Shown one piece after another: positions 1 through 64,000 of a DNA stretch of 64,000 nt. This stretch comes from Amphiura filiformis (lineage: Eukaryota > Echinodermata > Ophiuroidea > Amphilepidida > Amphiuridae), in contig NC_092628.1 of assembly GCF_039555335.1 (NCBI RefSeq), forward strand, positions 77,812,713-77,876,712, given 5' to 3'. A program made the position numbers and the translations under genes. How positions within the stretch are numbered: the first letter of the stretch is position 1; each line of letters starts with the position of its first letter. The notes under the pieces were generated by a model. That model was given only the letters and a program-made list of their open reading frames with translations. It was not told the origin of the DNA and made no database searches.

Positions 1-1264
1 TTGGGTATGATTTGAAATGACCGCCAATTATGACTGTTTGATATTTGTTACCAGTAGGTATATCACCCCAAAAATAAGCGCAGCAGAAACATGTTATTTG
101 ACGCCTTTAATTGAATCATCGTTATGAATGCTTCAAAAAACAAAAAACAGAATTGAAATCGGATAATGCAAAGTGATGTAACGTCAACTTGAAGATACCC
201 GGAAATCGGGTGAAAACCTGCCACAAATTGCTATAAATGGCAAAATGGTAATTTTTGGGATTTGTAATGCTTATTCGTTCACTTACTTGAAAAAGTAGCA
301 TTGATTTAAGTATCACAGATTAATTGCATATCTTTCTGGACTTCGTTAAAGAAAACAAGATTAAAAAATCTCTCCTCGAATAAATGTAATAAATCCACCA
401 AATATACAATTTTAGCCATTTTGACCAATCTGCAGACAAATAAAAGCTTAAAAAATGACTAAGTCCAGCTAATTAATATGCAAAAATAATGCCAACAGAG
501 AACCGTACATGATATGAGGATGCGGTTTTTTTTTCACACATAAGTACCCAAAGTTCTTTCATTTGGTAACAAAAAAAACACAAAAAGTCATTAATTATGC
601 AAATTAGCTAATTACATCTAATTATATATTTATGCCATTCTTATGTTAATTAGGCATATGTAATTTTTACTTTTTTCAATGTTTTATTTATGTTTTATTC
701 ATACAGCATGATTTTGTCAAATATGAACCTGCTGTGATGTTGAATAAAGAAACTGCAGTTAAGTGCCTAAGTGCACCGAGTTTTCAATTGGTATAGGGAA
801 GTGTTTCACTCATTGTCCAAGGAAAAAAAATACATGATAACAAACACTGGTATTTCAGACCGGTGGTACTAGGTCCTCCATTTCGAGAGACATATATTTA
901 TTGATTTATGGACGATCTAAAACAATTCATAAAACAGGTCTTAACTCTTAAACTAGGCAGTGTTTAATTTCGGCGGAGTTGATAGTGATTTAGGAAATGT
1001 TTCACCTACCATATATTAAAAAGACAAATTATTGTGATCAATGAAACATAACGAGGAAATCGTTTTTTGACATGTATGTTTTCAAAATTGGCCAACTTTG
1101 ATCCGCGCGCTTTTTGATTCACTGTTATGTATGCGTGCACAGTATGACAGAATTATTGTGCAGCCACTGTGACATACCTATTACCAGCCATGTGCAAAAA
1201 TAGACATAACATATGTAGCACTGAAATAAGGTACCTTTTGCTGAAGAAGAAGTTCAACAAAACC
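1..1264. other. Intergenic/3'-flanking DNA downstream of gene 1, no gene seen
   Basis: AT-rich DNA with only short open frames that resemble nothing I know. The first 60 bases match, inverted, the segment at about 21095-21165. The stretch near 1205-1255 matches, inverted, about 21035-21090. This is therefore at least partly one dispersed repeat family, also hinted at near 62340-62500. Confidence 0.5.
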
Positions 1265-1518
1265 ATGTGATGCGATCAAGCAAAATTAGTCGGAACTCGG
1301 AAATATTAAATTTTCAGATTCTTATAGCATAGTAAAAACATTAACAAAGCTGCATTTTGCAGAAAATCCCATTGAAATTGAACAACCAGTTCCAAAGATA
1401 TCAGCAATTAAAGACTTTGCAAAACAGCAGGAAACAAAAGGAAATATTTCCTTTGCTTGGCTATATCTCAAAATCAATATTTCCGAGTTCCGACTGATTT
1501 TACTTGATCGCCTCACAT
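1265..1518. repeat. Inverted-repeat (MITE-like) element, about 43-bp arms
   Basis: The outer 43 bases on each side are inverted copies (ATGTGA...GATCAAG...GTCGGAACTCGG) with about four mismatches, and separate about 170 bp of unrelated interior. It touches the next palindrome, so two hairpin-forming units lie back to back. There is no coding capacity, so a non-autonomous DNA element is the simplest reading. Confidence 0.7.
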
Positions 1519-1763
1519 ATGTGACCGTACAGCACGAATGAGCCGTAAATGTCCTCAATTGTATTCCGAGTTATAGTGTAAAATGGGCATGAAGGTCGTA
1601 TTCATAGGTATTTCAATTTGGTGCTACGTGTATCTCATTAAATGAGGTACACGTAGCACCAAATTGAGGTACCAATGAATACGACCTTCATGCCCATTTT
1701 ACACTGTAACTCGGAATACAATTGAGGACATTTACGGCTCATTCGTGCTGTACGGTCACATAT
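1517..1763. repeat. Near-perfect 247-bp palindrome (foldback)
   Basis: The two arms of about 123 bp meet at about 1640 with almost no loop and differ at only about five positions. Each end starts ATGTGACCGTACAGCACG. Degraded versions of the same end sequence lie at about 1798-1835 and 20900-20945, so this is a dispersed family. The high arm identity suggests a recent origin or ongoing correction between arms. Confidence 0.85.
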
Positions 1764-2309
1764 TATATTCTAAACAGGAAATAAAACAAAATTGACCGGT
1801 GGCCGACTTTACGAGCGTCTCGTGGTGGACGGTCACAAAGTACATACATTATTGTTTTGAAATATTGCATTCTTAACATTTGTTTAACATGAATGAATAA
1901 TATGCAGAGCAACTCCGGGGTGGCAAAGGAAAAGCAATAATTGCATGTATAGTAGCTGTAATAACAACAGTGACCAGGTAAAAATTACCCTCAGATATCG
2001 ACCCACCCGAGAACGTTTTTAATAGAAATGGGCAGATTTTGTTTTTGGGTGGTATTATTCGTATTAGTAGGGACAAATTACATACATTAATTTATAATAA
2101 AAATACATGTAAGAACAATATTTGATTGAAATAGTTTAAGAAAAATCTAATAATATACATTGTAAAATAACATTGCACTCTTAACATGTATAACAATAAT
2201 ACGGTATCCAGCACAAATCTGGGTAGCAAAGGAAAACCACTAATTATCTATTAAAAAGATCAACAACAACAACAACAACAACAAAAACACCAGTTAGTCC
2301 TGGTCCGAA
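1764..2309. other. Repeat-rich spacer, no gene
   Basis: Two diverged direct copies of a segment (about 1864-1945 and 2171-2245) share the order 'ttgca-t/ctcttaaca ... gcaaaggaaaa'. A (CAA)n microsatellite follows at about 2264-2286. No open frame here is convincing. Confidence 0.5.
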
Positions 2310-2905
2310 ACGGTGACAAATTACTACTATGACACTCCTTCTTGACACTTGTGTGATTGGTTTTGGCCCTCCTATCAGAGGGTGTCAAATTTGTAAATTT
2401 CAGGTGCATCACTATACGATAAATAGTGCCGACCCAGGATTGTTCTGCAGGCACGTTTATGAATGGCCTCAATTTATTTACGCTGTTTAGCTGAAATACC
2501 CGAATGCCACACCACATTAGTGTACTCAAGAATGGGCCTGACATATCCACTATACGCGACATTGACCTCTTGGGTCTTGGGTGGAAATCCAAAGCGTTTT
2601 AGGGTTCGTAGCATAAACAAACGGGAAATTTTTCAACATAGTGTCCATCTGGACATTCCATTTAAGGTTCTTCTGTTGCCATAACCTCAGTGATGTAAGA
2701 TAGTGGTTGCGGGCCCAATTCTTAAGTCACGATGCTGTGGTAATAGAAAAAGCAATCTGCAAAGCTTTCCACTTGGGATTCAATCTCTGGTGGCTGTCAC
2801 TAGTCCACTCTGACATGACTGAGAAATGATCAAGATCAGCCTGAAGTGAACTAGTTCAACCACCAGAATTCACAGGTACTGCAACCATTTTCAGCCACTG
2901 ATTAG
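2310..2905 (-). mobile_element. CR1/L2-like LINE fragment (C-terminal reverse-transcriptase region)
   Basis: Read on the minus strand, conceptual translation gives the thumb/C-terminal signature of CR1/L2-type LINEs. In order it contains 'DLDHFSVMSEW', 'NLKWNVQMDTML', 'LFMLRTLKRFGFP', 'GYVRPILEYTNVVWHSG' and 'HKRACRTILG'. The frame is interrupted by in-frame stops (for example just before 'IEAIHKRA') and at least one frame change. It is a 5'-truncated dead copy lying just 3' of gene 1 in the same orientation. The exact clade within CR1/L2 is not settled. Confidence 0.7.
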
Positions 2906-2942
2906 TTTCAAAAAATAGTTTTCCAGTACGTCCTTCATATGT

Positions 2943-5900
2943 TCACAACCACCGTTCTGTGAACAGTTTCCATGAATTGTTTAGTATCTCCATTTCATGT
3001 TCATATTCTCGCGCACTTCCTATAACAATTATTGTAAGCAGAGCGCCGGTGATAACAACAGTGGCTGTGGAAAATATTACCAACAGATATCTATCTACAA
3101 CGAGAGCCACTAACTTCCAATCGTAGCGATTCCTTCTCTCGTGCTCCATTTGGTCATCAAAAATGTTTGATGACAGCTTCTCACTTTCCGTGTCAGCAGG
3201 CTTCGTTTCGAAGTGATGAGGGCTTGCCTTGATAGCGTGCAGGCACACAAGGCGTGGTAATTTCTGCAATAATAACCAATCCACCCATCCTGGAACTGGT
3301 CTCCGGGAGATACCATTCATGTGTATCACAAGGATGGTTCCAACAACAGATGAACTCACTATTGCTATCATTGATAAAAAGAAAGAGCCTGAAGGAAAGC
3401 AAGCAATAAAAAAATATATTTTCACCTGTGTGCAAGATGAATTTCAAAAGATTCGTGAATTCTAATTCATGGTGGTAGTTTTAGCAAATGGTATGATTTA
3501 CATTTTAATTTATATGCATATTGTATTATGATCTTACGCAAAATCCCAATTTCAAATTTCAAAACGCATGACAATTGATGCGAATGCAGAGTTTACGATA
3601 ACGGGAATTTCCTTCTATTGATAACCTTCAAACATGTTGGAGTTTAGGCAGTTTAAAAATATTGTTTCATACAAAACGTTTTTAAACGTTTTCATAACCT
3701 ATATATAATCCGGCATTTAATGTTATCAAAACGTTTTTACCTAAACCAAAACCCAAAAATATTACTTGTTTAAAACGTTTTTAAAGTTGATTAAGTGAAA
3801 AGGAAGGACTAAGTTGACTACCTACCAATAATAGGTGATTCTGCACCACTTGGAGGCATATTATCAGAAATGATCTGCTGAAATACAACTAGAGCCAGTA
3901 GGTTGGTGATGCATAGTGTCACTTTTTCCCCGCTATCAGGTGGAAGGTAAAATACCATAAGTGACAGAACCGAAAGAAGAAAGACTGGGATGATCAGATA
4001 TTTGATGTAAAAACCTGGTCGCCGTTTAAATATCAGCCGGTATTGGACTTCGTAGAAAGGAAAGTCGCAACATGAAAAATACGTTGTCATTTGTTTCTTG
4101 TTAGTGGCGACCATGTCCCATACGCCGTTCTCCACGTATCTGGATCGATGAAATATGAATTATTGGAAGCATTTCAGAATGAAACGGTAATCAGTGTTTG
4201 GATTTAAAACTTGTATTTTGGTCAAACCTAGTATTAAGAAATATTGAAAACGGTCCAAATGTGCCACGATGCGGAAAGTGTTAATGTAAGGGTTTTTTTT
4301 CTCATAATAGCACGAAAAAGTCGCACTCATAGTGACGTCATTTGGATACTAGTGTCACTGGGTACTAAATAAGTCAATTAATTAACAACCATGCCGATTA
4401 AAAAATGACACAAAACGCCTCAGAATCTTTCATAATGCACTTTGTAAACTTACCTGTTTTGATTAGCATCTTTTCCGGTCTCTGGTATTAGCTCAAGTTC
4501 TTTACCAGTATATCCAAATGAACCAAACGTCATATCACACACCTGAATATCATAGGGAAACCACGTGACTCGTATAGCGCAACCACTAACGAACATAGTT
4601 GTAACAAACCACGTGAGGTGGCCTGTTGATGTAACGTATACTACTGTGTCTGACTTGAATCTTTGGAAGGACAAGTCAACGCTGAAAAAGGAAGAAAAGG
4701 CAATTGTATAGTACCTGAAGACATCAACATATTTATATGATCACATCACAGAGATTTGATTCCCTCCAACCATGGCAATTGAAGAACCATCCCAAACAGA
4801 CAGTGAGTCGCCAACAAGGACTCGTGGAATTGAGTATTGTGCCGCCATACATGGTGCCGGATATAAATGCGACAGGCCATGCATTCACAAAAATATATCT
4901 TTGATAATGATAATGAAAAGTTTTATAATGTAATATATTGTACCTCATCATCGTTAAGTTAGACATGTCCATTTGAAATACACTAGAATTAACAGCATAA
5001 TAAGGCAATTTGGGATCCACTCGTGAAAACAATATTTTGCCACATCCTCATTTGTCTATCCTGCTTTTTTGTGACATGTTATACAGACTGTATCAAAATG
5101 ATTGGTACCCATCAATTTTGATGTTTATTGAAAAGCCTACCTCTTCCACATGCAACATTCGATACTCCAGAATGTGTAGTTTATGACTTGTTATTTGAAT
5201 CTTCAAATTATTTAGATCTATTGTTTAATTTGTATGTGTCCGACTCGTCCATTATCATTAAATCTTATGCATATCAACCATTTGATACAGCTAACAGATA
5301 ACTAATTGCTACTTCAATCATTTATATTTGAGACTTACTTTTCGTAAAATGTTATATCTGGTTTCCAAACTGAGTCTGAAGGCAGATAAATATCACTGGT
5401 TCCATTGTATTCAGCGGGATCCCATGTTAGAAACTCGTCGGTCCAAACCTAATATGTGAACAGAACATATTCGTTGATAAATACAAACTACACGAGTTTA
5501 TTTAAAATAACATTTATTTATATTTTATCAAAATCCAGTGGTGTAAGAGGTTACAATATTAACATTAATGATAAACAAAAAACGTTTACTTAAAATAACG
5601 TTAATGTCTATTTTATCAAATTACAGAGGCGTAAATAAAATTTACAAAATTAAACAACATTTTCGATGCGCTGTACAGCAGATAAAAAGAGCAAAAGTAA
5701 TCAGATTTGCTAAGTTAAAATACAGCAAGATAATAATATCCTTTATCCAATGCACAAGAAATCATCATTTAAAAACATTATATACAACAATATGATTTAT
5801 AAAATACATGTACATTGTCATATTAAAAGTGTAAACATAACATTGTACAAGGCAAATAAGAGAATTAATATTATATTGCTAGTAATGAAAACAAAACAAT

Positions 5901-8302
5901 GCTAAATGCATATAATATTAACTAAATGAATTTTAATTCAGGTACGGTAGTGGCATTGCAAATGGAGGCCGGTAAGTATTACTGCATGACATGGGGCATT
6001 AATTGACTTCTCAGTAGTCCATTTGGTCAACGTGCATTCTCTAGCTATTATATTTACACATAACCCCGATTTGTATTAATTTGTACACAATTGAAAATTT
6101 TTCCAAATCTGATATTTTCACCGTCCGTACTCCATCTGTTTGATGGCGTCCTATTTTTAATTTTGGGTTTCGCGGTCAATAAACCGGTAGATCCCAAAAT
6201 CAGACTTGTCCAATAAATAAGCCCTCATTATATATATCCCGCGATACGTTGCTTCCAAATACTTTACTTGTGATAAATATGATACATTTCTATAATTACG
6301 AGTTCAACTGAAATCGTTCTTCATAATTAAGAGTCTGTGTTGACGAGCGTGATTGTTGCAGGAGGACCATATTCTGATTATCTAACAGGAGTTCAATTTT
6401 ATATTTGGTAATCCTTCATGTATGTCCGTGTCTGGCTTTGAAAATAGTATCTTAAAAATAAAAGGAAATGCGCAGCTCTGATTGCATTTTATATACTTAC
6501 AAGTTTAAACCAGGTGTCCATGACGAAATACTGATTTTTGATATCCTGCAATCAAATGAAACAGAGAATGAATTTTTAAACCACAGTCATGGCAGGACAC
6601 ATTATTAAATCAGTTTACATTATGAATTTCTTAGTTTGAAATAGCAGGTTATAATTATGTGAAATGAAAATTTGGTTCAGGAATGAAAACATATGTTTTT
6701 CCAAATCAAATCTTCGATCGTACAAAGTCCATTTTCCATTTTGTTGATCGAATAATAGTTTTCCTATAATAAGAAGCCCATGTTATAGCAGGCGTATGAT
6801 ATGACCATAAAGAATAATGCACTACACTACCACGCAACAAGTGTCGATACATGCAGCATTCTTATAATAAACCAAATATAACACACACGTTCGAAATATG
6901 GGGGATAAAAACAAGAATTTATAATTAACAGGATTATCTAGATAATGCAAAGTAATTTGTTTTCAAATGTAATCAAAGAAATACGACATTGATTCAAGAG
7001 GTAAATACGATTGTTGTTCCGTGACGTAGTTTCAATTTATCGTCTACCATTGTTTTCTTTCCTGTGCAATTCATTATGGTTAAGTAACTTTCACGTAATA
7101 CCTACCATTTCGACAAGATTGTTGAACAGTGGACGAACTGTAACCTTGGTTGTCGTAGAGGTGTCTTTCACTGGCCTGATGACCACATCTCCATAACTCG
7201 ACATCAAGTGATTTCTTAACTGCTGATGAGGTGATCCCTCACAATCTAAGAAATAAAGATTATGGAAAACACTTTCACTAAAATCCACAGTCTAATTAAA
7301 CTATAGAAGGTAAGCTTAATACGAAGATTTTCAATTGCGATTTTCTAGAAATGCGTGTTTTTCTAGATCAGTATGTGATGCGTCCGAAGATATGCAATGC
7401 AATAGTTTGTGAAATATTTGTTATGTATTACATGTCTCTGGTATGTGTGGTCTATTCAAAAATAAAATGACCATCTGCAACCACGGGGGGCACTCCAACT
7501 TTGGAGGTATACGCGTATGTAGGGCTGTTAAGACCCCCTTTTTCAGCATCGCTGTCACCCAAAGACCCCATATTTTTTATGAACACATGCTCTGTCACCC
7601 GAAGACCCCCTATTTTTCCATTTGATATGTCACCCAAAAACCCTTACAAGTTCAATTTGAACAGCAACTTTCATTTATCACTGATTTTGTTACTTATTTT
7701 GAAAAAACAATGAAATTTGAAGCCATTTATAACTAGAAATTCGATTTTCGAGGTTTTTGCGGCGCTGTTTCGGCTCCCACCCAAAGAAAAAAGGACATGT
7801 TCTCACCCCATGACCCCATATTTTTTACATTTTGCTCTCACCGAATGCCAAAAATCATGCTCTCACCCAATGACCCCATATTGTTTACATTTTGCTCTCA
7901 CCGAATGCCCCTTAGTGCGACAGTGCCAGCCCTACACCCATATCCATTTCATATTGAAGTGCCCCCCCCCCGGGTCTGTAACATAGGTGCGGGGTCAATG
8001 GGTAGAAAGCTTTCTTAAAGAAAATAGTTTTCTTCAGCTTCATGATAAAAATCAAAGTATGAAGGCTCTACCTTTGGTAGGTTACATCTGATTCAGATCC
8101 CACAAAGCTTCGATTTGTCAGTATCATCCAACTGCTTATCTGCTTATTATATTATTAACTGATTTTGGTAGGCTGGATCATACCCTTAGGGACGCACCAA
8201 TAGATATCATTGGGACCTGGGTATCTTTTAAAAAAATTTTGTCTAGCCATTAGAGAAAAAAAGATTTGGCGTGTATTATGAAAACAATTTATGAAAGGCA
8301 AT

Positions 8303-8365
<63 letters not shown>

Positions 8366-10325
8366 TAATAGTTAAATTTTCACCAAAAAAAACCAACAAA
8401 AAACAAAACAAAAACACCCAAAAACAACAACAACAACAACAACAACAACAAAAAACCCATCAAAATTGAAAAATGTCTTTTCACAATTCTTTTTAATTTA
8501 TCCCATTCAGGAAAGTCGTATCATTAACCGGGTTGGTCGTACTTTAACAAAAATGGGTTAATTAATCTGAATATAAATGACCAATTTCGTTGATTAGAAT
8601 TTTACTTCGGGTACGCATTAGACAACCAGCAAAACGGCCATTTATTTATACTTATATGGGTGTATCTAACCTAACCATATTAAACTCTGATATCTACGAA
8701 GGTGATGTTTTGAGAGGAGCATATCCACGTCTGTCTATAGCTATATATGAATATATCACATCAAAGTTTTCTTGGTTCACCTACTGTTACAGGAAAACAG
8801 TAGAATGAGGTTCATAATTCACCACTTACCTGGAATGTGAGACAAAATGAAGAAGGTCAATTTAAACATTGATGAAATATTTGTTACTCCTAGTAAGGCA
8901 TCTGGAAAAGTATATGAGCAAAAGTACTTTGTAAAAGAGTACATAATAAATCGATAAATATATATAAATAAGTAGATAGACTTTTAATATCACTACGGGT
9001 CGACCGTTGCAACGATTCTGGCACTTGCTAGTGTCGGTTATAAGCCTAATTATTCATAAGCTTAAAATTAATACAAGCTCTGATTTTGGCGAAGAGTGAA
9101 GAGTGTCAGGTTCTTCGATTGCCAACGAAGTACCTCGGAAGGACCGCTTGAATGAAAATAGAATGAAGATGCGCATTTTAGATGAAGACAACTGAAACTC
9201 ATTTGATGTCATGACAGTATCAGCAGCTGGAGAGGGAGGGTTCCCGGGACAAAAGAGCTCAACCCACCACCACCCGTCCCAAGTCGCGGACAGTGGCAGC
9301 AGACTGAGAGAACTGACAACATGATGTACGTGTAATATAAGACTGACCTTCATCAATAGTCAGGCAGAGCTGATGATCATAAAAATGGGGGACAGAATGG
9401 TCAAAAGATACAAAAACAAAAAATGCTTAGATTGTGTTAAAAACCACATCAATGTATTCGCCAGGTCATGACAATTCAGGAAAAGTATACTTTGACCTGT
9501 TGACTATCTGCGAGGTACCGTTTGTGAGGTAATAGGGAAAAAGGTCAAATATCAAATTTTTGAGACCCACAAAAAGGGTCAAAATGTAAAAAATGATGTA
9601 TTGGTGTAGTTTTAATAGCAATCTAAGCACTTTTGACATTTCCCACATGTAAACTTTGACCCCTAATTTAAATGGGTTCCATATCTTTAAGGCATATTAG
9701 TATTCTAAAATGAATCATAGTACCCCAAACAATTTACATGCAGTGGCGGCGCTCGGGAAAGGCGGGCATTTGCCCCCTCCATATTTTTCTTGCCCCCCCA
9801 GTTTTGAGGCAACCCCCCTAAATTACCGAAATTTCAATTTTTTGCGGCACTGTTCCGCAAAATTTGTCAATTTTGCTCCCCCCTGAAATTCACTTTGCCC
9901 TCCCTCGAAAAAAATTCCTGGTGCCGCCACTGTTTACATGCCTTGTTCTTTTGTCCACTCTGTCCCCTTGATTTGGTCATACCCTGTCTGACACCCGGCC
10001 ATGGTTTTCATGATAAACCGCTAAATATTTAATGTAATTTAAATTTTTCATATTTTATGCAACAATGAGCTTTGAATTATGATTTATTTCTCTTTCTTTG
10101 AAAACGAATACACACAGCCAATTGTTCACATTTCAAAGTTATTACTCTACTGTGGTAGTAATATATCGCTGAATAATATACGGGTGTCAGTACAGAGATA
10201 TATGCCATGCAATGCATTCAAAAATGATAATTGAAAAGAAAAGGTATCAAATCAACCTTAAGTAAACCAAATAATAATCCACGAAGTATGAATTTCTTAC
10301 CTTTATTGTTGAACATTGATGCCAT
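2943..10325 (-). CDS. Gene 1: nicotinic acetylcholine receptor-like subunit (alpha type), 8 exons
   Basis: Coding exons in order: 10301-10325, 8830-8901, 7106-7245, 6501-6545, 5339-5448, 4454-4681, 3826-4139 and 2943-3388. All joints are GT/AG with matching phases (1,1,0,0,2,2,1), and the predicted product is 459 aa. It begins MASMFNNK, followed by a hydrophobic leader (about residues 20-32). The ligand-binding domain has loop D 'WTDEF', loop A 'WKPDITFY', the Cys-loop C-x13-C containing 'WFPYD', loop B 'GSFGYTG' and loop C 'YFSCCDFPFY'. Then come M1 (with 'LIIP'), M2 after 'DSGEK', M3, a cytoplasmic loop of about 70 aa, M4 and a 25-aa outer tail with an NNS sequon. The vicinal cysteines mark an alpha-type subunit. 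The family forms pentameric cation channels in the plasma membrane. The key loop B Trp is Phe, so acetylcholine as ligand is not assured. A second in-frame ATG lies at codon 4, so the start could be there. Confidence 0.92.
3642..3795. repeat. AAAACGTTTTT-rich repeat in gene 1 last intron
   Basis: Four copies of an AAACGTTTTT-like motif lie within 150 bp, bounded by short inverted ends (GTTTAGGCAG and TACCTAAAC). It looks like a small non-autonomous element. No coding potential. Confidence 0.4.
5449..6500. other. Gene 1 intron 4, no recognised element
   Basis: A 1.05-kb AT-rich intron between the 45-nt and 110-nt exons. I see short low-complexity runs but no gene, repeat end or hairpin. Confidence 0.6.
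7484..7972. mobile_element. Non-autonomous element with imperfect terminal inverted repeats and CACCC/GACCCC repeats
   Basis: The left end (GGGGGGCACTCCAA ... GTAGGGCTG) and the reverse complement of the right end (GGGGGGCACTTCAA ... GTAGGGCTGG) match imperfectly over about 50 bp. The interior repeats a unit of the type 'CTCACCC-ATGACCCCATATTTT' at least five times. It lies in gene 1 intron 2. No transposase frame is present. Confidence 0.55.
8298..8450. repeat. Microsatellites (TTTA)n and (CAA)n
   Basis: About 17 tandem TTTA units at 8298-8367 are followed by about nine CAA units at 8423-8450. Both are in gene 1 intron 2. Confidence 0.95.
9741..9932. mobile_element. hAT-type MITE with 8-bp target duplication
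   Basis: The terminal inverted repeats begin CAGTGGCGGCGC on the left and end GTGCCGCCACTG on the right. An exact 8-bp duplication, TTTACATG, flanks them (9733-9740 and 9933-9940). Length is 192 bp. The 8-bp duplication and CAGTG ends fit the hAT superfamily. It is in gene 1 intron 1. Confidence 0.88.
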
Positions 10326-10365
10326 CCTTGCTTATAACACCGATATGATAGAGTATCGTATTCCG

Positions 10366-10373
10366 AATAAAAG
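10366..10373 (-). promoter_or_regulatory. Candidate TATA-like element upstream of gene 1
   Basis: On the minus strand CTTTTATT lies about 48 nt before the ATG. Genes 2 and 3 have the same octamer about 46-51 nt before their starts (28924-28931 and 50271-50278). Conservation at a fixed distance suggests a TATA-like core promoter with a short 5' UTR. This is inference only. Confidence 0.35.
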
Positions 10374-10623
10374 TATTTAATGGGCATTTAATACAATATG
10401 CCCAGTAATTCCAATTTAATAGGAAGACCTTTTATCAGTAGATCTTTTACCTGGTGTTTTAAATCATGAAGCTAAAAGCACTTTGTTTCCATTTGAACAA
10501 GTCAATCAGTGATGGATGATCAGCTCAAATAAAGAAATAAAAAAAATGCTTTTAGTCTTTCCACGCCCATGCACGATCAACTTAAATGACTAATAAACCA
10601 ATGGACGTTTAGAACTGATAGTA

Positions 10624-10939
10624 GAGGTAAAGGTAAAGGTAAAGGAGGCGAACCTGTATATAAACGGAGTGCCCATCTCTCTTTCATTGGCGATTGGGCC
10701 AGACTCCTCCATGTAATGTTGCTGTAGGGGGGGGGGGGTCGCTACACCTGCTCCACAGCGAGTCTGTTACCTTCCCAGCATTAAAGAATGTCGGTACCCA
10801 TTCATACACCTGGGTGGAGAGGTGTAATCGAGATAAAGTACCTTACTCAAGGGCACAACACGATGGCGTCGACGGGGCTCGAACCCGTAACCTTCCGATT
10901 ACGAGTTGGCGCCCGTTCCGCTCGGCCACCGTGCTCTCG
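10624..10939 (-). mobile_element. tRNA-derived SINE with deuterostome-type core
   Basis: The element reads on the minus strand. The 5' end is tRNA-like: an A box (TGGCCGAGCGG, Ser/Leu-tRNA style) and a B box (GGTTCGAGCCC). Next is a core containing 'CCCTTGAGTAAGG' and 'CACCCAGGTGTATGAATGG', and then a (TTTACC)n-like tail. It is flanked by an exact 9-bp duplication, CTGATAGTA (10615-10623 and 10940-10948), which marks a complete LINE-mobilised insertion. The core resembles the conserved SINE domain known from deuterostomes. It lies upstream of gene 1. Confidence 0.88.
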
Positions 10940-10948
10940 CTGATAGTA

Positions 10949-11375
10949 AAAAGTAATGATAAATCATAATACACAGTAGTTTTCTTTCAAGTGATATAAA
11001 CAGTTCTTAACAAAAACATTCACTAGAATGTACATTTTGAAAACAAATTTTAGAACTTTTGGCGTGACCGTGAGCCATTAGCATAATAATAGCATATGAT
11101 TAGTTTCATGCAATGCTTATGCAAGAGGCTCATCAATCTCTACGTGGATGCAGTTATTGTGAAGTAATAAAAGCAATGGACAGAACAGATTGACGAAATT
11201 AATTAAATTTGTACTCAGTTGATTGACAGAGCGAGTGTTAAGGTTAGGTTTATGTATAGGGTGAGGGTTAGAGTAAGTGTAGGTTGTTTCGGCAAAAAAA
11301 TATATTTGCCCCCTTACACATGCCAATGTTTTGGGATCCCAATTTGCAAACCTTATAATGTCTACAGTAAATAGA
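10949..11375. other. Intergenic DNA between genes 1 and 2, nothing recognised
   Basis: Contains a short purine-rich run of degenerate GGTTAGGGTT-like units (about 11235-11285). No gene or element ends seen. Confidence 0.45.
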
Positions 11376-11860
11376 TGCATTTGTAGGATTGTAGATTAAA
11401 TAATTCAAACATTTAGCTGGGCAAATCCAATAAAAAAGTAACTCACTACTTTAGCTTTCGCCATCTCGGCTGACGGCTTGATCACAAGTGTCTTGGTCCA
11501 CTGCCTTTCCCCGAAACGGCTTGTTGGCATTTTCCGGAAGTGACGTTGTTTTTGGTTTGAGCAGTGGATCGTATATGTGATCGAAAGAGACGATACCATC
11601 GTCGCGGTTGATTGCATTGGCCCCTTTTTGGGGATTAGGATAGCTTCCCTTATTATTCTTCTGGTGAATGCGTTCGAGTCCATGTCAAGTACTTTTCCCC
11701 CTTCCCATTCGATGACGTGGATATCTTGAGTGATGTGGTCAGTAATGGCTTATTTGTGTTGTTTACAGGTTGATTCTTTTCGGTTTGCTCTTGTGAATTT
11801 TCTTTCGGCTATTGTTTCAGTAAAATGTTTGAATTATTTAATCTACAATCCTACAATCCT
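11376..11860 (-). mobile_element. Penelope-like element fragment flanked by inverted repeats, broken
   Basis: The minus strand encodes the conserved C-terminal tail that follows the GIY-YIG region in Penelope-like and related reverse transcriptases ('ITDHITQDIHVIEWEGGK', then 'TRRIIREAI'). Only the 3' end of the coding region remains, and the copy is broken. About 33 bp on each side (11382-11414 and 11823-11855) are inverted copies of one another. The insertion interrupts the RTE fragment next to it. Confidence 0.6.
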
Positions 11861-12960
11861 GAGCCGTAGGTTGGCTATAACCATTTGGTGGTCAGACCCA
11901 ACATCTGCACTGGGACATCTTCTTGAGTTGTCGATGGAGGTTTTCGATTTGCTGTTGATCATTATGTAGTCAATTTTGATGTGTGTTTTCTGGTATGGTG
12001 ATTCTCACGTCCATTGACGACTACTCTTGGACTGTTTGAACATGGTATTGGTGATAACAAGATCGTTTGCTGCACAGAAGTTGAGTAGCTTCTCTCTTCT
12101 GGCATTTGCTTCTCCAAATCCATGCTGTCCAATTACCTGTTTCCATTGTGTGTAGTCTATGCCTACTTTTGCATTTAGATCCCCCATAACTATCAGAATG
12201 TCTTTTTAGGGGCGTTGTCCATAGCTGTCTGTAACTGATCGTAGAATTCATCTACAAGTTCTTCTTTATCAGCAGTATTTGGTGCATAAACTTGCATTAC
12301 TGTTATGGCAACTGACTGGGTATGGACTTTTGCTGTCATCAATCTCTGGGAGATTGGATTATATCCATGAAGAGCATTTTGGGCAGATTTATTAAAAATC
12401 AATGCTACACCTCCTCTATGCACTGTATCATTTCCATAGCATAGGATTTTATGTCCCTCAAGTGTAAATTCCCCTGCATCTTTCCCATCTGAAGCTTTTC
12501 AGCTGATGAATAAGAATTTCTAAATAACCATGTTGGTGAAGTGTTCAGACATTCCATGTACCAATTCCAATATGCTTTTTCACAGTTAATAGTGCCTCCT
12601 TTCTCTGTGGTTTATCAGCATCAGCCCTTCCATTTGGGGCTCGACTTGGTATTGGTCCCAGATTAATAGGAAAAACATCAACTCTTCCAATTGGGTTTGG
12701 AGTTGATTCGTCATTCTGCCGTGCTGGGTGCAGGCCCACGGGGAGAGATGGCGAGTTAGTAGAGGCAGGGGATTTAACCCTGGTGCTATTTTGGCTTCCA
12801 TCATTGAAACAGTTTCGCTCTAATGTAAGCTAGGCGGGCGAGTCAATCCACTACTAGCCACCCTGACTCGCTCGTAGCTGCCAAAACTGGTTGTCAGCTA
12901 GTCACCCACACCGGCTGATAGATGAGTCAGGACGCTTACCTGTATCCGCACAATCATACA
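11861..12960 (-). mobile_element. RTE/BovB-like LINE fragment (apurinic endonuclease region)
   Basis: On the minus strand the pieces in order are 'HIGIGTWNV' (endonuclease start), 'HRGGVALIFNK', 'VMQVYAPNTADKEE', 'MGDLNAKVGID', 'KTHIKIDYIMINS' and 'ADVGSDHQMVIANLRLR'. This is the endonuclease order of RTE/BovB-type LINEs. Part of the early endonuclease is deleted after 'GTWNV', there are frame shifts and stops, and the reverse transcriptase is absent. The fragment is cut off where the Penelope-like insertion begins. GC-richer sequence at 12800-12960 probably represents the element's 5' UTR. Confidence 0.72.
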
Positions 12961-12969
12961 TATGACATC

Positions 12970-15095
12970 ACTTTACAATATCAAAGGCTCTACTGGACGA
13001 ATTGGAACGTTCGAAACGTTACCCTGGTCTCAGGCCACGGTCAAATGAATGGAGAATAACATAGATAATTAATGAACGCATGGTGGTTTGGAACGGAATC
13101 AAACATCTGAGGCTTCTGGCTTTTTGACAAGGTTGCGTGATAAATACAAAGAAAATAATAATTAATTTCTCCAAATCAAATCCAATTATAAGCTTATATA
13201 TACTACCATGACTACCATGACTACAGATATAGATAACATGGTTTAATAAGTAATGCATGGATGATGGTCTGGAACGGAAACAAACATAAACTAATTTAAT
13301 TTCTACAGACCAAATGCAATTTACGCTATAGACACTAGACATCGAGATCTAATTTTGTCTCGAGTTAATAAAGTTGTTTGTGAGAAATCTATTAAATATG
13401 TAGGTATAAAGCTTTGGAACGGTATAGATTCAGGTATTAAGTGCTCGTCATCAGTCTGCCTTTTGACGGAAAATTGTCTACCTCAGCACATCATACAGGA
13501 AATTAACCGATAAAAATAATTTTGAAAGATTTTATGTTAGTGCTTTAGATTTAGGCCTATCATGTTAATAGTAATTATTATCTATCTAAGCTTACATACT
13601 ACCATGACTACAGATATAGTTAACATGTCATTATGTAATGTATTTCCATTAACATGATTAAGTAATGAATGCAGATCTAAGCTTACATACTACCATGACT
13701 AGTCCGTAAAAGAAACAAACTTCTTGATAAGCATGTGAAATAAATACAAAAAGAATTTCTACGGACCATAATTAGATCCATATAAGCACATGTATTGTAA
13801 ACTAAACAGATGTATATATTTTTATGCTGTTGTATGAACATGTGTAGCACAATCATGTCATGAATGACCTACTGCGACAAAACATTTCAAAATGGTTGCC
13901 GCCGCTGGAGCAAATAAAATGGGCCCAATGGGAGCTTTGATGTGATGTGCTAAAATGTAACCGTTTGAGTACATTTTCTTCTTTAAAACAATGATGTAAC
14001 ATTGACATAGTAAGCAAAGAAAGATTAGGAAATGTAAAGCATATCTATTACAGTGTAAAATCGTACTCATATAGGCGCGCCGCCGTAGCGGGCGCCCTAA
14101 AAAGTTCTCAAGCAAGGCTACAACTTAGGTAAATTTTATATCGGCCCAAACCCACCTCTACAGGATGGTAGAACATGAAAACCATAAGATGTTAGAATAT
14201 GTGCAAGAAAGAGAACTGCACAGTATGAATAATGTCCAGGGTTTGGTAGATGTGGTAGGCCAAAATATTGTACACTTGTCCACTTAATGACCACCATTGC
14301 TCTCTAACACACAAAACGGTAAACTATTAGCCACATTCATTGAAAAGTAAGGTAATCATTTCACTTACGTGTATATCACAAAAAGATAATGAATCACCAT
14401 AGATAATCTTATTCTGCATCCTTATATAAAGATGAACAATTTTTGTTGTTTATCAAAATTAGAGCATTTTTCAAATTTTGACCCCCGAAGTTGGCAATTC
14501 TGTGGCATATTATTGATCACTACCCATGATATCACGCATTGTGATAATACGTGACGTATGTGGAAATTTTCATAGTTCATATTTTATATAATGCACGAAC
14601 CCCGCAGGGGGGAGTGCATTAGACGCATCAACGCATTATTTTGTACAATTTCACTCCCAACAAGTGATGTGCATTTATCAACCTATTTCATACCGAGAAA
14701 AAAACAAAAGAACAAAATTGTCACTAAAACTGTTAAATATAAATACAAGCAAATATAAATGCATCCAACCGCAAGAAGAATGAACGCGTCCGAAAGCACT
14801 GGGCGGATTTCGCGCCCGTGCAATTATACAATATTTATGCACGGCTAGTAATTTACTAACGTTTGCTCTACTTGGTTCTCACTATCTAAGAGTGTATGAA
14901 TCAGTAATATTCTCATTTGAGGCTTGTTGTTAAAAAAAGAGCCAGTGACAAAATTTTTAGTAATTCGTCTCACCAAAAAAGTACATAAATATTGATGTTT
15001 TCAAGACAATTACTATCCAAACATGTTACTTAAAGCCATGTTTAATACAAGGTGATTATACGCCCTCAATATTTTTGAAAAATAGTCTTAGGTGC
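12970..15095. other. Intergenic spacer upstream of gene 2's 3' end, mostly decayed repeats
   Basis: A motif of the type 'CATACTACCATGACTA' recurs at about 13195-13225, 13588-13610 and 13685-13703 within a loose repeat array (13040-13830). From about 15000 to 15095 the sequence aligns with the 3' flanks of genes 3 and 4. Nothing else is recognisable. Confidence 0.5.
13330..13520 (+). mobile_element. LINE C-terminal fragment (jockey/CR1 type)
   Basis: A plus-strand frame reads 'TRHRDLILSRVN ... KSIKYVGIKLWNGI'. This matches the 'GxKLWNxLP' closing motif of jockey/CR1-group reverse transcriptases. It is short, frame-shifted near 13440-13480, and 5' truncated. Confidence 0.45.
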
Positions 15096-18000
15096 TCACA
15101 AATTACGTTCTGTGAACAGTTTCCATGAATTGTTTAATATTTCCATTTCATTTTCAAATTCTCGCTCACTTCCCATAACAATTATTACAAGTACAGTAAC
15201 TGTAATTATAGCAGTGACCATGTTAAAAACTACCATCAGAAATCTATCCACAACGAGAGAAACTAATTTCCAATCATGGCGATTCTGGTTCTCTTCCTCC
15301 ATCTGCTCGTCAAAACTTTTGGATGACAGCTTCTCTGATTCTGTGTCAGCAGGCTTAGTTTCAGAGCGATCACGGCTTGTTTTGATATCACCCAGGCATA
15401 CAAGCCGTGGTAATTTCTGTAATAATAACCAATGCACCCATCCAGGAACAGGTCTGTGGGAGATACCATTTATGTGTATCACAAAGATGGTTCCAACAAC
15501 AGATCCACTCACAATTGTTATCATTGATAAAAAGAAAGAGCCTGAGGGAAAACAATTGAGACGTGTTAATAGAACTCTTTATATTTTGATATTTTGATAA
15601 TGAAAATAATGTCCTTTACGGTCACAATGAATGACAATACCGTAAACGTTCGCCTAATGGCGCACCTGGGGTCCTTTGCCTTGGGGTAAATTTAATGTAC
15701 AAATAGAGAGCTCCCTCCTCTAAAAATCCCAACAACAATTAAGGGTATGTACCCTTATTTTGTTGGTGGGATTTTTTGTGGGAGGGCACTTTTAGTTTGT
15801 GTCTAAAAATCCAGTTATGTCAAGGGAGAACATAGCGCCATTAGGCGAACGTTTACGGTATGGCATTTATTAAACGTATGCGTTGATTTGAATAGATAAA
15901 AACACAGATTGAGAATCTGTGATAAAAATAACCTAGATCTAATTATTTTATAGTTAGCATTACGTTTGACGCATTTCTTTAGTCCTGCTGTATACGACAG
16001 TTACCTTTACTGAGCACAGGACTAGCGGATTCACGCCCTCATATTAAATACTACCATCGGTCCATATACCCCAGCAGGTGGCTTCGCAGTTTCTTTGTGC
16101 ATTAACCAAAAATTAGCTCATAAAGCTGTTTTTAAACAAACCCGAGAAGCTGATTAAGCTTGTGAAAATAATTGGAAAACAATGACTACAAGTCTACTAC
16201 CTACCAATAATAGGTGATTCTGCACCACTTGGAGGCATATTATCAGAAATGATCTGCTGAAATACAACTAGAGCCAGCAGATTGGTGATGCATAGCGTCA
16301 CTTTTTCGCCGCTATCAGGTGGAAGGTAAAATACCATAAGTGAGAGAAGTGAAAGAAGACAAACTGGTATGATCAGGTATTTGATGTAAAAGTCTGGTCG
16401 ACGTTTGAATATCAGACGGTATTGGACTTCGTAGAAAGGATAAGGACAACATGAATAATGTGTTGTTATTTGCTTCTTATTAGTGGCGACCATGTCCCAA
16501 ACACCATTTTCCAAGTATCTGGATAGAAGAAACAATTGAAGCACTCAGATTAATTGATTGCCTAACACTTCATATTTGTTGCTCTTGTCTGTTTAGGCAA
16601 TCGGTCTGGGCGGACACACCACTTGGGTCTCCGTGGGACCACTGAATGTTCATGCGAAGCTGCAAGGCTGATATTAAAGCATAGAAAGCACAAAACTGGG
16701 CGATGAAAGGAAAGAAAGTTACCCTTAATAAATGAATTGCACAATATTATTCTTAGCCTTGGCATGAAGGTGCGGCCACGCATTGATGTCAGGTTTCATT
16801 TTTCCAGACTCCTAAACGGGTTTCAATCTTTTTGAGATTATCCCCGGTTGAAAAGTAGACATACACCAAATATGATGTGTGAGAAATGTCATGGATCAGC
16901 ACAAGTCATGTTATAGTTGTTTACTAACTTTTATATCTAGTAAGATTTTCAGGGCAAATTACTGAAAATGTTTAACTAAAGAGAAATGTCAGAAATAATT
17001 TGTTATACGTACATAGACAATACTGTTTACGTATGGATTTTCCCATTTTACTGTTTTTTATCGGTTTTACACATGGTCGGCAATTCTTCCCGAAAATACT
17101 CAACAAAAATATGCAAATTATATCTAAAGATACTAATTGATACCAAAGTTTACATTCAATAAATGCAGTGTGTAACAAACAAAGATAACATTTTCCGTAA
17201 ACGGCAACTTGTCACTTGTTGCAAATACCTGTTTATGGGCTCTTACCAGATATTAAAGTTCGTAAACAAAATAACATAATATATGACATGTACTGACCCG
17301 TGGTATTTCTCACAGATAATGCACATGATAGTTGGTGTGGGTCATGTTTATTTTTCAGCAAGGGCCAAATAGGGCCGATTTGGACCACAAATGACTTTTT
17401 GAATCAAAAATGGTTAAAAAGTCATATTTTTTTCCCATTTGGTCAATAATTCAAAACAGACATGAAGCCCATATCCCAAAACAACAACAAACCGTTCCTG
17501 GAATGAAGTGTTTATGTTACAAAAACACATTTATGATATTCTTCAAATTGGTGTTTTTCCTTTCTAAAAATGTGTTCTTTTACAATCTTGCATGAATACT
17601 GATAATTTAGGAGAAGCTGCAGCATTTTAAATTAATCCATTTCTTAGTGCTCAGTACTCTGAAGTTTACCTATTTTGATTGGTGTCTGTTCCCGTCTCAG
17701 GTATGAATTCAATTTCTTTTCCAGTGTAGCCAAAGGAACCAAACGTCATATCACACACCTGAATATCATAGGGAAACCACGTGACTCTTATAGCACAACC
17801 ACTGACGAACATAGTTGGAACATACCACGTGACCTTGCCTGTTGATGTCATGTATACTACCGTGTTTGATTTGAATCTTTGGAAAAACAAATCAACGCTG
17901 AAAAAACACAAAGCTGAATTGTTTTAATGTTGATGATGTTATGAATGGTTCTTATTCGATACCCTATCGATTACGGGGATGCGGACAGCGGGTCAATACT

Positions 18001-21000
18001 AGGAGTCTATCAGTGAGAAATTTGACGCGTAGAAAGAGGCATTGGTAAGAAGCCCAAAATACCGGGAGTCATTGAATGAGAACTGAGAGTCATTCAGTGT
18101 GATACCTGGAAAATGTTTGACACATAACAGTGCCGAAAGGCAAAAATGTCAAAAAAGGAATCTTTTTATGGACTTTTTCGGAAATTACACAGATCTTGTC
18201 TCAATGGGGGCAAGGGTTTACCTAAAATACGTTTAGAGAGGGTCATAAGACAACGAGTGACAGCAAAACAAAAAAAAGGTCATGGGTGAGAGAGAGTTGA
18301 GAAATGGGGGTCATTTAATATGGCCGCACATCCATAATACCTTTTTGTGTGGTTGTTTTCTGAATGCATTAGCTTACAGCCTTAATGTACGATTTCCATC
18401 AAATTTTAATTTTGTTATTCTTCATTCAGATTGTTGAAATAATATTAGTAATAATTGACAGGAAGGGTTGCTGTCCATTTTAAGTTGAAATAACAAGGTA
18501 AAGTGAAAGAAACCCCACTGGTTATTTTGGCTATTTAACACGCAGTTCTATGGGAGGACATATTATCATAATTTTTTAAATTATGATAATATGTCGAACT
18601 TTGCTCTATTGACCTACAAAGACAACAAATTTAGCCATTTCCATTTTGGTGCAAGTTGGGACATGTGTAAACATTACAAATATGCAAAAATATCAGGTTT
18701 GAAAAAAAAAATTCATCAATTTCATATTATAAGATCGTAGATTATGGCTTTAATCACGTTCAATATCTGATATGGCAAGGCGCTAGCTCAGTTGGAACGA
18801 GTTTATGGTAAGTCCTCTTAAAAGAAACTTTTCCAGAACCTCAATTATTTATTGATTACTTTGTCGAATACATCTCATTATCACTACACTACTTATCATA
18901 AAATATCTATAGAGTTTGCGATTTCCAAAAGTACGTATCATACGCCCGTACATCTATTCAAAACCACTCTCATGTGATGGGATTTTGAATAGCTCTCTAG
19001 TATTATGATTAAGACTTACTTTTCGTAAAATGTTATATCTGGGTTCCAAACTGAGTCTGAAGGCAGGGAAATATCACTGGTTCCATTGTATTCAGCTGGA
19101 TCCCATGTTAGAAACTCATCGGTCCAAACCTAATTATTCAACAGGGTATTTATTTGGTAATAATATTATTTGGCTCGATAATTCGCATAATTGATAATTA
19201 AATTATTGCTGATACACATTTGTATACCTAAACTTGTAATTGATTTTAGGTGTGATATATCAAATTGTGAATTATAAGAAATTAAAAGATTGCGCTGCAA
19301 GCATTCATTTTTTTCACTTTTGCATTGTTCGAACTCCCTGTATAGAAGCTTTTTCAATATCTTTACAAGCAGACTAGAAAATATAAACCTGTTTGAATGG
19401 AATTCATATCATTAAGTCCATTTTGTTGACATTTCAGTTTCAAGCTGCTATGCAGCTCTTAATCAGACGAGTAATATTGCTTCTTATTCCTTTCTGACGT
19501 TGCTACCGTTGTTGGCGCTAGACGCTGGTCGAAAATACTTTTGATTTTGTTGAATGATCCCTAAATATTTTGCCAACTACATTGTGAGACGATTGTTAAT
19601 AGCGGATGTACGAAATAGATAAATGTAAACTTAGTGAACTTAAACCAATAAATAAGGCGGAAAGCTCAAGTAAATAAGATTTTAAATGTTCAAATTATGC
19701 AATAATATTATTAAACATATCTGACACCTGACCGAGCCGACGATACGTGTTTAAATTATTATCAAAATGATGTATATTGACATGTTGCTTCACAGGTCTT
19801 GATAAAGAAGTTGTACATGTTGAGATTAATGTTAAATAAGGGTCTTCTTTGCTATGATGATATGTTTTTTTTTAAGTTTTCAGCTGTAGTTCTTGGTGTT
19901 CACTTCCATCCCTCCTCAGAGCGTAGCTAATTTCTAGCAACAGCAAGCCCACGCTAATCCACTGTTTGCTTACGCGATACAGGTTCGACCAGCCGCTCGG
20001 TCCCGTGAAAATTGGTACAAAGGCAAATCGAAAAGACAGCTTCCTTACAAATCGCTCAAGAAACCCCAGGGAGAATTGGTAAAAACATCACAAAAGATTG
20101 AACAGTTACTCGCAAAATGTAATAAATAAAATCTGCAATCACTATTGATCATGTTGTAGAGAATATCTTCATGTCATACACTAAGAGGAAGCTAGTAATA
20201 ATTATCAAGAAAATCCAAGAGCGGTAAAATACAGATTAGAGAGGTTCTTTATATTAGGCGCCTAACGCCAAACACATGCAGAGATGAGCGAAACTATGTC
20301 TTACCAAATACTCTCGACCACACTCTAGCGCCACCAACGAAAGAGCTACTAGTATATTTATTGGCAATCAAGATGAACCTAATGTATATCGCACAATATG
20401 TTAATCTACATTACTGGCAGATATACTCACAAGTTTCAACCAGGTGTCCATGATAAAATACTGATTCTTCATATCCTGCACAAAATGAAATGGTTATGTT
20501 TTATTTGACAATGTTATTTGGATGCAAAGTATGTAAACAATGGCAGGTCAAATAGCCATAAACTAGACAAAATCAATGTTTTATCGTTAATCCAAGTGTT
20601 TAAAAGTTGTCTTTCTATCGGATGTCCATTATTCTAAGTCGGTTAAATAACTTGTTTATTCTCAACCCAATGTGCTTTGTTTAATTTTTGGCCATGAAAT
20701 TAAGCTGACACAGGAATTTTTCAGTGCGATAAACATGATAAAGTTTAACTGGCGCTAAAGATGAGGATAGTTGAGTAACGAATAAAACGACAATTTAGAT
20801 TTTAAAATTTTTTTAAATGTTTATCATTTTTGTGAAAATATGCAGGGTGTCCCAAAAAATCTTACCACTCAGATGGCGAATTGTTTTAGAAAAACGGAAA
20901 CGTAGAAACATATGTAACCGTACACTGCGAATCAGGCGTAAAGTCGGCCCGGTCATATTTAGAAAATATATATCCTAAGCTTTAAAATGGCAAATCATTT

Positions 21001-24000
21001 GACTTCAAACGATATCCAGAAGCGGGGTTATGGTTTGTTGAATTCTGCTCCTTCAACAAAATGGAACCTTTTGTCGGTTCTACCTGTGTCTCTTTTTTCA
21101 CATTGCTGGTAATAAATGTCAAACAGTCATAATTGGCGGTCATTTCAAATCATCCCCAAATAATTAAAAAAGTTTCCAAAATAATAATAAAAAACACAAA
21201 GAAGTAAAATTTTGAATTTTCCCTTTTCTCTTGTGTTCTCTAACATTTAAGCAAAACACGTGTTTGGCGCTCATGTGATGGCGCCCATGCAAATTTGGGA
21301 AATTCTGGCTATGCACAACAGTATAGGCAAAATTGCTTTTTGGCTAAAAAGTCTACAAAAAAGTCCCTCATGACAAATGACTATATCAACCTATCTAACA
21401 TGTAAAAAGTCAGTAGCTCTTGGAATAATTTCACAGGAGGGAAATGAAAATCATTGATTTACTGTAGAAACCAATGGTGTGTCTCACCCCCACCCTCTAT
21501 GGTCATCTTTGACGGCCGGACCTACCAGGGTAAGGTCCTGGGGTAAAAGTTTTATCACTAAAATAAGCGCAAAAAACCTACCATCTGAACGAGGTTGTTG
21601 AACAGTGGGCGAATTGTAACTTTCGTTAATGTTGAGGTGTGTTTTACTGGTCTGATCAACACATCGCCATAACTCATCGTCAAGTGGTCTCGTAACTGCT
21701 GATGAGGTGATCCCTCACAATCTGAGGATCAAGGATTTTTAGAAATAGTACTATATACGATCGGGTACGACACAGTCAGTTACGTAGTTTAGACTCTATA
21801 ATATAAAGCATAATATTAGCATTCCATTGAAGAACGTTTTCAAAATTGTGTTATGATTGTTATTCCTCTTTTTGAATTGCCATACATTTCTCATACATCT
21901 CACCACAAAAAGACATTATCAATTGAGAGTAGAAGGTTGAATCCCAAATGACCAAAATTTCAACATTGATGAACTGAGATTTTTCTTGTTTTAAACCCCT
22001 GAAGTGTTATGTAATGACCACAAATGAAGACCTGAGCGCAAGAAGACCGTAAGTCCACTTGGCCCCTCAACATGTATACACTCAAGTTGCGTATATTTTC
22101 GTACAGTTTGGTAATGTTTTATACATGTTCAGGGGCCAAAACAAATCTTTCACAACCTTTCTTGATGTTTTCACCCTGGAACATGTCGAGGGTTGACAAA
22201 CAGAAGGCCTTAACTCACTTTTGGCCATGTTGAGATTTTGGTACCAAAATAATCTGTCATACCCACAGATTCTTAAAATCATAAGCCTTAGCTCAATTCA
22301 ACTTCCTATTGCATCTATAGCACAATAATACTTGGTCACATCTCAATGCAAAAATATTATTTTACTCATTTGTCTCCAAAAGGCACTTTTTGAGTTAAGG
22401 CCTTCTGTTTGTCAACCCTCGATGTATTAAACATTTTAAAACCCTAAGAAACTGTATACATGTTGAGGGGCCAAGTGGACTTATTGTCTTCTTGTGCTCA
22501 GGTCTTCAAATGTACAGTGCAGCCTCCCTTTTTTGGGAGAAGAAACACCTGTAGGGTGGGTAAGTCGATATGCAGTGGGTGGATTTGGGGAATTTTTTTA
22601 TCAAAACTATAAAATAATGATAACAACATGTCATTTCTGCATTTTAAGCACCATTTTCAGATAGTCTCTACTTTATTGTCAAGCACTGCTCATGAGCTGT
22701 ATTTACCCACATGGCACGTCAAGGTCTGGTAATCATGCTAGTTTAATAGCTATCTTGTAAAATAAGTCCATAATTATGTTGTGTGGTAGATATGTGTTCA
22801 ATGTCATTTGCGCATTATTTACGCAGCTCGAATATATCTCCTCTCCGCCCAAGCACTTTCAGAACACTAATTATTGCTCTTAACCTTCACAATTTGAAGC
22901 CATCTGTATGAACATTAAAAGTGCATGATTTAACCATCATCTTACTGCAGGGGTGTACAAACCATGTCCCATAAACAGGTTATATGCAGTAAGTAAAACA
23001 CTTAAGTACTAAGCTACCAAATGATCAAGCATCAGCGAAAACAATATACCTACCAACTTAAGAGTGTACAAACCCACTGATGTTTGGTTTTGCTCTTGCA
23101 AAAATATTTTAGGTAATTGAATCTAAAGTTAATCTTATATCAATGTCAGTGGTTTCCTTTCATATTAAGCCAAAAAATAATTATCAGTTTATATTAATAT
23201 CTTTCTTGAAGCTAGGGTTTCCAACTTTTGGGAAGTAAGGAGTTTATATATGACGTCATATGCTGAAATATTGGTACTTATTTTGGTTTAAAAAAACATC
23301 GAAGATGTTTCGTATAAAAATCCAGATGCATCAAGTCAAGCTTTTAAACAAAAATACCTTAAGCAGGGTTATCGGTGTTATGAATGATTTGTCTAATATA
23401 CATCCATAATATTAAGCATTACGTACATTAGTATACATTGATTGGCGACCTTCACGTGATGGGTCAATTCAGTGGAGATTCCAGAGTGAATATAGTTTGA
23501 AAAATTCAGACTTGCATTTTGAAACCGCGTGCTCATGTTTTGTCTATAAACGTATTTACACTGCAAGTTACACTGCAGGTTATTATTAAACCCTCGGTTT
23601 TGTATTTATAATTAACATTACATAACAAGAATCTTTAAAAAAAAACCTCCAATCACCATGTCTTGAAACAACAGGTGAAAGTTAGTCACAGTAATTGTAC
23701 CGTAGGTGTGGCGAAAATACACTTTGATTCTCTTTAACAACTTCTAACTCTCAGATAATCTGACAAGGGTATACACTACTATTGTGCTGAAATATAAGAA
23801 AGATCAGATTATGTTTCACCTAGGCAGGTGATATAACTCTATATAATAGAGAAATAAGTTGGAACACATTGGGTGGAGTCTCCACTGGTTACATTTTTTA
23901 TTTGCTACAGGCAGGTATGTAAACTAATATGTTTATGGTATAAGAGTTGCTATATTAAGAGGTAGGATAGTGTTATGGAGCATTTTTTCAGTTTCACTCG

Positions 24001-27000
24001 GTCAATTTTCATAGTTTTTATATTTTTGCATGGATATGAAGTGCAAAAGCACAAAAAATAAATGAGATGGGATTTTAGAGCCCCTTTTTTAACGTATCAA
24101 AATAAATTCTTAACCAGTTGTCGGTTTTTAAAGTTCACAGGGTCAATAAGAAAGTTGTACTTTCAATCACTGTCCATAAATCTGCACTTTGCTGGAGTAA
24201 AACGATATGGGGTGAGTTTGCTGATCGGACCATGATTCGTTAATCCTCCAAAAATAAAATAAAATAAAAAAGATAAAAGGTGGAAGACAATATACCCAAA
24301 CGACTTGGTGTATACAATCAGTAAGGGCACACCATAATCGTACTTATCATGTACAGTTTATCAATATTTAATACGCTAGATATTATCAATTAAGTTGTCT
24401 GCTTGATAAAAAGTGGAGGACAATGCCCAAAAGATGATATCATAAAGCCGCACACCATAACAGTACGGTTCATTAACATGAAATCCTTTTAATGAAAACC
24501 TTTTAATGCACGATCCTTGGCATCAATTATAAGTTATCTGCTTGATAAAATGTCGACTAAAGGGCCATATATACTCCAAATATTCGACATACAATATTCG
24601 TTCAACTAACGAATGATTGTTGATGCCGAATGTCTGGTGGAAATACATGCATCGAATATTCTACGTGGAATAAAAAGTATACAACGGGCCTAACTCCGTC
24701 ATTATATTGCCATATGTTGCATTATAATGCCTTACTTTTAGTATTAAAACACGAGGATTAGTTTTACGATATAAAATCCGCATTTATTTGATAGTAAAGG
24801 TACGAGAAGGTATTTGACCATATAGTTTTTACTGTTAGAAAATCCACACATAGTGCAGTTTTATCCACGGCAAATTCACCGTGACCTTTTCAGCCATAAA
24901 CCCGCTTAGTGAAGATTAAACCGAAATATGCAGTACTAAACCATTATAGTAATCGATTGTCGATGCAAATTTCTTACCACGTGATAATATATATTAATCC
25001 AATAAGCGATCGAATTGTTCGCTACGGTCGACTAATCCAATCGATAATGATGCTATTGACATGTACGGGCGAAGCTCCACTGACTGAGGTTTGGGGTATT
25101 TTTCACTGGTTTGCTATCATTTACTAATCAAAGCGGTCCCCGTTATTATAAGGACTATGCTAATAATTTAAAGATTGACATGTAGAGAATAAAACATACT
25201 TGAATAACAGAAAGTGCTAAATTTGTACCTATTACGGTTTCGTGGCACCCATCTTCCAAATGCGACCAAGTCAGGGCGGCCCGGTGAAGCAAAATGTTTT
25301 TGGATTAACACGGGAGTTTGGATAAGATGTAGATTTCCTTTCTCATACAAATGTATGGTCCCCCGTCATTAAAGCTTGTACCGGGTTAAAAAATTCAGAT
25401 ATTTTGAAAAGAATAAGTAATTGAAATATAGAGCAAGTACTAAAAAGATAGCGTTTATACTTTTTGATATATGACGCTAACTAGTTCATCTCCTATATCT
25501 ACAACACAGCGTTACCAGTACGGGTCAATTGCCTATTGTGAGTGCCCCTGTGTTGTGTGCATACATGTAGTTAACAATAACTGCATGATGATTAAGAAAT
25601 TTGACGGTGGTCCATAATTTTAACACAATAAAAAAAATCGATATGAACGTGTTGGAGCACACTTGTGTAAAAGAAAATCGGGATGTTCGAGATATCATGA
25701 ATTGAAAATTAGTGCGATCAGAAAATATTGCAACGTCTACTGAGATTACTGTGTAAAAAGAGATGTGATAGACGATAGCTGTGGCACTCTCAAACTACAT
25801 TTAAAATATATATCGTCACTGGGCGGGGAAAACCTCATAAGTACTTTTTGCCCTTGAACATGGATGAAGCAAGCCATTCAATATAAAGTCTACACCTACA
25901 AGGCTGTATCCATTTTCAAGTGCCAAAAGTTAATATGAGGTGTTCCTGCATATACTTTTGGCCCTTGAACATGGATGAAGCAACCTCTTCAACATAAAGT
26001 CTACACCTACAAGGCTTTATCCATGTTCAAGGGCCAAAAGTACATACGAGGTTTTTCCCGCCCAGTGACGATATGTAGGAATAGTTTTAAATTTGATAAA
26101 GGTAGCCTTCTTTAAAACAAATTCTTCAAATAAATATCATAGGGGAAATAATCAAAGTGCGTCTAAAAAGTAAATGACTCTTATGTTAGCAATAATTTTA
26201 TTCTAAGCTAATTTTTTTCCAAATTAAACTCAGTTGGGAAAGCTTACTATCGCATCTTGTTTAAAATAATAGTTGGCCACGAGTCGCTAATACAGAAATA
26301 ATGCTAACATCTATCATAGGAATAAGGGTTCCTGATATTTTTATGATTTTACCAAGTTGATGATTTTCAATGCTTCACACTTGACAAAATGCTTCTATTT
26401 TCATTGTTGAACCATATTTTGTATTTTTAATTAGCCATATTACTTCAACTGAACCAGGAGATTTCTGAGGAGCAGGCTGGCTTTCGAGAAGGAAGAGGGA
26501 CCAGATCGTAAACATCAGGAATATAATTGAGAAGTGTAAAGATCACAGACTACCACTTTATATGTGCTTCATTGACTACAGCAAGGCCTTTGACTGTGTC
26601 AGCCATCCCCAATTGTGGAAAACAATGTGAAGGATGGGATTCCCTGTTCACATTATTGATCTTATTAGTCAACTATATGAGGACCAGGAATCTGCAGTCA
26701 GGACAAGTAATGGAGATACTGAATGGTTCAAGATTGGAAGAGGGCTGAGACAGGGCTGCATATTGTCACCAAACCTATTTAACATTTATTCAGAGGACAT
26801 CATGAGAGAAGCTTTGGACGGGTTTACTGGTGGAGTCAAATTTGGCGGTAGCAGTATCACAAATCTACGCTATGCTGATGATACCACCCTAATATGCAGC
26901 AGTAGAGAGGAACTGCTGGCCCTTTTGAAATGCATCAAGGAAGCCAGTGCGGAGAAAGGCCTTCTGCTAAATGCCAAGAAGACTAAAGTAATGGTTATTG

Positions 27001-28880
27001 ATAGAAATGGAACTGGAGAGGACTTTGTGATAGATGGTCAAAAGATCGAGGAGGTTAAACAATTTGAATACCTGGGTTCAATGATAGACAACAAAGGTGA
27101 TAGCACATCTGAGATCAAAAGAAGATTAGCTATGGCAAGGACAACAACTCAGAGTATGTCAAAGATCTGGAAGAGTCGTGGTTTATCAATCAACCTCAAG
27201 GTACGGTTACTCCGTGCAACAGTCTTCTCAATTGCTACATACGGGTGCGAATCCTGGGCAATGACAAAGCATGACAGGAAGAAGATAGATGCATTTGAGA
27301 TGTGGTGCTATAGGAGGCTGTTGGGAGTATCTTGGAAAGACAAGAAGACAAATATCTGGGTCCTGAATAAGATTGGCACAGACTTAAAGATCAAAAAGTC
27401 CATCATTGAGAGGAAATTGCGCTACTTTGGCCACATTGTAAGAAAGGATGGTGGAGTTGAGAAGCAGATTCTTCAGGGAGCTGTGGAAGGCCATCGTGGA
27501 AGGGACGTCCATCAACATCTTGGACAAATGATGTGAAGAACGTTTCATCACACGGAATGTATGGTGCAACACGTTTGGCTTTTGATAGAAGTAGATGGCG
27601 TACTCTTGTGAAGACCACAGCAGCGCAATCCTGCGCCATCTGACCCAGAGAGAGAGAGAGAGAGAGAATCCTAAAAGCCATAAGTCCAAACTATAGCAGT
27701 GACGAAAACTAGTAATATTTCTTGCTACCATCCTACCGAATCATACATTTTAAAAGGACAATTCAGGTTGAATCACTTTTGTGATTCAGGTACCTGTTCT
27801 ACCATTGTGTGTCAAATTATATATATATAATACAGTCTTGGAAACAAGTTTGGAGTACTTTTGTTTTAAATACGCTGCTTGTTTCTGGTGAAGATATTTT
27901 GACAGTGAAAAAAGGTGTCCCGAATACTGGTACACGAGGGATTTTTGAAATGACTAAAATGGGGGTCCTACTTTGATATGTTTTAAAAAGAGATCCATTT
28001 TATACCATAATAAAAAAGATGTCTTCATTCATATAAACTTAGTACTTGGATGACAGAATATAACAGCAACGAGGTCTTAAAATACATTTTTTTAAAGTAT
28101 GAGGTTTTTCCATGAAAAAGTACACAAAAATGGTGTTTTATTTAAAAACATCCAGGGTATTTTCTTTTATATAACTCATTATAAGCCATAGCATGGAAAT
28201 ACCCTTTCTTCTCCAGATTAAATCACATGTTTTAGGGAGATATTATTGAGTACTACAAGGTTTAAGCAAGGTTATAATAGCAAAAATGTGAAAAATATTT
28301 CAAACGTTTCTAATATAATTAATAATTGGTCATTTTACCTGTAACATTAACTTGAGCACAAACCAAGAACGCCAATGTCAATATCGATGACACATTCGCA
28401 TCTCTAATAACAGCATCTGCAGAGGTATCAAAAATAAAATTGCAACATGAATAATTAAATTTAAAAAAACCCAATACATATAAACAATTTTCTATACTTT
28501 CAATTACTCCAGTGTTTTAGATAACAGGTATCGTAGCGACTTTTAGAATAGTATTGGTGATATGTAACACACTATACCACTTTTTGTTCACAGAATTTAA
28601 AGGAATCATCTCAGCCTTAAAATTTTACAAATTTGATGAGAAATATATGCGCTTTCTTCAGATGTCAAAATCTCAATTTGATAGATTGAGGATGAGGCTG
28701 TTGAGTGAGTCACCAACATTTAAAGAAAACGATGCCAATTATTTTATACTATGAATGACTTGTTTTCAAAAATAAAAAAAACAACACTATTTTAATAGCA
28801 TATATCGCCCTGTCCACAAATTTTAATACACCGAATGACAAACAAAATAGTATGAATTGCTTACCTTTTTTGTTGAACAT
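15096..28880 (-). CDS. Gene 2: nicotinic acetylcholine receptor-like subunit (alpha type), 8 exons
   Basis: Coding exons: 28865-28880, 28339-28416, 21582-21721, 20431-20475, 19020-19129, 17670-17897, 16205-16518 and 15096-15541. The joints are GT/AG with the same phases as gene 1, and the product is 458 aa. The first exon holds only MFNKK plus one base; the second carries the hydrophobic leader ('ILTLAFLVC'). Binding-site motifs: 'VWTDEF' (loop D), 'WNPDITFY' (loop A, with Asn where its paralogs have Lys), C-x13-C Cys-loop, 'GSFGYTG' (loop B, Phe for Trp) and 'HYSCCPYPFY' (loop C, with Tyr two residues before the Cys pair). M1 to M4 and the GEK filter are present. It pairs most closely with gene 4 in the Cys-loop and M1-M3 exons. 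Intron 2 is 6.6 kb and full of inserted elements. No disabling change was found. Confidence 0.93.
15640..15858. mobile_element. Hairpin MITE with TA target duplication (gene 2 last intron)
   Basis: The ends are CCGTAAACGTTCGCC and its exact reverse complement, extending to 24-bp perfect inverted repeats. TA lies on both sides (15638-15639 and 15859-15860). The interior also folds ('CCCTCC...AATCCCAAC' against 'GTTGGTGGGATT...GGGAGGG'). Gene 3 has the unoccupied site ('GACAATATGACAT' at about 34245-34257), which confirms insertion and TA duplication. This suggests the Tc1/mariner or another TA-targeting group. Confidence 0.88.
18557..18595. repeat. Short perfect hairpin in gene 2 intron
   Basis: GACATATTATCATAATTT and its reverse complement are separated by three T/A bases, giving a 39-bp palindrome. 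Function unknown; possibly the relic of a foldback element. Confidence 0.75.
20843..21570. repeat. Dispersed repeat family cluster in gene 2 intron 3
   Basis: A 'CAGGGTGTCCCAAAAA' start recurs at about 46565 and, diverged, at about 62113. Sequence at 21035-21165 is an inverted relative of bases 1-60 and 1205-1255. Sequence at 21160-21270 matches 62340-62500. Sequence at 21300-21570 matches the units at 30200-30840 and 52300-52925, with part inverted. Several old non-autonomous elements appear to be stacked here. Confidence 0.5.
22026..22507. mobile_element. Foldback element with two nested inverted repeats (gene 2 intron 2)
   Basis: The outer arms of about 54 bp start GAAGACCTGAG and end with its complement. 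Inside, a second pair of arms of about 40 bp ('GGGTTGACAAACAGAAGGCC' and complement) lies at about 22185-22225 and 22388-22428. AAAT occurs on both sides and may be a 4-bp target duplication. Non-coding. Confidence 0.75.
22508..25809. other. Gene 2 intron 2, alignable with gene 3 intron 2
   Basis: No gene. Several blocks (about 22735-22810, 23040-23230 and 24390-24680) resemble gene 3 intron 2 (about 47420-47500, 48290-48480 and 47860-48070). This shows that the intron was duplicated with the gene. No further elements identified. Confidence 0.55.
25810..26074. mobile_element. Compound foldback: terminal inverted repeats around two tandem hairpins
   Basis: The outer ends ATATCGTCACTGGGCGGG and complement form arms of about 33 bp. 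Between them lie two tandem copies of a unit of about 110 bp. Each copy is itself a hairpin ('TTGGCCCTTGAACATGGAT' against 'ATCCATGTTCAAGGGCCAA'), at about 25841-25932 and 25952-26043. Non-coding. Confidence 0.82.
26445..27668 (+). mobile_element. RTE/BovB-like LINE, 5'-truncated reverse transcriptase with (AG)n tail
   Basis: The sequence begins inside the reverse transcriptase ('EEQAGFREGRGT') and continues through 'FIDYSKAFDCV', 'GLRQGCILSPNLFN', 'NLRYADDTTLI' (catalytic YADD) and 'KKTKVM'. It ends with the RTE-type tail 'SWTNDVKNV ... RSRWRTLVKTTAAQSCAI'. Breaks include a frame error near 26500, one near 26630, and one near 27500 that produces an early stop. The 3' end is an AG microsatellite at about 27647-27668, as expected for RTE elements, which end in short repeats. 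It sits in the sense direction opposite to gene 2, inside intron 2. Confidence 0.88.
28565..28730 (+). mobile_element. Possible PIF/Harbinger-like transposase relic
   Basis: The plus strand encodes 'DEKYMRFLQMSKSQFDRLRMRL', which resembles the N-terminal 'FRMSxxQFDxLL' region of Harbinger-type transposases. A more decayed copy lies at the matching place in gene 3 intron 1 (about 49930-50060), so it predates the gene duplication. Weak evidence from a short match. Confidence 0.35.
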
Positions 28881-28920
28881 CTTTGTTATTCTCGCCAATA
28901 GGGTAGAGAACACATTAAGA

Positions 28921-29330
28921 AGAAATAAAAGCATTTGATGTAGCAAAATATGCTGACTAATTCTTTAATAACATTGTCCTCACAATTTGCGTGATACCAG
29001 CGATGAAATTAAAAGCATAATGTGCACATGCGTAAATGGTAACAGATTACTCTTGATTGACTACATTATTATAGACATAGATGAGATGAAAATCTCAGAT
29101 TTGGCGATTGCATAAAGATGATTGGGGCATTTTGAGTCGGAGATGACTACCACCATATTTTTCATAATTTGAGTGTGCTGAATTCACATTTACTCATGAT
29201 CCAAGCTGTATTTTGATTATGATCTCCAAAATAGGTGAATAATTAAGGGTGATCTAATTCTAAACAACTCTATATCCAAATAAGTATCGGTCTGGTCATG
29301 AAGCTAAAAAGCATACGAACAGTTTGTGCT
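28921..29330 (-). promoter_or_regulatory. Gene 2 upstream region conserved with gene 3
   Basis: On the minus strand CTTTTATT lies about 51 nt before the ATG (28924-28931). Further upstream, blocks such as 'GCACATGCGTAAA' and 'TATAGACATAGATGA' are shared with 50261-50700 upstream of gene 3. Promoter function is inferred from conservation and position; recent duplication alone could also explain the similarity. Confidence 0.4.
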
Positions 29331-29581
29331 CATGGTTTATGACATTGACTGTCAAAGATCTATTTTCCAGTGTGGAGAGCTAGAAAGTGAAATTTTCTCA
29401 GATTTGTTTAAAACTTTGTCCTACTGAGCCACTTTTTAAACACAAACTACGAAGAGGGGGTTATTGCATCCTCCCTTAATTTCTAAACGTCATATACCGT
29501 TATACCAATGTATAGACCTATAGGTCTCCTCTATCCAGTGATACCAAAATAAGTACAAACATTCTCTAAATTATGTACCTA

Positions 29582-30170
29582 CACTGCAAAAACGTCGGTG
29601 TTAAAAGTAACACCGAGGGTGTTGATTTTAACACCGAGGGTGTTGATTTTAACACCGAGGGTGTTGATTTTAATACCGGGGTGGTGTTATGAGAGGTCCA
29701 CACTTTTCGGTATAAATGAAACATTGTTAAGTGTTATTTTGACACTACGAAGTGTTATTTTGACACTGTATCCTGGTGTTAATTTGATCCCTTTTCCGGT
29801 GTTAATTTCCTATTCAACACCACTGTGGTGTAGATTTAACACCACTGGGTGTTGATGGAACATATTTAACACTGCGGCGGTGTTCTGAGAGGTCCACTCT
29901 CTTTGGTGTAGAAGTGACACTGGTACGGGTGTTGAAATTATCATCTTTAATCATTGTCAACATCTTAATCAATGATCGTGAATTGTTTCTGTTGCTTCTG
30001 TTGGTTTCCACCCAAATAATAGATCACTTAGATCCACGCAGTGCACATTTAAGATTTTGTATATTTGACACCACCGTGGTGTTAAACTAACAATCTAACA
30101 CCGTAAATTAACACCAGAAGCTTCAACACCAGCTCGGTGTTGCATATTCAACACCGGAGTTTTTGCAGTG
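29582..30170. mobile_element. TA-flanked MITE filled with GGTGTTAA/TTAACACC minisatellite
   Basis: The ends CACTGCAAAAAC and GTTTTTGCAGTG are flanked by TA (29580-29581 and 30171-30172). The interior is built from many copies of a palindromic unit of about 23 bp (GGTGTTGATTTTAACACC and variants). The TA duplication suggests a Tc1/mariner-like or other TA-targeting origin. No transposase. Confidence 0.85.
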
Positions 30171-30199
30171 TATCACGTCATAATGTAAGCGCGAACTCA

Positions 30200-30840
30200 C
30201 AAAAGTGGGAAATTCTGGCTTTGTACAAAAGAAGTGTAGGCAGACTAAAAATATTCTACGAACATTTTTGTCGGGTTTCTCCAAAATATGACTATTCAAA
30301 CCTAACTACCCTGTAAATAGTTGATATCTCTTGCAATCTTCTTCTTTCGTATGCTGCTAGCGAGGGAGATTCAGATCTCAAGTTTGCTGTTGAGCCGCCA
30401 GTCTTGTGTGGAAACATCAACTTCAGAAAGTCCCTTAGCCCCATTTGGGGGGCGTTGAAGGTGACAAGCTTTGATGATGTGGTCTGCCGTCTGCTCTTCC
30501 TTTCCACACTCACAAAGTGGGCTTTGGATGAGGCCCCATCTATGCATACTGGCCCTGAAGCGACCCACTCCTGTTCGCAGACGGTTGAGTTTCACCCATG
30601 CATGGCGTGGCAAATCCGAGCCAGGGCTATAGCTCTTTACAAGAGTGAAATAAAAATCATGAATTATATTGTAGAAATCTGTGGTGGATCTCACTTCCAC
30701 ACCCTGTTGCCGTTTTGTATGGTCCAACCCCCGTGTAAGGTGCTGGGGTAAATGTTTTAACTAGAATGGGCGCAAAGGATGGATCCTCGATTAGCTTTAT
30801 TTGAGCGCAAACACCCGCGTTTTATGCCGGATGAACCCCC
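30200..30840. repeat. Dispersed repeat copy split by a LINE insertion
   Basis: The outer parts match the repeat at 52300-52925 ('CTCCAAAATATGACTATT', 'GATATCTCTTGCAAT', 'TGGTGGATCTCAC'). In this copy the sequence is interrupted between 'TTGCAAT' and 'TTTACAAGAG'. The right-hand part (30715-30830) matches, inverted, the interior of the element at 52369-52796. Confidence 0.6.
30338..30640 (-). mobile_element. LINE 3' end fragment (jockey/CR1/I group)
   Basis: The minus strand encodes 'PRHAWVKLNRLRTGVGRFRA', 'RWGLIQSPLCECGKEEQT' and 'ADHIIKACHLQRPPNG'. This is the Cys/His-bearing C-terminal region following the reverse transcriptase in several LINE families. It is 5' truncated and inserted into the dispersed repeat copy. 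Clade not assigned. Confidence 0.65.
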
Positions 30841-31519
30841 TGATTTGCTCACAAGGACGCCCTCAGTTGTCTTTGACTAAGCCTGAATAAAACCGGGGAT
30901 CTCCGAAAGAGATAGTGTGGAATCACCCAAAAGATTTATTATGATCTTCGTCGTCATGTTCATAACTGATTTAATAAGCTTCTAAAGTCTGTCAAGTAGA
31001 ACAGAAGGGGATTCATGAAAATTGTGTTGTGCGTGCTGTAATGTTAATACAGTACTTGCTAGCCAGTATAACGAAGGAGATTGTGAGTACACGAAAGTGC
31101 TTAACCTCCTTAAAAGCCGAGGTCTGGTTTATCAAACAAAACATCTGTTAACTCTGAGTGGAAACAGAGCGGATATGGAGGTAGGCCTGTTTTCCTGAAG
31201 ATATTGTGTGAATGCTGCAGGTAACACCATTTTGAGTACATCGTTGCCCAAGGATAGTATTGCTGTGAGTAATTACAAAGTTGGAACTGGACATTACTGG
31301 AACTTTGATTGTAACAGAACATTGTAATCATCCACAAGAAGATCGGATAAGTACATGTACATTGTATAATCAAACTTGTAATGTTTATATGCCAGAATAT
31401 TTGCAAAAGGTTAGAAAAACTAGGTGACAAATACTCATCAGGTTTCCCCTCAATGTTAGTTAGGCTTTGATGTTACAAAGTGAAGAGCATTGCATCCTTT
31501 TACTGTTATAAAGTAGTTT

Positions 31520-31900
31520 CGTACGGAAGGCAGGGGATTTACTCAGCTCTACCAATAGAGAAGCGTTATAATTATGATGAAGTCAAACAGGCAGTCCTTA
31601 AGGCATACGAACTGGTGCCTGAACCATACAGACAAAAGTTCAGAGATTCAAGAAAGCAAGCAGATCAAACTCATGCACAATTAGAGTGAAAGAACAATTT
31701 TTTGACAGGTGGCTTGGTTCAAAAGAAGTCAAAGATGATTTCGGCTAACTTAGGTACTTAGTTATTGTAGAAAAATTAAAAAGTGTGTCCACGCTGACAT
31801 TAAAACTCACTTAGATGAAAGTGCCAGCAAAATTAAAACTTTGCATGAAGCAGCAACAATGGCAGATACATGTGGCTTAACTAACAGGTTATATTGCAAG
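31520..31900 (+). mobile_element. Gag-like fossil of an LTR retrotransposon (Ty3/Gypsy-like), broken
   Basis: A short plus-strand stretch resembles the SCAN-like Gag segment of Ty3/Gypsy elements ('VLKAYELVPEPYRQKF'). Only a small part remains, with several breaks, and no long terminal repeats, protease or polymerase were seen. Old and inactive. Confidence 0.45.
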
Positions 31901-32701
31901 TAAATTTAGTCATAACAAATTATTAGCCATAACCTAATTAAAGCATATCAGTTACGCATTTTGGTGCGTACTGTGTGGAGGGCCGGAGGACTCACTTTAT
32001 CTGAATAAAAACAATTTAAAGAAATCAAAGACGTTTTTCGGTAAAATAATTGTAATGTAATTTTAATCAATATTTTTTGTGATTCATCAAAACACAAACC
32101 TTTTATATTTAGCCTATGTACATCAAAAGGGTTAATTTTTTTTTTTTTTTAGTGAAGAGAGTTTTTACTATATGAACCAGCTAAGCATTTTAATGCTATT
32201 TCAGATACATGTTTTAAACACTGAACCAAAGAATGTCCATATATTGTTGAAATATTTTTGTTGATTCCAAATGATTATGTTATGGATTCTTGTATTTCAC
32301 AAACATTACGACGCAGAGATATCTCGTCTTATGCAATGTCATCATCGTATTAATGTCTAGTACATACTTAAGTAAAATTTTACCAAAGGTTGGGTAAAAA
32401 TACAGACGAATCTAGCAAAATTTACGGAGCAATTAAGTATTATCATTACCTAACAATTCGGTACAAAAATACCTGTGTATAATAATAATTGTGTAAATTT
32501 TTACTGCGTAGCAAAGTAATTAATGTTTTACAAAACATAAGTTAGGTCAAAATTTGTTATGAGGTTCATCGAAATTGTGTAAAATTCTACAAAGATAATT
32601 ATGTACCATCAAAAATACGTCGTACATAAATTGATGGTGTCAAGACAATAACAGTCCAAATGTTGTTTAAAGCTATAATACAAGATGATATATGCCCTAA
32701 A
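31901..32701. other. Intergenic DNA between genes 2 and 3, 3' flank of gene 3
   Basis: AT-rich with no gene. From about 32540 to 32700 it aligns with gene 4's 3' flank (54700-54865). Confidence 0.5.
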
Positions 32702-32703
32702 TA

Positions 32704-33675
32704 CAGACTTGACATTTAATATGGAATATTTTTTCGTAAAATTCCGAGACTGGTCTAGTAGGGGTCTGCATACACCGCACGGGCTAAATGTTAGTTGGGG
32801 TGTGTCGAAAGATAATGTAAAATATTTGTTTGACAGAAAATGTACTTTCCATTAGTTTACATTATGACACTCATAATGTAGTGCATTAACCTAAAATGGC
32901 GGATTAAAGGAGACTGAATTTGATTTTTGTGGGGGTAAAATTTCTGTATTTGAGCAACATTATTCTGATATTATCAAGTTTATAGAGGTTTGATGCGATA
33001 TTTACCGAACCTAAATACCATAAGTGTTCGTCAGAACTGAAATGCACTTGTAATCTACCAGTTTTGAAAGTGGGAGAAGCTTTAAAAAATATGGCTCTTA
33101 AAAGTGGTACGCACTCAGAAAATGTGGATGATCCCCTGGGGCCAAATGTTATAAACTTACTCTACACAAAGAAACAGCGTGGGTTCATTGGACATCCGCG
33201 TAGTTGTTTTTGTACCGTAAGTTTATAACATTTGACTCCAGGGGGCCACTCAAAAATTTCTGAGCACGTACAAATTTTAAGAGCCCTATTTTTAAGCTCC
33301 TCCCATGTTAAAAAAGTTGATACATTGCAAGTGTATTTCAGCTGTGATGAATGCCAATTGCTGACGAAGTTTAAGAAATATCACCTCAAACCCCTATAAA
33401 TTTGATAATAACAGAACAATGTTGAATAACGTCAGAAATTGTGTCCCCCACAAAGCTCAAATTCAGCTTCCTTAAATCCGCCATTGTAGGCAAATTCGCT
33501 ACATTATGAGCACCATAATGTAAACTCATGGAAAGCACATTTTCTATCAAACAATTATTTTACACCATCTCCGACACACCCCAATTGATATTTAGCCCGT
33601 GCGGTTCATGCAGACTCCGTCCAGGCCAGTCTTGGAATTTTGAGAAAAAATATACCATATTAAATGTCAAGTCTG
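32704..33675. mobile_element. Full-length-hairpin MITE, 972 bp, with TA target duplication and empty site in paralog
   Basis: It starts CAGACTTGACATTTAATATG and ends with the complement, flanked by TA (32702-32703 and 33676-33677). The two halves are inverted copies over almost their whole length (about 470 bp each, clearly diverged), with the centre near 33190. Gene 4's 3' flank carries the unoccupied target ('CCAAATATCTATG' at about 54858-54870). The element therefore arrived after the gene 3/gene 4 split, 28 bp from gene 3's stop codon. Non-coding. Confidence 0.9.
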
Positions 33676-33703
33676 TATCTATGAAAAACACATTCTAAGC
33701 TGC

Positions 33704-36700
33704 TCACAAACTACGTTCTGTGAACAGTTTCCATGAATTGTTTAATATTTCCATTTCATTTTCAAATTCTCGCTGACTTCCTATGACAATAATTACAAAT
33801 ATAGTAACTGTAATAACAACAGTGACCATGCTAAACACTACCATCAAATATCTATCCACAACGAGAGAAACTAATTTCCAATCATGACGATTCTGGTTCT
33901 CTTCCTCCATCTGGTCGTCAAAACTTGTGGATGGCAGTTTCTCAGATTCTGTGTCAGCAGGCTTGGTTTCAAAATGGTGACGGCTTGTGTTGATACCATT
34001 CAGGCATACAAGGCGTGGTAATTTCTGCAAAAATAACCAATCCACCCATCCTGGAACTGGTCTGTGGGAGATACCATTTATGTGTATCACAAAAATGGTT
34101 CCAACAACAGATACACTCACAATTGCTATCATTGATAAAAAGAAAGAGCCTGAAGGAAAACAATAGGGAATTGTTAATATTACTCTTTAATGATTTTGAT
34201 GATGAAAATCATTGGAAATGATGTCATTTACAGACAAAATGAATGACAATATGACATCCAATTATTCTATATTTGCATTACGTTTGCCGCATTTGTTTAA
34301 CACTGCTGTAAGTGCTGTTTATGACAGATATCTGTACTTGATAATTTAATTTCTTTAAGGAGTATAGCCTTCAGACAACGCCTTCCTTTACTGTACAGAC
34401 TGCGACAACAAGTAGTGCCACTCTTTACGACTGAACTGCCACGCATGTAAATTTGTGGAGTCAATTTAATTCTGCGAGCACTACTCTTAAGGGTACATTC
34501 TCTTTTGAAATTTTGAGAGCTAAAATGGGATGTTTTTGCCATATTAAACATCTAATTTGGCCTAGATATAATAATCGGAAATACGAAAGTTATATTGCAA
34601 CGGAAAGGGAAAGATTTATATATTATTATTTTTCCATTGCTATTTTAATTTTCAGACTCTGATTGGGACTGGGAGTGAATGAACTGGGTCATTGATTATA
34701 GCACTCGCTATTATTTTTTGGACCAGTCATTTCATCGATTTTCCTCATTCTGATTTCTAAACCAAATTGTAGTCATCTATAAAACATCCCATAATAATAT
34801 TCTTGCTATTCAGTTTTGATATCTCTACTTCAGAAATAAAATTACAAGTTGTAGAAAACCTAAATTTACGACTGAAATTTGTTTTCTTCAAAAATTTCTT
34901 AAAGAGTCTAGCTTTTATAGCTTGTTTAATTATTTTCAAAAAATTTAACTTTGCAAGATATGGTGCATATCTTCGGTACATGTGCATACTCAAATTTGGG
35001 GATTACGATCAGCCAATTTCGAAATATCAATTTTTTAGACGCTATGGTCAACACTTTTAAGCTTTTACACGATTCAGAGATATGGTCAATCGTGTAACAT
35101 TTCTTTCAATTCTATGTTACTTATTTGACAAAGTGCCAAACGAAATTCGCCTACATAAGCCACGACAAGGCCTGGTTGCTTGTATACTTTGCTACTCACA
35201 ATCAAATGACTGCAACTGGTTAAATTCCTGATTTTCCTGGCAAGAACACACGGAGAAATTTATATTTCACGCCCCGGCCATGTGTTTACGTTTCATGAGG
35301 TCATGGGTCAATCCGGCAAATCGAGATGTACACGAGAAGACTGCCGCGGATTTATATCCCGTTTGGAACATGATTGACCAACGATGTTGTGAATGTCAGA
35401 AGCTTTGGTCAGAACCTCTGGGTCAGAACAGGGCCAGTGTTTCATATTTCTAGTCAGAACAAACCAAGGGCACAATTAACACTTGGAACAAGAATGGATA
35501 TCGTCAGCCTACTACGATAATTGCCTATTTAAAGTTACTTTTTTTGTAATTTTGAGAACAAAGTACAAAATATGGTTTAACGATGCATTTTTAAATCATA
35601 TGTATGATTCACCAATCTTTGCTCAAGAACAAAATAATGATTAGGCCGGGGGGGCTATCATTTTCTTCGGAAGGGGGTCCCAAATATACAGAAGGGTTCA
35701 TAAATTTTTGGAAAGAAAAATATGGGGGGTCATAACATTTTTGATGACCAAAATGTAGGGAGTCACAAGATGACCACAGATAGTGTGGTTATTTTATTCA
35801 AAAAGACTGATTTCAATACAATTTTAGCCTGTTTAGGCCTAAGGGGCTGTGCAATTATGAGCCCCCCCCCCCGGGGGTAAAATTTCCAAATGGCTCGCCA
35901 AAAATCGCTTGCCACCCTTCTCGGCAAATATTACTGTATCCAAATGCTTGTTAAATTACTCGCGCATGCTCCAGCCGCTGGACCAATCACAGTCGACTCA
36001 GCGAGATCCTGCCGATGTTTGCCGAATGACCAGCCGAACTTTTAATCTTCGTGTGTTCGGCACGGGGAATTTAGAAAGGTCTTTGAGGGTTGAATGATGT
36101 TTTGAATCTGACAACTTTCTACTCGCATTTAGACAAAATGGCAATCTACACAGTTTTTTTAAACCTTGAAAATCGGTGAAGAAATAAGGAAAATAATGAC
36201 ATTTTTCAGCGCACATTTTTTGATCATCAGAATTTTTAGGCAAGCTGACAATTCTGGAACATTTTGGGGTATAAATTTCATCGCAAAATTCACAATTTCG
36301 TGGACTTTTTCGATGAATACTTTGATTTTTATCATTATCGGAAAACTACACAGTATAACACTGTGCAAGTTTTAACGTGTTACATTTTCGAGTTTTGTGT
36401 TACATTTACGCCAAAGTTGGACCAAATTTGAGCAATATTTCGGATTTTCCTGTTTCTACGTGTATAGGGTGCTTGCACGGAAGATCATAAAGATCAAAAT
36501 AAAACCATGTTTCTCGTCCCCTCCCGCTTCCTTTTTTATTTTTTAAAATTCAGTCAAAACTTTTGAAGAAAGATGTTTTGGAAGTTGAGATGTTTTCTAT
36601 AGCCTTGCTAATATGCAAGAAACACTTCTGGATGGTTTCTGTGATCACTAGTGGGGGCGTACCTACCAGAACAATAAAAAAGGGCCCTTAAGCCCCTCTT

Positions 36701-39700
36701 CCTCCTTTTTTTTAAAACCCGGACGAGAAACATGTTTTTATTTTTACTCGGCCAATTTATCCTCCAGACGCTCTCCAGATAATATGCTAATGCATGGAGT
36801 ACAATACCAATCACCTGTTTTACTGGTATTGATCAAAGTAATTCTTTGTACTCCATGCATTAGCATATCTTATGGAGCGTGTCTGGAGGATGATTTGATT
36901 CACGGAGGGAAGTGCAGTGCAGCGTGAGTGAACACGGGTCACTGAATTAGCATAAAGGTCACACAAAACAGCTTCCGCGCAAGCGTGGTAACCTCACAGT
37001 GAAAAGTTTGACCTTACAAAGCTGTCGAGTATTTAGATACAGCCACGGAATAGGCCTGGAAGCGGCGCTAGAAATTAGCATGAAGCCGCATTCATATGTA
37101 AATAGCGTATTGTTATTTAAATTTGCGCCCAGACGTATTGAGGGCGACAGTCATGTTATCCAGACAGAGAATGTCTTGAAGCGCCAGGCATGTCAAATTG
37201 CTGAGTGAATGTGTATAAATCCCCTTTCTGTATAGGTAATAAGCTAGTATATTTCGTGTTCCAGTTTGTTATAACAAAAAAATCAGTATTATATTAAATA
37301 TATTAAGTGTATAAACTTTGAAATTGACGTGAATTTGAAATGCAGAGCTCCAAATCTAGCTAAATCGTGTAGTGTGAAATTATGCTGTGTGACGCCCTCT
37401 GCGTGGTAGAATTATATTAATAAAACATTGAATTTAACATATAATATGGGCAGCCAACCACGATTTATCAGCATTTAAAAGATATATTAATTAACAAAGA
37501 TAAATAATCAATAGTACAAATGACAATTAACTTGTAAACAAGTCTGAAATCTTAAAATGTTGCCACGTGATTTCCCGAACACGTGATATGTCTACATGTG
37601 ACCATTATTCAGATTTACCGAAGTATTTAGAGTATGGTGCACGGCTTGCAGGCAACTGTGTATTTCTTTACCTCCGTATAAAATCAATAATTCATGCTGG
37701 GAGCCAAGTAACATTCTGTCTGCTTAGTGCAGTTTGGTATTTTATTTTACTTGAGAGCATATAGAAATACATAAGGCGCCATGATGGAAAGCTATGGAAG
37801 GTCAGGTCGGGTATCAAAGGTTATTTTAACTTCAAATACTACTTGTGTTTCACACCTTGCCTCTGTCACGTATTTCCTTCATATTATTGACCTCAAGTCC
37901 TAATTTTGACTTTGCTATTGCAAAATGTCATTTCATATCAAATTAGTAGACTTTCTTTGAAAAAAACATATCACTGGTGCCTGATGGGAATATCCGTCCG
38001 CCATTTCATTAAACTGGATCGTTTTCGCCTGGTTTGTGCCCAGATGTATTGGGGGGCGCGCTATACTCTCATTGAACAGGCAAAGTTCGCAAAACTAACA
38101 ACGTTGTTATTTGCCAATATCAATTAACATGATCCAAGGGGTCGAACATGAATTATTCATAACGGATCGATAACTGGCCTCACTTTCTAGCTAGTAAACC
38201 AGCGGAATTTTTCATAGGTTTTGCGTTGCTAATAGAACAACCGTGAATTTAGTGTCACCCCTTGATACAGCGGTATTCGCTACTTGCACAGTTCCGCCAT
38301 TATGCACTATGTGCGGGAGAGCCTCGAACTGGCAGCATACATGAATGGGAATTGAACTAGTCATAACGGTCTGTGTAAGGTTACATAATTCTTCTTTTCA
38401 TGTATGCTGCCAGTTCGAGGCTCTCCCCGCACATAGTGCATAATGGCGGAACCGTGCAAGTAGCGAATAGTGTGTAAGTTCGTAGTGCCCCTCACAGTGT
38501 CATCGACCCTATATCTTCATGGCAGAAATCGCCATGGTAGGTTGAATCCACAGCCACGATTGGCCATTTGGTTCAGACCTTTGAAGCTCTTTGAGACGAA
38601 TAATTAGTCGAGGGACATGACTAAGGCTACTCACAATAGCCGGGTAATTGATCTTGGTTGTGCGTGAATAAGCTTGTATACCCCATTGAGGTCAATGGTC
38701 ATCGACTTTTATACTGCCTAGTAGTGAGTGCAGCTGTACTACACGAAATAGTCCATACAGGACCAACGCAATATAAAATTAGAGTTTTGGTCCGATTTTG
38801 AGTTCAAAGCGCACGGCCAATTTTCAAAGCGCATTCTAGCGACCATCATATCTGTTCAACACGTATTTTCAAGTGTATGAGACCACATCTGGTTTCTTGA
38901 GAAAAATTCATTTACGGGAGATATTCATCATTTTCTAACCCGGTATCCGAAGATTTTCGTCTTATATCAAAATCGTGCATAGCAATTCACGTGTATCGAT
39001 CCCGTGTATTCATTTTAGTGTCTCTGCTGCACCAAATTTTGTATTTTAATCAGTAGGCCTATTGGACTATTTTCGAAGTTTAGAACTTCGGATCCCTTTT
39101 GTAGGCATAGATCCTGGTGGGATGGAGGATAAATCCCACTAATATTTTGCCAGGGGATCGAGATGGTCCATACAATCACCCTCCCAATGTTGACGCCTGT
39201 ATGTGGGTTTCTGCCAGGGGTTTCTGACCAAATTAACCTCATTGGCCATTTTAGCTAGCCCCCAAAGTGCAAATTTGTGCACGCTCAACGCGAATTTATT
39301 CCACTTTTGCATCTAGTAGGCCTATTTCACCAGTTATCTTCTAGTATTTTTTTCGTGCGCTTCGCGAGAATTTGTATCATTAACTTATAATGCTCACGGT
39401 CGCGAAAAGGTGCTGGATTCAATAGGCCTATACTTCAAAAAACATTTCCAACCCCCATCCCCCCAAATGTCAAAAGAAATCTACACCACTGCGCGCAATC
39501 CCTTTGCCGCCCTTCTTTTTCTGCCGCCCTTCTTTTTTGCCACCCCAAAAGCCCCCCCGTAGGCCTGTACGCGTAAATCGGGTATGGTCGTTAGGCGTAG
39601 GGTTTGGGCGAAATGACACCTAAAAACCCTAGGCATGCGGGGGGGGGGGCACAAGTTGATATTTTTGACGGGGTGGAGGCTCCAGACTTGAAACCCGTAG

Positions 39701-42700
39701 GCCTACCCATTGCCATTGACCGTGTACAGGTAGGGGCCTACCCATTTCTAAGGATTTTCTCATGATATAGACCCATGACCTAAAGTTTACTTTGAAGTCT
39801 ATATATACCCATTTTCCCCGAAAAGATCGAGATTTACGGTACGGGGGTTTAACGGACCCATAAGGATTTTCAGCAAAAATAGGGACCCATGTCTATAAGG
39901 ATTATTTGCAAAAGCGCAATCCCCGTATGCATTTGGCAGTATGGGAGTATCCCCCCTCCTTGGCCGGAGGCAATAGGCATGCCCATTGTCATTGAATAAT
40001 GATCAATAGACCTACAACAATATTTGGCTGATTTTATAATAATCATTTTTGTGAGCCCGGGTTTCAGTAAATCTAATATAGGCTCATATCTTCCATATGT
40101 GTTTTCACAGTGTTGCGTGCCCGGGCTGCATGCAAAACACTCAGTACTGCAAGTTACCGGGCCCTGCTGGGCGCCCGGTTTCAAGCATAGCGATATCCCG
40201 ATTATGCCCAATTTGACGAGTTTGCCGGACTGACGTTCTAATCGGAAACGCTTCAACTTGAGAGATAGTCTCCTTCACAATCGGTTTATGCTGTGGTTTA
40301 CGTCATTCTAAACACACGTCGTTCGTCCTAACAACATGCAGTCTGGACTCGAAACTAAGATAGTAGTTGGTGCATACCATGGAGCTTTATATAAATGGAC
40401 CGCACGCAATAAATCGGAGTTTGTTTTCATTAGCAACGGGAGACAAAATAGGGGGAAATTACACATTGGCACTTTTTTTCAGGATTCATGTTATTTTGTA
40501 TGAAGGATATGTATGTCTTCTTGTCAAAAATAAAATAAAATTTTTTCCCTATGTCAAGGTCATGACCCAAGAGAATGTACCCTTAACATGACTAAATACT
40601 ACCATTGGTTAACACTCGCGTAAGTGCCTTTGCTCTTTATTTTTGTTATAAGAAAAAATTTAGGAAGCTCATGAAGGTGCTATTTAATCAAATCTAAAAT
40701 CTGATTAATGTTGTTGAAATAACTTGACTACAAATTGGTACACTACTTACCAATAATAGGTGATTCTGCACCACTTGGAGGCATATTATCAGTAATGATC
40801 TGCTGAAATACAACTAGTGCCAGCAGGTTGGTGATACACAGTGTCACCTTTTCTCCGCTATCAGGTGGGAGGTAAAATACCATAAGTGACAGAAACGATA
40901 GGAGAGCGACTGGTATGATCAAATACTTGATATAAAAGTCTGGTCGACGTTTAAATATCAGCCGGTACTGGACTTCGTAGTAAGGAAAGTCGCAACATGC
41001 AAAGTGCGTTGTTAATTGCTTCTTATTAGTGGCAACCATGTCCCAAACACCATTTTCCAAGTATCTGGATAGAAGAAACAATTGAAGCATTTCAATTAAT
41101 TGGTTTCTTTTAATAATCCATGTCCTGATGCTAAGGAGGTCTGTTTCACAAGCTTGGGTCCTGATGGATCCAGACTTACGCAAAATGTCCATACAAAGCT
41201 AAGAAAAGCTTTTAAAAGTATGCTGGCCTGTATAAAGGCCCGTCACACTATGACGAATAGGGGTGAACGGCAAGCGACGTAAAGGCCCGGTCACACTATG
41301 ACGGCAGATAACCAACGAAAGGTTGGAAAAGAAAAAAAAAGGCCGACATCAATGCCTGTGTGTGTGCGGGTCGTATAGTCCACTTTGGCGTTCCCACTCT
41401 TCACAACGTTCTGGTCATCCTTTCAAAAATATCAATATCAACAATAATCAAAAATATTAAAATCAATATCAATAATAATCCAAACTATTAATATCTATAT
41501 CAATAATAATCAAAAATATGAACATCAATATCAAAAAATACTGTCGAAACGCAATAAACGCTCATTCTAGATCCCTTAATAAAATAAAAAGAAATCGATA
41601 GAATTAAAATTCTACAACGGTTTACCTGGGGTTCGAACCCACAATCTATGTACCCATAGTCTAATGCCTACACGACTGTGCTATGATTCGTTGTGCCAGA
41701 AAGGTGTTTGTTTATGATACTTATTGATTACGGAATAAAGTGCATACACACAATATACTATTACTAGTATATTAGTACTAATAAATACGAATATAATCGT
41801 AATCCTTACCCTAACCCTAATCCCTAACCCTAACACTAAACCCTAACCCTAACCCTAATACCTAACCCTAACCCTAACCCTAACCCCTAACCCTAACCCT
41901 TACCCTAACCCTAACCATAAGACCCTAACCCTAAGACCCTAACCCTGACAATAATGAACCTTGCCTCGGACTATGCGGTTAGTGATATATTGCGGCCCAT
42001 TATGGTTGCAGAAAGAAATTAAGCGTGCTGGACAGTCTATTGAAATCGAACTGACGTCAAAAAATGTCAAAAATCGCACAAAAGTTTAAAATCGTGGACC
42101 ATCGTTTAAAAATCGTAACCCATCGTAGACCACCCTTTCAATGCCGCAGGTACGTGCAAACGACCCGCCATCAACAGTCAACATCCGTCACCCTCCGGAC
42201 AAAATTCGCAAGTCACTGTCGCACCAAGATCGTTACAATTTCGTTACTTGCCACAATGTGTCGTCAGAGTTCGAGATGTGACGTCACTTGCCGTTGTTTT
42301 TTCGTCAATGGTCGTTGACAACGACTACCAACGAAATTGTGACGACCTCAAAACGACTAAAGACGGCTTATCACGGTATGGAAACGTCAAAGAAATGAGG
42401 GTTGCGGTTTCCAACGAAATCTGAACTGAGTCACAACTACTTCTTTTGCCGTTACAAAATTTGCTGTCGCTAACGGATTCGTCAGCGACAACTAACGGCA
42501 ACACACGAATTCAAAATTGCAATTCGCAGCTTAACGTCGCTTGCCGTTCACCCCTATTCGTCATAGTGTGACCGGGCCTGAAACCGGGAAAGTGGATCAG
42601 ATGACCATATCAGTCATACCTGATGAAGTCCTCCGATGAGTAGGACGAAATATTGTAGTGAGTACCAAATATTCACTTGGTTTTGTCAAACTAAAATCTA

Positions 42701-45700
42701 AATTGTCTATTTACTGAACAAACCTGATGAATCTGTTCAACGAATTGTGTAAAATGTCTTCTTTTTTCTTTAATTCTCGGCTTTCGGCTTAACCACTAGC
42801 ACTTAACAAAACAAAGGTGCCAAAGTCTGAATTTTATGATTTTTACGATCCTCCGGGAAATCACTGAATAGGACTTTAAAGAAAATATCAGAAATAAGCT
42901 CTGTTGGACATTTGTTATTGAATTCATAAATAAACAATAATTTTCCGTATGGTTTTAGTATCGGCGAGTTTTACGATTTTGTGTTGCACTTTGATTTGGT
43001 CCCCCATCTATCAGGTGTACACAGTACTCACAATAAGAATCATTTTTTTCACAATGGTATGACCAAACTTTATGTCCAAGCACGTCACTCTTCTGGTGTA
43101 TTTTGATTGATACCAAAGATGTATTCGTAAACAAATGACATCTGACCCATGGCATTATTTTCTCACACAGGATAGTTGGTTTAGGTAATTTTTACTTTGT
43201 AACAGGGGCTGAAAAGGATCGCTATGAACTATGATACACCTTAAGAGTTTTTATGTGCTTCTTGATATTTATTGAACAAATAGATCAACATCAAGTTACA
43301 AAAATAACAGATTTTTTAGCATATTTGTAACGTTTACGCATGTCTTAACTTGCTTTAACGGACGCATTGAACAAGCGTTTACTTCGACGGATCTCTAAGC
43401 TGTTTATGTTCTGAGCACTTTTAATATTTAGGCTTACCTATTTTGATTGGCATCTATATCAGCCGCTGGTATAAACTCAAGTTCTTTACCAGTATATCCA
43501 AATGAACCAAACGTCATATCACACACTTGAATATCATAGGGAAACCACGTGACTCGTATAGCACAACCACTAACGAACATAGTTGTAACAAACCACGTGA
43601 GGTGGCCTGTTGATGTCACGTATACTACCGTATCTGATTTGAATCTTTGGAAGGACAAATCAAAGCTGTAAAAAAGCACAAACCTGAATTGTAGTAATGT
43701 TGATTATTTTATGGTATCTCCTTGGATTACAGTTGGATAATTTCCAGATTCACTGGAGGGACCTCAATGCCTTATTATTATAATGCGATTATTCATCGGC
43801 AATCAACATTGAATGAAGTTACATGTAAAGCTCCCTTATTATTGCAAGCTAATAGTTCAATACCACCTTGACAGAAGCTTGCACAAGCTAATATCGATAT
43901 CCGGGGACGACGGATGGCACTAGATTTTTGAAGTGACGGATGCGGACAGCGGTTCAAACTGAACCCACTGAACTAGGGGTCTTTTAGTAAGAACTTCTCC
44001 TTCCGTATAATGGGGTTTTTAGATTAGAATCCCCTAAAACAGGGGAGTAAAACATTGAGTAAAACTGACAATTATTCTTGGGTAAATTACAAGCATTCTG
44101 GTCTTTTAGAGAAAAATGGGGTTTGTTCGGTGAGTGCTTATCTAAAATACGCTCAGAACTATTTAAAGAGGAGGTCATAAGACATTGAAGGACAGAAAAA
44201 CAAAAAAGACGGTCATTTGGTGAGAGGGAGTTGAAAAATTGGTGTCAATATGGCCACATATCCCCGATACCTTTATTTTTGTGCGGTTGTTATCTGAATG
44301 CATTCGCACGATCTCGTCGCATATGTAGTATGACGTTATATGATATGGAACGAGACTAACTGTAAAGTCGTTCCGGAAAAGCATTTCGGACGTCCTTTTT
44401 AAAATCAACTTTCCCAAAACCTCAATTGTTAATTTTTTACTTTTTTCGCAATACATCCCACTATAATTACACCATCACATTCCATACATTATCATGATTA
44501 ATATGATCATTATAAAACATACTTTTCGTAAAATGTTATATCTGGTTTCCAAACTGAGTCTGAAGGCAGGTAAATACCACTGGTTCCATTGTATTCTGCT
44601 GGTTCCCATGTTAGAAACTCATCGGTCCATGCCTAAGTATTCAACAGTATATTTATTCGACAGTAATTGATAATTAATTTGCTTATACACTTTTTATCAG
44701 AACACTTGAAATTGGTTTTAGGTGTGTTATAATTAAGTTCTAGTAGTGTGAATTTTACTGAGAAAGCAAAACATTGCACAGTATTGATTTCTGTTTTGTA
44801 GTTCGTTGTATAGTTTTGTTGGCATGTTTGAAGCTCCTACACAACTCTTCATCCGACTAGCAATCGTGCTTCTTATTCTTTGCTAGTTGCTACTGTCTTT
44901 ATAAAATAAAAATATATTTATAAGAAACACTAAGGCTAATCGGAAAAAATCGGCAATCATAATAACTCTGGCCATAGTACCCGCAGACGGATGACAACGA
45001 GTTTTCTATTAGCAACGCAATCTATGACGAATTCTGTTGGTTTGCGATCTACAAAGTGAGGCAAGCTATCGATCGGTATGAATAATTCATACTTAACTCT
45101 TACTCTGGCCTTATATTGAGGTCCCCAAGGAACACCAAAAAGACATCAATAGCTTACAAAATACTGATCAAATGGTCAAAATACTAATTTCAAGGATTCC
45201 GTTCTCAGTTTAAAATGAAGTAGTTTTTTTTGGTAAAAATAAAGTTCATTTTCACCCCATGTCCAACGCTTTGGCAAGTAAGAAATGGATTTCTGAATGC
45301 TAACGAAGATAACATAGACACCATCAAACTTTTAGAACAAAATTAAATCGATGTAATTAAGCTGATAGACTATATACAGCTCACACTTGGAACACTCTGT
45401 CAAGATTGTTGTTTTTCTCTCCTTTATAATATTAAACATTAAACCGGGAATTCTCATGCCTAATTACATGTATATATGCATTGCCATTTTACATTCACAT
45501 TCAGCAACAGCGTTTGTCTATGTATTTCAATGAATGTTACCAGGGAATTCTCAAGATAATAAAAGATTGCGATGTATTAAAATACCTGGTGCGTGTCAAT
45601 CGCGGTTCCAAGCTTGATTGTCCCCATTCGTCACGAAGGAAAACAATGCGGATGGAACAAAGACTAACATCAGATCTGGTCACTAGAGGGCGACGTGGTT

Positions 45701-48700
45701 GACATTTAATGGTCCTATGTCTACTTCAATACAACATGCTTTTGTTTTGACTAAAAACCAAGGTTAGCATGCTGCTTAAAATTAATTGTATTTCAGTGCT
45801 TCCTAAATATTATGGCGTTTCGTGGTGAAAATTAGGCGAGTTGCATGCACGGTCGTGACGTTGAAATTGACATTTTTACGGCGCGCCGTAAAAATGTCAA
45901 TTTCAACGTGGACCACGCCTATATACCGTGCGTTTGTATCAACAATCCAAATCGCAATCTATTTTTTTATACAGCCAATCTCACACGCATTTCAATGTAC
46001 ACTCTCTACGTATGAACCGCGCGCTTCAAAACTGGTGTGGCTAAATACGCGATCTCGCTTCGATACAGGAGCGTAATTTTGAATAGATCCGCGGGCGTAC
46101 GATCACGGCGTTTGGAAATCACAAGCTATCTAATAATAAATCTGACTGACTTTGTTATTGTGATTACAATACAATAAATTGATGGCAAGCCTACTCACAA
46201 GTTTCAGCCAGGTGTCCATGATGAAGTACTGATTTTTCATATCCTGCAACAAAATGAAATAGTTAGATTTCGATTCGACTTTACACCATTTCATTCATTT
46301 GTTTGCTAAGTATGGCAGATTAAACATCCAAAAAAGTAGACAAAATCAGGGGTTTGCCGTTAACTCAAAATGTCTTTCAATCAGCAGTGCACACAAAATT
46401 GTTGACCCAAATTTTTATTCAACAACGCCATTCGTGTACCGACAGCCTGGGGGAGGGCACCGGCCCGGCTGGCAACGCCACTGACTATTATAAGAAAAGA
46501 GTAATATTTAATAGGAAAGGTAAAATTTTAACATTGTATATTATTTTATAATTGGTAAAATATACAGGGTGTCCCAAAGAATTGCAAAAATCAAGCTTTA
46601 ATATGGCGCAAAAACCTACCATCTGAACGAGGTTGTTGAATAGTGGACGAATTGTAATTTTTGTTAATGTTGAGGTCTGCTTCACTGGTCTGATGAACAC
46701 ATCGCCATAATTCGTCATCAAGTGATCTCGTAACTGCTGATGAGGTGATCCCTTACAATCTGAGGATTAAGGATATTTAGAAATAGTATAAGGGGCTGTG
46801 TAATAATTATGAGCCCTGGGGAGGGTAAAATTGGGGGGCAAGAAATTTTGGCGAGCCAAAAGGGGGGCAAGCAATTTTGGCAAGCTGAGAGGGGGGGCAA
46901 GCGATTTTTGGCACACATTCATGGGGCGCCTTTTAATAAAACGCTCTAAAAGGCTTAGGAAAACAGTACGGAAACGCTTAAATATGCAAATTTTCCTGCT
47001 CGCTGCGCTCGCAACAGGTATATAGACCATTTAAGGTTTGTAAATTGGGATCCCAAAATTTGGCATGCGCAAGGGGGGGGCAAAGAATTTTGGCGGGCCG
47101 AGAGGGGGGGGCAAGCGATTTTTGGCAGGCCGAGAGGGGGGCAAGCAATTTTGGTGGGCCGTTCAGAAATTTTACCCCGGGGCTCATAATTATTGCCCAG
47201 CCCCTAATACGACCGGGTACGACGTAGTTTAGACCATATTATTATATAATTGGTTTTATATTAATTATATTAATGATTAATAGTATTTGCATTCGGCTCA
47301 ACATTGAAGAACGTTTTTTGAATGTTTCATAAAATTTGTTTTATGTTTTATGACTTTTATTCCTCATTTGAACTGCCAAAACAATCAGACCTCGTTTACA
47401 TAGCATCTCAAGGTCTAGTTAACGTACTGTAAAAGCTATCTTGTAAAAAACAACCATAATATTATGTTGTGTGGTAGATGTGTGTTCAATGTTCAATTGC
47501 TTATCATATGACTTACGCAGCTCGAATATATCTTTCAAAAGCACTAATCATTGCTCTTGAAACTATCTATAAACATTCAAAAAGTACATGACTTAATTTG
47601 TAAAACATGTCCCTATCAGCCTGGTTCGACTTCGACCCAGTGAGTAAAACACAATAAGCTATCAAAGTACCAAATGGCATAATCGTACTTGCCATTAAAC
47701 ATTAAACAAGCTAGTCGCTAGATGGCATCAATTCATTTAATTCAGTGAAAGATACTGCCTAAAAGATCTAGTATATACAGTTACCCTGGTAACGGCACAT
47801 CGTCAAACGGCACACCATAACAGTATAGTTCATAAATACTTTATATTTATTTATTTAAATAAAACACTTGTTTTTCAATAAGAATCCTTTCAATGCACAC
47901 TGCATGGCATCATTAAGTCGTCTGCTTGATAAAATATTGATTAAAGCGCACAATTCTCCTTCGGCGTACAATATTCGTTCAACAAGCATTTGTGATTCCA
48001 TCTTTTCCAATTTATTTTTAACTTCTAATAATGAATGATTGTTGATTCCGAATGACTCGTGGAAATATATAATCAATTATACGTCATCAAACATTAGTTA
48101 GATTTTAATATGACTGGAAATAGAATGGGAATGACACGGTCCATTGAATAGTATATAGCGGAAGTAACTCCGATTTCCTTATGTTACCACCCTTACTTTT
48201 AGCGTTAGTATTAGCAAATGAGGATTAGTTTTATGATATAATATGTTAGGAAATCACAGGTGGAGACCAAAAGTCAGCGAAAACAATTAACCTAACCAAC
48301 TTGTGAGTGTAGGGAGGATGTTGAAACCCGCTGATTTTTGGTTTTTCTCTTTCATTTATATTTTTGGGTTATTGAATCCAAAGTTAATATTATGTTAACA
48401 TACTATAATTGGTTTCCTTTGATATTTAGCCAAAATCAATTATCAGCCTATAGGATTCCCCAATTTTGCAAAGGCGCACATGTATAATGACATCACGGTG
48501 ATGTTATATGTGGAATGTTGAATTGTTGATACTTATTGTGGTATAAAAAACATATTGGGTTGGGTGTAATAAACCCCTGACTGTTCCCAACCCGTCCCGG
48601 TGTTCATGGACCCAACGCAATTATAAGCTTTATAACAGAGGCTTTCTTGGGTTACCTAGGGTTGCGATCATATCATGATATGCGACAATGTAACGTCTAA

Positions 48701-50232
48701 AAAGAGATGATAGATGATAGCTGTGGCACTCTCAGTGATCTCTACTAAAGGGTAATAAACTACTGAGAAAAAATGCCGGAAGCTCATTTCATATACATAC
48801 AGCCTGTCTCGTGCAAATCGTGCAAGTGGAAAGCGCCATCTTTGGCAATTAGAGAATACTGTTGTGACTTAAAGCCATATTATAACATTTGCTGAGGAGA
48901 ACGCCCTCAATTTTTTTAAATTCTGGTTTTACACGATTGTAATGTACTTTAGTCAATAAAGATACTCTGCAAAAATCAAGACTTTAGGTGCTGTAGTTTT
49001 GTCAAAATCCGAGATTTTGAATAAAACGATGGAACCGGCGTTTTATTATTACGATGGAAATATTAGTCGAACACGTATGCACAGTACGTACACGGCGTGC
49101 GGGATACATACACACACACACCCCGAGGATCGTACCGTATTACAACCGCGGGAGTAACATGCATGGGCGCTAGTAGTAAATTCCAATTTTCTATGCTTTA
49201 CCTCACTTGTTCGGCTCAAAATTAAAAGGGGAGATATCTGTCAGTAAAAGCTAACATTTTATGGAAAATAAATACTAATCTATTTTTACAGAAATGTTAT
49301 AATATGGCTTTAATGCTTACATCAACATCACGGGAGCAGTCTTAGCTTTCAAATACCGTTTATTTCGTTCATTTTGGTTTCGGTAATCTAGAGATCTGCT
49401 CACTAAACACCAATGTATGAAAACCCTTTTGTGCCACTTTTTAGAAAATTGAATAGAATGTTATATCCAAACACCTGTAAAGTACTGTACAGTTAATAAA
49501 AGAATATTCATTTGTAGGATTAGAAATGATTATTGCTCAGACAAGGTGTTTTGTAACAATTTGTTAAAAACATACGGGATACTTTTTGTAAATTCCATGT
49601 TTTGGGGAGTTATTAGTGAGTACTGCATGTTTTAAGCAAGGTCATCTTGGCAAGAGATGAAAAATATTCCAAACTTTTTAATACAATTATATATTGATCA
49701 TTTACCTGTAACACTAACATAAGCACAAACCAAGAACACCATTTGCAACATCGATGATATATTCGCAACTTTTAGTACTGCAAAGGTAACAAAATAAAAT
49801 TGGAACATAATTAAATAAACAGATACATATACAAATTTAAAATATATCTGTCAGCAAAATGATCTGATACGTTGAATAGCTCCAGACATATAACACCATG
49901 GAGGTTGAGGCTACCACATTTTTGTTCACATCACCGAAAAGAAATATCTTAGGCTTACAATTTTACTAGTGTTATGAAAATATAATTATGAGCTTTCTTC
50001 TGATGGTAACATCTCAATTTGATAGGTCAACTTGGGGGGATGAGGCTGTCGATCCGGTCACCCAAATTTAAAGAAAAACAACTTATTCAACGATGCCAAG
50101 TAGCAATCTTGTATGTGAAATATTTATTTTCAAAAATAAAAATAAAATACCATTAACATAGCATGCATAGCCCTTTTTTGATACACCAAATGAAAAAAGA
50201 AGAAGAAATCTCTTACCTTTTTTGTTAGACAT
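33704..50232 (-). CDS. Gene 3: nicotinic acetylcholine receptor-like subunit (alpha type), 8 exons
   Basis: Coding exons: 50217-50232, 49706-49777, 46620-46759, 46199-46243, 44523-44632, 43438-43665, 40751-41064 and 33704-34149. The joints are GT/AG, and the product is 456 aa. It starts MSNKK, with the leader in exon 2 ('MLQMVFLVCAY'). Motifs: 'AWTDEF' (loop D), 'WKPDITFY' (loop A), a Cys-loop of C-x13-C, 'GSFGYTG' (loop B, Phe for Trp) and 'HFACCDFPYY' (loop C). An NGT glycosylation sequon lies in the 110-nt exon. M1 to M4 and 'DSGEK' are complete. The Cys-loop and M1-M3 exons resemble gene 1, while the last exon resembles genes 2 and 4, so the gene looks mosaic. Intron 7 is 6.6 kb. No disabling change was found. 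Confidence 0.93.
34150..35640. other. Gene 3 intron 7, proximal part, nothing recognised beyond paralogous intron sequence
   Basis: About 34150-34310 aligns with gene 2 intron 7. The rest is AT-rich single-copy-looking sequence without gene signatures. Confidence 0.5.
35640..35935. repeat. Partial copy of the 'GGGGCTG...TTATGAGCCCC' repeat
   Basis: At 35840-35930 'GGGGCTGTGCAATTATGAG' and 'GTAAAATTT' match the ends of the element at 46790-47212. The adjacent G-rich units (35650-35770, 'GGGGGTCATAACATTTTT') are loosely repeated. Confidence 0.5.
36497..36747. repeat. Inverted-repeat element in gene 3 intron 7
   Basis: 'AAAATAAAACCATGTTTCTC' on the left and its imperfect complement on the right form arms of about 25-50 bp. 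No coding capacity. Confidence 0.6.
36764..36893. repeat. Hairpin with about 45-bp arms
   Basis: 'ATCCTCCAGACGCTCTCCAG' and 'ATGCTAATGCATGGAGTACA' are repeated inverted after a loop of about 40 bp. It sits 17 bp from the preceding inverted-repeat element. Confidence 0.75.
38275..38468. repeat. Hairpin with about 71-bp nearly identical arms, 51-bp loop
   Basis: Arms 38275-38345 and 38397-38468 are reverse complements with about one indel and one or two mismatches (ends ATTCGCTACTTGCAC and complement). Located in gene 3 intron 7. It could be a young foldback element; a transcript through it would form a long double-stranded stem. Confidence 0.82.
39100..39490. mobile_element. Non-autonomous repeat, second copy at 59523-59830 (hAT-like ends)
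   Basis: Shared order: 'ATAGATCC-GG', 'GATGGTCCATACAATCACCC', 'ATTAACCTCAT', 'TTCCACTTTTGCAT', and an end complementary to CAGTGGYGTWG. CAGTGG-type ends suggest hAT. Target duplications are not clear. Confidence 0.6.
39500..40740. other. Gene 3 intron 7, distal part
   Basis: C-rich and G-rich tracts at 39500-39660 resemble the polyG-bearing repeats seen elsewhere. The last 170 bp before the exon aligns with gene 2 intron 7. No gene. Confidence 0.45.
41616..41699 (-). repeat. tRNA-like sequence (probable SINE head or tRNA relic)
   Basis: The minus strand has an A-box-like 'TAGCACAGTCGTGTAGG' and a perfect B box 'GGTTCGAACCC' with a T-stem (CTGGGG/CCCCAG-like). The anticodon arm does not give a standard 7-nt loop, so this is not called a functional tRNA gene. 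Confidence 0.45.
41806..41947. repeat. Interstitial telomeric repeat (CCCTAA)n
   Basis: About 22 CCCTAA or near-CCCTAA units run over 140 bp, with a few variants (CCCTAAG-A and TTACCC). They lie inside the TIR element, within a gene intron. Confidence 0.92.
45480..46000. other. Gene 3 intron 4 block also present at 53700-54560
   Basis: Blocks such as 'CATGCTTTTG', 'GACTAAAAACCAAGGTTA' and 'GTGGTGAAAATTAGGCG' occur in the same order here and upstream of gene 3, so one of the two is a duplicated segment. No coding content. Confidence 0.7.
45860..45907. repeat. Perfect 48-bp palindrome
   Basis: GTTGAAATTGACATTTTTAC and GCCG are followed immediately by the complement, with no loop. The homologous place at about 54488-54520 carries only the right arm. 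Confidence 0.85.
46790..47212. mobile_element. Inverted-repeat element with GGGGGGCAAG...TTTTGGC units (gene 3 intron 2)
   Basis: The ends AAGGGGCTG...AATAATTATGAGCCC and complement form arms of about 45 bp. The interior has repeated 'GGGGGGCAAGCRATTTTGGC' units in both halves. Gene 2 has the unoccupied equivalent near 21738-21768 ('AGAAATAGTA' followed by 'CGATCGGGTACGAC'). Confidence 0.78.
47213..48760. other. Gene 3 intron 2, paralogous to gene 2 intron 2
   Basis: Alignable blocks with 22735-24680. No gene or element ends seen. Confidence 0.55.
48873..49309. mobile_element. TTAA-flanked MITE
   Basis: Perfect inverted termini AGCCATATTATAACATTT and complement, flanked by TTAA on both sides (48869-48872 and 49310-49313). 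A TTAA duplication fits piggyBac or Kolobok-type elements. The interior is non-coding and contains a short (AC)n run. Confidence 0.8.
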
Positions 50233-50260
50233 CCTTGATGTTCTCCTCGCAGAATAACAC

Positions 50261-50700
50261 ATTAAGAATAAATAAAAGCATTTGATGTAGCACAATATGC
50301 TGACTAATTCTTTTTAATAACATTGTCCTCCCAATTTGCCTGATGCCATCATTGAAACTGAAAACATAATATGCACATGCGTAAACGGCAACAGATTTCA
50401 CTTGATCATGTGTTCATTGGCTGCTATTATAGACATAGATGAAATGACAATCTCAGATGTGGCTATTGCATAAAGATAAAGATGATTGAGGCATTTTGAG
50501 TGGGAGATGACTACCACCTTATTTTTCATAAATTGCGTGTGCTTAATTCTCTTAACTGGTTTCAAGGCTGTATTTTGATTATGATCCTCAAAATAAAATG
50601 ACAAAATTCAAACGTCACCTTATTCTAATTGTATGTCCAAATTATATATCTGATCAAGAAGATCTCAAAATATGTACAGTTTACAACATAGACGAAAATC
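50261..50700 (-). promoter_or_regulatory. Gene 3 upstream region conserved with gene 2
   Basis: On the minus strand CTTTTATT lies about 46 nt before the ATG (50271-50278). Shared blocks with 28921-29330 include 'AACATTGTCCTC', 'GCACATGCGTAAA' and 'TATAGACATAGATGA'. A shared core promoter is inferred. Confidence 0.4.
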
Positions 50701-50819
50701 ACAGATTTTCATAAAGCTGATTGAGGCTATGTGAGTCGGCGATGTACCACCTTATTTTTCACAAATTCACATTTGCTGGTTTCCAAAGATCTATTAGTAT
50801 GTAGCCAGCAAAATCAGGT

Positions 50820-52255
50820 GCAACTAAATATGTACAGTGATGTGCAATAAAAACTAATAGAAAAGTGGCTACTTGGAAGAGTCCCTTAATGCCAACTTGA
50901 AGGCACCAAGAGATCTGAAGTCTGCTAGATCTTTTTCTAGTTTATTCCAGCCTCGGCTTGAGCATCGGAAGAAGGATGAGGCAAACTGTTGTGTGCTACA
51001 GTAAGACAACCAGAACCTGGAGTCATGACCTCTTGTGCGAGATTTCGCTTCTTAGAGGTAGTCTTTCCAGTCGATGTCTACCAAGTTGAATCTGACGCGG
51101 TATAACATGGATAGTTCTGTTCTGTAGTCGCCTGTTTTCAAGTGACGGCCATCAATGTCCTTCAGCAAGGATGTTACACTTGTATGACGATCATAGCTGC
51201 CAGTGACATAGCAGGCGCTGCTGCGCTTGACCTGCTCTATCTTTTGATGTTTAATACGCTGGGCTGCAGCAGCGTACTCCACAACCGGTCGAACGTATGT
51301 AATTATTATGGCTTCTTTGATCCTCCTACTGCCTGAGGTGACTTTGGCAGGAATACTAGACTACATTTTTTGGGCGTGCCCTCTGGGGAAATACTGGAGC
51401 CAGAGTAGTGTGCTGCCAAGAATTCCATAGGAGTTGGCCTTTTGAATAAGTAGGCGGTACGAGACCTGGTCAAAGGGTTTTGCAAAGTCCAGCAGGATGA
51501 GGTCGGTTTGGGTTTTCTCCTATAATTCCTTGGTTGGATCTTGGATGGTGATGATTTACGCTTACGGAAGCCGTGCTGTGAATCAGTTAAGATGTTGTTG
51601 ATACTGAGATGCTTTAGCAGTGAACTACGTGTTCACACAATTTTATATAGCTGTTAGCGAGATCGTTCTATAGTTGGATGCTAATGACCTACAGCCCTTC
51701 TTGAACACTGGAACAAAAAGTGCCATCTTCCATGCAGGTGGAACAGAACCCCGATCGAGTGAAGCTTTAAAGAGAAGCGTGGTGGCTGAGCAACTTCTTC
51801 AGCTATTTGTTTCAGCAGCATGGTTGAGACACCGTCTGGACCAATATGGCCTTCAGATTCCATAAGAGCTTAATGACACCAGAGCAGTTCACTTCTATGT
51901 CACTCATCGGAGGAATTTAGACCAGGTCGATGGTCAGGAAGCTCAGCGGTTTCATCATTGGTGAAAACTGATGAGAACTGGTGGTTCAAGATTGTGGCTT
52001 TGGTCAACGGGTTACTGTGCAGCAGGTTGCCTTCTTTGAGACGTACGTGCCACACTGGCGCTTGATCACAGCGCCTGAGAACTGGCGGTTTAAGATGGTG
52101 GCTTTGGACAACGGGTTACTGTGCAGCAGGTTGCCTTCTTTGAGATGTACGTGCCAAACTGGCGCTTGATCACAGCGCCTAGCTTTAATTAGAGCTCACA
52201 GTCTCTTGTTGTTTCCTGGGTCGCTACATTATGATGTCGGTAAAATAGTTGCTGT
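50820..52255 (-). mobile_element. CR1/L2-like LINE fragment with an internal 104-bp tandem duplication
   Basis: Minus-strand order: 'GPDGVSTMLLKQIAEEVAQP' (start of the reverse transcriptase domain), then 'FLAAHYSGSS', 'EYAAAAQRIKHQKIEQVKR', 'LSMLYRVRFNLVDID' and the closing 'SFFRCSSRGWNKLEKDLADF'. The frame is broken by stops and shifts. A 104-bp unit is repeated in tandem at 51973-52076 and 52077-52180. It lies upstream of gene 3. Confidence 0.78.
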
Positions 52256-52299
52256 AAGTCGGACAGCACTCTGTTTGCGACTCCTTCAAACGGTTATGT

Positions 52300-52925
52300 A
52301 CAAAATTACAACAACAATTCTTTGAACATGCGATTTCCACCAGGTTTCTCCAAAATATGACTATTTAACCCTAGAACTACGAAGGGGGGGGGGGTACCAA
52401 CCCACCCGAAGATTTTTTATCCGTCATAATAAAATGCACGCGTTTACGCCCAAACAACCTATTCTAATCGAAGATCCATCCTTTTCACTCATTTTAGTGA
52501 TAAGATATTTTCCCTAGCACCATACCCGTGGGTAGGACCGGCCATCACAAATGACCATATGGGGTGGGGGTGGGTGTGTCGAGGCCCACCATTGGTTTCT
52601 ACAATAATGAGGTGTCAAAATGCGCAAAAATAAATTCTGCTTCCAACGCATTTTACAGATTTGGAATACAATAACCCGTTTTTGAATAATGGCCATTATT
52701 TATAATGGGTGTAATTACTTTTTTGAGATGTTTATAAAGGTAAATTGCAACACCCCCGCTTTGTGTTTCAAAATATGGTTCTCAGTAGTTATAGGGTTAA
52801 ACCTAACTATCATGCAAACAGTCGATATCTCTTGCAATAATTTTACAAGAGGGAAATAAAAATCATGGATTTTATTGTAGAAATCTATGGTGGATCTCAC
52901 TAGCACACCCTGTTGCCGTAATGTG
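52300..52925. repeat. Dispersed repeat copy interrupted by a TTAA MITE
   Basis: The flanks ('TCTCCAAAATATGACTATT' to 52364, then 'ACCTAACTATCATGCAAAC' onward through 'TGGTGGATCTCACTAGCACA') are continuous in the copy at 30270-30340 and 30640-30720. Confidence 0.65.
52369..52796. mobile_element. piggyBac-like MITE with TTAA target duplication
   Basis: The ends CCCTAGAACTAC and GTAGTTATAGGG are flanked by TTAA (52365-52368 and 52797-52800). CCC ends plus TTAA are typical of piggyBac. Interior parts are related, in inverted orientation, to 21480-21560 and 30715-30830. No transposase. Confidence 0.85.
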
Positions 52926-52929
52926 GGAT

Positions 52930-53690
52930 TTGCTCACAAGGATGCCTTTAATGTTCTTCGAATTCCTACTTTTTGTACTTAAATACCCCGTAAAAGACAA
53001 AGCCTGAAGTGCTTTAATTACTTTCAAATTAAACAGTTTTTGATTAAAACCGGGGAATTTGCCGATTCCTCCATAGCTTCTCGGGGGACTTATTTTTAGA
53101 CTCCATTCTAGACACACACCCACCACACAAATTCAAACACACACCTACACATACGCCCTCGCCACATACCAAGGATCTTTATAAATAATTCTGCAGCAGC
53201 CTATTGACAGCCAAGTGAAAAGTCAAATGTCAAAACCTGTAACAGCTAGGACGTTCAGTAAAAACCCGGCCAAAATCAACTCTTCCAAGTTTACACAAAT
53301 ATACACAACAAACACACTGATATAGCATAGACCCTTGAAGAAATCTATGGATATAGTCACAACAAATGAATACTTGATGAACAATATAGTATGAATAGTA
53401 TGATAGTATGATACTTTAATATGTAAAACATATATAGGATAATAATCACTGCTTTAGGATATTAATTACTACAACAAGGTAATAACAATCTTTATAAGAG
53501 TGATACTCAAGTCAACCCAAAGTCTTGTTCTTGTCCAACAACATACGAAGTCCTTGCTCATGTGGCAATTTTACAATTTGAAACCAAAACGGTATTGCTT
53601 TCATTAACCAGACTTCAGCTTGTATATCTCTTTTTGGTAAAGATACGCACTTTTGGCGTACTCTAAATCTTCATTCTAACTGGATTACAG
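52930..53690. other. Intergenic DNA between genes 3 and 4, nothing recognised
   Basis: Low-complexity AT-rich sequence with a short CACACACC tract near 53105-53150. No gene. Confidence 0.5.
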
Positions 53691-53699
53691 CTGAAATTA

Positions 53700-54600
53700 C
53701 ATTAAACAGTTCAACACAACACTTGGATAAAATCTGTCAAGATGGTAGTGTTTCTTTTAGTTATGTAGTAAACAACAAATTATGCCTAATTATATAAGTG
53801 CAACATTTTGAAGTTTATAATGTAACCTACCACAACGAAATGAGTATAAAGCCGCAAGCTCGTAGTTTCGAGACATCCTGGCTGACTGAGTTGGTTTCTT
53901 TCTTTGCCGCGCACCTGTTCAAGCCAGAAGTATGTCTGTATGTCCTTTTGTGAATGGATGCTCAATTGGCCATTCACGAAGGAAGCAAATACCACCCATA
54001 CAGTAGCCAGAGCGTTTCAAAACTACCAATTTGTGGCGCCAGGTCACATAATAGAGTAATTCGATGTTCCATACGTGCTTCGTGAATCGTGCGTTTATAC
54101 GGCGTTAAAAACGGCGTTCAATATTGCTAGTCTCGGTTCCAAGCTGGATTGTACTCATTCGTAACGAAGGAGAACATTCGTCACGAAGGTAACAAGGAGG
54201 CTGGAACAAAGACTAACATCTGATCTGGTCACAAGAGGGCGAAGCGCTTGAAATTTAATGGTCAACCGGATCTATGTCTACTTCAATACAACATGCTTTT
54301 GATTTTGACTAAAAACCAAGGTTAACATGCTACTTAAAATTAATTGTATTTTAGTGCTTCTCAAATATTATGGATGCCAAAAACCAAAAATATTTTGGTA
54401 TATAGATTAAGGATATCTGCATCCAAAATGATACTTTTTTCTTCTTTTTTTTTGTGGTGAAAATTAGGCGCATTGCATGTACCGTCGTGACGCCGTAAAA
54501 ATGTCAATTCAACGTGGACCGTGCGTTTATATCAAAAAGGCAAATCACAATATAATTTTTATACCGTCAATCTCACAGAGCATAAAGTAAAATCAACAAT
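53700..54600. other. Relic segment resembling gene 3 intron 4
   Basis: Aligns in blocks with about 45370-45970 (intron between the 45-nt and 110-nt exons of gene 3) but has no exon. It directly precedes gene 4's 3' flank. Likely left by unequal exchange or by loss of most of a fifth gene copy. Confidence 0.6.
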
Positions 54601-54891
54601 TCGGTACAAAAAATATCACATACCTAGTAATTTGATTGTGTAAAATTGACCGGTGTTTTGATTGATTGAGTAACAAAGTAATGTTTTACTCAATAGCTAA
54701 GATTTGTTTTAAATTTACATAATTATGATGTTATCGATACTGTGTAAAATTTACATAGTTATTTGTACCAGCTAAAATACAAAAATGTATGGTGTCAAGA
54801 CAATTACAGTCCAAATATGTTACTTAAAGCCATACGGTATTACAAGATAATATATGCCCCAAATATCTATGTAAAACACATTCTAAGCTGC

Positions 54892-57800
54892 TCACAAACT
54901 ACGTTCTGTGAACAGTTTCCATGAATTGTTTAATATTTCCATTTCATTTTCAAATTCTCGCTCACTTCCTGTAACAATTATTACAAGTACAGAAACTGTA
55001 ATTATAGCAGCGACCAGGTTAAAGACTACCATCAGATATCTATCCACAACGAGAGAAACCAATTTCCAATCATGGCGATTCTGGTTCTCTTCCTCCATCT
55101 GGTCGTCAATACGTTTGGATGACAGCTTCTCAGATTCTGTGTCAGCAGGCTTGGTTTCAGAGTGATGACGGCTTATTTTTATACCATCCAGGCATGCAAG
55201 CCGTGGTAATTTCCAATCATGGCGATTTTGGTTTTCTTCCTCCATCTGGTCGTCAAAACGTTTGGATGACAGCTTCTCAGATTCTGTGTCAGCAGGCTTG
55301 GTTTTAGAGTGATGACGGCTTGTCTTAATACCATCCAGGCATACAAGCCGTGGTAATTTCTGCAATAATAACCAATGCACCCATCCTGGAACAGGTCTGT
55401 GGGAGATACCATTTATATGTATCACAAAAATGGTTCCAACAACAGTTCCACTCACAATTGTTATCATTGATAAAAAGAACGAGCCTGAAAGAAAACAATT
55501 GAGACGTGTTATTAGAACTCTTTAAAACTCACAGAAAGCTCATAAACAGTAACACATAATATTTAATGAATCATTTGACATATTTTTTGTCTCATCAAAT
55601 ACTTAAAATGAAAACGTTTTGGATTTGATATGACACATATGCACTAAGTGCACTAGTGAACAATGAAAATCCATACATATAATTTCTTTAAATGTTACTT
55701 ATAATTACCAAATCTTACCGTATTAAATCTAGGAAATTATTTTTGTGACCTAATAATTTTTGCCGGAAAAACTGGCAAAAACTGTTTTTGCCAAGTGAAA
55801 AAACCGCGGTTAAAACCACGGGTTTTTTTTCACCTGCGGCAAAAACCTGCGACCCTGAAGTCTACTACCTACCAATAATAGGTGATTCTGCACCACTTGG
55901 AGGCATATTATCAGAAATGATCTGCTGAAATACAACTAGTGCCAGCAGATTGGTGATGCATAATGTCACTTTTTCTCCGCTATCAGGTGGAAGGTAAAAT
56001 ACCATAAGTGACAGAAGGGAGAGAAGACAAACTGGTATGATCAAGTATTTGATGTAAAAGTCTGGTCGACGTTTGAATATCAGCCGGTATTGGACTTCGT
56101 AGAAAGGATAGGGACAACATGAATAATGTGTTGTTATTTGCTTCTTATTAGTGGCGACCATGTCCCAAACACCATTTTCCAAGTATCTGGATAGAAGAAA
56201 CAAAATTGATTACTTAACACATCATATTTGACCGATTTGGACCACAAATGTCTTTTTTAATCAAAAATGGTAAAAGGTCATATTTTTTCCTATTTGGTCA
56301 ATAATTCAAAACATAAAGCCCACCAAGAAATGTAAAAACAACAACAAACCGTTCCTGGAATGTAGTGTTTATGTTACAAAAACACATTTGTGATTCTCTC
56401 CAAATTGGTGCTTTTCCCTTCTAAAATTGTATATTTTCATAATCTTGCATGAATACTAATGTATTAATTAAAAAGAAGCTGCAGCATTTTAAATTGATCC
56501 ATTTCTTAGTGCACATACCCTGAAGTTTACCTATTTTGATTGGTGTCTGTTCCCGTCTCAGGTATAAATTCAATTTCTTTTCCAGTGTAGGCAAAGGAAC
56601 CAAACGTCATATCACACACCTGAATATCATAGGGAAACCACGTGACTCTTATAGCACACCCACTAACGAACAGGCTTGGAACATACCACGTGACCTTGCC
56701 GGTTGATGTAACTAAAACTACCGTATTTGATTTGAGTCTTTGGAAAAACAAATCAACGCTGAAAAACACAAAACTGAATTGTATTAATGTTAATGATGTT
56801 ATGAATGGTCCTTATTCGATACCCTATTGATTACACTTTCGAAGTAACGGGGATGCGGACATCGGGTCAATACTAGGGGTCTTTCATTGAGAAAGTTGAC
56901 GCTTAAAAGGGGGTATTGGTATTAAGAAGCCAAAAATACCGTGAGTCATTGAGTGAGAACTCCCTGAACAGAGTGTCATTCAGTGTGATACCTGGACAAT
57001 TTTTGACCCATAACTGTGCCGAAAGTCAAAAATGTCAAAAAAGGAATCTAAATTGAGAAAACTGAAAATTATTTTTGGGAAACTACGAAGATCTTGTCTC
57101 AATGGGGGCGAGGGTTTATATACCTAAAATACGTTCAGAGAGGGTCATATGACAATGAGTGACAGCAAAACAAAAAAGTCATGGGTGAGAGAGAGTTGAA
57201 AAATGGGGTCATTATAGCCGCACAATCACGATACCTTTTTTGTGTGGTTGTTTTCTGAATGCATTAGCTTAATGTTCAATTGCTTGATCATTTTCCCCAA
57301 TCACGTCATTTAAATTATAATTTCTCGGGCTTGCATCGTTTATTTCCGATCCTCGCATATATTAATTTGTGTTTCGCATTGTCTTACGCCCTGCCAGGGT
57401 GAAGCATATAGGCCGCCTCCTTCTTCATTATTTATGCATTAGCTTAATGTTAGAAATTATTTTTAACTGTTGCGATTTGGTAGTTCACAGCATGTTGCGA
57501 ATGGTAGTGAGCTTTGGCTAAAATTGCTTGATCATTTTCATAGCGAGTGTGTAGAAGAATTCAAATATCACATATATACATTTGTAGTTCCTGTGGTTCT
57601 TGAGTTATGTTGTAAAGAGGGCTGAAACAACAACACTTTTATAAAACGTACATAACTCATTGACAACAATAAATTAAGCAAGTTTTCAAAGTATATGATT
57701 TGTAGAATGAACTATTTTATTTTTCAATAATATATTGATTTAGATAATACAAAATGACTTTTTGGTTGCTTCGACCAACAATACTTAGTCTACCCTTAAT

Positions 57801-60115
57801 CACGTTGAATATGCGATATGATGTTAGCTCAGTTTGAACAAGTTTACGGTTCTCCAGAAAAGTATGATACATACTGTAAGTTTGGAAATTGCAAGCTCTC
57901 TAGTATTATGATTCAGACTTACTTTTCTAAAAATGTTATATCTGGTTTCCAAACCAAATCTGAAGGCAGGTAAATATCACTGGTTCCATTGTACTTAGCT
58001 GGATCCCATGTTAGAAACTCGTCGGTCCATACCTATAATTATTCAACAGGGTAGTAATATTATTTGGCTCGATAACTCGCATAATTGATAATTAAATTAT
58101 TGCTGATACACATTTGTATACCTTAACTTGTAATTGATTTTAGGTGTGTTATATCAAGATTCTAGCAGTGTGAATTTTAAGGTAATAAATAATTAATGTA
58201 GTTACTCATTTTTTGTGCATGTTATCTTTACAAGCAGATAAGAAAGTATTAACCTGTTTGATGGGAATTCATACCATCGGATCCATTTTGTTGACATTAC
58301 AGTTTTAAGCTTCTTATTCCTTCCTGATGTCCTTACGAGTAATTCTGCTAAAACAGGATTGAGTGATTAGATATTGGGCAGAGTGCTCTTTCTTGAACTG
58401 ATCTTCGGGTTTCGACGCAAAGCAGCACCAACCAAAGCAATAATTGCGTTGAGTTCTGGCACTCTTCGGACGTCCAGAGCCGTGTTTGTTCCAATTTTGC
58501 ACAGTTCCGCGTACGCCAAACTTAACTGCCCATCTTGATATTGATGAGTTGCTAGGGTCGCGTACTCCAGGGAATCGCCTCCTTGTCTCCGCATAATTTT
58601 TAGTGGCAAAATATAATTTGATAAAGAAGGCACGTTGTTTGGGTTGTAAATTGCTGCATTATACCTTTTTCGTGTGCTTTAGTCAGCTTACTCATGTAAC
58701 TGGATTACTTATGATTAACCAGTACTTCATACGGTACACATTTCCCTTTTACATTTTAAAAGCCCGCCAACCTATCCTTATATTCCTGCATGTTGTTATT
58801 TAAATTTTGTAATCAATAAACACTTCATGCCACAGGTATTATGCAAATAACGATCAATATGTTCATCCAAAGTAGAGTAGTCATGGCGATTTTGTTCCGC
58901 CGTTTAACAGCAATGCAAGACAGGAAGATATGGAGGGCCATCACAGTTCGAGGACACCACTCGACATAGGCAGGTAGGCAGACTCGGGCGAAGTATGAAG
59001 ATACGATAGATATTTCCCGCTATGCAATGCGCCACTACGCATCTTTCACCCTTCAAAACGCAATCAATTCCGAAGTTTGGGCAATGTTTGGTTTCAAAGC
59101 ATCCTCTGGGAATTCAAAGCACCGATGTAAGCTTACCGTAGTCTTTCAACACACATGTTCATGTACACGTCAAACAAAAGGTTAATAATGAGACCAAAAA
59201 TAAAGCAGGCAAAAATAAAGTAGGTATCAAAGGTTGAAGGTATGAATTTTGTACATCAGAGTCAATTTCGATGACGTCACTGGCAACCACGTGATTCGCT
59301 AGGCGTATTTCTATTGGCTAGTTTTCCGACCGTACTGAAAGAATTATTTACCTAGTGTAGTCGATATGTGTGTTAGCTGTAGTTACTTCTTCAGTTGGTG
59401 TTCACATCCATCCCTCCTCAGAGGGTAGCTGATTTCTAGTAACAGCAAGCCCACTTTCACTTTAAAGCACTGTTTGTTATAACTCAATGCAATCCGACCA
59501 GCCGTTCGGTCCCGTGACACTATAGGCGTAGATCCCGGGGGATGGGGGATAAATCCCCCTCAATATTTTGCCAGGGGGATGGTCCATACAATCACCCCCT
59601 CTCCAAATTAACCTCATATTTGGCCATTTTAGCCCCAAAAGTGCAAATTTTTGCGCGCTACGCGGGCATTCCACTTTTGCATCATATTTCAGCAGTTACG
59701 CTTCAATATGGCAAATATTGGAATAAACTTATTCTGTAGCCAAAAGGTGCTGCATTCACTATACTTCAAGAATTTCTTTCAAACCCCATCTCACCCAATG
59801 TAAAAAGGAAAGCAACGCCACTGCACACACTTGGTATAAAGACATAGTTTCCTTACAAATTGGTCATGAAAACCAGGAAAAATCGGTAAAAAAATCGTAA
59901 AAAAATTGACCATTCACTTGCAAAATAAAATAAAATATACAATAACCATTGATGATGTTGTGGAAATGTCCATGTCATACGCTAAGAGGAAGCTAGTAAT
60001 ATCAGATAAAGAAAACCCAAAAGGGGTAAAATACGGATTAGGGAGGCTACTTGTATCAGGTGCCGAGGGAAAAACACATGCAGAGATGAGTGAAACTATA
60101 ATGTCTTGCCAATTA

Positions 60116-60148
<33 letters not shown>

Positions 60149-61837
60149 CACAATTCTTTTATAAAGCGCCGTTACATCTAGACCACAGCGCATAAACAAA
60201 TTCAAAGCATAAATACAATATAACAAAACAAAGTGAGCAATAAAAACAGTCAACTTTTTGGGAAGAGATTTGATTACAGTAATTTCTTGAAGACTGGTAA
60301 TGAGTTTGCAGTACGAATGGTGATGGGTAAATTGTTCACAGTCCAGGAGCAGCCAGAGAAAAAGCTTTATTTGCGGCAGAATGGAGAGATTTGGCATTTA
60401 ATTTATGTATAGTAAGCCGTGTTGTATCTGAAGCAGAGCGAAGTACAGTACGGGATTGATGGTAGGGTGTGAAACAAGAAGCTAAATAACCTGGAGCTTG
60501 TCCATTCAAGCATTTAAACATATACAGAAGTACTTTGAAATTAATGCGCTCTTTCACAGGGAGCCAGTGGAGTTGTTTTAAAAACGGAGTTGCGTGATCG
60601 AATTTTGATGCATCAATCAAAATAATTATATACCATCAACAATTTCGACCACACTCTAGCGCCACCAACGGTAGCAACTTCAGGAAAGAAAGAGCTACGA
60701 GTATATGAAGAACTTATTTCAAAACCGTGTCCACAACCACATGTTTCTCATTTACTTGTGTGATACAATCACAATTGCTTTATTATTACAATGAGTTATA
60801 CCATCAACAAGCCATTATTTACCACAACAATGCTGGTTAACAATATGCAGACTATTGTTCTCATTTGGGAATCAAAGGCCTCACACAGTATTGTCACTGT
60901 GCATCCATCCACTGTTTGCTTTTTAATGGTGGATCCAACTGAAATAATAAAACATCACAACCATTGCAATATCGCACAGGTAAATCAGAAACATGTGTTT
61001 GTGGACTTAACACGATTTGTAAAATAAGCTCTTCATATTTATTGGCTATCAAGATGAACCTTATGTATATCGCACAATATCTGTCTACTATACTAAAATA
61101 ATGAGCGAATTGTGTGTGTGTGTGTGTGGGGTGTCTGTCTGCCTGGTTGTCCGGCTATGCGTTTGGCCGCGCCTCGACGCATCGATCCGATTTTTCGGAT
61201 ATGGATAGGTATCGAGAAAAGCATGTTGACCGGGTGGTTTTCGAAGTCATCAGAGGTCAAAGTCAAAGGTAAAAATTCAAAACTTTGTCCAATCGGGCTC
61301 AAATTTTGTGGATGGCATCTTTAACACAAGGGGAATGTATGCGTGAAATAAAATGAAGGTCAAAGGTCAAAGGTCATTACGGAGGGTTAACATTTCAAAC
61401 TTTGTCCGATCGGGTTTAAACTTGGTGCGTGGAATGAGGGGAGAGGAACATGTAGAAAAATAATCGAGGTCATCCGAGGTCAAAGGTCATCCAGGGGTTA
61501 AATTTCAAACTTCGCCCGATTGACTTAAACTTAGTGAAAGTATTAAATTCTCCGTATTACGGGAGCATGAACTAAACTCAAACCGAATTCACTTGAGGTC
61601 AAAGGTCATATGGAGTCAAATGTTAGAGGATGCCCAATCGCGCTAAAAGTGGTTAAAATATCCTCAATATAACGTGAACATGTCAAAAAGTCAAAAGGGT
61701 CATCAGGGGTGAAACAGCATCGCTATCATGCAGTTTCTCTCACAGCTACGGGTGAACTAATGTTAATCTAAATTACTGGTAGGCATACTCACAAGTTTCA
61801 GCCAGGTGTCCATGATGAAATACTGATTCTTCATATC
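54892..61837 (-). CDS. Gene 4 (partial): nicotinic acetylcholine receptor-like subunit with duplicated cytoplasmic loop
   Basis: Exons found: 61793-61837, 57923-58032, 56531-56758, 55873-56186 and 54892-55484, i.e. 429 codons plus stop. The leader exons and the 140-nt exon lie beyond the window: no match was found from 61838 to 64000. The motifs are the Cys-loop C-x13-C, loop C 'HYSCCPYPFY', 'DSGEK', M1-M4 and the outer tail. The loop A Tyr is Leu ('WKPDITFL') and loop B reads 'GSFAYTG'. The last exon is 593 nt instead of 446 because of an in-frame 147-nt tandem duplication. It is closest to gene 2 in the Cys-loop and M1-M3 exons. Open throughout what is visible, so probably functional. Confidence 0.92.
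55061..55354 (-). repeat. 147-bp in-frame tandem duplication in gene 4 M3-M4 loop
   Basis: Units 55061-55207 and 55208-55354 each encode 49 residues (KLPRL...NRHDW) and differ at four amino acids. The breakpoints share AATTTC (at 55061, 55208 and 55355), which is consistent with slippage or microhomology. Genes 1 to 3 have one unit. Confidence 0.95.
58314..58640 (-). mobile_element. DNA-transposon relic: transposase N-terminal helix-turn-helix (DUF4817-like)
   Basis: The minus strand reads 'NYAETRRRFPGVRDPSNSSI', 'SRWAVKFGVRGTVQNWNKHG' and 'SGRPKSART'. After a frame change it continues 'ALVGAALRRNPKISSRKS', and in the first frame again 'SRITRKDIRKE'. This is the order of the mariner-type helix-turn-helix domain (DUF4817). 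The DDE catalytic part is missing. Absent from the matching gene 2 intron (about 19500), so inserted after the split. Confidence 0.6.
59523..59830. mobile_element. Copy of the 39100-39490 repeat (hAT-like)
   Basis: Same block order as the 39.1-kb copy, ending in the complement of CAGTGGCGTTGC. Inserted in gene 4 intron 4, within sequence that is continuous in gene 2 (near 20000). Confidence 0.6.
60119..60645 (-). mobile_element. CR1/L2-like LINE 3' end with (TATG)n tail
   Basis: The minus strand encodes 'LKQLHWLPVKERINFKVLLY' and 'LNGQAPGYLASCFTPYHQSR', the classic LINE C-terminal signature. A short 3' UTR follows, ending in about eight TATG units (60121-60150). Five-prime truncated. Gene 2 lacks it at the matching place (about 20310). 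Confidence 0.75.
60707..61034. mobile_element. MITE with ATAT target duplication, empty site in gene 2
   Basis: The ends are GAAGAACTTATTT and, on the right, the complement of GAAGAGCTTATTT. ATAT lies on both sides (60703-60706 and 61035-61038). Gene 2 reads straight through ('AGTATATTTATTGGCAATC' at about 20350). Non-coding. Confidence 0.8.
61080..61760 (+). mobile_element. Helitron-like non-autonomous element with (GT)n and DR1-like repeats
   Basis: Begins TCTGTCTACTATAC and ends GGTGAACTAA, inserted between A and T with no duplication. Gene 2 has the empty site ('CACAATATGTTAATC' at about 20393). A 5'-TC and a 3'-CTRR end at an A/T junction are Helitron hallmarks; a clear 3' hairpin was not seen. 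The interior has (GT)n at 61111-61128 and four loose repeats of about 110 bp around 'GAGGTCAAAGGTCAT' and 'AACTTTGTCCGATCGGG'. Confidence 0.72.
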
Positions 61838-64000
61838 CTGCAACAAAATGAAATGGTAAAATTCCATCTCAAATTTAGACAATGAGTTACCGGCATTTGG
61901 ATGCAAAGTATGCAAACAATGGCAGTCAAATATCCATAAACTAGACATAATCATTGTGTTGTTGTTAACCAAAGTGTTTAAAAATTTCCTTTTAATCGGG
62001 TGTCCATTGCTTTGGTCAAAGAACTTGTTTATTCTAAAAAACCAATGTTCTTTGTTTAATTTTTGGCCATGAATTTATGCTGCCATTTTTATGCTATAAT
62101 TTTTGCAAACATATACAGAATGTCCCACAAATCTTAATACTCGGATGGTAAATATTATTGAAAAGCGGAGAAAAATGGGGTATTAAAAAGAGAGAAATCA
62201 TCACGCTTTGACACAAATTTTATTTCACTTCTATCGGTGGTCTAGAACCAAAGTTATGCTTCATCTGACAAAGCAGTCAAAATTCGACCTCTGGAGATTT
62301 AGCCAAATATTCACAGTTTTGGCCTTGTTTGGTCAATAATTAAAAAACAAAATCAGGCCAATATAAAAACATTCCCTGGAAAGGAGTTTCTAAAATAACA
62401 AAAAAATACATAGAAGCAAAATTTTGGATTTTCCTTTTTCTATTATGTTCCCTAACATTTATGCAAAACATGTGGTTGATTTTCGTCCAAACTGTAGTTT
62501 TTACACCAAGGGTCTTTTTATCTTTTCAGTTTCCGTAAGTCTTTTGTTCAGATACGAAAACGCAAGGGATTCAGTAAGTTACTGTAATCTGACTTCATTA
62601 ATTATTATTATTATTATTCATTGTTAACTCTGAAGTACCCATCAGCTTATTTCAATAGACGTGATTGCTTATGTCAATAAAATCGGGAGAGAACAGATTA
62701 TGTTAACACCAGTGTTTTTAATGGCCTAGCGCCCTCTCGTCTTTAACATTGGCAAATCTATATTAATTTGACAAAATGCATGCCAATCCGAATGACAAAG
62801 TCCACTTTTTTCTGTAAAAACGTTGCAAATAAGCCCTAAAATCACAAAAGGTCCGCTTATGAGCCTGTCGAACCCCAAAGCACGTGTGCATGGCCACAGT
62901 GTCGCCCTTCCATCAATGTCTATCTCCCTATTTTGCTTCCTCTTGCCCCCCCCATGATCAGTCTCCCACCTCCCTCCCCAGTCCCTACTCTCCTCTCGAG
63001 TTCTTCTCTTTCTAGTCTTTCAGTCTCTCCCTCTCCTCTCTTTCTTCCTCACCCCTCCCACTCTCACTTGTTCAGTCTCAAGTATTTCCCTCCCTCCCTC
63101 CCTCCCTCCCTCTCCGTCCCTTGCGGAATTTATCAGTATGATCCATGACTGAAAATAAGCTCTGCAAAAATAAACATTTAAAATAAACCCGAGCCTTGCA
63201 TATAGACCCAACCAATTATCAGATTAGCTTGCCAGTGATACGAATGAATAGAATACATTATCTTTGCTCCAATGCAATTCTTTTGTTGTATTTCAATATA
63301 AAACATGATTACCAAATCACCACTTGTACGCGCCTCATTAGGAGATATTTGACTATTTTAGACGCTCGTTTCATCGCCAATATGAAAAACTTTTGCTTAT
63401 AACTTGGCAAATGGTTAGTATATATTTCAATGCAAGACAATTTTTACGAGCCACTTACGTCTAGGCGTAAGTGCATATACACCAAACACAAGTCAATTGA
63501 AGCCGTACAATTTACCGCGAATTTAGGACCGTAAAATTTAGACTCTTCTTTTGTCTAGATTAGCACCCAACCGCACATCTCAAGGTTTTATGTAAAAAAT
63601 CTATATAACTTACCAAAACGAAAACTGAAATTCACGAGCTTCAAATTTTCAGTAACTAACAAAAGGCTAGAATAAAAGATTGGCCACACCTGGGAGACTA
63701 CCACTTCAGAATAACAATGACTTACAAAAACTATTACGGTTACAGAAAAAGAAACTGAAAAGATAAAACGACGGCAAGCATTTGCCAAATCTATGTTTAT
63801 ATTTAGATTTCTTGACTACTTTACTTTCCCAGAAATGTATACTTTTATATTATGTTGCATAAATAATTAAGAAGTTATCACTTTAAATTAGTGCGGCATT
63901 TCTGGGAGTGCACAGTCCCCATCCATGTTGATTGCAGAATTCTCCCCGAGTTTTGATGCCTTTGTTTGCTGAATCATATCTTTTGTTCTAAACACCCATT
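61838..64000. other. Gene 4 intron 3 (continues beyond window), repeats and simple sequence
   Basis: The first about 250 bp aligns with gene 2 intron 3. At 62113-62500 lie members of the dispersed family also found at 20843-21270. A pyrimidine-rich tract with (CCCT)n is at 63088-63112. No exon with the expected 140-nt sequence is present. Confidence 0.6.

Follow-up and report, generated by a model that had tools for sequence, protein, structure and literature searches.

The last coding exon of gene 4, an alpha-type nicotinic-receptor-like gene of Amphiura filiformis, contains an in-frame internal tandem duplication of 147 bp, by which a 49-residue unit of the M3-M4 loop is present twice. The gene is the fourth in a tandem array found in the window, the whole stretch of 64,000 nucleotides that was analyzed (Table 1). 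Tandem Repeats Finder detected the repeat at 55061-55360 with a period of 147, 2.0 copies, 94% matches, and 0% indels. The two copies, named U1 and U2, lie head-to-tail, and both of them keep the open frame. They differed at 8 of 147 nucleotides (5.4% divergence) and at 4 of 49 residues; four changes were synonymous, and the four replacements were at unit residues 6, 13, 19, and 35. The last exon was 593 nt long in gene 4 versus 446 nt in all three paralogues, a difference of exactly 147, and genes 1, 2, and 3 each had a single unit. Four of the statements made in the sequence-only reading, namely the in-frame 147-bp tandem duplication in gene 4, the 49-residue segment repeated with four amino acid differences, its position in the M3-M4 loop, and the 593-nt last exon, were borne out by these results and by the loop analysis below. 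The names M3, MX, MA, and M4 were assigned from an alignment to nicotinic chains and from the general layout of the family. Built on the observed anatomy, paralogue state, junction, frame, and divergence of the repeat, our best explanation as a whole is a germline duplication via the hexamer GAAATT, after which U2 would serve as the working MA and U1 as a spacer; we give it a probability of about 0.7.

Table 1. Positions in the window of the receptor genes, their exons, and the parts of the repeat in gene 4
Feature	Position	Strand	Remarks
Four-gene tandem array	2943-61837	minus	alpha-type nicotinic-receptor-like genes; large introns and other sequence between
Gene 1	2943-7243	minus	exons B-G
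Gene 1, last exon	2943-3388	minus	446 nt, one unit
Gene 2	15096-21719	minus	
Gene 2, last exon	15096-15541	minus	446 nt, one unit
Gene 3	33704-46757	minus	
Gene 3, last exon	33704-34149	minus	446 nt, one unit
Gene 4	54892-61837	minus	exons C-G
Gene 4, exon G (last coding)	54892-55484	minus	593 nt; M3, M3-M4 loop with duplicated unit, M4, stop
Gene 4, exon F	55873-56186	minus	loop C with vicinal Cys, M1, M2
Gene 4, exon E	56531-56758	minus	Cys-loop
Gene 4, exon D	57923-58032	minus	ligand-binding domain
Gene 4, exon C	61793-61837	minus	45 nt
Unit U1, first copy in protein	55213-55359	minus	49 aa, KLPRLV...RHDW; positions derived from exon offset 125
Unit U2, second copy, next to M4	55066-55212	minus	49 aa, KLPRLA...RHDW
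GAAATT box, 5' end of U1	55355-55360	minus	
GAAATT box, U1/U2 junction	55208-55213	minus	
GAAATT box, 3' end of U2	55061-55066	minus	

Two other origins of the repeat were rejected. Chance similarity was ruled out by 147-bp copies matching at 94% without indels, and exon duplication by the position of the repeat inside one exon, with no intron at the repeat edges. Roughly two-copy tandem duplications were also present elsewhere in the window, at 7796-7909 (60 bp, 94%), 25842-26052 (111 bp, 89%), and 51972-52180 (104 bp, 94%). All three lie outside the modelled exons. Duplications of this kind may be frequent in the genome.

The exon lettering of the array is our own; exon B was modelled from its third base, and the gene models start at exon B at the earliest. 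Three pieces of gene 4 matched Pfam profiles, Neur_chan_LBD at 2.1e-18 and Neur_chan_memb at 2.5e-11 and 5.8e-16, and by these profiles gene 4 is a member of the neurotransmitter-gated ion channel family. The Cys-(13 residues)-Cys loop CAIRVTWFPYDIQVC and the vicinal cysteines (CC) of loop C were present in all four gene models. Among the best 60 of 200 matched sequences, the closest solved structures were nicotinic alpha subunits, with an alpha-3 fusion first (4e-49), followed by muscle alpha from 3.3e-43 and alpha-7 from 2.3e-42; matches to 5-HT3A started at 2.9e-33. Genes 1-4 resemble alpha-type nicotinic receptor genes in sequence and are putative acetylcholine-receptor relatives. When the gene 2 last-exon product was compared with prokaryote genome contigs and with viral contigs, none of the 52 and 10 pattern matches, respectively, was confirmed, as expected for an animal gene, and Rfam at gathering thresholds gave no matches in the analysis. 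Between genes 2 and 3 there was a reverse transcriptase ORF (PF00078; 26631-27533, plus strand), and in an intron of gene 4 a helix-turn-helix ORF (DUF4817; 58317-58658, minus strand), both of which are probably mobile-element remains. An intron of gene 3 contained telomere-like TAACCC repeats at 41800-41946.

The edges of the duplicated unit coincide with a short direct repeat. The last exon of gene 4 had GAAATT (AATTTC on the plus strand) three times (exon offsets 124, 271, and 418), which agrees with the earlier observation of AATTTC at each boundary and its interpretation as microhomology. Genes 2 and 3 had GAAATT at exon offsets 124 and 271 around the single unit, 147 nt apart and in phase; gene 1 had the first box only, the second being absent, which is a point against the origin proposed below. 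The box is read in frame as Lys-Leu at both places (QKLPRL at the MX end and WKLVSL before M4), and because it stands in the same phase at both unit ends, the frame is necessarily kept when the stretch from one box to the other is duplicated. Of 62,520 position pairs lying 60-299 nt apart in the gene 2 exon, only 18 started a match of at least 6 nt, the GAAATT pair included, and only 4 of these 18 pairs were spaced by a multiple of 3. The presence of one unit in three paralogues indicated that one unit is the likely ancestral state. We propose that a single 147-bp tandem duplication arose in the germline within the last exon of gene 4, probably once genes 2 and 4 had separated. It would have used the 6-nt repeat, whose two occurrences already had a spacing of 147 nt in the ancestral exon; as both code for Lys-Leu in the same phase, at the MX end and just before M4, the reading frame would have been kept. 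The resulting loop would have the order MX, linker, MA-like stretch, MX-end-like stretch, linker, MA, and M4. Slippage, end joining of staggered breaks, and unequal exchange could each leave such a junction, and these routes are discussed in PMC5730883; the sequence of the GAAATT junction does not choose among the three.

The synonymous divergence between U1 and U2 was 0.147 (4/30 sites), and that between genes 2 and 4 was 0.122 for the remainder of the last exon and 0.185 for exons C-F; the sites are so few that these three values were not treated as different. The base at unit position 100 (in the Arg codon CGT) was common to U1 and U2 and was found in no paralogue. U1 and U2 were separated by 8 nucleotide differences, less than either copy from gene 2 (13 and 12) or from gene 3 (15 and 15). 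Among the four trees tried, the best likelihood was obtained with U1 joined to U2 beside gene 2. In the AU test none of the four was rejected: the two trees separating U1 from U2 had p = 0.13 each, and the tree in which U1 and U2 were kept together but adjoined gene 3 had p = 0.22. These results suggest, with weak tree support, that the duplication probably took place in gene 4 shortly after genes 2 and 4 split. This age estimate would not hold for copies derived from diverged alleles.

Such a source is implied by an unequal exchange between diverged alleles or paralogues, which would have set ready-made different copies side by side so that the 5.4% divergence is not a measure of age. The AU test permits this origin, since p = 0.13 belongs to the trees in which U1 or U2 is grouped with gene 2, and unit position 36 was common to U2 and gene 2 only. 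The divergence of the array was also mosaic between exons, with values of 4.5% for exon D of genes 1 and 2, 7.9% for exon E of genes 1 and 3, and 3.2% for exon F of genes 2 and 4; this pattern suggests exchange among the paralogues, likely as gene conversion. However, the base at position 100 common to the two copies and the short distance between them argue against it, and so does the like behavior of U1 and U2 at sites distinguishing gene 2 from gene 3, with 9 matches to gene 2 and 7 to gene 3 for U1 versus 10 and 7 for U2. We consider unequal exchange of this kind unlikely. A paralogue mosaic as the source of the differences between U1 and U2 gave no signal, the copies behaving alike at those sites, although the topology test was too weak to dismiss this candidate. 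Around and after the gene 4 stop (54867-54899), gene 4 matched gene 3, not gene 2, at seven successive sites at which the two differ (439, 450, 453, 459, 461, 469, and 471 in the numbering of the one-unit exon), and both flanks behaved otherwise; this may be a short, gene 3-like conversion tract in gene 4.

In the protein, the unit extends from after the tryptophan part of MX to the conserved Trp before M4, that is, from the MX end to the MA end, and the M3-M4 loop, delimited as in 5-HT3A, had 120 residues in gene 4 versus 71 in genes 1, 2, and 3. The repeated segment had been described as acidic from the sequence alone. This description did not hold: the net charge (K+R minus D+E) was 0 for U1 and -2 for U2, and only the last 15 residues were acidic (-5). 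According to PMC3335078, 5-HT3A stays functional when two to seven alanines take the place of its loop of 115 residues, a one-alanine loop fails, and loop length and composition can affect expression and desensitization. On these results the longer loop of gene 4 is likely tolerated, but it need not be silent.

In 5-HT3A, positions 435, 436, 439, and 440 have strong effects on conductance, a conserved Trp stands at 442, and positions 426-431 were put outside the influence of the portal, as described in PMC3814755. When the four portal positions were counted from the pre-M4 Trp, they were E, N, R, and H in U1, U2, gene 2, and gene 3, and E, R, R, and Y in gene 1. U2 was replaced at residues 6 and 35, which were invariant across U1 and all three paralogues, and residue 35 corresponds to 428 by the Trp count, within the range 426-431. 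If the mapping from 5-HT3A onto gene 4 applies, little change in conductance is predicted, because U2, the M4-adjacent copy, has the same residues at the portal positions as genes 2 and 3. Altered protein behavior had been put forward in the sequence-only reading, in which the loop was said to control trafficking and conductance; with these positions kept and a loop near the length of that of 5-HT3A, the evidence leans against an effect on conductance.

The AlphaFold2 model built from the exon product by itself (mean pLDDT 55.3) gave M3 and a short MX helix, left U1 (42-90, with low confidence) and early U2 (91-121) without structure, and formed one continuous helix from the MA part of U2 into M4 (residues 122-171). 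With the four-sequence alignment (mean pLDDT 51.9), the U2-M4 helix spanned 115-195, the MX helix was lengthened to residue 50, and a short helix appeared at 75-86 in the MA part of U1 with a pLDDT of about 40. Both loop models are poor by mean pLDDT. Because both of them give the U2-M4 helix, we read U2 as the copy that would form the working MA helix and U1 as probably a 49-residue flexible spacer; because the second model places a short helix at 75-86, a role of U1 as a spacer only is not secure. The replacements of U2 at residues 6 and 35 also speak against this assignment of roles. As a spacer, U1 would have little effect on pore properties and perhaps some on expression, desensitization, partner binding, or phosphorylation.

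The short helix bears on a different reading, in which the extra copy is functional: the MA-like stretch of U1 would be a second intracellular helix, or W-K-L-P-R-L a new binding site, and trafficking or conductance would be changed. The whole MA-like stretch is indeed duplicated, the helix was formed there in one of the two models, and a dN/dS of 0.24 between U1 and U2 hints at constraint on both copies. However, the helix had a low pLDDT and was absent from the other model, and four synonymous changes of eight were not significantly above neutral (P 0.06 to 0.11) and are only suggestive of constraint on the units. In addition, the part of MX before the unit, with a Trp that we aligned by eye to the RIC-3 motif of 5-HT3A (described in PMC10083716), was not duplicated. 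We regard a functional extra copy as improbable, and still more so its specific form in which each loop has two MA-like helices that add a second acidic ring beneath the channel, or in which a new partner-binding site is created at the W-K-L-P-R-L junction. If this were true, the conductance or trafficking of pentamers with a gene 4 subunit would not be the same as for genes 1-3. U2 had 3 replacement changes and 1 synonymous change versus 1 and 4 in U1, but a faster replacement evolution of U2 was not significant (Fisher p 0.21), the synonymous site of unclear direction at position 36 being assigned to U1.

The duplication could also have been tolerated because gene 4 was unused and decaying. 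Exon B, the start of the mature protein, was not found for gene 4 between 61837 and 64000 (2.1 kb upstream of exon C), though it sits 376 to 1106 bp upstream of exon C in genes 1-3. The window, however, simply stops at 64000, and exon B of gene 4 may lie beyond that end. The five exons C-G had standard splice sites and an open frame throughout; for exon G, the model was based on the splice acceptor TTTCAG/GCTCG, a frame open to the stop, and the Pfam Neur_chan_memb match. Comparison of genes 2 and 4 gave a dN/dS of 0.14 in exons C-F, with 10 synonymous and no replacement changes in exon F, a strong constraint by which gene 4 is judged to be under purifying selection. We regard decay of the gene as improbable. 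An assembly artefact, in which two haplotypes of the unit were joined in tandem, is very unlikely: 8 differences in 147 are within the allelic range of very polymorphic animals, but the join is in phase and coincides exactly with a microhomology of 6 nt, which is much shorter than the overlaps of assemblers, the flanks are not duplicated, the matching stopping at 55061 and 55360, and the open frame is kept in both copies.

We regard the duplication in gene 4 as an ordinary lineage-specific variant in a variable loop. It offers a clean natural example of how a microhomology coding for the same dipeptide in the same phase at two sites can double a structural unit of a receptor loop while the gene stays intact, and the single-copy sister genes next door provide a natural control for the effect of loop length.

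Among the papers listed in our literature search, none was seen to describe a repeated unit in the M3-M4 loop like that of gene 4, which is weak evidence of absence. Gene 4 is like the vertebrate nicotinic alpha subunits (alpha-3, muscle alpha-1, and alpha-7) in the Cys-loop, the vicinal Cys, and the best sequence match to solved structures (among the best 60 of 200 matched sequences); unlike them, it carries a tandem unit from the MX end to MA in its loop, and the loops of its paralogues are short, with 71 residues. We know of no comparable recent duplication in 5-HT3A. The M3-M4 loop of 5-HT3A is similar in length (115 residues, according to PMC3335078, versus 120 in gene 4), and both proteins have the Trp before M4, which is called entirely conserved in PMC3814755. 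5-HT3A also has a short DWLR...VLDR motif at MX and again at the MA-M4 transition (given in PMC10083716), but this double motif is a different thing from the 147-bp repeat of gene 4. Internal tandem duplications of coding exons, such as FLT3-ITD, are like that of gene 4 in being head-to-tail with microhomology at the junction, and the duplication is in frame in gene 4; microhomology-associated tandem duplications after staggered breaks are treated in PMC5730883. Unlike those of the FLT3-ITD type, the gene 4 event would be germline, lies in a receptor loop, and comprises copies 5.4% diverged by age or joined from already diverged copies. CHRFAM7A, a partial duplication of CHRNA7 exons 5-10 as outlined in PMC8998457, likewise involves a nicotinic gene, but it is a separate gene made from whole exons, whereas gene 4 has a sub-exon repeat inside one gene.
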